DNA from: Henricia sp. BOLD:AAB3569 | Taxonomy: Eukaryota; Echinodermata; Asteroidea; Spinulosida; Echinasteridae | Direction of reading: 5' to 3' | Assembly: GCA_037783545.1 (NCBI GenBank) | Contig: JBBELK010001000.1 | Coordinates: 558,001-622,000, forward strand | Length of the DNA stretch: 64,000 nucleotides | Shown here: piece after piece, positions 1 to 64,000 of the stretch | Position numbering within the stretch: position 1 is the stretch's first letter | Layout of the letters: each line of letters starts with the position of its first letter | Position numbers and translations under genes: made by a program | The notes under the pieces: generated by a model | Told to the model about the DNA's origin: nothing | The model's database searches: none | Seen by the model: only the letters and a program-made list of their open reading frames with translations

Positions 1-224
1 GTCACATGGACGCACCAGCATTACACGACAAGAAATTTTCAGGTAAAACTCCAAAATTGCCAACATCCTTTGGAGACTCAACAGCTACAAACATAGTGAA
101 ATGCCTCCCATGGGGGTGGGTGTTTTTGAAAATAAACAAGTCCCGTCTGCATCCTAACTTGTCAATAAATAATTTTACACAATTTCCGCGAGTGCAAGTT
201 GCATAGCCTCTACTGTGGACAGGG

Positions 225-420
225 GTTGTACTGTAGTCAAAGTGCTATATATGCCAATTAGGGTTTGTTTTGCCCTTTCTTGACGTAACTTGGTTATAGC
301 ATTGCTTTCCCGAGATTCAGAGAAAACTTCATAGCGTGCTCTGGTGGGACTCAAACCCACAACCTTCTGCATACAAGGCAGACGGCTTAACCACTCAACC
401 ACTGAGCTGGCCGGTGTTGA
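225..420 (-). mobile_element. tRNA-derived SINE
   Basis: On the minus strand there is a tRNA-like head with an A-box-like TCAGTGGTTGAGTGG and a B-box GGGTTTGAGTCCC (about 331-416). A body with CTATGAAGTTTTCTCTGAATC follows, shared with copies at 2590-2742, 20280-20400 and 34640-35165. Confidence 0.75.
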
Positions 421-680
421 GCAGCTGGTTTGAATCGTTTAGCAGCGGGTACCACAATTGCCCAGGGAAATGCTATAAAATGCTAAAAGGCAGTCGGTCT
501 CAGCAGGCTGGCTTTCAGTTTAACCAACTTGCATTAAAAAGAACATTCAGTCTCAAACTAGATGAGAATTTGATGCAACAATGCCTCGACTTCAAAAATG
601 TAAGATTTAAGAAGCAGATTCCAATCAATTCTGTTGCACGTAGAATTGTTTTCACAACCAAATAATGTCTGAGAAGTTGC

Positions 681-970
681 CAGGGGCGGATCCAGGGGGG
701 GGGGGGGGGGGGGGGGGGCGTGGGGGGCGCATGCCCCCCCCCCTTTTCCAAAAAAAAAACAACAAAAAAACCCACTTTTTTTGTGCACACTTTTCCTGCT
801 TAAAGTGGTTAAATATTGCTTCAGATCGCACCACAGCATCTATAATTCATCTAGAATCCATCTAGAAGCCGTCAGGGCTTCGCGCTACGCGCTCGCTATT
901 TCATTGTCATCAGCATTTCATGCTTAAAAATTTCACGCCCCCCCTTTTCAAAATCCTGGATCTGCCCCTG
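681..970. mobile_element. hAT-like MITE F1 (CAGGGGCGGATCCAGG ends)
   Basis: Inverted ends CAGGGGCGGATCC and GGATCTGCCCCTG, flanked by GTTGC on both sides (676-680, 971-975), shorter than the usual 8-bp hAT duplication. Contains a G run at about 697-718. A second copy is at 51627-51867. Confidence 0.85.
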
Positions 971-1045
971 GTTGCATCGTATTTTTTAAAACATAGCAAC
1001 CTAATTGTAAAACTGGTCTGAAATCTGTAATGCTTTGAAATCAGA

Positions 1046-1645
1046 AGGCCTTTTCCTGGCACTAGACTAAATCTCGGGGGTGGCCCTGGGGTGACATGGG
1101 GGTGAAAATAAGCCCCAAATCTCACTTGCAATTCTCACTCCCACACCACCCCCAAGATTGACTCTTTCCCCGGTGGGGAGTTCTACCCTGCTCGGGATCC
1201 CGGTTGAAAATTCTGGCCTCAGGGCGAGAGAACTGTAGTGTGAAAAGGAGCGGGGGCGAGTTCTCACTTGTTCAAGTGAGGGACGAGGTGCCGATGTCTT
1301 GAGTGAGTTAGAACAAGTGTGAATTGATGCGGGGTTGTATTTGGGGGCAATTCACCCCCAGGGTGGCATCCCGGGCAAGTTTGCCCCGGGGATGTTGTTC
1401 CACCCTGGAGTTCAACCCTGCTCAGGATCCCGGTTGAAAATTCTGGCCCCAGGGCGATAGAACTATAGTGTGAAAGGAGCAGGGGCGAGTTCTCACTTGT
1501 TCAAGTGAGGGACGAGGTGCTAATAACCTGGGCGAGTTAGAACAAGTGTGAATTGATGCGGGGTTGAATTTGGGGGCAAGTCACCCCCAGGGTGGCCTCC
1601 CGGGCATGTTTGCCCCTGGGATGTTGTTCCAGTGGGAAAAGGACT
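1046..1645. mobile_element. MITE G1 with an internal 230-bp tandem duplication
   Basis: Ends AGGCCTTTTCCTGGCACTAG and CCAGTGGGAAAAGGACT are inverted. GC-rich inside. The stretch from TTCTACCCTGCTCGGGATCC (1181) is repeated from 1411, a period of 230 bases. Related to copies at 34695-35095 and 47024-47752. Confidence 0.8.
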
Positions 1646-2589
1646 TGAGATGTTTTTCTGAAATGATACCCATAAACCCCCAACAGTCACCGTAATAGGA
1701 TACCCGGATCCAATTCTACCCGCCAGGGCACTAGCTTATTTGAGTAATAACAGGTAAAGGTGTTGTGCCATTGTGACTACAGCAATAATGTCATTCTGTA
1801 AATAACTGAAGTGTGTTTTATAACCACCACAGATTTACACAGGGTCTCTACACAGAAAGGGATTTAGGACAACTTACTGTCCACTTGCATAAAACAATGG
1901 ATTTCAGCACCTGCATGATACAAACATTCCTTTCATTGTTTTGAAACTCAGAAAGCTGTCACAACGAAAGAAATTACGAGCATGAAAAAGCAAAAGTCTT
2001 TCAACAGAGGAAACAGCTCAACAGTTATTGATGATAGTTTGCAATGAACTTCTGAACTCCGGTATGATTTGCAGAAAATCAATGAAAGAATCATTTATTT
2101 AAAGAAAGGAAAAAGAGAAGAAAAAGAAAGAAACAAGAAATTGGCAGTGTTGATACAAGCCTGGGACTGGCGTAATAAAAAGGGGGAAATATCAGTCATG
2201 ATTCACATGGTCTAGTCGAACGTCAGGAAATGGGCAGACTGCGCAACCTGAGTGGGTGAGGTTCAGGGGTCTACGGCAATTTTAATAAACTCGGCAAAGG
2301 AAAATTACGGCAGAAAAATTAAGTCATCGTGACTTTTGTTTTTATAGCTTCAGAAACTATTCCCCAGGGAAAAAGGTAAGATGTGGGACACCAGGTTTTA
2401 TCACTAACTACATGTACTTCATGTATACATACCGGTATGTACATGTATGTATGTTAAAGAAATTGAGATGAGAGAAACATCGTAAGGGCCTTTTTTTTCT
2501 CTCATCCCAAGTTTGGTCGTTTCATTTCAATAGTAATTAGGCACCATACCAGATGTTGCGTTCGTTAAAAAAATTGACATTTGATTTTG

Positions 2590-2742
2590 TTTAAATATTA
2601 ATTAGTGTTTGTTTTTACCCTGCCCAACGTAAACTAGATTAGCACTGTAGACTCGGTGCTTCCCTGAGACACTATGAGAAAAACTTCATAGTGAGCTCGG
2701 GTGGGAGTCGAACCCACGACCTCCTCCATACTAGGCAGATTT
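2590..2742 (-). mobile_element. tRNA-derived SINE fragment
   Basis: Minus-strand B-box GGGTTCGACTCCCACCCGAG followed by CTATGAAGTTTTTCTCATAG and the TAATCTAGTTTACG body. Same family as the copies at 225-420 and 34640-35165; the head is cut. Confidence 0.75.
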
Positions 2743-3139
2743 TGTTTGACTTTAGTATGAAATCTCCTCTCAAGTTAACTTTCCGAAGAATTTCATTTTC
2801 CCAAGAACTGATCTTGTAATGCAAAATCTCTTAAAGATACGTATGTAAATTAAAGGATTGGAAAACAAGGGGCGTTATCTTCATTTGTGATTGAGGATGT
2901 GTGTGATAAAAACCAACCTGTGTACACATGTACATGTATAAGTCAGCTAAGTACCTCATCTGCAATGAAAACTTTGTCTAATAGATGCTTTTGAGAAATT
3001 GTGCGAACATACCAGCATCCTATTTTGTTTAGGTTGGTTCCCTAGCTATACTGCACAAACGGAGCCACATTACCACGGTAGTCAGGTGCTTAGTTTCATT
3101 CACATGAGGGGATCTTTGTAATAAAAAAACAGATTTAGA

Positions 3140-3592
3140 CATAACTTACACAATATAAACATGATGATCGTAGTAAACTTCCCCTAAAATGGTTTTGTCT
3201 AAAGTGCTATAGTTTTTGAGAAATGAGTAAAACATTTATTTTTCGTCTCACGAGACAAAACCATTTCGCCCTGCACGACTTCACCGAGAACCACTTCGTC
3301 CCAAAAGCCACCATGCCCCCCAACCACTTCGTCCTTACGCCACTTCGTCCTTACGCCACTTCGTCCTTACGCCACTTCGTGCACAGGCTGTGGTTCAGCT
3401 TAGGGTGAAGTGGTTCAAGGCGAAATGGTTTTGGGGCGAAGTGACCATAAAGCCTTTTTGATTGTTTTCTCAAAAGTACCGAGCTGGTTATTGCTTAGGT
3501 TGGTTTTAATCATGCATATCTTCATTCACAAAGAAAATAAAACCATTTGCAATGGTTTACCAATCATGTGTTCTGCCCTTAAAGTGCTACTG
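3140..3592 (-). mobile_element. TTAA-type MITE D1 (cgaagtggtt family), inverted copy
   Basis: Central part made of GGGCGAAGTGG-like words in both orientations, with CACTTCGTCCTTACGC repeated about three times at 3320-3380. Flanking arms match copies D2 and D3 (48190-48656, 49260-49717) in reverse. The high end has ACCAATCATGTGTTCTGCCCTTAA; the low end has diverged. Confidence 0.75.
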
Positions 3593-4383
3593 GAAAGAAA
3601 TCATGCAATCTGACAATTGTGGGCCACTATAGGTTTGGCAATTACCCAAAAAGTGGGTCGAGGTCAGAAATGCCAAGTGCAGCCAAGTTCCACATCAAAA
3701 TTACCGTTTCCAAGTTCCCCTCCCCACGCCCCAAATGAGTTCCCTCTATGATAACCATGTGAACAGCACCCTTACACTTGGGAATTTTAAATAGTAGGCC
3801 TACAATCCAAACTAGATAAATGCACTGCAGCTTACAAAATACATGTTATCTGACAATTGTCCCTTTAAGAGCCGCTTATTAAATTTATGTACATCATCGC
3901 AACAATTTTTGCGAAAACAATTGAAAAACTAATCTTAAAACTACAAAAATCCCGGCAGGGGAGTTTGCTCCGATCCCCTACAGACAAACATATTCAGACT
4001 GACTGCCAACACTTGCACAACAAAACGACACACAGCCCAATGGGTTTCCTTTGTGTGGATATCTAATGCATACCACATGGGCCTGTACGCCAGGACAATT
4101 CTTGACTTCACTGTTATGGGGAGACATTGCCAATAGAGGGCAGCATTCATGCACTAGGTAGCACGTTTGGTCAAAATGTCAAGAGGGCTTACTTGTCTCT
4201 TGAGGGCAGTATATACACTTAACAATACACACATTATGGTATTAAACACAAACACGTAAAGTCTTGTACCCACCTCCCACTGCGGACGTCCCAGTGTTTT
4301 TTTGGCGACTGCTCTAATTTGTTTCGTACACGATTCCAAACCGTGGACGTCCTTGGCAATCGCGGACCTTATTGTTCCTATTG

Positions 4384-4523
4384 TTAAAGGCACAGGCTCG
4401 TCAGCAATGCGCGCCCGCCAAATTCGTGCTCGAAACACGCAGCTCCATGCCTTTGCTATGGAGCTGCGTGTTGTGTGGCACACATTTGGCGGGCGCGCAT
4501 TGCTGACGAGCCTGTGCCTTTAA
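4384..4523. mobile_element. Hairpin MITE A1 (AGGCACAGGCTCGTCAGCAATGC)
   Basis: Nearly full-length inverted repeat of about 140 bases framed by TTAA on both sides. It is one of four copies; the others are 20579-20717, 45626-45770 and 49134-49263. Arms pair almost throughout, so a transcript would fold as one long hairpin. Confidence 0.88.
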
Positions 4524-4815
4524 ACGTCCCCCATTTAAATACAAAAACCAGCACTTCTACACACTTTGGACTGAGCTTTACACCAAATAGACTGGCACTC
4601 CATTGTTATAGCACAAAACTTGACAAATTATGGGGTTTTTTTTAGGAGGTACCTTGGGATTTTTCTTGTTTCTTGTACATTATTGAAATTTGATCTCAAA
4701 TGAACTCTGCTGTACGAGGTCAACACCATACAAAATGCACATCCGTTTATCTGGTACAAAGCACACAGATGGTAACCACGGCTTGGTTACCTTTGACTTT
4801 GACCTCAGGGGACAG

Positions 4816-5156
4816 TATTGATTGCTTTCCGTGACGTAGAACATCCAGGAATGTTTGGGTGTCACCGGTCACGCGCGTACACGTGCGTGCCAATAGACCG
4901 TATCGAATAGCCGCCATTTTGTGGGCCAGTTTCTTTGTTCCTTGAGGACTTGCATGGTTGCACAAATTGTGCTTCCATTGTTGAACGGTTTAAGTAACAA
5001 AAGGTGCCCCACGAAATGGGGGCTATTCGATACAGTCTATAGACGCACATGAACATGCGAAAAAAATACTCACCAGCGTATTTTTATTCGAGAATGAAAA
5101 ATGACACCCAAAATGGTGGATGGAAGGCGTGACGTCACCGGAAAGCAATTAATACA
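4816..5156. mobile_element. Nested inverted repeats
   Basis: An outer pair (TTGATTGCTTTCCGTGACGT near 4817 and ACGTCACCGGAAAGCAATTAA near 5132) encloses an inner pair (ACGTGCGTGCCAATAGACCG near 4881 and ACAGTCTATAGACGCACAT near 5032). The arrangement suggests one MITE inserted in another. Confidence 0.65.
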
Positions 5157-5423
5157 TGAACAAAGAGCAGATTATCTGATCACAGCAGTAAATACCGATG
5201 GGTCCTCCAGAGGCCAGTATAGAATATCTACGAATTAAACACATCTGATGAATCTGCTAGACATTTCAGTGGAAACATATGTAGTAGGAATGTTGTCCTT
5301 AATATTGAAACAAACAAAATACGGTAGCGAGCCAATAGAATCCTGTTATGTCAGCACTGCTTTGTCCATGTCTATAAACTCCATATCTCATACCGGTACA
5401 CTAAACTCTTGTTATAATGCCAA

Positions 5424-5574
5424 GTACTACGTGTACAAAAAAAAAACATGTCCTACTTTTTATCTTGAATAACCAAAATTTCACATCATGTAAACAAGGC
5501 CTGAAAAATTTCCTTGAGTGAGTTTTATAAGTTTTGTCCAAGAAGGTTGAGATTTAAACGCCATACGAAAAAAA
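5424..5574 (+). repeat. Left terminal inverted repeat of the fossil element
   Basis: Pairs with 7677-7848 in reverse orientation: shared words include GTACTACGTG, GTCCTACTTTT, GGTTGAGATTTAAA and CCATACGAAA. Arms differ by substitutions and by an extra 20 or so bases in the right copy. Confidence 0.85.
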
Positions 5575-7203
5575 ACCCATAAATTCCAGAAGTTGCCACT
5601 TTTGACTCGGCATCCGCCATTGTCAAGGAAAGTGTCTGTGTCTGAGGTCACTTTGCGAAATGATCAGGATGGTTTGCGTAACATTTGTAGTGATCCCGCC
5701 TTTCCTCAGAAGCTTTCGGCTCAGCACACACATTCCACCACTGTCTCCAGCGACGTATTGACATACACGCAGGGAACCTCCGACGAAGCCGGTGTGGCTC
5801 CGACACTTTCGGCAAAGTGCCACCAGAGTTTCGGTTTCGGCGTCACCGAGGATATCTTGTCTTTGTTCGCCTTGTTGTTCGAGCGGAATCTGTTGTACCG
5901 CCGGCGATGTTGGGCGTGATGGCTGAGCTCCAGTTGCTTGCTCTTGTGGCGGGCGTGGTGCTGCTGGCGGAGGCCGAGGATTCATGTCCATTGAGGGCAG
6001 TGGTGGTGTGGCCAGGCCCCCGCCACCAGGCCGTCTGGGAGATACTAGGGTCCGTTTTGTACCCGTGTTGCGTGCGGGACCTGACGAGCGACTTCAAGTC
6101 ACCCAAGACGTTTTTTTCTTCTCGGTTGATCTCTCTTGCGGGCGCACGGGATGTTGTGCCGTTCGCTCGCAGGGTCTCTCTCGCCAAGTCGAATAGACGG
6201 CGGGCGCTGATCAGGTATTGTTGGGATGTCATTGATCTAACTGCGACTGTGACAGGGTAGAATAATGTGTCAAGGTTTTGGGGTTCCTCGCGGAGGTAGA
6301 CGTCGACGGCCTCAATCAATGTGTTGGTGATGATCCTGCATTCCACGTGAAACCCTCCAATCAAGTTGTCGTTCTGTTCCATTGATTGCAGGATGTTTGT
6401 CAGGTTGTCCAGTCTGGTGTAGGCTTGGCGAGAGGTGTACGGCGGGTCGAGTTGGTAGCAGTGGCATGCTGTCAGGAAATGATACTGCAAATTGTACACT
6501 TTGATTTTCTTCAGTGCTACGTCGGACGTTATCGTAAATGTTCGGCAATGTTAAATTTCGGCATGGGTCACCCGTCAAGTGGCGTGTAGAGGGTGTAGTT
6601 GTCGATCTTTAAGCATTTTTCTACCTTGAAGCAGAAGACCATTGGTGTCTTGGCATTGTAGGATATGTCCCACATGTTAAGGGGGAAATCTTCGTCTGCT
6701 ACAGCATTGCATGTCGTCAGGTGTTGAGATATATCCGGAAATGCAACGATCGGCTCCTTCATGCCAAAGTTTGTGATACTATATATTTCACACCGGCCAT
6801 GCGTATCGCGTCTAGAAATGTTTGTGTTGACACTCCCTTGGCATGCCCTTTGATGAGGTAGCTACTGGCTTTCTCTGCCGGTAGAGCGACCTGGTTCAGC
6901 TCGCACAGTGCCTGGCATGTGGCCTCCTTTCGTCCCGGTGCGTGGGATGTTTTTATCACGGCTGGGTGGTAGGTCAGAGTGATGGGCTTGAAATCTCCAT
7001 AAAACTCTCTTTTGTAGCGCCTTGTTTCAGACGTGGCCAACGTCACCGTGTTGCCGAGTAGTTCCTGCAATCTCTCAATAAGCTGTCCCGTCACTTCTAG
7101 GTTTACTCCGTAGTAGTCTAGGTCTAGGTGCTCGAAGGTGTCTTCTGGATGAATTAACTCCCTCCAAATTGGTTCGGGAATGAGCTACATCTTAACTTAG
7201 GAT

Positions 7204-7263
7204 ATGTTTGCTATAGCTCGCGTCTGGAGATTAGATGTTTGTTGTAGCTCGCGTCTGGAGATT
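7204..7263. repeat. Short direct duplication
   Basis: The words ATGTTTG and TAGCTCGCGTCTGGAGATT occur twice in tandem with a period of about 30 bases, inside the fossil element. Confidence 0.8.
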
Positions 7264-7423
7264 GTGAAGACTGTACTGTGTTGTACGTTCTGCTGTGGTC
7301 AGCACTACAGAGACTTTACCGTGGGAACCGAACCTGCTTTATCAATTAGGCCAACAATGCCTTTTTTATGGTTAGACCTTGTTAACCCCTATTACCACAC
7401 AGTCGTAAATCTTTCTAAACGCC

Positions 7424-7612
7424 GTTTTGGCCATTAACGAGGAAACGCCGTTTTTGGCCATTTCGCTACTGCAGGGGTTAGGGGAATAGACTGTACAGTA
7501 ACGAGGAAACGCCGTTTTGGCTGTTTCTGTACGGCAGTGGCATTTGCCGTAGACTGTGCAGTAAAGAGGAAATGCCGTTTTGGCCGATTTTTTACTGCAG
7601 TGGCATTTGCCC
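7424..7612. repeat. Tandem repeat of about 64 bp inside the fossil element
   Basis: Three copies of a unit beginning AACGAGGAAACGCCGTTTTGG (near 7436, 7500 and 7563), each with a GTACAGTA or CTGCAGTGG-like segment. A preceding partial copy starts near 7424. Confidence 0.8.
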
Positions 7613-7676
7613 CTAGATAGATCCCTAAGTTAGTGTTAGGGTTAGGTGTAGGGGTTAGGTCGAATTTTGAAAATGA

Positions 7677-7848
7677 CTTTTTTCGTATGGCATTTAAATC
7701 TCAACCTTTTGGACAAATCTGATGAAAGTCCCTCAATAAAATTTGTCGGGCCTCATTTACACGATGTAAAATTTTGGTTTAAATCCGTTGAAAAATAACA
7801 AAGTTATTTAAGATTAAAAGTAGGACACGTTTTTTTGTCACGTAGTAC
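7677..7848 (-). repeat. Right terminal inverted repeat of the fossil element
   Basis: Reverse complement of the left arm, ending CACGTAGTAC 70 bases from the splice donor of the AD2 exon. Confidence 0.85.
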
Positions 7849-7917
7849 ATTGTAATGCTTACCACTTTGACTGAATTTTGCAAAGCAACCATGCTTATCG
7901 CTACAATTTGTACTTAC

Positions 7918-8003
7918 CGATGCTAGTGCCTTGCCCAATGTGTCTCCAGTTTGGGAATTCCCTCCACTGCTACCGCTCGTTACATTTGTCGTCCCTTGTA
8001 CAC
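7918..8003 (-). CDS. TCF4/TCF12-like: E protein exon: start of activation domain 2 (SQTGDTLGKALAS)
   Basis: An 86-base exon (phase 1 to 0) with acceptor CATTGTGTTGTAG and donor GTAAGT. It encodes SVQGTTNVTSGSSGG then NSQTGDTLGKALAS. GSSQTGDALGKALAS is one of the most conserved strings of vertebrate E proteins and opens AD2, the loop-helix activation domain that binds co-activators. The helix continues in the next exon (vertebrate IYSPDHTNNSF), which I could not find in the 7.9 kb remaining. The 2.4-kb fossil element starts only 70 bases past this donor, so the next exon is displaced beyond the left edge. Confidence 0.95.
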
Positions 8004-11000
8004 CTACAACACAATGCAACAGCATCGTAATAAAAATATTGGATTCTTGTAGAGTGCACAATGTCTACGCTACATGTAGGCATACTCCTGGCACTGTTGC
8101 CATTATTACCGCTGCCATCAAGGAATCACCAGAACCATTTTGCTTCAACTTGGTGGCGGCCTGGCCAAGGCGCACAACCCTATCAGCAGTTAGATTGTGG
8201 CATTTCCCCGTAACAGCTCCCCATATATCGCTTGGGTTGACGAGGCAATTGAGATTAAGTGTCTTGCCCATGGAAACAAACACATTGGCACAAGTGGGTC
8301 TCGAACTCATAACCTCTTAATCATGAGCACAGCTCAACAGGTCAAACATCCTCTTATTTAGGGAGTGTGTATGTGGTCTAGTGAGTATGAAGCTAATATT
8401 ATGTGGACTCACAATCGGGAGGTTGTGGGTTCAAACACTAAAGCTATGGCTAAGCAGCACACCTAGATGAAGTGAGATGATTATGATGTCTCCCCGAGGG
8501 CAGTGATAATAATGGCAACAGCGCTTTGATACTTTGGTGATAAAGCACTTTGATACTTTGGTGATAAAGCACTTTACAAGAACCAGCTACATGTATTAAA
8601 ATTATTATAATAAACCCACAGGTGCAGTGTCATATGATTAATTGCACACCAGATGTCACCTGCTCGACACCAAATGGAAATTGACATAGCCAAATGCAAA
8701 AGAGAATCCATTGACAATCTACTCAGGTGAGGACGGGCTCAAACAATGACTATAGGCTGCTTTACAGCAACGTCATGCCTTCCACCATTTTGGGTGTCAT
8801 TTGACAATCAAGACCCACGTGGCCTTAGAGCTAACCAACAATAAGAGTGCAAAAAGCGTATAATGGTTGCACACATTTCTGTTGCATTACCTTGCTTTAG
8901 GTTGTTGTGCCATGGCTGTCGCGCCGAGTAAGATAAAAATGTCTTTTTCAGGCTACATCGTGAATAACTAAAAAAATTATTTGAACGTATCGCAATGCGC
9001 ATGTGCAGCATTTTCGAATGAAAACATGCGGATGGGCATTTTTTTAAACGTACATCCATGTGCGTTGAATATTGCGCGAGTTTACGCACGTGACGCCCAC
9101 ACATTCCCAGATGTCACACGCGGCTGAAAGCAGTCTACACCATTTTTGACGATTACAGTGCTGGTAACCAGTGTTCTTCAATGCTAAACATTTTGTCTGG
9201 GAGGGTTCAGCGGCGCCCCCTTGGTCGCTGTGTGAGGGTGCTGTACAGAACAGATGCATGCAACTGTCACGGCCATTATTGGCTGCACATCGGGTTGTCG
9301 ATGCGATAGATATGCGAGGTAAGTGAACGATAATGACATCAGCGGCCATCGAATCACGTTTTAAAGTGTGTTAGACAGAAAAAAATGTATTATTTTTGTC
9401 CGGGCGGCCGGGTTTTTTGTCCGGGCGGCCAAGTTTTTTGTCCGGGCGGCCCAGTTTTTTGTCCGGGCTGTAACGGTACCTCTGATGATTTTATCCGGGC
9501 GGCGCACCTGGACAAAACAGTAGTGGAGAACCCTGGGTAACAAACACAGCACTGCTACTTGTACTTACTTAACGTGGCATCGGTTCCGTTAGTGGGCGAT
9601 GAGGTTGAATACGGCGAGTGAGGGTGAGTAGAGGAGGAGGTCGTCCCGGGTCTGAAGGTGGACATTGGAGGAAGACTCAGGGGGTCACGACTGGGAGACA
9701 GGTTATGGCTGCCGTGGTTATGGCTGCCGTGGTTATGGCTGCCATGGTTATGGCTGCCGTGGACGTGGCTGGTGCCTTGACTCTGGCTATAGACCTGTGG
9801 GGACAAAACAAATACATAATACACTGGTTGATAGTCAGGTTCTTATCAAAACTGGAAACAAAACCAACAATCGGGACAAATGATAGTTTGTTGACGCAAT
9901 TTGTTTCGTTACACACTTGCATGGAAAGTAATGAACAAACTATTGCACAACTTTTCTACTACAGTTAGCACACGTTTTTAGCTAGTGCTTAAGCAGCGCC
10001 ATGAAATTAGCCCCAGCTAGCTGCCAATTTCATGGAGCTGTTTATAGGCGTTTTTCTGCTAATTGAGGCTTCCGCTATTTCATAGACTCGTGTGGTGGGT
10101 AGGTAGTTTGTGACTGTGAATACAATGGATGTTGCTTTATCATAGACTTGTGTGGTGGGTAGGTAGTCTGTGACTGTGAATACGATAGCGGTTGCCTTAC
10201 CATAGACTCGTGTGGTGGGTTGGTAGTTTGTGACTGTGAATACGATGGTGGTTGCCTTACCATAGACTCGTGTGGTGGGTAGGTAGTTTGTGACTGTGAA
10301 TACGATGGTGGTTGCCTTACCATAGACTCGTGTGGTGGGTAGGTAGTTTGTGACTGTGAATACGATGGTGGTTGCCTTACCATAGACTCGTGTGGTGGGT
10401 AGGTAGTTTGTGACTGTGAATACGATAGTGGTTGCCTTACCATAGACTCGTATGGTGGGTAGGTAGTTTGTGACTGTGAATACAATGGTGGTTGCCTTAC
10501 CATAGACTCGTGTGGTGGCTAGGTAGTTTGTGACTGTGAATACGATGGTGGTTGCCTTACCATAGACTCGTGTGGTGGCTAGGTAGTTTGTGACTGTGAA
10601 TACGATGGTGGTTGCCTTACCATAGACTCGTGTGGTGGCTAGGTAGTTTGTGACTGTGAATACGATGGTGGTTGCCTTACCATAGACTCGTGTGGTGGGT
10701 TGGTAGTTTGTGACTGTGAATACGGTGGTGGTTGCCTTACCATAGACTCGTGTGGTGGGTAGGTAGTTTGTGACTGTGAATACGATAGCGGTTGCCTTAC
10801 CATAGACTCGTATGGTGGGTATGTAGTTTGTGACTGAATACGATGGTGGTTGCCTTACCATAGACTCGTGTGGTGGGTTGGTAGTTTGTGACTGAATACG
10901 ATGGTGGTTGCCTTACCATAGACTCGTGTGGTGGGTTGGTAGTTTGTGACTGTGAATACGATGGTGGTTGCCTTACCATAGACTCGTGTGGTGGGTAGGT

Positions 11001-14000
11001 AGTTTGTGACTGAATACGATGGTGGTTGCCTTACCATAGACTCGTGTGGTGGGTAGGTAGTTTGTGACTGTGAATACGATGGTGGTTGCCTTACCATAGA
11101 CTCGTGTGGTGGGTAGGTAGTTTGTGACTGTGAATACGATGGTGGTTGCCTTACCATAGACTCGTGTGGTGGGTTGGTAGTTTGTGACTGTGAATACGAT
11201 AGTGGTTGCCTTACCATAGACTCGTGTGGTAGGTAGGTAGTTTGTGACTGTGAATACGATGGTGGTTGCCTTACCATAGACTCGTGTGGTGGCTAGGTAG
11301 TTTGTGACTGAATACGATGGTGGTTGCCTTACCATAGACTCGTGTGGTGGGTAGGTAGTTTGTGACTGTGAATACGATGGTGGTTGCCTTACCATAGACT
11401 CGTGTGGTGGGTTGGTAGTTTGTGACTGTGAATACGATAGTGGTTGCCTTACCATAGACTCGTGTGGTACATGTAGGTAGGTAGTTTGTGACTGTGAATA
11501 CGATGATGGTTGCCTTACCATAGACTCGTGTGGTGGGTAGGTAGTTTGTGACTGTGAATACGATAGTGGTTGCCTTACCATAGACTCGTGTGGTGGGTAG
11601 GTAGTTTGTGACTGTGAATACGATGGTGGTTGCCTTACCATAGACTCGTGTGGTGGGTTGGTAGTTTGTGACTGTGAATACGATGGTGGTTGCCTTACCA
11701 TAGACTCGTGTGGTGGCTAGGTAGTTTGTGACTGTGAATACGATGGTGGTTGCCTTACCATAGACTCGTGTGGTGGGTAGGTAGTTTGTGACTGTGAATA
11801 CGATAGTGGTTGCCTTACCATAGACTCGTGTGGTGGGTAGGTAGTTTGTGACTGTGAATACGAAGCAGCAGAATTGCTGAGGATGGACGATGTGTGGTAG
11901 CTTGCGCTGGATGGGGCCAGCCCATTACTAGTCCAGGGGTCTGTACTATGGGGACTGTGGGTGCCTGGAGGAGCATCTGAGAAAGTCAGAGACAAAACGA
12001 AATTTAACAAGATTAAACAGAAATCTATGAGACTTAGGCGCGAGGTCAAAATAGAAACGGTCTGTATACCGGGAAACAGTACATAAACGATACACCGTTG
12101 CACGGTTTTGAGTGAGCAAGCAAACGGTTCAGCTGGTCTGGCCAAACGGTAGATAATTGGCAGTGTTCAACCCACCCGTGTTCGCTGAACAAATGGTTTT
12201 CTGCCCACAGACAAACGGTTCCAAGAGGAATTAACTTGAACTGTTTACCGGTAAACAGACCGTTTGTATTTTGACCTCGCACCTTACATGGCGCCATTAG
12301 CAGCCGAAGGCCAGAGACACCAACGAATCCCCTTACTCTTCATGAAAGAGTGCCCTGGCCCGGGATCTTTTAAGTGTGTTACACAATATTTATATATTTA
12401 TTCACCACATCCAACAGCGGAAGGACCGCCAATTACAGGAATTGGATCAATTAACATAAACTGGGCTCAACAAAAAACTTATAATTTTTCACATGGTCAT
12501 ATCTTAAAATCCTGTCCATCAAAATGAACTAAAATGACACAATGGATTACTTCAATACTCTACTCTAAACATGTGATACAGCAAGCGGTTCCATTCCAGT
12601 GCATTTTTCAGTTCTGTCAGTTGGGCAACTGCTTGGTTACTGACATGTGTTTAGAGTAGAGTATTGAAGTAATCCGGTGTGTCATTTTGGTTCATTTTGA
12701 TGGTATGACATTTTAAGATATGACATTGTGAAAAATTATAAGTTTCTTTTTGAGCCCAGGTTAGATATTTGAATTTAAACTATATCAACTTTTAAGTTGA
12801 ATTAGAAACGGCCAGAGACACCGGGGAATCCCTCCCCTTGCTCTTCATGAACGAATGCTCTGGGATCTTTAAAGTGCGTTACCGAAACCTAACACACTGG
12901 ACCAACGGCTTTACATCCCTTCCGAAGGATGGAACAAGTTTGATTAAGTGCCTTGCTCAAGAGCACAAGTGCCACAACCCGTCACGGCCCGGAATCGAAC
13001 CCACATTCTAGTACTGGCACAGGAACTTCAGTTCGACGCACTACAAAGCTTGGCCATAACACCCCATACCGTACACTGGACCAATGGCTTGACATCCCTT
13101 CCAAGAATGAAGCACCTGTGTTTTAATGCCTTGGTCAAGGGCACAGGTACCACAGCCGGGTATCAAACCCGCAACACCAAGTTTTCACCCCAAAGTTGTG
13201 GGTCAACAACCTACATTTATCTTTATTCAAAATGTTTTTGAATATTGAATAGCAGCACATCACCCTTTCAATTTGCCTTCACTATTAAATTAAGCCTAAT
13301 TACCTTGTTTTAGTTTGCACATTACATGTAGTAATGCCTATCAACTAGTGTTTTACGGTAACAAATTTCCGTGACAACAAGCTGCATGGTGCTAGCGGCT
13401 CGCAGTGACCGAATAGAGAATGAGGATTTTTTATTTGAGAAACCTTAGTATCGACTTGAACATAGCTCAAAGCCATGTACCAAAGAAGATGCATGGCCGA
13501 TTCCGAGTTTCTAATTCACATGGGAGCAAGTCTAGGTGGGTCTTTCCACAGTAAATGGGGCATTTTGGCAACAAAGACCATATTTTTAAGAAAATACCTT
13601 TGTCTGGAAATACCTTTGTCTAAAGAGATAACTTAGCTAAAATTGCCATTTTATGTGAAGTTCGTAACCACTTTTCAGTAGGTAATATTTCTTGTCCTTT
13701 GCATTAAAATAATCTAAGTTTTTTTTTTGTTGGGTAGAATTCCCCTTACACCGTGTTTACACTCGAACCGGCAAAGGTGGATACAGACCCAGCATTTTTA
13801 TTGCAACCACAAAATTGAACATTTGCCGCGTTTACACTACCTCGATTCGGCTTCAAACTCTCCTTCATAAACCGCAAAAGTCACCACTAAATGTAACTGC
13901 AGCGCATGCGTGAGCTGTTAGGTGTTGCGGCACTTGTGCCAGATTTGTCAATTAAATCTACTACACGGCGGGCACCGCCCCAAGGACACTCAAATCTGTA

Positions 14001-17000
14001 TTCGGGTAGCGTTTACACTACAAGCTACCTTGACAATTGCAGGGTTCAACCCCGCAATTGCGGGGTTCAACCCTACCCCAAAGGTGACTTGAAAAAGGCG
14101 AATCAGACCCCGGTCTGATCCGCCTTTTTCAATTCACCTTTCGATTCGGCAAAGGTGAATCGAGTGTAAACGGGCCTTTAAACACTAGTGCCTAGGGCAT
14201 ACAAAAGGCCATCTACATGTAGTCCTGGCTAGCCTGCTGTGAGCTTACCCATGAAGTACTCATTGGGGTAAATGCCCGGAGGCTTCGAAGAAGGGTAACT
14301 TGAAGGGTCCGTTGAGTGATGGTAATCCTCTTGACCATTTGGAGAATAAACCTACACAGTCAGAAAATAAAATAAGGCTCAAATGGTTACTGTAGGTTAT
14401 TTTATATTCCTAGTCAGCGACTCAAAGCGGTCTCTTCAGCTCTTCAGTAAGGTACTGGTCATTTTTTTGGGGACTAAATCTAAGAGTCTGTCCGATATCT
14501 ACGAAAAATCAATTAGGTGATGTTGAATGTTGTATTACTATACCTCATAAATATTCATCAGGCAGCCGCGGTATTTCATTGGTCCATTCCAGCAACTCGG
14601 CCGTGTGATAGTTTTTATTACTACACAGGTACTATCGCACACTTAGATCAGAGCCTAGATTTGTCACAGTACAGCGTGATATTTTCAATGAAATGTACCA
14701 ACGATGTATAGTATGCGCTAACTACATGCGCCCATGGAGATTAGTGTTGAGTACAGTTGTACCAGTCTATTACAAAATAAATCAAAATGACATCCGGTGG
14801 TGCTCGATCGTTTTGCGATATTGGAGGTTTGGATCCATGAAATACCGCGGCTGCCTCAAAGAATATTTATGAGGTATAGTAAAACAAATACAACATGGTT
14901 TCAGGGAAAATAGTATACAAATAATAAATGTTTATGAGTGCAATGGGAGGAATATTTTCATGAGGTTGAAGATGGAACATTCTATTCAACGAGGCGGAGC
15001 CGAGTTGAATGGAACATATTCCATCTTTCATCGAATGTGTGAATTTGTTTTATATAACGCCAAAGTAATAATAATAATAATAGTTATAATAATTTATATT
15101 GCGCAAATTCCATAAAAGAAATGATGTTCAAATGCGCATAACAATACAGTGTACTTACACTACAACTAAAGAATTGGTTAAAATAAACGGATACTAATTA
15201 TTAATTAACACATAAAAGTACGATAACATAAATCGATCGATTACCCTGTAAATCAATCATTTATACATATGCGCTGAGGAACAAGTGTGTTTTTAATTTA
15301 CGCTTAAAATCTGCAAGAGTCGGAGCTGAGCGGACATTTTGGGGCAGTCGGTTCCATAAAGTGGGTGCAGCTACAAAAAATGCTCTGTCACCGAGTGTTT
15401 TTGACATCTTTCCACTGGGTAGACTAAGCAGATTAGAAGTTTGAGATCGTAAGGAATAACTGGAATTCGCCCTTTTTGTTAATAGATCACAAAGTTATTT
15501 GGGAGCCTGGTTATGAAATGCTTTAAATGTCAGTAACAATACTTTAAATTGAATACGAGACGATATGGGAACCCAGTGTACATGTAGTTTCTGTAATATG
15601 GGGGTAATTTGGGGAAAACGCTGTATATCCACTTCGGTCACATTTGTTGAAAGGGATTTCTTTTTATGTCAAAATTCCTGTAACTGACGGGGATATTAAA
15701 TGTACATTTTGAGAATTAAAATGAAATTTTAGTGATAATTTACATGTATGATTTTTTTGCAAAAAAAAAACAAAACACAAATGTTCTTTTTCTTCGCTCT
15801 ATGCCATCTTGTGTCATCTGTATCAAGTATTAGGACTATGTGCATATCTAGAAAAAAAGTAACCCAAAATGTAACAGGGGACACAATGTTCCAGTTTTAT
15901 GGAAAAACCCACACAGTTGTCTTGTGCGTATATTAAACATTAATGCCAGGGACAAAATCAGGGAGTTAATTTGAAACCACTTTCTTCAATTGCAAATTGA
16001 GAGACCTAACGACCTAGCCCGAAGAGAAAACAAAACTACTGTATCTAGTGAATGAATGAAGACAACTAAAAGAGGGGTCCCATCTGGTGATGCAAGGCCA
16101 TTACATATTGGAGGGGAATTGGAAGGCAATTGTCTCTGATTCAGTTAGGGACTTCAACGAGATGAAGTGATTGTTGTTATTTGTCGCAGCATTGAGGGTC
16201 AATCATCGCCAAACAGAGACCGCGGCATCCTCGGGATGTAACACAATGCCGTCATATTACGTTAACGAACAACTTGCGCGAACTGATTAAAAGGAAATTA
16301 TTCCGACAAACATTGGCACCTCGGAGGTGTATAAAAATCAAGTGTTGGTTGTTTCTAACACCATGTCTTTAAATGCCGTCTTTTGGATTTTGTAAAAAGG
16401 AGTTAAAAATTGCCCTTTTTTGTGCTTACCGAAAGACTGCCTGGGGGACCTTTCCTCCTTTTGGGTGGACCTGAAAATCATCAAAATTCAGATAAAAATT
16501 AATGTGTGATATAATGATTATTAAAAGTGGAAAATCTTATTAATAAAGGGGCTCTGTTAACCCTCTAGTGCACAGGGCGGTCGCTTAGCAAAACCTACTC
16601 GGCAGTGGACAACGAAGGAGTGTGGCCCCTTTGGTGTGAGAGACCTGCAGCGCCCCCAAGACCCTCACCTGTGATTGGCCAAGGCATGGTTGAAGAGCCA
16701 ATCAGCCAACTGTTACCTAGGCAATGCATCATCCCAAGCTTTTGGAATGCCCCCCAGCTCACTCCCCCTGGGGACAAAGTGTGTTTTCCGGAGACAAGCA
16801 CCGTAAATATTTTAGTGGGAATCTATAAGGAATTAAACATCCCTGTCAATTACAACTACAGAGGCCTGGGCAAAATCTTCTGGTTAGCCACACAAGTTTT
16901 ACAGGGACAACATTTAGTCCAATAGACCTTTATCACGGTGCGTCCATCTTTGTCTTGTTCCCCACTGCATGCATAGTACGTATGTGTACGTGTCGGGCAT

Positions 17001-20000
17001 GATCAGTGCGTGTGCGTGTCTGCGCGATATAGAGCGTGCAGTCTTCCGTTGTTGTTTTAAGAGAATCACTGTCCGCGCTGCGCGGTTTCTTGATCGCACC
17101 GCGCACATGTCATTGTGATGCACACAATGAACATTTGACACGGGGCCAAACTTTTTTATTTCGGCAAGCCTCGCTTTGGTTACGTTCATTTTAATAGGGG
17201 AAAAGGGAAGATGGCCGCACCGTGATAAAGGTCTATAGCAGCAAATCTACGATGTTAAATGGATATTTAAGGAGCGTGTCCGATGGGTGTTGAGATTTTG
17301 ATAAAATATCATGTGTCATATTTTTCTCATTACCATTCCGAAATTGTGTGCTCTCAATCCGGATATTTTCAAGGATATCGTCAAAAAACCACTGATGTTT
17401 TGTAAACTGATTTATTTGGTTGAAAGCAGTGCAGTGATTACACCAAAACGTTTTGCTTCCACATCCAAATTGGAGATTGCAAAATTTCTTGTTTTCTTCC
17501 CATGGATAGTATTTTGGGGAGGTATTTTTATGATTGTTAAAAGGTTAAAACGAAATTCATAAAAAAAAAATAAAATAAAGTCACGCTCCGTTAAATCACA
17601 CGTAAAAGTACCGCAGGGACACAGCTTTAGCACTGACTTACGATCAACTCAATAACGCTGGCATTTATGAGCTGGCTGCCAGATTGAAAACAAGCACATT
17701 ACCTGCAAACGACGGGTGTTCAGGCACAAGCGGTCTGCGTCTGTGATGAGGACTGTAGTAATAAGGTGAACCAGGCTTAGCATGGGGAGACAGGGAACTA
17801 CCACTGGACATGTCGCTGTTTAGAGCCGGCATACCGCCCTGTTGTATCAAAGAGAAGGAAAGATGTTCTATTCATTATTCATAAGTACCTTAGTGTACAC
17901 ACATTCCAATGGGAGACTTGAGACGACTGGTGGCAACAAATATAATGGTCCCATGTGACCAGTCCTCTATTGTTTGCGTCATTTTGAGCGTGCGCACTTC
18001 AGCTCAGGAGTGACGCAAACAATAGTGGACTGGTCACGTGGGACCATGGTATTGATCACGTTCAAATGACGTCACTTCCTACGAATTGTCACGTGTACCA
18101 GGATTTTGAGCGTACTTTTGTTGTGACGCGCATCGGTTGCGCCATATGTCGAACAACACACGTGCGTGTTTGGAACAGTTTCCAGGGTGTGCGTGCACGA
18201 TGGCGTTTAATACGCAGTAGCATTTTCCTACGGAGATGGCGTCTGTGAGACTGGTCAATTTGCCACCACCAAGCATCTCAAAGTCTCCCATTGGTAGAGA
18301 GCACGTCACGTGGGTGGTCTTTAACGAATGGTAAAGGCCCTGCTGGTTTTAAGCACGCTCGTCTGGCCCTAGCCAGTTTCAACACACATGGAAAATGCCC
18401 TGCTGAGTTGGCCCTGATGCCCCTTCAAGATACACATTTCCAAGGCAAACTTGGCCAGCATACCCTATCTTCCTAAATTTCATGAGGCTTGTATACACTA
18501 ATAACCAGTACACATTTAGAACAAAGTTGGCCAAGTTTGCCCTCCAGTTGGCCTCAGTGCCCTTTGAAATTCAGACAAAATCAAGGCCAAAGTGACAAAA
18601 ACTCCAAAGCGTATCTTTGTTGGACAATCACAGCCAAAAGATATATTTTGAAGAAATGTACATATGTATACATGTGTGAATATTCACATCTTTTGAAATC
18701 ATGCATCTGTTTCAGGTGCACTTTTATTGTCCAATCGTGCCCAATATCTAGCTTAATTTACTATTAAAATGCAAAAACGAACATTATGGCAAGGTCCACA
18801 AATCCACTGCACATTTGCAATACTTACGTATACCCAAGTCTAATTAGGCATACATACAAATTACAATGCTTTGTCTGCCTACAATTATTATGTTTGCCAC
18901 ATCCTGAATCATTTGGAAGAACTGTTGACTCCCGTTTGGTGTAAATGTATGTTTAACCCATGCAATAGTATAATGGAACTGATATTTTATTGATGTAATT
19001 ACAAACCATACTTAAATACAAGGGTGGTTGACAGAAGCAAAATTCATTTGTGCCCTGTGGTGCAACAGGACTCGGAATACCCACCGGATTGCTGGATCGA
19101 GTCCAGTAATTTAAAGATAGATTACGGGCAGGCTTGTAACGAGTCTCCCTCTTCTCGACTCCCAAGTCAAGTCAAGTCAAGCTGCCTTCGAGTCCCAAGT
19201 CAAGTCAAGTCAAACTGCCTTCAAGTTCCAAGTCGAGTCAAGTCAGGCATACTGGTCAAGATAGGTCAAGTCTAATAGTCACGACAGTAAATTTGTTCAA
19301 GTTAATTTCGAAATAAGTCTAAACGCAGAAACTCACATTCATGTTACTCTGGCAAAGGTTTCTTTAGTGCTGAAATACAATTTGGTCCTCAAAATGACAA
19401 AAAATGCGTAAGAGATTTATTTAATTTTTTGGTCAAGTCAAGTCATTTGAGGTTCGAGTCTCAAGTCAAGTCAGGTCAAGTCAAGTCAGGTTCGAGTCTC
19501 AAGTCAAGTCATTTGAGGTTCGAGTCTCAAGTCAAGTCATTTGAGGTTCGAGTCTCAAATTTTTAACTCTTTTAGTGCCAAGGTCATACATGTACGATCT
19601 ATCGTCTGAAAGTGTACAAAATAAAATTACATGTACCGGGTAGCATACACCTTTTAAGTGCCAAACAATGAAATATTCAAATATTAAGAAAGGAATTATT
19701 GCGTCGGTCCAAATGATGATAAGTGGAAGTAATTTTTGCACATCACGACGCAGTATGCACTACAGTATGCACTATATACTAAGTATTTACTACATTGTAC
19801 ATGTATGTAAATTATAGTGGCCCGCTGTAGGACCATCGAACCCGCCATTCGCCATTGGCATGCCCGGTGGTCGAGTGGTTAAAGGCATGTTTCCATTGGA
19901 CTTTCTTTTCCGCTGCCTCGCGGAAAGTTACCGCGGCCTTCAGTAACATTCCTTCGTGTAATCTTCCCATGCGTTCCCATTTGCAAACTTAGTGCCCATG

Positions 20001-23000
20001 CGGAAAGTAAACGTTTGCTGTGCAGGCCCATAGTTTACTGCAGGGTCGTGTTAATTTTACATGGTGAAACTGTTCTCATTGGACTTTTCGAGGGCCCTGT
20101 AAAACTCCCGCGGCAGAGCGGAAAGTTACCGCGGCCTCTCTCGCCCTTTAAGTTTTACATGGTCGCGGTAACTTTACAGGGACGCTAATTTTCCGTGCAT
20201 CCCCATTGGACTAATTTTTGTTACTCTCCCGCTCAACCACAGGAGTTTTACTAAAAATAGTCCAATGGGAACACCACTTTAGACGTCTGCCTAGTATGCA
20301 GGAGGTCATGGGTTCGAGTCCCGCCCGAGCACACTACGAGTTTTAGCGTGTCCTCAGGAAATGCCCTTAGTATGTAGTGCATACCACGTCGTGATGGGCA
20401 AAAATTACTTTCACTCATTATGCAAATATTGTCATGGCAATTCTGCCACAGGTGCGACTCATTAAAACGTTGATTTAGACAGGAATTTCAAATTGGAACA
20501 TGGTGACTATGAGTATCAAAATCATTTTATATGTTGATAATACATATACGCACTTCTATTCGATATTTGTTTATTCTCTTAAAGGCACAGGCTCGTCAGC
20601 AATGCACGCGCCAAATTCGTGCCACGAAATACGCAGCTCCATACCAAAAGCATGGAGCTACGTATTTCATGGCAGGAATTTGGCATGCGCGCATTGCTGA
20701 CGAGCCTCTACCTTTAAACTTAAAATCTCAGAGCAGAAATTAAATTCCTAGAAAATATAGGCCTACAAGTGTGCTTCATGGAGTCACAAATTCCTGTGAA
20801 TTCCACGCCAAATTTGGCAACAGGAAATACATACATGTATTTAGTGAGTTTGACATCTGCATTAGTAAAAAAACAACCTATACATGTACACGTTTAAAAT
20901 TACATACTGTTGTGTTTTAGTGTACCAATATTTATATGAGATCTTTTGACATGCAGGGCTGCCAACATTGAGTAAAAGTTCAGAGTGAGATTTTGTGAGT
21001 GAGTGCGCGGGGCTGAGGGACAATCGCGACCGAGGGGAAGGATGGAGGGTGTGGGAGGGGGGTTTCGACGATACGGAGCTTTTGCATTTTTTAGGTAGAA
21101 ATGGTCCAATCTGGCGCATAAAAGTGCCTCTGGCATAGATATTTTTATCCCTCTAGTTCCATTGGTTCAGTCTCAATCCCAAAGGTTTTCTTTCACCAAA
21201 ACCCAATTCCATTTTCAGCTCAGGTGAATCTTCTTGAAGGTGAATCAAAGTGTTATGGGTAAGAATTGAGATATTAAGTTGACCATTAGCTTTTCTCACC
21301 GAAAATGTCTTTCACTTTTATCAGTGCACTGAGTGCAGATTTGATAGGAAACACCAAATTTACGTGAACTTTCTTTTTTTTAGAATTAAAAAATACTTAT
21401 TTTCAGCAGGGATATATCGTCAAAATATACACCAAAACTTTTCTCAACTCTTTTTGTTTGCCCACTACTTTTCCGACGTTGTCCACTTACACCTCAAATG
21501 TTTCCTTTGCAATTAATCCCTGCCGCGATCATTGCAATGCACAACTGAATATTTTTTGCAATGAAAAAAAATGACAACTCCGTTATTTCTTTTTTTTTGA
21601 GAGGGTAATTTTTTTAAGCGTGAGAAAATGTCATGCGTGCGTGAGAGCGTGAGGATGAAGACTAAGAATGAACATGTACTTCGCACACTGTACTGCTCCT
21701 TGATTAGACCCCAGTTAGAATATTGTACTGTAGCTTTCAATTCAATTTCACCGTACCAAGCGAGCAGGATTGAACGAGTTCAACGCAGATTTGTTTATTT
21801 TATGTACAAGACTCTAGGGCCCAACAATGATGTAAATGTTCCAGATTACCATGAATTATGTAACCAATTTAGACTTGTTCCACTTTCCTGCAGACGAATT
21901 GTTAATGATTGTATATTTTTGTATAAGGTATTCCGTAATCATTTCACTGTAACTAATGCCATTCCTTTTAGTCTTTACGTTCCTTCACGCAGGACGAGAT
22001 TTGCCGACAAACACATTCTGCATGTCCCAAGGAGTCGCACTGATGTTGTTAAGAGAGGCTTCGTCTCCAGAATTTCTACGACATACAGCGGGCTCCATGG
22101 GAGGTGCGATGTGTTTGGTGCGGCGAATCTTGAATGCTTCCGTAGGGAAATTTACAAAGCCCTAAACCCTAGCAGTTCATAAACTTCAATTTCTCTCCTG
22201 TATAGATACATTGTAACGATTGGGATACATTTAGTTTTATTTATTTCACCCATTTTTCAAATTGTCAAAATTTAGCCTTCTTGTTTGTTTTTACTGACGA
22301 AATATGTTTTCTTGTATATAATTCAAATATCTGATTATTTATTTATTAATTTCATATTTCATTTTTATTTCATTTTTAATGTACATAAGCTACTTTAATT
22401 CCCTTTTTTCATATTTATTTTTTAAGTCATATACTTTTTATGTATATACCTTTCCTGTAAATGGCGATTTTTTCGCTGTTGGATTTGGTTAAATAAATAA
22501 ATAAATGCGTGAGTCTCACGCTCAATGCGTGAGTGTTGGCAGCCCTGTGATATGTATTTTAGATAAGTTCTCCCGTGTCTTTGAGTAGCAGTTTAATTAA
22601 ATTATGTTTCATGCATGACAGCACAAGAGGCAAATACATGTAAGGGTGTCAAAAAAATGAAAAACTGGTTTTGCCGAACGTTTAAACAAAACCCAATTTT
22701 AAAGAATTTACAATAGTTTACAGAGGGTTAAATTAGTAATGACTTCATGAAATTGAAATAAATTTATATGGGGAGTCGTAGTAATATTTTGACCAGATAA
22801 AAGTCTAGGGCTATTGTGTGCATTGCAAATGCATCTGTATAAACACCAGCAACAATCTTTGGTGTAAGCCGAACTGTTAACCGACAATTAAAAAAAATTG
22901 CAAACCGGTTTCTGAATTAACCGTAAATTCCCATCCGTAATGGAAATTATTATTTAGCATAAAAACAGAAATTGCAATTACACCAAAATGCAACTATTAA

Positions 23001-26000
23001 TTTCTCTGAAATTGATTGCAATGTGTAAAACACATGCATATTTAATAGTGTAGCATAGTACTATGTAGGCCCTTCATGTACATGTACCGGGTACATGTAG
23101 GCTAACTTGGCTGACTATTAATATGTAAGCCAACAACTGGCACCTAAAACCAGCTAGTACAGTCAATCTATTCCAAAATGCATGTTTTGTAACGTGTCCA
23201 TTAAATTAAGAATAATTATCTAAAATTAAATTAGCATACACACTGCACACATACAAAGGATACTATACATTGCAACTCACCAAACTCATGCAGTCTTCCA
23301 CATTAGCTAAATTTTCCAGGAATAGCATTTTTCAGACGATCTCACTCTAACCGCAGACACAGTAAATCAGATTAATTTCCCATGTACACATAAATGATGG
23401 TAGTACATACACACAGTACCAAACTGCAATAGCAACTGGTTATAAATGCTCCGCTACACAGTGCTTTGATTATAACATGTGAAAATCCATGTAAAATCTC
23501 CAATACACACTGGCCACGTTGTGTGCACTATAGGCCTACTGTACCAACTTCACAGCGTGCAGTATTTAGCTGGGCTCAGTGTGTTTACAATGTGTAGCTC
23601 CCTTTGTGTGTTCAGTCAGCATGGGACAGTATGGGAGGATTTTACAATGCAGTCATGCATCCCATACACAGGCCAACGTTCAACTGAATACATGTACTGT
23701 AGACACACAGTCCCCTATAGCACTGTACATATTGTGGACATGTACAATGCATGTGTTTTCAAGATAAACTGTGCACTGAACACCCACCATATACATGTGT
23801 ACAGTATGTAGTTTGCTCTATCCATGTACATTGTATTGGTCACTATGGGGAGGTGTTGCTGTTTATTACACACAGTTATAGTTTATTCCAGTGGCCCTTT
23901 CATGCTAATTAAAGCTCATAAAACTGCAACAAGATAAACTCAAAGTGGCCATTAAAATAATGTGGGAACAAGGGGCTGAATGGCATAATAGGATAATGAA
24001 TGGGCATAATTTAAGATACTAAATCATCCGTTTCCTATAAGTACCAGCAACATCTCAAATTGAGCCTTTTTTGAATTCATTTATTCTGTAGCATTCATAA
24101 ATTTGGTTTTTCCTGTGAGAAAAGCTCTATCACCGGAACTCTCACCCTCAAACCAAAACAAAATCTTGCCAGGATTTAAAAAAACAGTAGTGTGAAATGA
24201 GCTGGGTTAAACTCACCCCGGATTGGTAGGCCTACTGTGCCAGTGTGAATTTGTTTAACCATTATCGAGAGCTGTTTTTGGCCGCGGTCGTGCGAATCAG
24301 AAGAATGATCGAAGTATTTTTTTTCAGTTCTCTCCGTGGTTCTTTTTTTCACGAAAGATAATTTATGTCAATTGTTTGATCGACAATTTTTCCTGCGTGC
24401 CGGACCGGAATTTCAGCGTATCGGGCTGATACGCACATTTTTGCGTGGGGAGAACCCTGCCGTAAGCCGTCGCGGTACGTTAGTCTGGTCATTTTTCTAT
24501 TTTCGTTTTTTAATTTTTCACTAACATTAACAAAACTAATCTGGAAGTGCAAGAATAAGGACAAGATGTTGAAAAAAATCTGTCGCAAATTGTATCGCTT
24601 AATCAAGTCAAAAACTGCGATGCATTTTGAAAAGTGGCATCGCAGATTGTCAAAAAAAAACTTTCAGATGCATCAATGCTCCTTACAAAAAGTACCATCT
24701 TGGACAGAAATAAACTAATGTCAACTTTTTTACCGTTGTTATCAACACTGAGTAAGGTTTTGTCAACTCATAAAGTCAAATTTTGGGTCATTGCGAATTA
24801 TAAAATGGCCTTTAAACTTGCCCCTGGGTGATATAAACTCAGGTTTTTAATATGAACAGAAAATTCCCTGATTTTCTCTGAGTTTCCCTGATGAATTTTT
24901 ACCATTCTGGGATAATTATTTTGAATAATTTCAAGTTTAAAGGTAGAGTACATGATTGGTAAACTGTTACAAACGGCGTTGTTTCCACTCGTGATTGAAA
25001 GCCAATGTTGATAAAACTGCTGTGTAGACATTTCAGTCACATAGAGGCAGTAATACTTCAGAAAACTTGAAAAATCCATGCATGGCTTTGGTGTCGAGTT
25101 GAACGGTAAAAAATGTCTTTTGCAAAATACTTTTTTAGAAAACCACCTTCAGTTGTTAATTTCTCACACAAAATACCATTTTGGACTGAAATAAATTCAT
25201 GTGGTGTTTAGTTCCATTGTTATTAACTCTTTTAGTGATGTGTTTCTTGTTACAAAAATCGGGGTCACTGCAAATGATGCACTCCAGTGGATTCATTGGA
25301 TACACTGTTTAGACATGATACAAAACAAAACGGACTGACCACTTTCTCTTATTGGGTCAATTCCTTGACTTCCCTCCCCCGTTTTGAGTAATTTTTCTCA
25401 AATTCCCCGAGTTTTCTCCGACTAGAAAAAAGGGAAACTCATTTTCCGGGAAACTCATTTTCCAGGAAACCCTGGAACTCAGTTTGAGCGAAACAAGTAC
25501 AAATGGTGCTGAAACTCAACTTAAAAATGCTGTATATAATACATATATTTTTGGCCCAGTGTACGTGTATTAAATTTTTGGTCCAAATACAATGCATGTG
25601 ATTTTGGCCCAACAAGCAAAATACCAGTATTGTGGTACAATCTAGATTAAATTTCCAGAAATTCTTGCAAATTAATTTGTTATTACCATTTCCTTTCCAG
25701 CTAAGTGGAATAATGCATAAAAATTAAATCATTGCAACCACATCCTGTATAGGACGAGGTTTTGGAAACAAGAAAAAGGGGGAGGGGGGGGGGGAGGGGG
25801 GGGAGGTGTGTGTGGAGGGATTGTGTGCATAATGCAGAGAACTGCATTGACCAATCACAACACAACCATCTGTTGCGCTGACCAGTTGTACATGACTAAG
25901 CCTGCATACGGTCAGGAGACACTACTGGGATGTAACCCTTTGTCTGATTTCATTCATCTATAACAAAACTCCACCTCTAGCAAGGCTAAATCTTCAGATT

Positions 26001-29000
26001 AAATGAAATTGTTTTTCGTGAGGGCAGGAAATTGCAGTAAATAAGCAAATCCTTGAATTAATCAATTTATTCTTTTTTTAGCAGAATATGCACACGTATG
26101 TAAGTTTTCTTTTAGAAAACTAACAAGTAACGTTTCTTTGGAGTATAAATGTGTGTATAAAAAGTCTGGTTAAATGACCATGTTGTACATCACATTATAG
26201 ATGATTAAATTTGATGTAGAGTGAATGTATTTTATTTTTAAAGGTCCAATGTATCATTTGCAAGATGAGACTTTTTAACAGCAGGTACAATCCCTCTTGC
26301 ATTTGCACTTTTTTCAATAGTCCACATATCCCTGTAGCCGACGTATACCGACATTTTTTCAACTTGCCCATTTTAAGTGGATAAATCACAAGCAAAAGTG
26401 CGGTTTTCGAAAATGACATTTTCGCGATTTCTTCAAAGGTATTAATGATACATGTACATGTATGCACGTGACCCCGCGACGCAATCCTGATTAAGAGAAG
26501 TAAACATGATCGGCAACTCCATATGTTTACACGCATAAAACTCCGAAAACTGTCTCTGTTGGATGGTGTTTTTTTGAAGAATTTGGTTTAGTTGTGTGGT
26601 TGTATGTTTTACCAGACACTATGAAAAAAAAGAGCAGAAACATCTTTTTTATTTCCAATACACAGCCTACTCGCTTTCCTGAACAACGAACATTCTACAT
26701 GTACTATATTTAATGGTGACATAAAAGTGTCACCTTTACACAACGATGCACAATAACATCAAGGTGCAAACGTTTTCGGTTAGGTAACTGGTCCCGCGCA
26801 AAACGTTGCATCAACTTACATGTAATACCTAATGGGTACCAGTGCGATTGTGCCCTTAAGGCCCAGTGGATCATTTGCAATGACCCCAAAAAGTAATCGA
26901 CGAGTTTACAGGGGAAAAGTTCTGAAAGTAAAGATTGAATTAATAGCAACTATCCAATGAAAGGTTTTTGCTCAAAATGATATAATTTTACCAGAAAATA
27001 ATCCGTAAAGATGAAATTATTTAGATCGTTTGCAAACGATTTACTTATTTTTGGTTCGCATCTACGCGGTCCAAAATGCATGGGCGCCGTGTACTCCGTG
27101 TGCGTGTTCCAACGCGATGCATTTTTTAATGGATCGCGCGCACACGCATGTAAGCGCAGTATGTGCGACAGAGTGCATGACGCAAGCCACATAGTACCCG
27201 ATCAACTGAGAACGAATATTTGAAACACCCTGCCAAGACCAGGAAAATGCGTATTGATTTTCATTGTTTTTTTTAAACGTGGTACATTTGACAAAGCTGA
27301 AATTTCTTCGGATGAGTTTGTTGATGTCTTATTTTTGATTTATAATGGTTTTATTCGCAGAATCGCTCAAAAACAGATCATCTACAGGGCCTTTAAACCA
27401 CTAACCATCATACCAGTGCATTCGGTTGTTCCCATGTTTGACGATTTGTTTACGCGATCTCCGGGCACGCGGAGGAGCTGCAGTACGGTAATTATATACA
27501 GCACGCAGCAGAGGGTACGCTCCCTTCTATTGTTCCCCCATTGCGTCTCAAGCATCCAATGAATTTCAAAAGAATTCTTTTCAGTCCCTTTGTCCCATAT
27601 CATGCTAGGTATAATGGTATCAAACACGGTTCACTGTGGTCAAAGGAAGCAAAGAGACTTTAAGTTTTCAGTTATTTCTTTTGACCCACCTACCCATAAC
27701 ATTGATTATTTTGAATAGCCCCTAAAATAACTTGTCTTTTCACATTTTAAATATTTCAGGCAAATCTTTTTTGCAACTTAGTTTTTATTCCATGGATCGG
27801 ATGTTTGTCAACTAGATCAAAGAATGGAATACATGTGGGAAATTCCCAAAATTAGGGGTCCAAAAGTGTGACATGCTTTTTAAGATTTCCAAGTGTTTTT
27901 AGTGATTGAAAGTGGTTTCCCAGTAGAAAATAATGCCACTTAAATTAAATGTTTGTGTTTAGATATGTTAATGCAAACTCATTCTACAGCCAATTTTCAT
28001 TGGCGTAGGTAACCCGGAACACCAAACAAATCATAAGCCTTTATGGTCTTTTGTTTTGAATATTTTTTCAGGAATTAGAGAACAAAATATTGAAGAAAAT
28101 GATGCTGCCCCCTATAAGCACAGGCCACAGTCTATTACTGATAATTTGTGATCATGAGTGGTGATTTTTGTAGCAGAGAGTGTCGTACGTAACTGGGACA
28201 CCAAACATTTTGGACCCCGAATTTTGGGAATTACCCATGTACATGCATGCTCCAAAAACATTTTATGGGGCAACGTATACTGTACACGTATAGCTGCAAA
28301 GTACTTTCATGCTAACTTTGTGCAAAAATATCCAAAACGGCTAAACCTTGAGTGAAATTAGTGTTGTAGTCGAGTACTTTTGAATTAGAGTACTTTCCAT
28401 TTGAATTCTATCAATCTGAAGCTTGTTGTACAGCCTCAGAACGAAAAATATCAAATTTAAAAATATTTTTGTATTAAAAAGTATAAATCATGTAAAGTAT
28501 AAATCTGTAGGGCTTGCTAAGCTCACGTGATAGCCAATCCCAATCAGTGAGGAACAACTGCACTACCGTGATTCGAGACCACCAGTTAGCTTCATAGCTC
28601 AATTGGTAGGGCGTCTGCACGTTAAGCAGAAGGTCCGTGGTTCAAATCCTGGTGGAGCCAAGTTGCTTTTCATTGCATCCAGATTTCCCAGATTCATGGA
28701 CATTTGTCCACATTTGTATCGAATCATGAAAAGTATTCAGAAAAAAAGTATATGTACTTGCCAGTACTTTCATCATTTCAAAAGCCCAAAGTATTCTAAA
28801 ATAAAGTGATTACCCTGAAACCAAGCTTAAAGGCTCAGTGTATCATTTGCAATGACCCCAAAAAGTAATCGACGAGTTTACAGGGGGAAAGTTCTGAAAG
28901 TAAAGATTGAATTAATAGCAACTATCCAATGAAAGGTTTTCGCTCAAAATGATATAATTTTACCAGAAAATAATCCGTAGAGATGAAATTATTTAGATCG

Positions 29001-32000
29001 TTTGCAAACGATTTACTTATTTTTGGTTCGCATCTACGCGGTCCAAAATGCATGGGCGCTGTGTACTCCGCGTGCGTGTTCTAACGCGATGCATTTTTAT
29101 GGATCGCGCGCACACGCAGTATGTGCGCCACAGAGTGCATGATGCAAAGCCACATAGTACCCGATCAACTGAGAACGAATATTTGAAACACCCCGCCAAG
29201 ACCAGGAAAACGCATATGGATTTTCATATGGTACATTTGACAAAGCTGAAATTTCTTCTGATGAGTTTGTTGATGTCTTTCTTTTGATTTATAATGGTTT
29301 TATTTGTAGAATCGCTCAAAAACAGATCATATACAGGGCCTTTAACTGATGTACAGTTCTTAATGTATGGTGATTTTGGGATTCCCTGTGTCATAACTTA
29401 TATTAGGCTACACCTCTGTGAAATAATTTGTTTATTTGGGGGGAGGGGGGAAGGAGATTTTTTGTCCATTTTAAATACACTGCAACTGAATTCTAAACAA
29501 TCTCAGCAAATCACAGTATAGACCAAGGACTCGTAGGCTGGGCAAATTATTGGAATTACCTCGCCCAGACAAAAATCCACCACAGTCCAACTTTGGTATG
29601 TACTAGAACAATACCATGCACCTACTCCCTCTCCCCCTTCCCCCCCCGCCCCCTAAAAAAATAGTCAATAACTCATTTATTTTCTTTCACTTTGCTAGCC
29701 ATTCTTGTTGCGGAAACCCAACCACATCTGGTGATCTCCCACTGCAAGCGGGATGGGACTCCCAGAGTCTTTCTTGCTTGCCTACCAGACCGTGTGAGGG
29801 ATGACAATGCTGCAATCGTGTGCGGATTGCGAGAGACGCGGCGGGAAAACACGACAGGAAGAAAAATCAATAGATTTGAGTGTTGGGGCAACAGCTGTGT
29901 CGGACGAGGGGTTTGGAGTAAACTCCCACATACCGGTACCGCTAGGGGAGGGGGGTGGGGGGAGGATGGGAATCTAGCGCTAAAACTACATGCAATGCTT
30001 TACTCTTCACACCTGTTGAATGCTCGCTCGCTCGCTTGCAGAAATGAAAGGTCAAGTGCAATGCAACTGGATTAGCATTGAAAACTTTGAACCAAAAACA
30101 GCCCCTTTTTGGTTAAAATGCAAATTTCAGTAATTTTATTTCCTGAAAGCTGCTAACCCATAAAAGTGAATAAAAATATTTATATAAAAAATAAATACAT
30201 ATATGGGTCTTTCTATAAATTAGGGGTCCAATGTTGGTGTCCCCAGTTACATTTTACATCTTGTTTTTGTAAATTCAGGACACATTCTTTAAATACTTTC
30301 CATCTCAAAGAGCGAGTACATAAAGTACAACTCATACAGAATGGTTTAAAGGCCATTTTAATGATTTTTGAACGAAAAATAACACATATCAGGTGTAACG
30401 GGGGACACTAAATGTCACACTTTTGGACCCCTAATTTATAGAAAGACCCACATACAAGTACTTGAATTGTTAATTTACGGTCCACCGCTGGGCTGCGGAA
30501 AAATTATCTTGTCATTTTTCGTCGCTATAAAGTCCTGTGCGAATGGGAATCGTAATGTAAAACCATGACCTGAACGATGAGGTGACACACTACTGTATTT
30601 ACAGTTTTTTCAAGGTTTTACAGGGCAAAGGACATACTTCGAGCTGGAAAAAATTACCCTGATGGAATGTTAAGAGTGGCTCACAGTAACTTTTTTGCAA
30701 CAATGAAACTCATGAAACATTCTTAAGCCAACTGCAGCATCATCAACCACTTAGGGTCTGATTCTTTCCCAGCTGGGGATGCATGCCTTAAGGAGTGATT
30801 GAGATTTGATCTTGATCTCATGAACAATTACATTCAGTTCTAGAAGGGAGGTTTAGATGCACGTGAAACGCGAACGTAAGCGCGAAATGCTTTTGAGCAC
30901 TTGATCATTACTTTGAGGAACTCTTAGAACAGTCGAAAACAAAAATAAAAAAATGTGACTTTTGTGGCAAGATACTGTAGCTACAGTATGCTCACATCGA
31001 CATAGCAACTTGGTAAAGCCTAGAGTACATGTACATTGACCTTGCAACTAGAAGCAACTGTTGCTTGCAGTGATCAGATGTACGCGTACATCGACAAAAC
31101 TGACCGCAACTAGGTACAACTAGTTGCCAGAGTAACTGAGCAACTCGGAATTTTTCTGGTTGCCAGTAGTTGCAAGTGCGCGTACATCGTTCTTTTTAAG
31201 CAACTGATCAGTTGCTCCCAGTTCATGCAGTTGCTGCGTGTTGTTTTCTAGTTGCCAGAAACGCCAGTTGCCACTAGTTGCTTCCAGTTGCTAGGTCGAT
31301 GTACGCTAGGCTAGGACACGATTGAAGAGTCCTTCTGTATGAATATGGTGTACAGAAGATAGCTCTTGTGCGTGTGTGGGGAGCGTCAGTGATCAGTCAC
31401 ATAGCTAAGAGTTCTCCAGTTCTGGGATGCGTTTGAGCGTGTACTTGTGTTAACAAGAGTAGTACTCCTGCAGCGCGAACGGCAAGAATAACGACACTCG
31501 GGTCAGTGAGAGTATGCTCTTGCTACTCCCTGACAAATGGGGAGTGTGCTCTTACTCCTGATGAGTGCCATGTGATTTGCACGAAGATGGCAGAACATGG
31601 GTGGAATTTAAGTGAGTTTGCTCAACATGTTAACTAGATAACTGAAACAACAACTCACTAGACAGCATAAAAGATTCCGCAAAAGTTCTTGGGGTTTTCT
31701 GTGATATATGTCGGTATTTTCTTTAGTTACTTTTGAGCAGTACATGTATTTGTCGAGTCGTGGCTAGAGACAGCCATCTTGACGGATGGCCATTAGCACA
31801 TGCATAATGTTCGCGTAATGTGACCCGAGTGCAGTGCGCACGCATTATTCCGAGTAACGATAATTATATGCCCGAGCGCGGCCCAAAGGTCTGCAACTGA
31901 AATGGGCCTGAATGACGGCATTGGATACAAGTTGGATACAACAGGAGTTGGAAGATGTATGGTATTACAATTATGCTAAATATTATAATTTAAGTATTAA

Positions 32001-35000
32001 CACATTTAAGCTTCTTCATCCACTATTACACACTACACTGCATCTGTGAGTCTTTCCATGATAAACGGGACATTTTGGCAACACAGACCATATTTTCCAG
32101 AAATTACCTTTGTCTGGTCTCAAAATAAAAGAAATAAGGCTCAAAAAGAGTTTCAAATAGTGTGACAACATGCCTTTCTAAAAACCCTGTGTACACATTT
32201 CCAATATACGCTCGTAACCAGGACGGCCTAAAATGTAACACAAGTGTTCGTCCCGGTTACGAGCGTATATTGGAAATTTGTACACAGGGTTTTTTAGAAA
32301 GGCATGTTGTCACACTATATGTAACTCTTTTTGGGCCAAGTCATCTCTTCAGAACAACTAAAACTTATTTCTTCTTTTTTTTAGACAAGACAAAGGTACA
32401 TGTATTTCCTCGAAAATATGGTCTGTGCTGCCAAAATACCCCCTTTACTGTGGACCCATACCGGTATGAGTGTTTGGACAAAAATATATTTTATCATTTA
32501 AATGTGCTTTGCCTCATTCATCTCCCCTCCCCTTTCCCCACCCCTCAAAAAGTCGGCATACATACATGTACCAAAACAGGCATATTATTCCGTTTCTGAT
32601 ACGCACATAATCTGTATGCAGCCGCCTACGATATTTGTCACATTTCAAAACGAAAGAAAAATAAAAACCTCAAGGATAAGACCAGGGTAGTTAATCTATT
32701 ATCATTCTCAGCAAACACACACACACCAACACCGGCCGATCAATACGGGAACTTTGCCTCGCAACACGCCATTCATATTAAAATATCAAAAGACATGTAT
32801 GGTTGCCATGGCGATATGCGCAACGTTTAAAAGAGTGCAAAGGGAATTATGGTCTAATGTCCTGCAAATCGAGGCACGTAAATTAATTAAAAATTGGAAA
32901 ATAAATCACTTCAATGTCTGCAGTAAGCACGATTGTGCATTACAGGTTCATGTAATGTAACAATTTTCAGTTTGTGTTTTGCAAATTCAATATTGATTTC
33001 GAATTGAATCAAAATTCTAGAATAAATTGCTTAAATTGCTGGCTGTGAAACAGACATGTTCCAAGCTTTACTACATGTAGAAGGCTGCTTAATTTATTTC
33101 CAAGAAAACAAAATCAGTGAAATTTATTACTCTTATGAGATTGTCTATTTTTAAGTTCATGAGTAATTCTATATTCATGAGCGAGGCTGTGATGTCATCT
33201 CACTAACAGTGAATATTTTCGGGGGGGTTTCTTCATGTTTGTAACATGCATTACCGTACCGGTACTTTGCTCGGTCTACATTGTGCTTTGCAAAAACTCC
33301 TACAAATCTGTGTCAAAAATGGATCAGTGGACTATTGTGGGTTCTCTCCAAGACTAGCTATGGACCGCGCCCACACATGTCAACAAATAAAAAAATTTAA
33401 AAAAAGTTTCTCATTTTGTTTGTAGTAGTAAGTTCCTTTGATTTGTAAATACATGTAAATCTGATTTCGTGTCCATTTTTATCATGTCAAACCTTTAAAG
33501 GAATACTGTATCATTTACAATGGTCAAAAGTTTACTCCGTGAGTTGACAAGAAAAACCTTACTCAAAGTGTTGATATAGTTCTATATGAAAAAACAAATT
33601 TATGTCAAGAACAGTACCTTTCTGTTAGAAACTAACAAATGAATGTGGTTCTTAAAAAAATGAGCGTGCACACTCATTATTTGCGTGTGTTGTAAAGGCT
33701 TTCTTAAGCACTACTGCATCTACCGGTATGTAGCTGAAATTTTCGTTGGCTAGTTTACTGTACAAACAATTTACTTGATTATTATATAAAATGAAGCTTT
33801 TGCAGCCAGATACCGTGCGTGCACGCTGGGCACACCCAAGCACACACAAACGCGACTTACCGGTATGCTACATATTATTCTCATTGCCATTCTGAAATTT
33901 CGCGCTCTCAATTGAATCCATATATTTTCAAGGATGTCGTAAAAAACACCCAATGTTTTGTAAACTAATTTATCCGTTCCATCACACCAACCTGTTTGCT
34001 TACACGTCCAAATTTCCTGTTTTATTTCCATGGATAGTATTTCGGGGAGGTATTTTAAAGGACTGTTAGGTTAGAATGAAATCCATTTTCTAAAAAAATC
34101 TGACCAAGCTCCTTTAAAGCATACCGAATGGGCAGTGATTGAGATCGACCTTCATTAATAATTTCAGGTATAAATCGAGCCCTTGAAATCCCCAAGACTT
34201 GACTTTCTCGATTCAGCACGACCCGATATGCAACACCGATCGTCGTTGAGTTTGCACCTGGCCAGGTGCACTGCAGCGACGGCTCCAAACACGAGACTGC
34301 TGACTTGCTGATGCGACTGACGGTATAGTTTGACTTCTGACCGCGAGCACTTGTCAATCGGTGTTTGAGCACGCTCAAGCCTCGCGTCGGCGGCTGCAAA
34401 ATCCGATATTCATGTCATGCAGATGAATGCAAGGACGGGATCTTGAATTTATGAATTTCTATAAGAAGTCAACCGGATAGTACACCAATTTGCAGCACTA
34501 CGTGGGCAGATCTACATGTACCACAGTTGGTGAGAAAACATAACTGCCAACTGTACAAGAACACTACACAGCTAGAATATTATGAACACAAAACAGTACA
34601 TACTATAAGGTATGGAATGGTATGGTATGGTACATGTATGCAGGGGGTCGTGGGTTCAAGTCCCAGCCGAGCATGCTATGAAGGTTTTCTCATAAGGCCT
34701 TTTCCCACTAGAACGTCAAACCCCGGGGTGACTCATCCTACCCCAGGGTGACTCATCCTCCCCCGCCCCCGCCCCCTCCCCCCCCCCAAGATCAACACCG
34801 CGTTGATTCACACTTGTTCTGAATCTTGCCCCGGGGCTAACTCACTCCGGAGATCAGCACATAATCCCTCACTTGAACAAGTGAGAACTTGCCCCTGCCC
34901 TTTTCCCACTACCATTCTCGCCCCAGGGCCAAATTTTTCAACTCTGGTCCCGAGCAGGGTTAAACTCGCCCCCGGGAATGAGCAATCTCGGGGGTGGCTC

Positions 35001-38000
35001 GGGGAGTGAGACTTGCAAGTGGGAATCGGGGCTTATTTTCACCCCGGCGTCGCCCCGGGGCCACCCCCGAGATTTTGTCTAGTGGGAAAAGGCCTATAGT
35101 GTCTTGGAGAAGCACCGAGTATACAGTGCTAATCAAGTTATGTCAGGTACATGTATGGTGCCTATGGAAGGATTTTTCCTAATTCCATGTTTGGAAATCT
35201 GTATAATTTTACACATTTTTCAGAGGCCTGGGCCCACTTTCATAGGGCCGCTTAACGGAGCGTCATGTTATTTCATTGATTAAGTAATTTAAAACGTGTC
35301 TTAACTGCAGAGCTAAACTTTGCTTAAGACAGTGACGCAACAATGGCCTTTTCCAAGTAGATGCATGCTTCAGTACACCGCAACCATGAAATACATGTAG
35401 TGTTTAAAGGGCCTCTGAAATGCTCAATAACTTTATGCACAGTTTTTGCTGCATATGAAGGATTACTTGTGTAGAAAGACAATACTACTGTTCATTTTGA
35501 AGCCCCATGAATAAAAAGTGACATTTTTCAACTTTGAAAATTTCTTCACATAAACTCACAGAAAGATGGCGCTGTTTGGGGCATGTCACTTTAGGAACAC
35601 ACATCAGAAAAGCAAAGAAAAACATTAGACTTCAAACTGGAATTGTGGAAAAATGCTGCAGTTTCCAGCCTTAGTTTTTTCATGGTTTGCAACAGGCAAC
35701 ATGTAAAACAAACCTAAACCGTCATGGGTTACAAAAGTTTCAGCAAGTTGGAGAAAATTGTGGAAACTTTTGTGCACAGTTGAATGAGATTTTCCTATGT
35801 TTTCCTAATGTGACATCACCACTTTGCTGATGCATATGTAAATTTGCATTAGCATAAAAATCAAAAACCTTGAATTTAACCCCCAAAAAACTTCCAAGTA
35901 AGGTTTTTATGATTGTAAATTAATGGACTACCGGTAGTTCCATAGCACAGATTTCATTGATAAAAATACCATTTCAGGGGCCCTTTAAGCCAAGCATGAC
36001 TTGTCTGTTATTCACCACTTGCACGGAACCGCCATATTGGCAAAACAGCGAGGCTATACATGTAATTGTGTGAACAATGACTCCCTCGCATCTTTACCAT
36101 GTCAGTTGCTGTGTACATGTACATAGCCCGGAAAGCCTGGTTTTGAATGTGACCGTGCAAGTGGTGAATAATCCAATGTAAGCACACTTTTTTGATATGT
36201 TTAAGCAGTTCTATGAAATGTATAGTTCCGAGACTGCCCAATTAACCCCGCCCCCTTGGATATTGTTGCTATGCCTCACACGCTATTGTCAAAATGGCTA
36301 CACACACTGCAAAAACCAATGGAACTTTCAACGGAAAACACAGATTCATTGGAGAAAACTTGAAGGTATTCATGTTTCAGGGTCGACAGTTACCGTAGCA
36401 CGCACTTAATAAAAGGCCAGTGATACAGAGATGTCATATATTCATAACAATTTGCTTTCTTACCTTTGAACAGCAAATGGCCCGGCCTTGAAACCAAAAA
36501 TTCAAGTATGGGCAGAAAATCGCGTGATGTTGGTTTGTGAAGCAATGCACTTTGACCTATGTGGGCGCTGTCTGCTAGCTCTGTTGTGATTGGTCGGCGG
36601 GTTCGGTTGATTGACAGGTCGGAACTATGCATTGCGCCCAGGTCTTGACCTTTATATTCTTTGAAAGTTTGCTATAGTCCTTTTGGTTTTCTATTGAAAA
36701 AGCCCACCATACTGAACAACTTAACTACCTTGAAGAATTAGTGAATTTTCTTTTTAGCATTTCTACAGTAGTTCACAGCCTGTACATTAAAATATTGATT
36801 CGTTTTGACCCAAATAGGTAATTAGAGTCTAAGAATTATAACATTTTTTTTCGTCAGTAAATGGTTTGTGGTTCTCGTGATTATGACTGTTTTATTCAGT
36901 TACTATCGTGTTTCTAAAAAGATATAAATACCTGTACAAAGATACTGTTATCTTGCTACACTTTAAAAGCTGGGAGAGTTCACACATGCTAAGATAAAGA
37001 CAATTATTGTGTAAAGTACAGTGTTTAAAGGACGTGTGAAATAGGGTTTTTATTAAATATAATAATAGTAGAGGGTGTGTTTTACACATTTCAGTCAACT
37101 TCAGAAAATTTGATTGTTCCGTTTTGGTGTAATTGCAAGTTTTATATTGTTATACTAATGAGAATTTCCATATTCATGAACAAATCCGTGATGTCATCTC
37201 AGGACAACAGAGGAAATCTCCATTGACTTGTGTACAAAAGATTTTGTTATTTTCAGTGACTTCTTGGTGTTATGATCTGTATCAGTTTACTGAGTTTGTT
37301 TAGTATGTCATTTGCAACAATCCCAACAAGTTTGTTTGGGTCAGAAATGGATCAGTGGGCTACTGCTACTGTTTGAAATGTAATGTTCTTTCTTTGTTTT
37401 TCAACTGTGGGTTCCCTCCATGACTAGCAATAAACAGCGCCCTCGTCTGTCAATAAAATTTTGAAGTAGAGAAAAGATCACTTCTTTCTGAAATGAAAAC
37501 AAATTTCAGTTTGCCCCTTTGTCTGCAACACTTTGATCTTCTGATTCGTGTATAAAAACAAATGGTTGATAATTTTCACTTCACTAAACCTTTAAGGCAC
37601 CATACGTATCACACTTTTGTGCAGACATGCACATATTACTTAATACCCAACGAGTGGCAATGGAGAAATGAGTTCCCACAACTTTTCAGATCCCAGTGTT
37701 GGAGGTCTCAGATGTCAATTGGTCTGATGGGATTGTCATATGAAAGTTCAATCAACAAAACCAGGTAAACATGCAGCACCCTGTACATGTACTTTGACAG
37801 TACTGCAGTGTACCTGGTAGCCCCATGTGGTCAAAGTATTAACAGCTACAGCTTTTACTGGAAGTCATCCAGAAAATTTGGGCATTTCATATATTAACAC
37901 AGTGCACTATTGCAGTCAGTTTGGAGAGGTCATTTCTGCAGTGCATTCTGCGAAACGAGTTGATATCTGGAATTATTGTGTTTGGTCAGTTGTGTACAAA

Positions 38001-41000
38001 TGCAATGCCATAGTTGGTTGTTAAAAAGTTAATCGGAAGTTCTTGTCTTTTACTGACTAAGAACATAAATGCAGTTTAGTCGCTCAAGTATGCATACATT
38101 GTGAACCAAAAATCCACCTGTCATTTTTAATGTCCATTTGACAAAATTATACCCGTCATGTTTAATTGTCCATTTCGCAAAGTGCCCATCTAAAATCACA
38201 CATTGCCCTTGCAAAAGACGGGTCGCTAGATGAAACGCTGATCCAACCTGAGGCATATCAGATAAGTATTAACAAACACACAAGATATGCCTTATTATAC
38301 TTTCATTTTGCCGCCTTATAATTTCGTTTTTGAGTCCTATTTTTGTGAGCAGATTATAGTGCATTGAGAATGCATGAGAATGACTCAAGTTTCAGTGATT
38401 GATTTTGGGTGAGGTGTTTTTAAGGGGGACGGTGCTGGTACCACGCTCCTAGTAACAGCTTCCTGGTTTGGAGGTTAATACCAAGGAATGATCGTTGACG
38501 GGTTTTGCCTAACGAGCAGGTGCATGATACACCTCTCAAGCACGGTGCCACGGCATGCCACTGACTCCACGATCAATACTATGGGAAGATAGAAATATAT
38601 CGTCTATGGTCCTAGGTCGTCAAATATGGCAGATTATTTGCATTCGTCGCTGGACACATCGATGCCATTGTTTAGCACCATGCTAATAATAAAATTAATA
38701 TTTTTTGGCAAATTCAATCTACACATGTGCACTGCTTTTTAATCTGCAGAACAAAAATGATTTTTTGATAAATTTGCTGGAATCCATGAGATGATTTTTC
38801 ATAGTGACAGAAATTCCCTTTTGTATTTTTCTCATGTACTTTTTTATTTTCTTATGGAAGTGCACTTGGGTTGGCACAGGGTTGGAACAAATTTCCCTCT
38901 GCTTGAATCTCAAGCTGAACTGAGTTTGAGTCCCAAGTCAAGTCGAGTCATTTAACATTAATGTCAAGTCAGGCAAAGTCAAACTGTCACTTAAATCAAA
39001 CTAGTTACAATGGAACTTTCAGCCATGTAGGGTATTTTTCTTGTCCTGGCCAGATATGCTCCATATTAAAACCAAGCTTACATGTAGGTTCTGTTCCTGA
39101 AACATACATTGTAATCCCGTTTAATAAAAAAAGCAAATACCACTGCAATTTTATTATGAAAAAAAGAAGAAATCTAAATTATTATTTTTTTCTTATTTTT
39201 TCTTTTTGCAGACTGGAGTAAAACTCATATTGGAAGACTCAAATTGTTACTAGAGTCGACTTGAGTCCCGAGTCAAGTCTGAGTCATAATAATGGTGAAT
39301 TAAATGGCAGTGCCTTTCAATGGCAACATTTGGGGTTGTACTAACGTTGACTTGACGTACATGTACCCGGTAGTAGGCAGAAAGTCCACTTTATTTTATT
39401 TGCAAATGGCACTGAATCCACAAGACGACCTATTTACTTCTGTACTTTGAAAGGTATTATTACATGTTATTACATAGAAAAATAGTGTATTTCTTTCAAA
39501 GTAATGTATAATGTATCCTGAAATGTCGTCACGTCAAACTCAGAAATATAAAAATCCCGTATAGAAATCCTGTATAAAGCAAAAATCCATTCAGTCAAAA
39601 GTGCAACAAAACCCAAGCCCTGCCCGACTAAGTCTGACTTTCAATCGAGATTACATTAGTGTATATGCCCTCACCTCTTTATCACTGTAAAGGTTCAAGT
39701 TCTACTTCAGCCCTACTACCATACCAACCCCACCTGCAGATCAATGACCAAAGTTATGTCTCCCATTCACTACAAAATACAGACATCTGTAGTACCCACG
39801 AATGAACCTGTCTGGTCCACATGCTACAATACTAGAGTACCCATCAGCAGGTGGAGGCCAAATACGACACAGCCAGGCCTATATGGCGTGCACCTGGACC
39901 CTATGATCAGCTGATAGGCCTGTAGTAATAGACTAGATACACAAGTACATGGTAGCTGGAAGGGGGCCGGGGCATCGCTAGTTTTATACATGAACAGTGG
40001 AGTAGGGTACAGGCAGATGGCCTGACCAGCTGCTATTGACCTAAATCTTTTGTTGATGTCCTGTTTCTATAAAAAAAAACAGGGGGAAACCCCTTTTTAC
40101 TCATGACTGTTTCATTGCTTTAAATACTACGTTAACACATGAACAATCACAACTGGACATGACCGAGTCATGACCGGGTCATGACCGAGTTACTAGTGAG
40201 GTTTCGGTCGTGCACGGTTAGGCAAAACAACAAATTTTACAGATTTTTACGTCATCGGTATGTGTGTACTTGTGGTGTTTACACAAATCCTTCCACTGTA
40301 CTTTTGTTGTCAACATTGACAGCAACATTTCTACACCTTGGTTGAGAATGGGTAGCAAAAAGTAAAGATTTTGGGGTTTAGCTAAACAGAGTTGTGATCA
40401 CTAACCGTGCACACTGAAACCGTCATTTATTAGTTTCATTGTTTGAATTTACATTCACACATGTACAACATGACTATCCATATTAATGGTGTTCCCGTTG
40501 TACTTTTTGGGGGGTTAAACTCCTGTGGTAATGCGGTAGAATTACAAAATTAAGTCCAATGTAACATAGGACACATACTTTGTGACATTTGTGTGTGTCC
40601 TTGCTACATACGGTATAGTGGAAATTTGCACACAGGGCTTTCAGGAAGGTATGTTGTGACACTATTTATTGCAGTTCTTTAGCTGAAGTTATCTACTAAG
40701 ATCTATCTTAAGATATTTCTTTTGTTTTGAGATAAGATGAATGACATTGTACAGAGATATAATCCTGGAGGAAAAGGTCTCTCCAGTATTGAAAACGGAC
40801 ACATTTACGAATGACATATTAAAAGAAAATCCATTTAAACCGAGCACAGATGTTGTGGGATTCAAACCTGAACCTCCAGTTTAACAAACCACAACTTTAC
40901 CAACTGAGAATTCAGCAATTTTGTTTTAAGTGTGAAACTGACAAACTTACCGGTATATGGGCACCTGGTGCAAGGTTTGGATCTCTGGACATAGGGGGAT

Positions 41001-44000
41001 AGGGCATCGAGTAGGGATCCTTAGATTTGCCTGTACAAAAACAAATAGGAAAACAAACATAGATCAAAAGTTAAAGAGCAAGCAAACTGGTACAAGAATC
41101 TGACTAAAAAACATCAAATTTTTCCAACAGTTGGATTTTAAAAATTAAAATGACTATGTTTTAATAGTGATATTCTTTGAAACATCAAGCTCATTCTGGC
41201 AGTAAATTTATCTTATTGCAGTGTGCTCCACTATCTTATTGCAGCGTTCTTCACTACCATTAGCGCCCGGACAAACATTTTCCGCCCGGACAAAAAACCC
41301 GGCCGCCCAAACAAAAATAATCCATTTTTCCCTCTAAAACACTTAGAAAGTACAGCCAAGTCATTCAAAAATTAGGTGTAAAGTCACCAAACATGATTCG
41401 CTAGCCACTGGTGTCATTATCGTTCACTTACCACGCATATCTGTCGCATCGGCGACCCAATACTTGGTCGATAACGGCCATGGCAGTTGCATGCATTCGT
41501 TATAAACAGCGCCTTAACGCGGCAAACACTGATTGGCCGCGTGAGGGCGCTGCTCAGCGCGCCTGGACAACAATTTTTAGCAGTGGAGAACACTGCTATT
41601 GGCCACAAAATACTACAGGAAAGATTTTTCAAAACCTTCCAATAAAAATAGAAGTTGCACAAAGCATCATATTCTGAAATTTATCTTTTTTGATTCATAC
41701 ATGCACATGTAAAAACACTTCTCAGTCCATCCTCATACGGTATTTACAATTTAATGGCAAGTGCTTGGGGGTGCCAAAAGCTTCAACAGCCTATAAAATT
41801 TCAAACTTTTATGTGGTTACTCCATAATAATTGATGCGACTAAAATGCCTCTGTAAATTATTAGGCATCTGACACTTCTAAATTGATGGGTTTAACACAT
41901 GGAGTTCCAGACTAGAAAATCTTGTGTGCATTTTTCACTGGTTTCGCACAACTTACAACAAAAATAAAGCTTGGCCGTTTGTCCTAAGTGTACCATACTT
42001 TCCCAGATACAACTTTCCGAGATAAATTTTCCCTGCCCGCCGCAAACATTTCCCATTGATATAAATACTTGTACTGGACATTTGTGTGCATATTTGTCAT
42101 TGCCATTATTGCGGATCAATTATTAAAATATTTAACAAATTGGAGAATATACAAATTGACCGAGGCTCGAGTTGGATTGTATTGTTTTACACAAATACAC
42201 CCGAGCAGTTAATTTTATGCAGGTGCAGAATATTCGTTTGCAGGTAAATGTACTTTCTCACTTTACATACATACATCAGTGTTTCCCCCAGAAAAATGTT
42301 AAAGCGTAGTGGTAAAATATAATTTGAGATGACATACGTTGTCCGTTTACTTTCGCCATCCAATACTGTGATATGCCATGATACAAACAGTGGATTTTCC
42401 CCTCCGTACATATTGTACATTTATCAGTTTCATTATCTTTTTGTTTTAATTTTAATGTCCGAGAGCTCAACAAGCATAATTCTCTCAGAATATTGTAAGA
42501 AGCTCTGAATATGAAAGGGTAGTGGCTGATTGCTAAAGAGTAGTGGCACCACTACTCTATAACGCTTCAGGAGAAACCCCGCATCTAACGAAAATAAACC
42601 ATTTTTAAAATTTTATCCAAATGTACACTTCCTGTAGATTATTCCCATCAAATTTATTGTTAAGGCTCAGTTTCAATTTTTGAAATTAAAGACTTAAAAA
42701 TTAGGATACAATTGTCCAAAAAAAATGTGAAATAACAGTTATTGCTGGGTAGTCTGTTACAGGGTAATAATTTGATTTTTTTTATAATTTAATACGTATG
42801 AAGTGGGTTCAAGTCCCACCCAAGCATGCCATGAGCTTTCAGCATGTGTCTTTGGGAGGCAGAGGGGCACTTGGCATATTCATGTAAGGGCAACAATTTC
42901 ATTTAAAGTCCTTATAGATGATCTGTTTTTGAGCGATTCTGGGAAGAAAAACATTATAAATCAAAAGAAGGACATCAAAAAGAAGAAGAAATTTAAGCTC
43001 CGTTAAAGGTACCAAGTTTTCCCAAAACATGAAAATCCATGTGTGTTTTGCCAGTCTTGATGGGAAATTTCAAAATGATTGTTCGTGACATGTTCTAAAT
43101 TCGTCTCTTCATTCTCAGTCGGTCGCGTACATGTATGTACGTATGCACTCATGTGGCTCGTGTCGTATTGGTTGTGTGCGCGATCAGTCTAGTGCACATG
43201 CACAGTGTAACCTACATGTACAGTACCTACGGACAACTGACGGAATGTGTGCGAAGCCTGAATCGTGCAGCCTGTACACAGCGCCCACTTCGGACCGCCC
43301 AGATGCGAGCAGACTAAGAAATTTCAATCTTTTGAGGGTGAGCTTTTAAGTAAATCGTTTGCAAACGATCTAATTAAATTTCATCTTCATGGATTATTTT
43401 CTGGGAAAATTATATCATCTCGGATGGAAACATTTCATTGGATAGTTGCTGCCAATTCAATCTTTACTTTGAGGAAGGTTTTGGGTCTATCTATAAATTA
43501 GGGGTCCAATTTTGGTGTCCCCCGTTACATTTTACATCTTGTTTTTGTAAATTCAGGACACATTGTTTAAATACTTTCCATCTCAAAGAGTGTGTACATA
43601 AAGTACGATTCATACAAAATGGTTTACATGTAAAGGCCATTTTAATGATTTGTGTGAAAAATAACACATATCAGGTGTAACGGAGGACACTAAATGTCAC
43701 ACTTTTGGACCCCTAATTTATAGAAAGACCCTTTTCCTAGTCAACTCATTGATTACATTTTGGGTCATTGCAAATGATAGTTGACCTTTAAAAATGGAGT
43801 TTGTCAGGTTTCCTTTATTATGTGAAGAAAAGATGAGAAAAAGCTTGAAATGAAAATGAAACAATATCACAGACAATATCACGTTTTAGCTAATTAGCAT
43901 GACGACAGTACCATAACACTGAAGTGGCCACGTGTACGCACACGGCCAAGGCGCCTTTTATTCTCTTAGCTGATAACCGATATGATTAGATCAGTTTCAA

Positions 44001-47000
44001 TTTTGGAGCCAGAGCTGCCTGTCAAATCGGCAGTATTAAGTCGCAAACAATAACCGCAAACCAAGACGACTTATCACACACAAAAGATTGCGTGTGCTTT
44101 GCACAAGACAATAAAGTCCTGTTCGCACATTAATTTTTAAAGTAAAACTTAATGAGATACTGGATACCTTTACCAATTAATCCTCAAAGTAATGGGCCAA
44201 TACCCCAAACCTGCTTAGATCTACTGAGGTAGCCTTCCTAACACCCCGTTTACACTCGATTCGGCAAAGGCGAATCGAACTCCGCAATTTCCAAAAAGGG
44301 GAGTTGAAGCCGGGTAGGCACTAAGTGTAAACGCAAAAGGCGAATTGAAAAAGGCGGATCAGACTCGGGTCTGATTCGCCTTTTTCAAGTCACCTTTTGG
44401 GTAGGGTTGAACCCACAATCGTCAAGGTCGCTTGTAGTGTAAACGCTACCCGAATACAGATTCGGCAATTTCCTTTGGCGACATCCGGGAGGCCATCGTT
44501 TGGCGCGCTTTATTTTGTGGGCGTGCGTGATAGAATGTACGCCACTTACTGTGCTGGTGTGCTACTGCTAGAACATCGCTCACGGCACGTTTTGTTGGGC
44601 AAAAACTACCCTAGTCCTACTGGAAATTCGTCCTACTGACAAGCACTTCTTCTCTGCATAAATCTACGCCGTAAAATATCAAAAAGTGGCAACATCATGG
44701 CTACAAAAACAAAGGAATTCTCTATGATATTGAACTGTTGAAATTCACTCCAGAATTTTCGTCAACAGAAACAGTTTTGCATGCAGCAGCGCAGTACTAA
44801 CGCGTCGATTTTCACGACACCCACCACGTGTGACGTGCTTGCAGCGCTTGCATGCACACGATAATTACACAACAACATCGGGCGCGCGCTTTCATGACCT
44901 TTCATTTTGACCTTTCACACGGGGTCACACGCATCGGTATTTCCAGCACAAAAGGTGGGTTGAGCTGTAGTCTAAACACGGCAAATTGCCGAGTTTGCGG
45001 TTTGCTCTGCGGTTGCAATAAATATGCCGAATCTGTATCCACCTTTGCCCGTTCGAGTGTAAACGCGGTGTTAGTCCAGTTCGATCAGTGCAAGATCAAG
45101 TTGGTGTAGCGGTAATTTCCTGCCTTCCACCTCTGTGAACCTGGTTCAAATCTCGTCTGGGTCAATATGTGGATTTAGTTTTTAGTTCCTGCTTGATTCT
45201 GTGGGTTTTCCTCCCACTTCTAAAACAACATTTCTTCTCTCAAATACCAATATGCAATCGGCATCGATGATGCAGTTGATTTGGTAAATTAAAACAGATA
45301 CATTTCTCAAGTCCAGTGACTACTTCCACTGGCAAAGCTCTGCCCAGAAAAACTGACATGGGGCAGATTTCACAAAGTGCTAAGACACGTCTTAGGAAGG
45401 GTCACTCTTCTCATCTTGGTACGTTCTTAGAATAGGACGCATTGAACTTGTCTTAACTTTTGTGAAATCAACTTCTGGTTAATTTAACAGAGTCAGTACG
45501 TCTCAATAAATCTGAAACTTACGTACATGTATATTGAGAATGACATTACAGTCCATTTTAAAGCAGTTACGCTTCAACCTGGGATAATTAAAGAACGCAC
45601 TTGAATGTGTGAAGCAATACAAGCCTTAAAAGGCACAGGCTCGTAAGCAATGCGCGCTCGCCAAATACGTGCCACGAAATACGTAGCTCCATAGCAAAGG
45701 CATGGAGCTCTGTATTTCGTGTGCCCACGAATTTGGCATGCGTGCATTGCAGACGAGCCTGTGTCTTTAATAGGGTCTGAAATGTACGTCCAGATTTCTG
45801 GAATTGCCCAGAACACAAAGCCTCCTTTTTAAAGTCCCCCACAGTAGTTAACAGTAGCACTACAGTAGCAAGCAATGAATACGTAATGAAGGAAGTCCCA
45901 GATGCCATTGATTGATGTAAGGAAGCCAAGTGATACAGGAAACAGTGAAGACTAGGGAGTGCATTGTGTGCAGGAAGCTATTGGTAAACCATGGCAACCG
46001 ATGGGCTGTTTCCTGCGTGGTAATATGGAGGTGAATACACAATGTGGAGGAGTGTTGAGTGGTTGTGTACAGTTTGCATGGGGCAGTTTGAGAGTGCATT
46101 GGAGTATTAGCCTACAGTTTGAAGGGCCCTAAAATGCTCAATAACTTTATGCACAGTTTTTGCTGCATATGAAGGATTACTTGTGTAGAAAGACAATACT
46201 ACTGTTCATTTTGATGCCCCCATGAATAAAAAGTGGCATTTTTCAGAAAGAGGGCGCTGTTTGGGGCATGTCACTTTAGGAACACACAGCAGAAAAGCAA
46301 AGAAAAAACATAAGACTTTGGAAACATACAATTTTGGAAACTTTTGTGCACAGTTGAATAAGATTTTCATGTATTTTCCTAATGTGACATCACCACTTTG
46401 CTCATGCATATGTAAATTTTCATTAGCATAAAAAAAAAAACCTTGATTTTAACCCCCCAAACAACTTCCAAGTAGGGTTTTTATGACTGTAAATTAATGG
46501 ACTAGTTCCATAGCACAGATTTCATTGATAAAAATACCATTTCAGGGGCACTTTAAGTCTTCAAAAACTGAAGGGTTCTGCTGCAGGATGCGAGGTCTCA
46601 GCGAGCCGTTTGGGCATTTGTGTGACAAACTTATGCCACTTCACTTTAAGCAGCCAATCAGAATCCAGCTACTATTGTCAGATGAATGACAATAATTTGA
46701 CTACATGGTTTATTTTGTATCGAAGCTTTTGATTGGGCCAAAATTTCCACTGGAGTTTTTTATTATGCAGGTGCTAATGTCCCAGAGAGATCGCAGTTTG
46801 ATTGTCTCACTCTAAATTTTGCCGAGTTAAAAAAATATGATTTTCATCAGAAGCACGTTCAGTTATTGTGGATTTTCTTTAGCCGAATTTGACCGGTTTT
46901 GTTACAGAAAAGTAAGGCAAATTGTTGCATATGGCTACTTGAACTTTTGAAGAATTTGAGGGACTCCCCAATTAGTCCTCACAGCGCCCAAAACCGCTCT

Positions 47001-50000
47001 GTATTTCTTCCATGTTCAACTTAAGGCCTTTTCCCACTACCCACCTCCGACCCGGGTAACTTTTCTACCCGGGTAGCGGCAAATAACCGAGTTACATTTA
47101 ACCCGGAGAAGCACTTACCCGGGTTGTCTCTTACACGGGTACAACAGTGACCCTTTCCCCACGGCATTTCTGCATGCGCACGTACCCGGGTACACCAATC
47201 AGCACAAATACTCAGAAACAATTGCGTGTGGAAAATCGATCGATCGATCGATCGATCGATCAGGCTGCGCGCGCACACACAAACATGGCGGACGACACAG
47301 ACACATCGCTGGCAATTTTGCTGTTAATATTTCGCATGTTTAATAATATTTATCGATGTGTGCTTTGTCACTGGCCCCACGCGTATTTTGTTGTACACTA
47401 CCTTCAGAAGAGTACCAGTTTGACAGTGCCATTCAAGCGCGGGCGAACTTGCAACCTTTGACCCAATCATTATTGAGGCAAGAATTTAACTCGCTAGATA
47501 GCCTACCCGGGTAGGCTATTGCCGTCGTTTCCCACGACAAACGTTAACCCGGAGAATCGTCTCAAGGTCGCCGTTAACCCCGAGATTGGTGGGTTAACCC
47601 ACCTCCCGAGCAGGGCTAGAAATTACCCGGGTTAAGTGGCATTTTTGGCCAGATAACCCAGGTAATTCGTAACCCCGAGATTTGCCGTGGGAAACGAACC
47701 CTTAACCCGGGTAATCTCGGAGTAAAATTTTGTGTGTCGTGGGAAAAGGCCTTTAGTGAAATTCAAGTTTCTGCAAACACACCCTCAATTGATAGACATG
47801 TACTCATAGCTTGACTCATTCTCTTTCAAATTGTGTCTTCAGTAAGGGCAGGTACTATTGGATAACTTTGGTTATTGATCTTGACAAGGAACATGTGTAA
47901 TAAGACACACTACACATACTTGTTACCAGTGAGTGATATCGATATAAAAAAATAAATTAAAAAAACTCACTTGGCCAGGCCTCTACTTACAATGATGTAA
48001 TAAAGTCAATTTAGTACAGTATGTAAGGTATTTCTCTACATCAAACATGCCTTGATACTGTTTTTGGTCCACCAAAGAAATGGCAGGTTCACAACTGGTC
48101 TGCGTTTGCATGCACAAGTTTGTATATCATGAAATGCACCCTCGGTATTGTATACTGAATCTACTGAATCTATTTTTCATGATTCCAGCTTAAAGATAGT
48201 ATACATGATTGGTAAACTGTTACAAATAGTTTTATCCCCCTGTGTGATTGAAGATATGCATGATTAAAACCAGCCTGAACAAAAACCAGTTCCGTAATTC
48301 GTCTAACTTTTGAGAAAACAGTACAAAAGGGTTTGCAGTCATTTCGCCCCAAAACCACTTCGCCCAGAACCATTTCGCCCTGAAACACGGCCTGTGCACG
48401 AAGTGGTTTTGGGGCGAAGTGGCATTTGGGCGATGTAGTGTTTGGACGAAGTAATTTGGGGCGAAATGACACTCAGACGAAGTGGTTTGGGGCGAAATGG
48501 CACTTGGGCGAAATGGTTTTGGGGCGCAATGAATTTTGGTCTAATGAGACGAAAACTAATTGTTTTACTTATTTCATGTTTATATTGTGCAAGTTTGGCG
48601 TAAATCTGTGAACATTTCTGATTTTCGAGATTACCAATGATGTATACTGCCTTTAAACAAAATAGGCTATAATCCTGTCCAATATTCAAGAACAAAAATG
48701 TATTTATGAGCACCATATAAAAATGTGCAGTAGGCTATTATTTGAAATTGGCCAGCTTGAACCCAGAGTTGCTGTAACGATTTTTATTTGAAAAAAATAA
48801 TAATAATACATGTAATAATAATCCGATTTTGTAACGAGTACCGGTAATGCCTCAGACAACCTTCACGCAAAGCTTCGTCACAATTCAATCGAGGCTTATT
48901 GGACGTAAACCTAATAAAAATCGAATTATGATTGTGTGAGTCACGGTTTCCCAAGACGGGATGCTAGGATCAACATTCTTTTAATATTAAAATTTCGAGC
49001 TGCTGATGACTTCCTGATGATGTCCAGTCACGTTGCAGAAATCTTTTCAGGAATTTACTCGTTGGTTTAAGCTTTATACCACAGTCCGTGGGTTTACAAC
49101 TGACTCCATTTTAAAAGGTGGGCTGCAATAGGCTTAAAGGCACAGGCTCGTCAGCAATGCATGCCAAATTCGTGCCACGAAATAAGCAGCTGCATGCCTT
49201 TACTATGGAGCTGCGTATTTTGTTGCACGAATTTGGCGCGCGTGCACGAGCCTGTGCCTTTAAATATAGTATACATGATTGGTAAACTGTTACAAATAGT
49301 TTTATCCCCCTGTGTGATTGAAGATGATAAAAACCAACCCGAGCAAAAATCAGCACCGTATATCGTCTAACTTTTGAGAAAACAGTCAAAAAAGGGTGTA
49401 CAGTCATTTCGCCCCTGAACCACTTTGCCCTGAACCACAGCCTGTGCACGAAGTTGTTTTGGGGTGAAGTGGTTTTTGGGCGAAGTAGTGTTTGGACGAA
49501 GTGGTTTGGGGACGAAATGGCACTTGGGCGAAGTGGTTCAGGACAAAGTGGTCCAGGGCGAAATGGTTTTGGGGCGAATGTATTTGATGAAAAATTGTTT
49601 TGCTAAATTCTCAAAGACTATAGCACTTTAGACAAAACCATTTCAGGGGAAGTTTTCTGCCATCATCATGTTTATATCGTGTAAGTTATGTGTACCAATC
49701 ATGTGTACTGCCTTTAACATTCCAATACAAGCAAATGGGCCTTTCCGCAGTAAAAGGATACATTTGACAAACAAGACTATGTTTTAAAACAATTGCGTTT
49801 ATCTTGTCTCAAAAGAAATATTGATGTTCCAAAGGAAGAAACTTAACCAGTTAACGCCCGGATTATTTCAAACATTGCTTTACAAAAAACATGGTGGGCG
49901 GAAAACAACTGAACTCATTATAACCATGTGCAGTGAAGTATTGTTGTTATGTCGATGCACCGTCATTGTACATCACGATGTCGCTTTGTTATAAATGTTT

Positions 50001-52299
50001 TTGCCATTTTTCACGGAAATTACTGCGATTGTAGACGTCAAACGCAGTAACAAACAAGTTTTTTCCTAAACGTGTTTACTAGTCCTCCGCTACACCAATG
50101 TGGAAATATTGGCGTGTTTACACGGCCTCCAGCATCAAGTGGTAAAAGGAGCATGTCCAGATCATGTACCTCTGAATATGTTTTCAGTGAAACATTACAT
50201 GTATTCTCCAAATTCATGTATTTTTTGAAAATGATGGCAAAGCCCAATCGGAATCCTTATAACATTTCCTTTAAAAACATTAAAGAAATTAGATTTTATT
50301 ACAGCTTATATGCATGCATGAAAATTTAATTTCCATTGTGCTTCAACATATAGGGCCCACATGTACGTAAATATCCAACTGTTTGCAATGCAACTTTAAT
50401 CTGCAGGTCTATGAACAGCCCCCTCTTGTGACAAATTTTATACATGAAAATCCATGTGCAGTCAAAACCTGTGACGTGTAACAACGAGTGTTTCAAGGGG
50501 CCACACAAATTACAATGAAAACAGCCCACAGTTGAAAGTACTGCCATCACACCAGCACTGCCAACACTAAAATTCTTACAAACGATGTTTAATAATAATG
50601 ATAATAATTATATAATATTGGATGGCTTTGAGGGTGATATGAGAATATACCGCACAAGTCATGAAAATACTGAACGAGCCTTAGGCGAGTTTGGTATTTT
50701 TATGACTTTTTTTATATCTTCTTTGTTTTGTAAAATTTCTGCAAGATTTTTGTCTGTTTGGTGTTGAAAACTTCAGTTCATTTGCAACTGCATGCGCTTT
50801 TGTTACTGTAGTACAGTATTTTTTGTTACCATACTCTCAAGCGCTTGCCGCACACACACGCAATCCTTTCACTCGATGCATGACACGCGCGTACGCGTGT
50901 GCTTTGCTGCACCCAGCGTGGACACACATCAGATTGGGTCTCCAGTGCTGCACAGTATCAGAAATGCACAGTATCCGCAAAAGCTTCATTTTATATAATA
51001 ATAACATCCTGTTTCTGGTAGGATCCTGCAGATATAAACGGCTCTCGGAAACTAATTTTGTTGGGGTTTCAACCTGACTGAACCTGCATGGGATGATATG
51101 ACCTCTGGAGCCAAGCATCTCCCAAAGAAGTGAAGAACTCAGGGAGGCACTTCAGGCAGAGTGGCACACCAGTGGCCTGAGCAGCTCTTACGGAACCTGG
51201 TGCAGCTACATTAGCCTTGCCACAAAAGGTGTTCAACACGTTACTGACCAATAAAACACGTTATGTCTCTATTACATGTACCATTTAGTCCTAGCTGACT
51301 GGGTATGTCATTAGTTGGCCAGTTTTGGTATTATATGTACATATCGGTATCAAAAACTGTCGAATATCATTACTGGTACAAATGGTGTAGGTGTATTAGA
51401 GCATGACGATAAAAGATATCACCGAATCTGGTATCATGAAGTCCCACTGCAGCTGGGACCATCCAGAACATTAACAATGTGATTTGTGTACAAAGCACTG
51501 GCAAACTGATGTGTGGTCGTCCCTTTCAATAAGTCACATCATTTTGGAAGAAACTGGTGGGTAGCCGTGAAAGACCCCGTTCTCACTAGAGAAATCGCTT
51601 CGTTCGACGAAGATTAGTTAATCAATGGCGGATCCAGGGGGGGCGTGGGGGGCGCACACCCCCCTTTTCCAAAAAAAAAAAAACCACACATTTTGTGCAC
51701 ACTTTTACTGCTTAAAGTGGTTAAATATTGCCCCAGATCGCACCACAGAGCATCTAGAATCCATCTGGAAGCCGTTAGGGCTACGCGCTCGCTATTTCAT
51801 TGTCATCAGCATTTCATGCTTAAAAATTTCACGCCCCTCCCTTTTCAAAATCCTGGATCCGCCCCTGATCATTGTTAGTTAATGAAGCGTTCGTTCACAT
51901 ATCACTTAACGAAGATTGAACGAAGATCGAATGAAGAGCGGTACTGTACACATTATAAGTGACCGCAAACGAAGATCGAATGAAGCTGTGGGAGGTCGTA
52001 CATGCGCGTCGCGCGTCTAGACGCGCTGTATGATTTTCCAGTGGCGCGTCAAAAACAACGCTTGCTAGGCGCTTGACACACAACGCGCTTGTGTAACCAG
52101 GCCTGCCAAATTCAGTAGATGTCTGTGGGCATTGCACTTTAGGGCAACTATTTTTGCGTGGCGCCAGCTTCGTTTTTCATCGTGAGTCAAACGATAACAG
52201 CATTTATAAAGCCCGGGAACAACCTTTGACATGTGTTCAAAGCGAAAACCGTGTCGTTCGTTTTGCATCTTCTGGGGGCTTCCCCCGGTGTAAACCCCC

Positions 52300-52336
<37 letters not shown>

Positions 52337-55300
52337 TTACCCGGTGTAAGCATCTCTAAAATTAGTGTTTTCCTTAGGGGCTGTATCTCAATCCGCCCAT
52401 ATGCAGAAAAACATTAAAAAGTTGGCCTAACTTCTTCAAAGTTTCATCTCTCGGGTATTTTACACAAACACAGATTGAATGACATTGTCTAATGGAATTA
52501 TTACACTACCGGTACATGTGTCCCAAGCATGCCAAACTTCAAAAGGATTTGGCACATGCGCAAACTGTGTCACGGCCCCTTTAATGCCACATGCTTTCTA
52601 CAATGTTATGATTATGAAATTGGCATATTAAAATTGCCTCAATGCTTCTATCCAATTATTTCAAATTATATGTAGGAAGGAAAAATATGAAACCAAACAT
52701 AGCCACAAGCAGACATTGCCCGTTTCAAGAATTACTGTACATGTACACGCATCGCTTGAACCGTTCTTCATACACAATTTATGATTGCTGCGGTGCCCAA
52801 TCAAATTACGGCAATTTCAACCGGATTCCTTCGGTGCAAGATGGAACAATATTGTAGGACGAGGCTAACTAAATTAAACAAATTAGGCCTGCACGTATAT
52901 TGGTGTAGCAATGCATGAATTGACAGTGCTGTGATACTGCTTTCCAGACAACACAAATTTTCACAATTCACAGCCCAGCAAATTAAGTTAGCGAAAAAAC
53001 GAACTCGCTTTGTGTGGTGCATGTATGCTGTCCTTAATAAGCTAGGGGAGGGTTTGTATTTGTTTGTACAAATTTAATAAGAAGAGCCTCCCCACAGGGA
53101 CAAAAGGGAACAACTGGTAGCAATTAGATTAGTGCAATTAAACTCTGATGAACACTGCACACAAAAGCACGTTTGGGTGTAGTCGATCAGTATTAATAAT
53201 AAAGGTCAGTATCACAACAGTCACACAAATTTGGTTTTTTATATTTCGCTGAAGTCGGACCGACAAGAATTTAAATTGCTGGAGTCAGTTTCCGATAGGC
53301 TCCTTGTACAGCTACTTTCAAAAGGAGGCTCTCCGTGCAAATTATGTCATTTTTTGCAATGGATCACTCAGGGAATAAAAGTGAGTTTGGCCAGTCTTAA
53401 ACATACGTTTAATACCGGCTAGGGGACTCGACTGAAAATGCCATTATCAGCATCCAGGTCCCTAGCCGGTTTTAAACGTATGTTTAAGACTGGCCATGTA
53501 CAGCCTATATGTAGCTGTTTAGCCAATATGGCAGTTCCGTGCAAGAATCAAATTAGTACAAGTTTATAGAAACTCATGGCCATGTTTTTCCCCCAGTACT
53601 GTTTCCGACATCCAGAACCATTTTTGATCTTATTTTTTTAATACAAACTTTGTACATGTACCGGTAGGCCTATGTATCACAATGGCACAAGCCATATTAT
53701 CCAGATGACACACAGCACTGAATTTATTCCAAAGGCAGTAAATAAAATCGCTGCACCGCAAAAAGAAATAAATCCCAGACACTTATTGGTCAAATAAACC
53801 AAATCAATTCGACACACGTACTAATAAAAACAAACACCACACGTGTTGGCTTTCCAATTTCAACTTTCCCTAAATTTTCACTGGACATACCGGGGGATGA
53901 TTATGACATCATTATATCATGCTCATTTGCGTTTTATCTCGCAATGGACCAAGATATATGGTGCGCGCAGGATTCTTAGACAGCGCTCAGAGTGAACCGG
54001 AGACTTTACTTCCATAAATCAGAGGTTTTCCCCAGGAGACTAGCAATGAAACTCGCCGCTCGCGGGCCGGACACAATAGAGTAGGCAGGGAAATAAGCAG
54101 TTTGGCAAGCTCTCGGCACGACCTAATGATTGTATACCCCGGTGTATTCCATCCCAAGCGCTGTAGTATATCATCCCGGTAAGACACACACACCTTGTGC
54201 GCGGAGGGAAAAAATAAGAGAAAGTGACAAGCGTTCTAAGAGAAAAAAGGACCTGTGCGGATAGGCGATACGATATTAATTTTGATGATCTATTAATAAT
54301 GAAACGCTGCATACAAAATGATCTATAGGCTGGAGCAGGCTTCAACATGTAGCACACAATGTCGGGGTGCAGTGACATTTATGGTACATGTACGTGAACA
54401 TGTTAAAGATAGAAGGGCTTTTGTACCATACATGTACATGTACATGGTCCTAAAAAATCCTGGGGGATTTTACCGAGAGCCAAGTATGCCATTTGATGTA
54501 CCCTATTTCTTTAGCCTGGTTTGAGTGCAATTCACATTGTTTAGCACGCTTACATGTGCTTTTTGGGGGGAGGGGGTGGCCATTTCAACACAAAAATGAA
54601 CTTGGCCTATCTGCACTGGACTTTTTGAATCAGTTCATTTGACCTGGGGCCAATTTCATAAAGCTGTTTAGCACAAAAATGTGCTTAATCCAAAATTTGT
54701 TTGCTTTATAAAAATGGGTTAATAGTCATTGCATGTCAACTTGTGTTTTTAGCAAGAATAGCAAAACACCAGTCAATTGTAATGCACGTCATACAAGATT
54801 TTGACTGAAAACCCATTTTTATAAAGCAAACAAATTTTGGATTAAGCTAATTTTTGGCTAAACAGCTTTATGAAATTGGACCCTGGTCAGTTTTCCTGGA
54901 CTGAGGTTGGCTGGTAAAACGACCAGTAAGCATTGGACTTGGGAAAAGTACTACAAGATAGTTTTGTGGGATGTGGTTAGCTACTGTACTTGTGCCCCAA
55001 GTGATATGCAGTAAGATTTTCAACTATAAAAGTATGTATAACTTTCCTGCTCATAAACGTATACAAATTATGTTCATCACACGTGTAATTTACGAATATT
55101 TTAAATTTAGGGTGTGAGCTTCAATCACTGAAAAAAGAAAATTATGGATCCAGTCACATAAAAAGAGAAAAAAAAAGAAACTTCCTTTGATTATTTTGCA
55201 CATGAACAGACTAAAAAAAAAGGAAAAGGAAAATCGAAAGCAAAAGAGCTAGGAAATCAGATGAAAAAAGATTTCATGTGCCTGTAAAAATTTAAATTCT

Positions 55301-58300
55301 CTGAGAAATGCCAAAAAGTACCGGTATGTGTTTGACTTCCTTCAGTCTGATTATTCAATTCTCATATGTGCTGTGATTAAAATATGAAGAGCGATATTTG
55401 GCTGCATGCAACAGATATTTAATGAATCCCAGCAAATTGTGACAATTTCAGTTTCAAGGCTTATTTTAGTTTTACTGGGATGTGTCTTGGCCACGGTTTA
55501 AGGTTACACAGCATCTGAAAGGACACACCATACAGGAAACCAATGTCACTGGACAAAAAATGAAATTACAGACGCCTAAAATGGATGTTGTTTTTGGTCA
55601 ACCTCGACTGACCCCACTTCCTGTTAACTGGCCCAAATAATTCCTAGCCAAGGACTCATATTCCCCTCCCTACAGTCCAGACATCGATGTGTAATCCCGT
55701 TTCCAAAACAATTATTTTAGAAGCGGTTGCAACTCGGTCAATACCCTTCAGTGGGTCCCTTCCGAGACCCTTTGGAGAGGCCGGTTTGTAACAGTAGGTA
55801 CTGTAGGGGTCTTGCTGACTTGCAAATTAACCAAGCGACCGCCTTCAGGCACCTCCAGTTAGCAGGGGGTGTTTTTACACGACCACAGTGCCCGGAGCTA
55901 CATGTAGCTGTACCAAGCATGACGGCCCAACCGACCACTCAGACAAAATTCGCTGGTCTTTTCCTTTTTTTTTTTAAAGAAGTGAGCAGGCAATCAAACT
56001 ATAATTACCCACAACTGAGATCTTGCTGAGGTCTCGGGTCTTACACTTTGTCAATTTACTATTTGGGTCTTGACTGAAACGGCGCGGACTGTTAACCACA
56101 TGGTCACTGACATACGCTAGGGGTTAGGAGTTCATGTTTGTATTTTTGGTTGAGGAGGGGGAGGGGGCCTGGTCAGTACAAGAACCGGATATTTAATTAC
56201 ACCGCAAGCAATGGTGACATTGTACTGCAAAGCGGCGTATAAAAATATTACTCAACATTATTGGAGCTCCACTTTGATGTATTAAAGTGGATTATGACTA
56301 TGCACTGTCACACTTTTAGGAAACCTAAAACTTGCATGTTGGTAAATCCTAAAAGTAAGCAGGGATCTCCACTAGCCGTTTTGTCCGGGCGCACCGCCCG
56401 GACAAAATCAGAGGTGCCGTTAGTACCCAGACAAAAAAGTAATTTTCCCCTCTAGAAACACTTCAAAAGTAATATCACACACCAACAGATGCATCCATTT
56501 TGAACAGCATCCTCACGTGGTGAAAATATTGGGCTGGTCATTGTTCACCGTGGTGAGGGCGCTGTGCACGGACAAGATAGCAACTAGTGGAGAACCCTTT
56601 TGGGGGTCCAAAAGTGCAACAAAATGCATTTAAACTATTTTTTCCCCGATTTAAAATACATTTTGTAAATAGCACACCCTTTTATATCATGCAAAACAAT
56701 GTGTGTATAGTTGCATACCTGCCAACATTGCCGAGTAAAAAATCGGACTGTAGTGAAACTTGTAACAATCAATTTGGTACAACGGTCAAGCTGACCTAGT
56801 ACTGCACCCGTTTTCATGCGGCGCGCACTCCTGTAACAAAAACTCCAACATTTTTGAAGCAAAAAGTGTCAGAAGTTAACCGGGGCACCATGTATTTTCG
56901 GACCTGACAATTTTAAAATGACCCATGTACATCAATAAGTTTTAATTGATGCACTTCAACATCCCTGTACATGTAGGAAAGAAAAGGATTAAAACAAAAA
57001 CTTGTCGTGGAAAGTGAAACCACAAGACATTATTCGCCACTTGCACGGTTGCGCTGAAAACGAGGCTTTCCTGGCATGCGTCATATTTTACAATGGACGA
57101 AAGTCAACATCACAGCAACCGTCATTGTTCATGCAAGGAAAGCCTTGCTAATTTGCCAATATGGTGGAACCGTGCAAGTGGCAAATTCCATTCCTTCGTG
57201 AAAAAACGAGGTTTTGTGGCATTGAAGGTGAACAATGAATGCAGGTTACCTACCCATGATTGAAGACATTGCAGGTGGGTAACTATTGGGTATTCCTTCC
57301 ATTATTCTGTCGTTCATGTTCCCATAGGTTGTACTGTGTGAGTGGGCATCATAGCCCTGTGAGAGAAAAACAAATGTGGGAAAAACAGCAAAAATCAGTA
57401 AACTTGTCTTTTTAACCTCTGTAGTATAGCGAGTATAATTTTTGATGTAAAAATACTTCGCAAAATTGTGATTAAATAGCAAATTTAGCAGGGTAGTAAC
57501 GGCTTGATCATTTTAGTGGAGAAGCGTCACATTTTTAAAACGCACCCCCCTTTTTCCCCATGCGCATTGAGATTTTGATACCATATCATTTGTCATTTTT
57601 TTCTCATTACCATTCTGAAATTGTGCGCTCTCAATCTGTGTATTTTTAAGGATATCGAGGAAAAAAAAGATGTTTTGTAAACTATTTTATCTGGTTACAT
57701 AAAGCAGTGCAGTGATTACACCAACATTTTTGCTTCCACATCCAAATTTGAGATTGCAAATTTCCTTTTTTTCTTCTTCCAATGGTAGTAAAACATATTT
57801 TGGGGAGGTACCGGTATGATTGTTAGGTTAGAAACAAGCTCCTTTAAAGGCCCTGTAGATGATCTGTTATTGAGCGATTCTGCGAATAAAACCATTATAA
57901 ATCGAAAGAAAGACATTAACTCATCCGAAGAAATTTCAGCTTTGTCAAATGTACCACGTTTAAAAAAACCATGAAAATCCATATGCGTTTTCCTGGTCTT
58001 GGCGGGGTGTTTCAGATATTCGTTCTCAGTTGATCGGGTACTTTGTACACATCATAAACTGCGTGTGCGCGCGATCCATAAAAATGCATCGCGTTGGAAC
58101 ACGCACACGCAGTACACAGCGCCCATGCATTTTCGACCGCGTAGATGCAAACCAAAAATAAGTAAATCGTTTGCAAACGATCTAAATAATTTCATCTTTA
58201 CGGATTATTTTCTGGTAAAATTATATAATTTTGAGCGGAAACCTTTCATTGGGTAGTTGCTATTAATTCAATCTTTACTTTCAGAACTTTTCCCCTGTAA

Positions 58301-61300
58301 ACTCGTCGATTACTTTTTGGGGTCATTGCAAATGATACACTGGGCCTTTAAATAGATTCGCATGTCATTTTAAAATGTAGCATTCAGAAACGGACTTAAC
58401 TTTTTGCACCTTCTCAATCAACCGATTGCAATTTACAAAACTGACTGAGGGACGTGATTGAAAATTGCATCCATGGACAATGCAGTGTACACTCTGTAAG
58501 TCAGAAATCAGCTAACTAAAAAAAAGGTAATTCATATCAGGAATAATTCATCCTCTCCAAAATAGACCCTTTGCATCAGTGGCCATGTTAGGGGGAGGTT
58601 TTCATATTTGTATGATGTGACAATAGCTCCACAAAGTGCCTACTCATGCATGGCGCACAGTGGCAATGTGGCTGCCCCCTGTTATGGCCGCCTGTGGAAA
58701 GGGTCTACGGGTCCTTTGCTTGGTGGCCAACTAAGCCGGTGCAAATGGTGAATATGCTTTACTCAAATCTGCTTTACTCCTGTGTTTTAAAAACACAAAT
58801 GGGTGCAAAAAATTTGGACAGAAACCCTCACATCCCTACATGTATGGTATATGGGGTTTTTTTTCCCAAAATAATAAGAAACATACATGTATCCCCTTTG
58901 ATCACATGTGTACATTTGTTAAAAAAGACTTCTTTTTCTGTCCAAATGTCTGTGACTGAGGAGGATATATGTGACCGACTCTGGCAAAACCCGACGCTTC
59001 TCGGCATTTCCCATTACGTGATATGGGCCCACAACCTTAAAAAATGGCCTCTGGGACCAACTTGAAAATTTAGCAGAATCAACATCGGGATACATTCAAG
59101 TTCAAGATTTGTTTTGTTGTTTGAACTGTCTCAAAATTCCTCATATTATTGACAAAAAATTAAATAATCAACTAGTTTGTCAAACTTTAAAAACCAATAG
59201 CTCCATTTCACTTTTTCTGATCTGTTATACTTTAATTGGTCATAACTTCGCCAAAAATTGTTTTAAAAGATACCTTTTTGTATGCACACTAAGCTGATAC
59301 CAAAACTTAAATTTTGAATTTTCATCACAAGTGTTGGGTTTTGCTGGAGCCGGTCACATATATTGAGCAACAAAAGAAAGGCAAAATTTTCTCTACTTTT
59401 GATTGAAAAAAAAAGAAGCAGTCTGAGAGTGGGAATTTTCAGCAAACAGAAGCTTTACATGTATGCAGTCATGCATAATAGAGCTGTTTGTGAATATTTC
59501 GATGTCAACTTAATTACAAAAGAAATTTTCAAAATTTGATCAAACTGAAAATTTGCATTTTTTTCGGTGCTCGGCAATTATAAAAATGCCATGCAAGAAA
59601 TAATCCAAAGCATGCACACACGTGTATGGGATTTCTTCAGCTTACACAACGTGGTGCCTTTGTCTCTGGTCTTGCGAACTTGCCAATACAAATTTCATAT
59701 CATACAATAATTTACAGTGACATTAAAAAAAATTAAAATTCCAAATGGGGTATCTGTGCCTACTGGTAAATCTGAAATAAATATTCCTATAGTACATGCA
59801 TACGTGCCACAGGTAATCCTAAATCTTCAAATGACAATGATTTCGACGTTCCTTTGTAGTCTAGCCGGAACGTTCAACACAATTCCAGTCGGTCTTGGTA
59901 CGAATGACGTCCCTTTGTTCCTTTCCTGTCATCCAAAACCCCCTACAAGTCACATCTTGGTGGGCTGACTGTGCGCCCAGCGGGGGAACCAGGCCCAATA
60001 TGATAGGGCCACCTAGGGTCAAGTCTTGCCGAGTTTACTCTGGAAGCTTCACCTTTGACCCCGTCTAATCATATTTCAATTTTCTTGCCCTGCGCTGACC
60101 TCAGGGTTTCAATGTGTGTGCTTTATGTCTTACCCCCTTCCTAGTATGTTTAATGACAGAATGTGTATGCATAATTACTGTCTTTTTTTTGGTGAGACTT
60201 GGTATGGTGTGTGAATTGAGCACGAGATGTCATTTGCCAATTTTTGCTTACATTTTTCTTTCAAGTTAAATCATCCAAAGTTAACATGGTTAAACCAAGT
60301 TTAATTTGAGCTTCGATTTTAAATACTCTATGGTAAAATCCATTGTTTTACTTTTCAATGGGAATGGGTTGTTGCTTTGAGTTTCAACAATTTTGAGCCA
60401 AAAAGTGAGCCAAGTTTGACAAAGAAATTTTACATTAGTACAAGACAACAAGATGAAAATCAGATATTTTTGTTTACAACATAAGTAAACAAGTCTATTT
60501 AGATAAAATACTTTTGCAGTATTTTCAAGCAATAATGTTAAAATGGTCAGAGAAACATTCCAGTAGTCTTAATCCCAAAAACTGCAATACATGATGTAGG
60601 TTTGTCGGCATAAAAAAATAGATCAGACCAATTGGCTTTTGTATAGATACCGGTAGGGCACTCGAGGTACTTTCTCCTCAGAGCAAGGTAGGCCTACTTT
60701 TTCCCTTGAGCAAAGGCAGTGTTCAAACTAGCACTGGTCCGTTGGCCAAATGACAGTTGAAATTGTCTCGGGCCAGTTGGAAAGCCTTCCCAAATGGTCC
60801 GCCTGGCCAGTTGATATAAATCCGACCCATGCCGTAACACACACATTGTCTTACCCTGCTAAGAATATGCATTAGGTAGGGTATTTAGAGAAAATTGCAG
60901 AGAAAATCTACCAAATTTTCCTTGTTTATTCACTGGTTAAATCAAACAACTGGCTGTGAGTTATTAAAAAAGGTAAAGAAATAAAAATAAAGAAATTTGA
61001 ACCGGGCCACTTGAAATGCCGACGGGCCAGTAAAGACTGACGCCAACTGGCCCTGTTGGCTAATTGAAAAAAACGTTAAAGCCAAACACTGCAAGGCATT
61101 TTCAGCCCAATTGATTCATCCTTTGGATGGGGTGTAAAGCTGTAGGTCCAGTGTGTTGTGTCAAGCTTTTGTTTACAAAGAGAAGGGGGAATCTTCCCGA
61201 TGCCTCTGGCTAATAGTAATAGCTGCCGAAGGCACTGTCCTTCTATAGATGTACATGTATCTCGATGCTCAGGCAGTTAAAGGACATTGAGATGTCAGCA

Positions 61301-63941
61301 GGCATAAAATGCGCTATTTGGTTTGGTGCCCAATCACCATGGAAATGAAATAAACCATGGGATAAGAGTCATATGGTCGGGATTCGATCCTGAGACCTCG
61401 GACACACCGGGCAGATGGTCTACCAGCTGAGCTATATCTAAAAGGCACAGTAGTATAGCCTACGTTCTCCCTCAGGTTTTCCCTTTTTAATAAACTTTTC
61501 TCTTGATGTTGGATGGATATGCAACTGAGCAAAGTGAATTTGAATAAACAAATGATAATTTTCTTGGTTGGCCAGAGATATTGAAAAAATTTCCATCATC
61601 AGGAAGAAATACAGTTAATGAAACTCTTTCCCGTCATGTTTTATAAACTTTTCCAGAAACTTACATGTAGCAAACCACGAAAATTTGCCATATTTTATTC
61701 AAATTTAGTTTTCAAAGTGAAAGGAAATGCATTTTTAGCCTTTTCGGACATAAACTGCACTACTTTAACTCACCCTTGTCTCATAGCCCGGACTTTGACT
61801 ATTCCACGTGCTGCTTGGACCGTCCATGCCTGCAGTAAAAATAAAAATGGGAAAAGCAATGCGGTTAAACCTTACTGCAATGACACCACCAAAATGATTC
61901 CTTTAGAGAAGTAAACACCACTTTGTACCAAATGTTAGTTTTCTTGTTGAGGACTGATGAAGTTCTATCGCCAGTAAACTTCACGCAAAGAGTTCAATGC
62001 TCAACCAACAGAACAATACATAACATTACGCGTGTGAGCAGATTGTACGCATACATTAAATACCTCCTCGACCAAGAGTGACTAACCAGTACGCGCACGT
62101 TATAAGTTCTTAAAATGCACATGTGAGAGCAATTGCGTACCAGTAATGCGGGCTTTAGAAACTTGGTTTTAGAAACTTGCTCAAACAAAGCTAAAAACCA
62201 GGACCACATACTGTACAGACTTGTTTTTGCACGCTGTGTGAGAAAGCCAAACAATTCACTAAAGTATAGGTAACATACGGTACATGTAGGTACACTGTAG
62301 GTTGTGCAATGACTCAAATCCGACTCGAGTTGCAATTTTTACAACGTGGCTCCAGTCACTGTGCAAATTAATTTACATTTACTTGACTTACAATGTAAGT
62401 CTTGCACCAAAAGACCGAATTTGAGCTTACAAGGGAGGATTCACACTAAGCTTAAATGCGATGCGCGTCGCTTTAAGAAAAAGCGGTGTGGAAGGAATTT
62501 AGAGTGATACGATGGACTGAAAATCACAGAATCACAAACACTTTCCCCAAGTTAAAGGAAGGGACAACACTTGCAAAGGGTTGCCTAATTCTGTACGCTT
62601 TATGTTCATGCAAGTCGTCATCTTTTGCAATTCGGCGTTCAGACTTGAGAGGGCGCGAGTCAGGACACAACAGATTTTTACATACTTCACGGCGTATGGG
62701 AGTCGGGAAACAAGACGTCAAATCATGACGTCATCCATGCAATGGTTGCATGGTTGACGTCATCATCCCTTTCAAAATTTCAAATATGGCGTAGCACATA
62801 GTTGCAGAGTTTATCATCAAAATTAATTGCGTTGCCGACTTTAGTTTCTCTGATTCTCATTAAGGTTTATGCAGCAGGCAATACATCGGTAATATTTTTG
62901 ATTAAATTCGTAGATAACTTCAGATTTAATTTTATGATTTTCAGTGCTTCGTTTCACTCCAATTTTCCCCCAGACCGCTTTTTTCTCGAAGCGACGCGCA
63001 TCACATTTACGCGCGAAAAGGCCCAGTGTGAATCCACCCTAATGAATCAACTGAGTGCATTTGGGTTTTAATAATGACTCTTGGGCCCTTTTCCAAATCT
63101 CTACTCCGTCTTCAGGCTCTGGCTTTATGCGGCTCAGGCTCCAACCATCTCCGGCTTCACTTTAGCGAAGCCTAGTAGACCTACCACTCCTTTTCACCTG
63201 CTTTTTTGGGGCGCTAGCAGACGAGTTTTGTCGGCGGCAAAGTTTAGCAAACCTGCAAAAGTTCAAAGTTTTTGTTGCTGTCACGTGATTTTCAAGTTGA
63301 TGACGACACGAAGCCGGCCGAAGTCACCTCTTTAGTTGACTTCATTTTGGAGCCTTATTTGGGCCAAAACGAAGCCTCAAAATGAAGCCTGAAGTGGAAC
63401 CGAAGTTTGGTATGCGGCTTCAAGATGGCGGAATGGAGATGGAGCCGGAGACAGAGACGAAGCCGAGATTTGGAAAAAGGCCTAAACTTAAAATTGAGAT
63501 TTAGTCGGCTTGATTTGAGAATAATAATTATAGTCTTCTATAGTGCACAACCAAGCAAAGTGTTCATGGTGCATTACAAGCCCCATCAAGCATGCACACC
63601 AAGATTCCCACAATCTTGTAAGACACTTTAAATTTTAGATGGCTGTAAAGTAGACATTTTGGCATCATCTAAAGACGATGAATAATATCTCCTCGCTAAT
63701 TTTCCCTTGCCTGCAGATGTTTTTACAAATTTGATAAATGATGGAGCCTGTTTGTAAAATCAACATGCATCCTGATTATTTAATGTCATGTACCTCGTGA
63801 GTTATGGCTTGTTTGTGGATATAGGGACCAGGCCCTGTTACCTTTGCAGTCCCCAAGTCTTCTTGCATCAATAAACTCACGTTACCTGGCTGGTCGGCAT
63901 GCTTAGTATCATATACAGGGGAATGCCGACATAATGTACAC
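7918..63941 (-). CDS. TCF4/TCF12-like: E protein gene (class I bHLH transcription factor), internal exons only
   Basis: Gene-level entry. Nine minus-strand exons (61774-61829, 57254-57356, 40951-41030, 17703-17838, 16430-16470, 14249-14351, 11819-11976, 9569-9794, 7918-8003), plus a doubtful tenth at 63886-63941, splice in one frame. The product is about 320 residues of an E-protein N-terminal and middle region. From family knowledge, E proteins form homodimers, or heterodimers with tissue-specific bHLH factors, bind CANNTG E-boxes in the nucleus and recruit co-activators through AD1 and AD2. The match rests on the order of conserved blocks against TCF3/4/12, ending in SQTGDTLGKALAS at the start of AD2. 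AD1 (LSDLLDFS type) and the bHLH are not in the window. Every exon has AG/GT borders and intron phases alternate 1,0,1,0. Which vertebrate paralogue is closest cannot be decided; an unduplicated invertebrate orthologue is expected. Confidence 0.92.
8065..8345 (-). mobile_element. tRNA-derived SINE remnant
   Basis: Minus strand: a B-box-like GAGTTCGAGACCCACTTG, then TGGGCAAGACACTTAATCTC, a phrase typical of echinoderm SINE bodies and seen also at 12810-13080. Confidence 0.55.
8385..8585 (+). mobile_element. SINE with GATAAAGCACTTTACAAG tail
   Basis: tRNA-like head GTGGTCTAGTGAGTATGAAG and B-box GTTGTGGGTTCAAAC. The tail segment CTTTGATACTTTGGTGATAAAGCA is duplicated once near 8525-8575. Confidence 0.6.
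9169..9537. mobile_element. MITE R1 (GTCCGGGCGGCC repeats)
   Basis: Ends CCAGTGTTCTTCA and TAGTGGAGAACCCTGG are roughly inverted. Near 9397-9470 the phrase TTTTTTGTCCGGGCGGCC is iterated three to four times. Relatives are at 41241-41597 and 56359-56599. Confidence 0.7.
9569..9794 (-). CDS. TCF4/TCF12-like: E protein exon: GSHNH repeat and [15 protein letters not shown] block
   Basis: A 226-base exon (phase 0 to 1) with acceptor GTCCCCACAG and donor GTAAGT. It starts VYSQSQGTSHVH, runs through about four copies of a GSHNH pentapeptide, then continues [20 protein letters not shown] and ends SPTNGTDATL. The second half matches vertebrate [38 protein letters not shown] very well. The His/Asn/Gly/Ser repeat is encoded by a 15-bp coding minisatellite and has no vertebrate counterpart that I know. 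The opening YSQSQ echoes the YSQSQ of the preceding exon although the codons differ. Confidence 0.94.
9702..9766 (-). repeat. 15-bp coding minisatellite (GSHNH)
   Basis: Four near-identical 15-base units inside the exon at 9569-9794, read on the minus strand as GGC AGC CAT AAC CAC with small changes. All keep frame, so copy-number change would add or remove five residues without breaking the protein. Confidence 0.9.
9795..11818. other. Intron carrying the splice-donor array
   Basis: 2.0 kb. About 290 bases of ordinary AT-rich intron (9795-10080) precede the 60-bp array, which fills the rest up to the first donor at 11813-11818. Confidence 0.85.
10081..11863 (-). repeat. 60-bp minisatellite built from an exon end and its splice donor (about 30 units)
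   Basis: About 30 head-to-tail units: 24 of 60 bp, four of 58 bp that lost one TG, one of 66 bp, and a partial unit that is the exon end itself (11819-11863). In the gene's sense each unit holds 45 exon-type bases ending GAGTCTATG and 15 intron-type bases starting GTAAGG. The donor is intact in 28 units; the two lowest-coordinate units have diverged (10081 and 10141). Five units carry a T-to-G change turning a TAC codon into TAG in the exon's frame. The 58-bp units shift frame. The array fills most of a 2.0-kb intron. The long open frames seen across it are by-products of its 60-bp periodicity, not a separate gene. Confidence 0.97.
11819..11976 (-). CDS. TCF4/TCF12-like: E protein exon: THSPHSTDPW block, ending at an amplified splice donor
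   Basis: A 158-base exon (phase 1 to 0) with a strong acceptor (CTGACTTTCTCAG). The product is DAPPGTHSPHSTDPWTSNGL, then APSSASYHTSSILSNSAAS, then YSQSQTTYPPHESM. It corresponds to vertebrate [20 protein letters not shown] through SSSYCSLHPHERL. The end given is the first donor, ATG|GTAAGG, whose phase 0 fits the next exon. The last 45 exonic bases plus the first 15 intronic bases are the unit of the 60-bp array that follows. Use of the second donor would add 20 in-frame residues starting VRQPLSYSQSQ. Reading into the third copy meets an in-frame stop, so only the first two donors give a full-length protein. Confidence 0.93.
12038..12283. mobile_element. MITE with GCGAGGTCAAAATA ends
   Basis: Ends GCGAGGTCAAAATAGAAACG and CGTTTGTATTTTGACCTCGC are inverted. 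The word AAACGGTCTGT and its complement recur inside. Confidence 0.8.
12450..12764. repeat. Long palindrome
   Basis: Two arms of about 120 bases (12450-12572 and 12643-12764) with a 70-base spacer. The arms share AGTAGAGTATTGAAGTAATCC and AAAAATTATAAGTTT with their complements. Probably a folded-back transposon. Confidence 0.85.
12810..13195 (-). mobile_element. tRNA-derived SINE remnants
   Basis: Minus strand: GTGGGTTCGATTCCGGGCC (B-box), TTGAGCAAGGCACTTAATC, GGTCCAGTGTGTTAGG and a GATCCCAGAGCATTCGTTC end. A second partial copy lies at 13060-13195, and a fragment of the 3' end recurs at 12310-12380. Confidence 0.65.
13749..14175. mobile_element. MITE I1 (GTTTACACTCGA ends)
   Basis: Ends ACACCGTGTTTACACTCGA and TCGAGTGTAAACGGGCC. 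Inside is a near-perfect palindrome around AATCAGACCCCGGTCTGATC, with the TTCGGCAAAGGTG phrase repeated. A longer copy is at 44241-45071. Confidence 0.85.
14249..14351 (-). CDS. TCF4/TCF12-like: E protein exon: VYSPNGQEDYHHS...YPSSKPP block
   Basis: A 103-base exon (phase 0 to 1) with acceptor TGACTGTGTAG and donor GTAAGC. It encodes VYSPNGQEDYHHSTDPSSYP, then SSKPPGIYPNEYFM. It aligns closely with vertebrate [35 protein letters not shown]; the VY-P start, the acidic D/E-Y core, YPSSKP and the F-M end are all kept. In vertebrates this exon follows an internal promoter used for a short isoform (HEBalt/TCF4-A type). The 2.1-kb intron upstream here contains no recognisable alternative start exon. 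Confidence 0.94.
14527..14896. mobile_element. MITE L1
   Basis: Inverted ends of about 50 bases carrying ACTATACCTCATAAATATTC and GGCAGCCGCGGTATTTCAT, with their complements at 14833-14896. Confidence 0.88.
15060..15600 (-). mobile_element. LINE 3' fragment (CR1/L2/Jockey-like reverse transcriptase C-terminus)
   Basis: Minus strand 15566-15261 reads SRIQFKVLLLTFKAFHNQAP, then one in-frame stop (TAA after the APK), and later GDRAFFVAAPTLWNRLPQNV followed by LADFKRKLKTHLFLSAYV and a stop. RIQFK...FKA, GDRAF.VAAP.LWN.LP and LK..LF are hallmarks of the C-terminal end of CR1/L2-type ORF2. A 3' untranslated part ends in a TTATTATTATT tail near 15070-15085. All of the upstream element is missing (5' truncation), as usual for LINE copies. 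Confidence 0.85.
16430..16470 (-). CDS. TCF4/TCF12-like: E protein micro-exon with the basic nuclear-localisation motif
   Basis: A 41-base exon, too short for ORF calling, bounded by TGATTTTCAG and GTAAGC. With the phase-1 G of the previous exon it encodes GPPKRRKGPPGSLS and ends in phase 0. It aligns with vertebrate TKKVRKVPPGLPSS and joins directly to VYSPN in the next exon, as vertebrate LPSS joins VYAPS. The KRRK core followed by GPPG is the diagnostic part. In vertebrate TCF4 this segment belongs to a nuclear-localisation signal that some splice forms omit. Its length is not a multiple of three, so inclusion is needed for frame unless the upstream exon is skipped too. Confidence 0.92.
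16921..17237. mobile_element. MITE N1 (AATAGACCTTTATCACGGTG ends)
   Basis: Ends ATAGACCTTTATCACGGTGC and GCACCGTGATAAAGGTCTAT are perfectly inverted over about 20 bases. The interior is CpG-rich. Confidence 0.88.
17267..17594. mobile_element. TTAA-type MITE J1
   Basis: TTAA at both ends; ends AAGGAGCGTGTCCG and CACGCTCCG. The interior (TGTCATATTTTTCTCATTACC, CATCCAAATTGGAGATTGC) recurs at 33866-34117 and 57566-57847. Confidence 0.8.
17703..17838 (-). CDS. TCF4/TCF12-like: E protein exon: SPHAKPGSPYYYS...RRRPL block
   Basis: A 136-base exon (phase 0 to 1) with acceptor TTTGATACAACAG and donor GTAATG. The product starts GGMPALNSDMSSGSS, continues LSPHAKPGSPYYYSPHHRRR, then PLVPEHPSFA. The vertebrate match is clear: [26 protein letters not shown] in TCF4 and [21 protein letters not shown] in TCF12. 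The RRR cluster, with the basic cluster of the next exon, forms the first nuclear-localisation region described for TCF4. Skipping this exon alone would shift the frame. Skipping it together with the next exon would not. Confidence 0.94.
17906..18294. mobile_element. MITE M1 with an inner hairpin
   Basis: Outer ends CCAATGGGAGACTTGAGA and the complement of AAGTCTCCCATTGG. An inner hairpin (17945-18048) has arms ATGGTCCCATGTGACCAGTC and GACTGGTCACGTGGGACCAT around the TTGTTTGCGTCA and TGACGCAAACAA pair. Confidence 0.82.
19150..19560. repeat. CAAGT-rich tandem tracts
   Basis: Runs of GTCAAGTCAAGTC mixed with CGAGTC words at 19155-19270 and 19430-19560. A related tract is at 38905-39290. Confidence 0.8.
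19858..20400 (+). mobile_element. tRNA-derived SINE split by MITE X
   Basis: The SINE head (GGTGGTCGAGTGGTTAAA) stops at about 19883. The remainder (GACGTCTGCCTAGTATGCAGG and B-box GGGTTCGAGTCCC) resumes at about 20282. Between them lies an unrelated inverted-end element. Confidence 0.8.
19884..20278. mobile_element. MITE X inserted in a SINE
   Basis: Ends ATGTTTCCATTGGACT and AGTCCAATGGGAACAC are inverted. The join with the SINE shows TTA on both sides, suggesting a 3-bp target duplication. Confidence 0.78.
20579..20717. mobile_element. Hairpin MITE A2
   Basis: Copy of the AGGCACAGGCTCGTCAGCAATGC hairpin with flanking TTAA; arms meet at ACGCAGCTCCAT and ATGGAGCTACGT. Confidence 0.85.
20953..22551. 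mobile_element. hAT-like element (CAGGGCTGCCAACA ends) interrupted by a LINE
   Basis: Left end CAGGGCTGCCAACATTGAG; right end TGAGTGTTGGCAGCCCTG, a good inverted pair. GTGAG words surround both junctions with the LINE. No transposase frame remains, so it is non-autonomous or decayed. Confidence 0.75.
21655..22507 (+). mobile_element. 5'-truncated LINE, reverse transcriptase C-terminus
   Basis: An open frame of about 184 codons (21628-22182), whose first few codons lie in the host element, reads LRTLYCSLIRPQLEYCTVAF, then RIERVQRRFVYFMYK, and ends near FRREIYKALN. The LY.SLIRP.LEYC..........RIE.VQRRF pattern is typical of the C-terminal end of Jockey/CR1-type ORF2. A 3' untranslated region of about 320 bases ends in AAATAAATAAATAAAT. 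TGCGTGAG-like words on both sides may be the target duplication. The frame is still open, so the insertion is fairly young. Confidence 0.88.
24937..25080 (+). mobile_element. Fragment of TTAA-type element D
   Basis: TTTAAAGGTAGAGTACATGATTGGTAAACTGTTACAAA matches, in shorter words, the left ends of the copies at 48190 and 49260. The match fades after about 90 bases. Confidence 0.6.
26856..27396 (+). mobile_element. TTAA-type element B1
   Basis: About 540 bases between TTAA sites; left end AAGGCCCAGTGGATCATTTG, right end CTACAGGGCCTT. Close copies are at 28827-29345, 57844-58351 (inverted) and 42903-43791 (inverted, interrupted). Confidence 0.88.
27837..28236. mobile_element. MITE C3 (GGGGTCCA family, diverged)
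   Basis: Ends GGGAAATTCCCAAAATTAGG and CGAATTTTGGGAATTACCC are inverted and lead into AGGGGTCCAAAAGTGTGACA, the phrase also found at the right ends of C1 and C2. Confidence 0.75.
28589..28660 (+). tRNA. tRNA-like sequence (Asn GTT-like), probably a degenerate copy
   Basis: The acceptor arms GCTTCAT and GTGGAGC pair with two wobbles, the D-stem GCTC/GGGC pairs, and the anticodon stem TCTGC/GCAGA is perfect with loop ACGTTAA. A B-box GGTTCAAATCC is present. Position 33 is C rather than T and the T-stem has mismatches, so I judge it a tRNA pseudogene or SINE head rather than a working tRNA gene. Confidence 0.4.
28827..29345 (+). mobile_element. TTAA-type element B2
   Basis: Same family and orientation as the copy at 26856-27396, very similar over the full length; end TTAAAGGCTCAGTGTATCAT. 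Confidence 0.88.
30205..30449. mobile_element. MITE C1
   Basis: 245 bases with 25-base inverted ends GGGTCTTTCTATAAATTAGG / complement. Copy C2 at 43493-43731 is about 90% identical by eye. Confidence 0.9.
31017..31312. mobile_element. MITE Y1 rich in CAACT/AGTTG words
   Basis: Ends AGCCTAGAGTACATGTACAT and the complement of ATGTACGCTAGGCT. The interior is an alternation of GCAACTAG, AGTTGC and CAGTTGCT words on both strands. Confidence 0.75.
32046..32459. mobile_element. MITE Z1 containing a perfect 150-bp hairpin
   Basis: Outer ends GAGTCTTTCCATGATAAACG and the complement near 32440 share ATTTTGGCAACACAGACC. The inner hairpin at 32159-32318 has arms of about 70 bases (GTGACAACATGCCTTTCTA, CCAATATACGCTCGTAACC) with almost no mismatch. 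Partial relatives are at 13536, 40540 and 49737. Confidence 0.85.
33089..33497 (+). mobile_element. TTAA-type element K2
   Basis: Shares ATTCATGAGCGAGGCTGTGA, GTCATCTCA and AAATGGATCAGTGGACTA with the copy at 37025-37595. Ends in CAAACCTTTAA, which is also the start of the next element. Confidence 0.7.
33494..34117 (+). mobile_element. TTAA-type element J2
   Basis: Starts TTAAAGGAATACTGTATC directly at the end of K2 and ends AGCTCCTTTAA. The interior from 33866 matches J1 and J3. Confidence 0.65.
34253..34270. promoter_or_regulatory. Palindromic paired E-box
   Basis: TGCACCTGGCCAGGTGCA is an 18-base perfect palindrome with two E-boxes, CACCTG and CAGGTG, two bases apart. CACCTG is the class bound by E proteins, and this site lies in an E-protein gene intron in a locally GC-rich stretch (34200-34400). 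A role in self-regulation is inference only. Confidence 0.3.
34640..35165 (+). mobile_element. tRNA-derived SINE split by MITE G2
   Basis: B-box GGGTTCAAGTCCCAGCCGAG, then CTATGAAGGTTTTCTCATA stops at 34694. The expected continuation (ATAGTGTCTTGGAGAAGCACC) resumes at 35096. Confidence 0.85.
34695..35095. mobile_element. MITE G2 inserted in a SINE
   Basis: Ends AGGCCTTTTCCCACTAG and CTAGTGGGAAAAGGCCT are perfectly inverted, with ATA duplicated on both sides. The interior is rich in CCCCGGGG-type words, like G1. Confidence 0.92.
35404..35988 (+). mobile_element. TTAA-type element E1
   Basis: Ends TTAAAGGGCCTCTGAAATG and CATTTCAGGGGCCCTTTAA. A shorter copy with internal deletion is at 46118-46556. 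Confidence 0.88.
36008..36172. mobile_element. Hairpin MITE P1 (TTATTCACCACTTGCACGG)
   Basis: Inverted ends TTATTCACCACTTGCACGG / CCGTGCAAGTGGTGAATAA type, 165 bases. A relative is at 57030-57187. Confidence 0.88.
37025..37595 (+). mobile_element. TTAA-type element K1
   Basis: TTAA at both ends (TTTAAAGGACGTG at left, AAACCTTTAAGG at right). The interior shares GATGTCATCTCA and AAATGGATCAGTGG with K2. Confidence 0.75.
38905..39290. repeat. CAAGTC-rich tracts
   Basis: GAGTCCCAAGTCAAGTCGAG near 38925 and TTGAGTCCCGAGTCAAGTC near 39258 flank a unique stretch; same word family as 19150-19560. Confidence 0.65.
40845..40925 (-). mobile_element. tRNA-like SINE head
   Basis: Minus strand reads TCAGTTGGTAAAGTTGTGG then GGTTCAGGTTTGAATCCCAC, an A-box and B-box pair, 26 bases from the splice donor of the SRDPNL exon. 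Confidence 0.6.
40951..41030 (-). CDS. TCF4/TCF12-like: E protein exon: SKDPYSMPYPPMSRDPNL block
   Basis: An 80-base exon with acceptor TTTTTGTACAG and donor GTAAGT, running from phase 1 to phase 0. It encodes SKDPYSMPYPPMSRDPNL followed by APGAHIP. Vertebrate TCF4 has [22 protein letters not shown] here: the SK start, the YS..Y..SR motif and the NL near the end line up. It is isolated between two very long introns (16.2 kb upstream, 23.1 kb downstream), which in vertebrate E-protein genes is the zone of alternative first exons and internal promoters. No such start exon was recognised here. Confidence 0.88.
41241..41597. mobile_element. MITE R2 (CCGCCCGGACAAA repeats)
   Basis: Ends GCAGCGTTCTTCACTA and TAGCAGTGGAGAACACTGC are inverted; iterated CGCCCGGACAAA words near 41262-41310. 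Confidence 0.72.
42277..42582. mobile_element. hAT-like MITE S1 (CAGTGTTTCCCCCAGAAA)
   Basis: Left end CAGTGTTTCCCCCAG leads to TTAAAGCGTAGTGG; the right end reads CTATAACGCTTCAGGAGAAA followed by CCCC. Inverted arms of about 30 bases. No coding content. Confidence 0.72.
42795..42870 (+). mobile_element. SINE fragment
   Basis: B-box GTGGGTTCAAGTCCCACCC followed by CATGCCATGAGCTTTC, as in the family at 34640. Confidence 0.6.
42903..43791 (-). mobile_element. TTAA-type element B4, interrupted by MITE C2
   Basis: Inverted copy of B1. It contains ATCGTTTGCAAACGATCTAA and ends in TTGACCTTTAA. The foreign insert at 43493-43731 separates GAGGAAGGTTTT from TTTTCCTAGTCAACTC. Confidence 0.85.
43493..43731. 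mobile_element. MITE C2 inserted in B4
   Basis: Same family as 30205-30449, with ends GGGTCTATCTATAAATTAGG and CCTAATTTATAGAAAGACCC. TTTT flanks both sides and may be the target duplication. Confidence 0.9.
44241..45071. mobile_element. MITE I2, long copy
   Basis: Ends ACACCCCGTTTACACTCGAT and TTCGAGTGTAAACGCGGTGT. A palindrome around CAGACTCGGGTCTG lies near 44360, as in I1, with about 400 bases more interior. Confidence 0.82.
45090..45320 (+). mobile_element. tRNA-derived SINE
   Basis: Head GATCAAGTTGGTGTAGCGGTA, B-box CTGGTTCAAATCTCG, then CTGTGGGTTTTCCTCCCACT, a phrase common in the body of invertebrate SINEs. Confidence 0.65.
45359..45472. mobile_element. Short MITE (TTTCACAAAGTGCTAAGAC)
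   Basis: Inverted ends GATTTCACAAAGTGCTAAGA and TCTTAACTTTTGTGAAATC, about 115 bases. A diverged relative begins at 35227. Confidence 0.7.
45626..45770. mobile_element. Hairpin MITE A3
   Basis: TTAA-framed copy of the AGGCACAGGCTCG hairpin; arms meet at ACGTAGCTCCAT and CATGGAGCTCTG. Confidence 0.85.
46118..46556 (+). mobile_element. TTAA-type element E2, internally deleted
   Basis: Matches E1 at both ends and through GGCGCTGTTTGGGGCATGTC, but lacks roughly 140 bases. Confidence 0.85.
47024..47752. mobile_element. MITE G3 (AACCCGGGTAA-rich)
   Basis: Ends AGGCCTTTTCCCAC and GTGGGAAAAGGCCT with TTA duplicated on both sides. The interior is dominated by ACCCGGGTAA words and an (ATCG)n tract at 47235-47261. 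Confidence 0.88.
47235..47261. repeat. (ATCG)n microsatellite
   Basis: Six to seven ATCG units in a row, self-complementary, inside MITE G3. Confidence 0.95.
48190..48656 (+). mobile_element. TTAA-type MITE D2
   Basis: TTAA ends; TTAAAGATAGTATACATGA at left, TCATGTATACTGCC-like at right. The centre is made of GGGCGAAGTGG words in both orientations. Confidence 0.88.
49134..49263. mobile_element. Hairpin MITE A4
   Basis: Fourth AGGCACAGGCTCG hairpin, slightly shortened at the right arm. Its right-hand TTTAAA is also the left end of D3. Confidence 0.85.
49260..49717 (+). mobile_element. TTAA-type MITE D3
   Basis: Same family as D2, starting directly at the end of A4 and ending TGTACTGCCTTTAA. 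Confidence 0.88.
51627..51867. mobile_element. hAT-like MITE F2
   Basis: Copy of F1 from GGCGGATCCAGG to CCTGGATCCGCCCCTG; the interior CGCACACCCCCCTTTTCC is shared. It lacks the first few bases of the left end and sits among GAACGAAGATCGAA words, possibly another MITE (about 51573-51985). Confidence 0.82.
52301..52335. repeat. 35-base C homopolymer
   Basis: Uninterrupted C run preceded by CCCCCT. The length is likely uncertain in assembly. Confidence 0.95.
53389..53495. repeat. Near-perfect hairpin
   Basis: Arms GGCCAGTCTTAAACATACGT and ACGTATGTTTAAGACTGGCC, then GGCTAGGGGA / TCCCTAGCC, with a spacer of about 35 bases. Confidence 0.92.
54645..54885. mobile_element. MITE O1 (CCAATTTCATAAAGCTGTTTAG)
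   Basis: Inverted ends of more than 60 bases including CCAATTTCATAAAGCTGTTT and TTAATCCAAAATTTGTTTGC with complements. Confidence 0.88.
56359..56599. mobile_element. MITE R3 (GTCCGGGCG family)
   Basis: Ends GGGATCTCCACTAGC and ACTAGTGGAGAACCC are inverted; contains TTTTGTCCGGGCGCACCGCC and its complement. Confidence 0.78.
57030..57187. mobile_element. Hairpin MITE P2
   Basis: TTATTCGCCACTTGCACGG and CCGTGCAAGTGGCAAATT ends, with AAAGCC(T)TGC words shared with P1. Confidence 0.85.
57254..57356 (-). CDS. TCF4/TCF12-like: E protein exon: linker with GYDAHSHSTTYGN
   Basis: A 103-base exon with acceptor TTTTTCTCTCACAG and donor GTAGGT. It starts in phase 0 and ends in phase 1. It encodes a 34-residue, Ser/Asn/Pro/Met-rich linker beginning GYDAHSHSTTYGNMND and ending NSYPPAMSSIM. 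It matches by position and composition the vertebrate segment that lies between the GGHPSPS and SKTERGSY blocks. Residue identity is modest, so the call depends on the exact splice phases and on the strongly matching exon that follows. A 16.2-kb intron separates it from that exon. Confidence 0.85.
57566..57847 (+). mobile_element. TTAA-type element J3
   Basis: Matches J1 from TTGAGATTTTGATA onwards and ends AGCTCCTTTAA, the same TTAA that starts B3. Confidence 0.75.
57844..58351 (-). mobile_element. TTAA-type element B3, inverted
   Basis: Full-length inverted copy of B1/B2: begins TTAAAGGCCCTGTAGATGAT and ends ATACACTGGGCCTTTAA. Confidence 0.88.
58965..59363. mobile_element. MITE U1 (ATATATGTGACCG ends)
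   Basis: Inverted ends ATATATGTGACCGACTCTGG and the complement of GGAGCCGGTCACATATAT, followed inward by CAAAACCC/GGGTTTTG. Confidence 0.85.
60717..61091. mobile_element. hAT-like MITE T1 (CAGTGTTCAAACTAG)
   Basis: Left CAGTGTTCAAACTAGCACTG, right GTTAAAGCCAAACACTG. The interior contains several GGCCAGTTGG words. An exact 8-bp target duplication is not seen. Confidence 0.62.
61385..61445 (-). mobile_element. tRNA-like SINE head
   Basis: Minus strand A-box TAGCTCAGCTGGTAGACC and B-box AGGATCGAATCCCG. The acceptor arms do not pair well. Confidence 0.5.
61774..61829 (-). CDS. TCF4/TCF12-like: E protein exon: SSTW block after activation domain 1
   Basis: A 56-base exon with a good acceptor (TTTTTACTGCAG) and a GTGAGT donor. 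It starts in phase 1 and ends in phase 0, encoding GMDGPSSTWNSQSPGYETR. The vertebrate counterpart is the block reading DRGSSGSWGNGGHPSPS in TCF4 and GIDERGGTTSW in TCF12, just after AD1. The next exon begins GYDAHSH, so the junction reads ETR-GYD. The exon is short, as in vertebrates. It has no catalytic or DNA-binding role; this segment is a disordered, Ser/Pro-rich linker between activation regions. Confidence 0.82.
62437..63036. mobile_element. MITE V1 (GGATTCACACT ends)
   Basis: Left GGATTCACACTAAG...GATGCGCGTCGCTT and right GAAGCGACGCGCATC...AGTGTGAATCC are inverted over about 40 bases; 600 bases in total. It lies between the SSTW exon and the right-most candidate exon. Confidence 0.85.
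63083..63483. mobile_element. MITE W1 (GGCCCTTTTCCAAATCTC ends)
   Basis: Left GGGCCCTTTTCCAAATCTC and right GAGATTTGGAAAAAGGCC are inverted. CGAAGCC/GGCTTC words fill the interior. The ends resemble those of the G family. Confidence 0.82.
63886..63941 (-). CDS. Possible upstream coding exon of the E protein gene
   Basis: On the minus strand an AG acceptor (GCTCGCCCAG) precedes a 56-base stretch that ends at a GTAACG donor. The open frame reads about 18 residues, ending HSPVYDTKHADQP, and finishes in phase 1. That is the phase the next exon (61774-61829) needs, so the join would read QPG-MDGPSS. This is the region where vertebrate E proteins link AD1 to the SSGSW block, but I see no residue match to that linker. 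The acceptor pyrimidine tract is poor. It could be chance; phase agreement is the main support. Confidence 0.3.
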
Positions 63942-64000
63942 CTGGGCGAGCATTTTTGTTGCAGGACAGAGGTCGTTTGTTATAATGATCAAAGAAGCGT

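What the first reader, a model, noticed from the sequence alone, without database searches (positions are those of the whole stretch)
10081..11863. A 5' splice site amplified about 28-fold in an E-protein gene
The exon ending YSQSQTTYPPHESM and its first 15 intron bases form the unit of a 60-bp array. Twenty-eight copies keep ATG|GTAAGG in the same phase. Splicing to the next exon could start at any of them, or the tandem donors could act as decoys that bind U1. I know of no comparable structure in a TCF3/4/12 gene.
Basis: partly seen in the sequence, partly recalled or inferred. Interest (0 to 1): 0.88.

Follow-up and report, generated by a model that had tools for sequence, protein, structure and literature searches.

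The report
Splice-site minisatellite in an E-protein gene
A short piece spanning the end of one exon and the start of the next intron has been copied about thirty times in a row in an animal transcription-factor gene; this looks like a large example of a known lancelet oddity called a mirage, probably harmless to splicing because only the first one or two copies can give a proper protein.

Summary
On the minus strand, 30 unit ends lie head to tail at 11863-10081. Twenty-eight read ATG|GTAAGG (0.51 expected, 0 of 100 shuffles reach 28). The two intron-distal copies have lost the GT. The host is an E-protein-like gene: five collinear exons, four of which splice in frame and match recalled human TCF12/TCF4 over 191 residues at 89 and 75 bits, against a best of 48.9 in 200 shuffles.

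The interpretation needs correcting. Donors 1 and 2 keep the frame open, but donors 3-28 all take in a TAG carried by unit 3, so splicing cannot productively start at any donor. The donors do not all keep one reading phase. Invariance of the donor 9-mer among 27 internal units is no evidence of selection (P = 0.17). Nor is the structure unprecedented: minisatellites spanning exon/intron boundaries, "mirages", are described in amphioxus Adh3, globin and PGBD5 genes, and for Adh3 and globins cDNA suggests regular splicing (PMC3087553, PMC3902484).

Best reading: a long mirage-type array. Donor 1 is authentic and 29 copies are intronic passengers. The species is not established, and no cDNA or second allele was available.

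The parts
17703..17838 (-). exon A of the E-protein-like gene (136 nt), GGMPALNSDMSSGSSLSPHAKPGSPYYYSPHHRRRPL...
   Evidence: tblastn to recalled human TCF4 (E 0.027) and TCF12 (E 0.11); AG and GT edges read directly. Its frame does not join exon B directly, so an exon between them is probably missing from the model.
14249..14351 (-). exon B (103 nt), VYSPNGQEDYHHSTDPSSYPSSKPPGIYPNEYFM
   Evidence: tblastn weak on its own (E 0.083 and 0.14); splice edges and frame
11819..11976 (-). exon C (158 nt if donor 1 is used), ending YSQSQTTYPPHESM; its last 45 nt are the first copy of the array
   Evidence: CTTTCTCAG acceptor and ATG|GTAAGG donor; in frame with exons B and D; tblastn weak on its own (TCF12 E 0.037); homology of the joined product
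10081..11863 (-). 60-bp minisatellite, 30 unit ends, each unit = 15-18 nt of intron start plus 42-45 nt of exon end; 28 GTAAGG donors
11759..11818 (-). second copy, ending at donor 2; the only extra donor that keeps the frame open (+20 aa, VRQPLSYSQSQTTYPPHESM)
11699..11758 (-). third copy, carrying TAC to TAG; exon C ending at any of donors 3-28 includes this stop
10081..10200 (-). two intron-distal copies (29 and 30) whose following junctions have lost GT (ATAAAG, AAATAG); 92% and 90% mean identity to the internal units
9569..9794 (-). exon D (226 nt), VYSQSQGTSHVHGSHN...SLPPMSTFRPG..., with a 15-bp coding repeat (HGSHN)
   Evidence: tblastn TCF4 E 7e-5; TCF12 E 1.6e-10, an alignment that runs on into the intron; edges and frame
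7918..8003 (-). exon E (86 nt), ...GGNSQTGDTLGKALAS
   Evidence: tblastn 68% identity over 22 aa to TCF12, E 3.7e-4; frame

Best explanation
A 60-bp segment straddling the end of exon C and the first bases of its intron in an E-protein (class I bHLH, TCF3/4/12-like) gene was tandemly duplicated into a minisatellite of about 30 copies, of the kind called a 'mirage' in amphioxus. The spliceosome normally pairs the exon C acceptor at 11976 with the nearest good donor, copy 1 (11819|11818), possibly sometimes copy 2, and joins it to exon D at 9794. The other copies leave with the intron. The extra donors look alike because the array is young or homogenised, not because each is selected. Shown: the array, the donors, the frame and stop consequences, and decay of the distal edge. 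Inferred: donor choice, neutrality, array instability, and the cephalochordate host.
For: Array and donors. Exons B-C-D-E join in frame with donor 1, and donors 3-28 give a stop. Donor 1 makes a 158-nt exon, whereas donor 28 would make a 1776-nt one. TAG occurs in 5 of 29 complete units and frame-shifting -CA in 4 of 29, as expected for non-coding copies. No substitution falls in the donor 9-mer among 27 internal units, but this has P = 0.17 given 10 variable columns of 60. The two intron-distal copies average 92% and 90% identity to the internal units, against 97% among internal units, and have lost GT. Published mirages look alike: boundary-spanning units, many but not all carrying splice signals, cluster-edge copies excluded from homogenisation, and RT-PCR suggesting regular splicing in Adh3 and globins (PGBD5).
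Against: No RNA evidence was available. All 28 donors have equal U1 pairing energy and similar opening energies (donor 1 5.57 against a mean of 6.15 kcal/mol for the rest, third lowest of 28), so sequence alone does not single out donor 1. The globin paper itself notes that repeated splice signals could serve as cryptic sites giving alternative transcripts. The organism is not identified, so the link to amphioxus mirages is by structure only. Neighbouring units are not more alike than random pairs (p = 0.51), so the simplest one-unit slippage model has no support. Three of the five exons match the recalled human proteins only weakly on their own (A, B, C: best E 0.027-0.083), and the aligned TCF12 has a gap over the YSQSQTTYPPHESM-VYSQSQ stretch, so conservation does not directly confirm the exon C end.
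Confidence: 0.8

Rival explanations
1. The tandem donors are functional: they act as decoys or as a U1 platform that slows or regulates removal of this intron, or shield the transcript from early polyadenylation, with dose set by array length.
For: 28 identical donors at about one per 60 nt, against 0.58 sites per kb of equal or better U1 pairing elsewhere on the minus strand (36 of 3773 GT sites outside the array).
Against: Donor invariance is not beyond chance (P = 0.17). The two distal donors are decayed. There is no AATAAA/ATTAAA on the minus strand between 12402 and 7900. Published Adh3 and globin mirages are reported as not interfering with regular splicing.
Confidence: 0.08
2. Alternative donor use with nonsense-mediated decay: donors 1 and 2 make protein, and donors 3-28 make stop-containing transcripts that lower expression.
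For: 26 of 28 donors give a premature stop at the same codon, and donors 1 and 2 stay open.
Against: This follows from a single TAC to TAG in unit 3 and could be accident. No expression data exist here.
Confidence: 0.08
3. The array is coding or a set of small cassette exons: each unit has TATTCACAG (or TATTCAG) followed by 33 nt ending at the donor, in frame (SQTTYPPHESM), so variable numbers could be included, as in polyubiquitin UBC.
For: 28 of 29 complete units keep a 33-nt and one a 39-nt segment between CAG and ATG. UBC is reported to include a variable number of its repeats by splicing, and VCX3A to have an intron polymorphism in its repeats.
Against: 5 of 29 carry TAG. The gap between neighbouring segments would be 27 nt or less, shorter than animal introns usually are (recalled), so every second unit at most could be used. 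The candidate acceptors have poor pyrimidine tracts by eye; they were not scored. The frame preservation rests on two indel types only.
Confidence: 0.03
4. Assembly artefact: copy number invented or collapsed.
For: No reads or second allele available. The longest exact repeat inside the array is 164 bp, longer than many short reads.
Against: 14 distinct unit types among 27 internal units, interspersed, with no exact repeat longer than 164 bp. That there is an array seems safe; its exact length is not.
Confidence: 0.06

Closest known systems
Amphioxus 'mirages' (Adh3; globins BflGb6 and BflGb9; PGBD5; also cited for troponin C)
   Same: [quoted passage not shown] Passages of PMC3087553 and PMC3902484 seen. 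The Adh3 paper is not held.
   Different: An E-protein gene; 28 donors, against 6 and 3 units in the two BflGb6 haplotypes and at most 7 in PGBD5. Copy numbers in Adh3 could not be checked. Species of this window unproven.
Tandem dual-specific splice sites in polyubiquitin UBC and VCX3A
   Same: Splice sites repeated once per unit of a tandem array (PMC10809524, abstract and passages).
   Different: There the repeated AGGT motif can serve as donor or acceptor and, in UBC, delimits coding monomers. Here the junction is ATG|GT, a donor, and the array as a whole cannot be translated.
Boundary tandem repeats in human segmental duplications
   Same: Variable minisatellites at exon-intron boundaries, said to be able to form novel introns (PMC2812944, passages).
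   Different: Those average 30-bp units repeated 4 times and change gene structure. No such change is shown here.
Intron gain by tandem duplication
   Same: Duplicating a segment with splice signals could create new introns (only titles and abstract starts seen in the listing; model discussed in PMC3087553).
   Different: Here an existing intron is lengthened; no new intron is shown.

Membership tests
Mirage (boundary-spanning minisatellite) | tandem repeat unit spans an exon/intron boundary | tested here: met
   unit = exon C end plus GTAAGG...; the boundary itself is inferred from splice signals and frame, not from cDNA
Mirage (boundary-spanning minisatellite) | many but not all units carry splice signals | tested here: met
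   28 of 30 junctions GTAAGG
Mirage (boundary-spanning minisatellite) | edge copies escape homogenisation | tested here: met
   units 29 and 30 are 92% and 90% identical to internal units, against an internal mean of 97%; shown for the intron-distal edge only
Mirage (boundary-spanning minisatellite) | regular splicing undisturbed | not testable with these tools
   needs cDNA; the frame analysis allows only donors 1-2
Mirage (boundary-spanning minisatellite) | length polymorphism, germline or somatic | not testable with these tools
   one sequence only
Mirage (boundary-spanning minisatellite) | cephalochordate genome | not testable with these tools
   no whole genome held for the window; no eukaryote genome collection among the tools
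E protein (class I bHLH: TCF3/TCF4/TCF12) | collinear homology of the region upstream of bHLH | tested here: met
   joined exons B-E: 89.0 bits to TCF12 and 75.1 to TCF4 (recalled sequences), against a best of 48.9 in 200 shuffles; exon order collinear
E protein (class I bHLH: TCF3/TCF4/TCF12) | bHLH domain | tested here: inconclusive
   no credible bHLH match in the window by tblastn (the best overlapping that part had E 3.5 and lay out of order); it should lie beyond the low end of the window
UBC-like dual-specific splice-site array | AGGT at each unit boundary usable as both 3' and 5' splice site | tested here: not met
   junction is ATGGTAAGG in 28 of 28

The most novel reading that the evidence does not exclude
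Array length tunes the output of a developmental master regulator. The donors compete for U1 and the spliceosome, so that longer alleles divert more transcripts to donors 3-28 (stop, decay) or to donor 2 (+20 aa), making an unstable minisatellite a rheostat for E-protein dose and isoform.
Probability: 0.07. Interest if true: 0.8.

Novelty: new member of a known kind. Interest (0 to 1): 0.38.

Why it matters
It would extend mirages to a dosage-sensitive developmental transcription factor (that sensitivity is recalled) and offers a natural test of how a spliceosome picks one donor among 28 identical ones. If the array is neutral, it shows how strongly exon definition and position override donor sequence. 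If not, it is a length-variable splicing dial. The kind itself, and its proposed role in intron evolution, are already in print.

Tried and rejected
Coding minisatellite (60 bp = 20 codons, and the first two copies are open): rejected, since 5 of 29 complete units carry TAG in the exon frame and four units are 58 bp. Selection on each donor: not supported, P = 0.17 (one of the 10 variable columns depends partly on how the 66-bp unit was aligned, and the two edge units were left out of that count). RNA structure hiding all donors but the first: donor 1 is third lowest of 28 and within 1 kcal/mol of the mean of the rest, for both flank sizes tried. Telescripting: no AATAAA/ATTAAA on the minus strand between 12402 and 7900; five lie further upstream in the transcript, 12402-13802, within the 7900-14400 stretch scanned. 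One-unit slippage signature: neighbour distance 70 against a permuted mean of 70.1 in 10,000 permutations. Other copies of the unit in the window: none with 32 or more of 60 matching outside 10000-11900, ungapped. Exact unit pieces: 0 matches in genome contigs and in viral contigs; these hold bacterial, archaeal and viral DNA, so this says little. Taxon: Rfam gave two tRNA hits and Pfam nothing for 10 chosen ORFs of 83 listed (list); neither names a host. A literature route to amphioxus transposon sequences was tried as a listing only and gave nothing usable. An exon between A and B was sought by a few motifs and not found.

Literature: nine searches were answered. Only (both of 2 papers; 9 of 9) were listed in full; the others showed 20 of 210, 25 of 269, 12 of 607, 15 of 24, 10 of 135, 10 of 89 and 12 of 48. 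One search (mirage + minisatellite + amphioxus) returned exactly the globin and PGBD5 papers. No listed title or abstract start names a boundary minisatellite in a TCF3/4/12 gene, but the listings are partial and the library lacks most subscription journals. Four papers were opened (PMC3087553, PMC3902484, PMC2812944, PMC10809524), in passages or abstract only.
Full report
What is there. On the minus strand of the window a 60-bp unit, GTAAGGCAACCACCATCGTATTCACAGTCACAAACTACCTACCCACCACACGAGTCTATG, is repeated head to tail. TRF places it at 10081-11863 with 29.8 copies and 95% matches. Splitting at the unit end gives 30 ends; of 29 complete units, 24 are 60 bp, four are 58 bp and one is 66 bp. 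ATGGTAAGG occurs 28 times in the window, all within the array on the minus strand, with a shuffle mean of 0.51 and maximum of 3 in 100 shuffles. The junctions after the last two copies are ATAAAG and AAATAG.

Host gene. On their own those at 17.8, 14.3 and 11.9 kb are weak (best E 0.027, 0.083 and 0.037); those at 9.7 and 7.9 kb are better (best E 1.6e-10, in an alignment that runs on into the intron, and 3.7e-4). All five sit in segments with AG and GT edges, which I call exons A-E. B, C, D and E join in one open frame when exon C ends at the first donor. The joined 191 residues match TCF12 at 89.0 bits and TCF4 at 75.1 bits, against a best of 48.9 among 200 shuffled queries. A does not join B in frame, so an exon is probably missing from the model. 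No credible bHLH exon was found in the window. In the alignment to TCF12 the stretch around the C/D junction (YSQSQTTYPPHESM-VYSQSQ) falls in a gap, so the exact exon C end rests on splice signals and frame, not on conservation.

Which donors could work. For each of the 28 donors I joined exon B, exon C up to that donor, D and E. Donor 1 (exon C of 158 nt) and donor 2 (218 nt, +20 aa) are open. Donors 3 to 28 all include the TAG of unit 3. Relative to donor 1, 10 of 28 donors lie at offset 0 mod 3, 16 at 1 and 2 at 2, so the donors do not all keep one reading phase. TAG in the exon frame occurs in 5 of 29 complete units. This makes a translated or freely chosen array unlikely and leaves one, at most two, productive donors. 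It does not show which donor is used.

Is the donor conserved for a reason? Among the 27 internal units, 10 of 60 columns vary by substitution and none lies in the donor 9-mer; chance alone gives this with P = 0.17. U1 pairing energy is the same for all 28 (-8.5 kcal/mol) and within the range of the gene's four other modelled donors (-7.0 to -10.7); 36 of 3773 GT sites outside the array on the minus strand score as well or better. Local opening energy of donor 1 is the third lowest of 28 and differs little from the rest. No AATAAA or ATTAAA lies in intron C-D on the transcribed strand. So nothing in the sequence calls for a decoy or U1-platform role, though nothing excludes one.

How it formed. 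The two intron-distal copies average 92% and 90% identity to the internal units, against 97% among internal units, and have lost GT, the pattern expected of array edges outside homogenisation. There are 14 unit types among 27 internal units. Neighbours are no more alike than random pairs (p = 0.51), and the longest exact internal repeat is 164 bp. A random 60-bp segment of this window straddles one of ten modelled exon edges in 0.9% of placements, and a 1783-bp one in 15%. Position on a boundary is therefore not in itself strong evidence of function.

What is known. Tandem repeats spanning exon-intron boundaries were named mirages in amphioxus Adh3 and reported in globin genes BflGb6 (6 and 3 units in two haplotypes) and BflGb9. 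The authors state that Adh3 data and their own globin RT-PCR suggest no interference with regular splicing, that the repeated signals could nevertheless act as cryptic sites, and that the clusters are unstable in length (PMC3087553, passages). PGBD5 of lancelet carries a 60-bp repeat (2 or 7 copies in different assemblies) overlapping exon 3 and a 108-bp repeat (3 or 6), also discussed as mirages; that gene model had cDNA support only for its N-terminal part (PMC3902484, passages). The original Adh3 paper is not held. Outside lancelets, human UBC and VCX3A have splice sites repeated per unit (PMC10809524, abstract and passages), and human boundary repeats can alter introns (PMC2812944, passages). 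By anatomy this array works like a mirage. Membership in the cephalochordate family is untested, because the organism is unknown: no genome is held and no eukaryote genome collection was among the tools. I put a cephalochordate host at about 0.6, by inference from the array alone.

Verdict. A real, long, boundary-spanning minisatellite in an E-protein-like gene; most likely donor 1 is used and the rest is passenger sequence. A new and large member of a known kind, unless cDNA shows otherwise.

Noticed in passing
window 9701-9771 (-): A second tandem repeat, 15-bp units inside coding exon D (HGSHN repeated), in the exon that follows the array.
   Followed up: partly
window 9393-9468: A 21-bp repeat (TTTTTGTCCGGGCGGCCAAGT, 3.6 copies) in the intron just beyond exon D.
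   Followed up: no
window 5623-7184 (-): Five overlapping minus-strand open frames in the region beyond exon E; all five were given to Pfam and had no hit at E 0.05. Could be a decayed mobile element or a host gene.
   Followed up: partly
window 27224-29287 (+) and 57716-58051 (-): Open frames in the two regions share translated stretches (KTRKTHMDFH, FKRGTFDKAEISSDE) on opposite strands, so probably a dispersed repeat in inverted orientation.
   Followed up: no
window 48399-48539 and 49449-49578: Two arrays of closely related 16-bp units (CGAAGTGGYTTTGGGG) about 1 kb apart.
   Followed up: no
window 336-408 (-), 28588-28660 (+), 42743-42827 (+): Rfam calls tRNA at the first two and ARAGORN at the first and third; perhaps tRNA genes or tRNA-derived repeats.
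   Followed up: no
window 9777-9794 and 11846-11860 (-): Exon D begins VYSQSQG and the array unit's coding part begins YSQSQT, with different serine codons; an older duplication or convergence at this junction.
   Followed up: no
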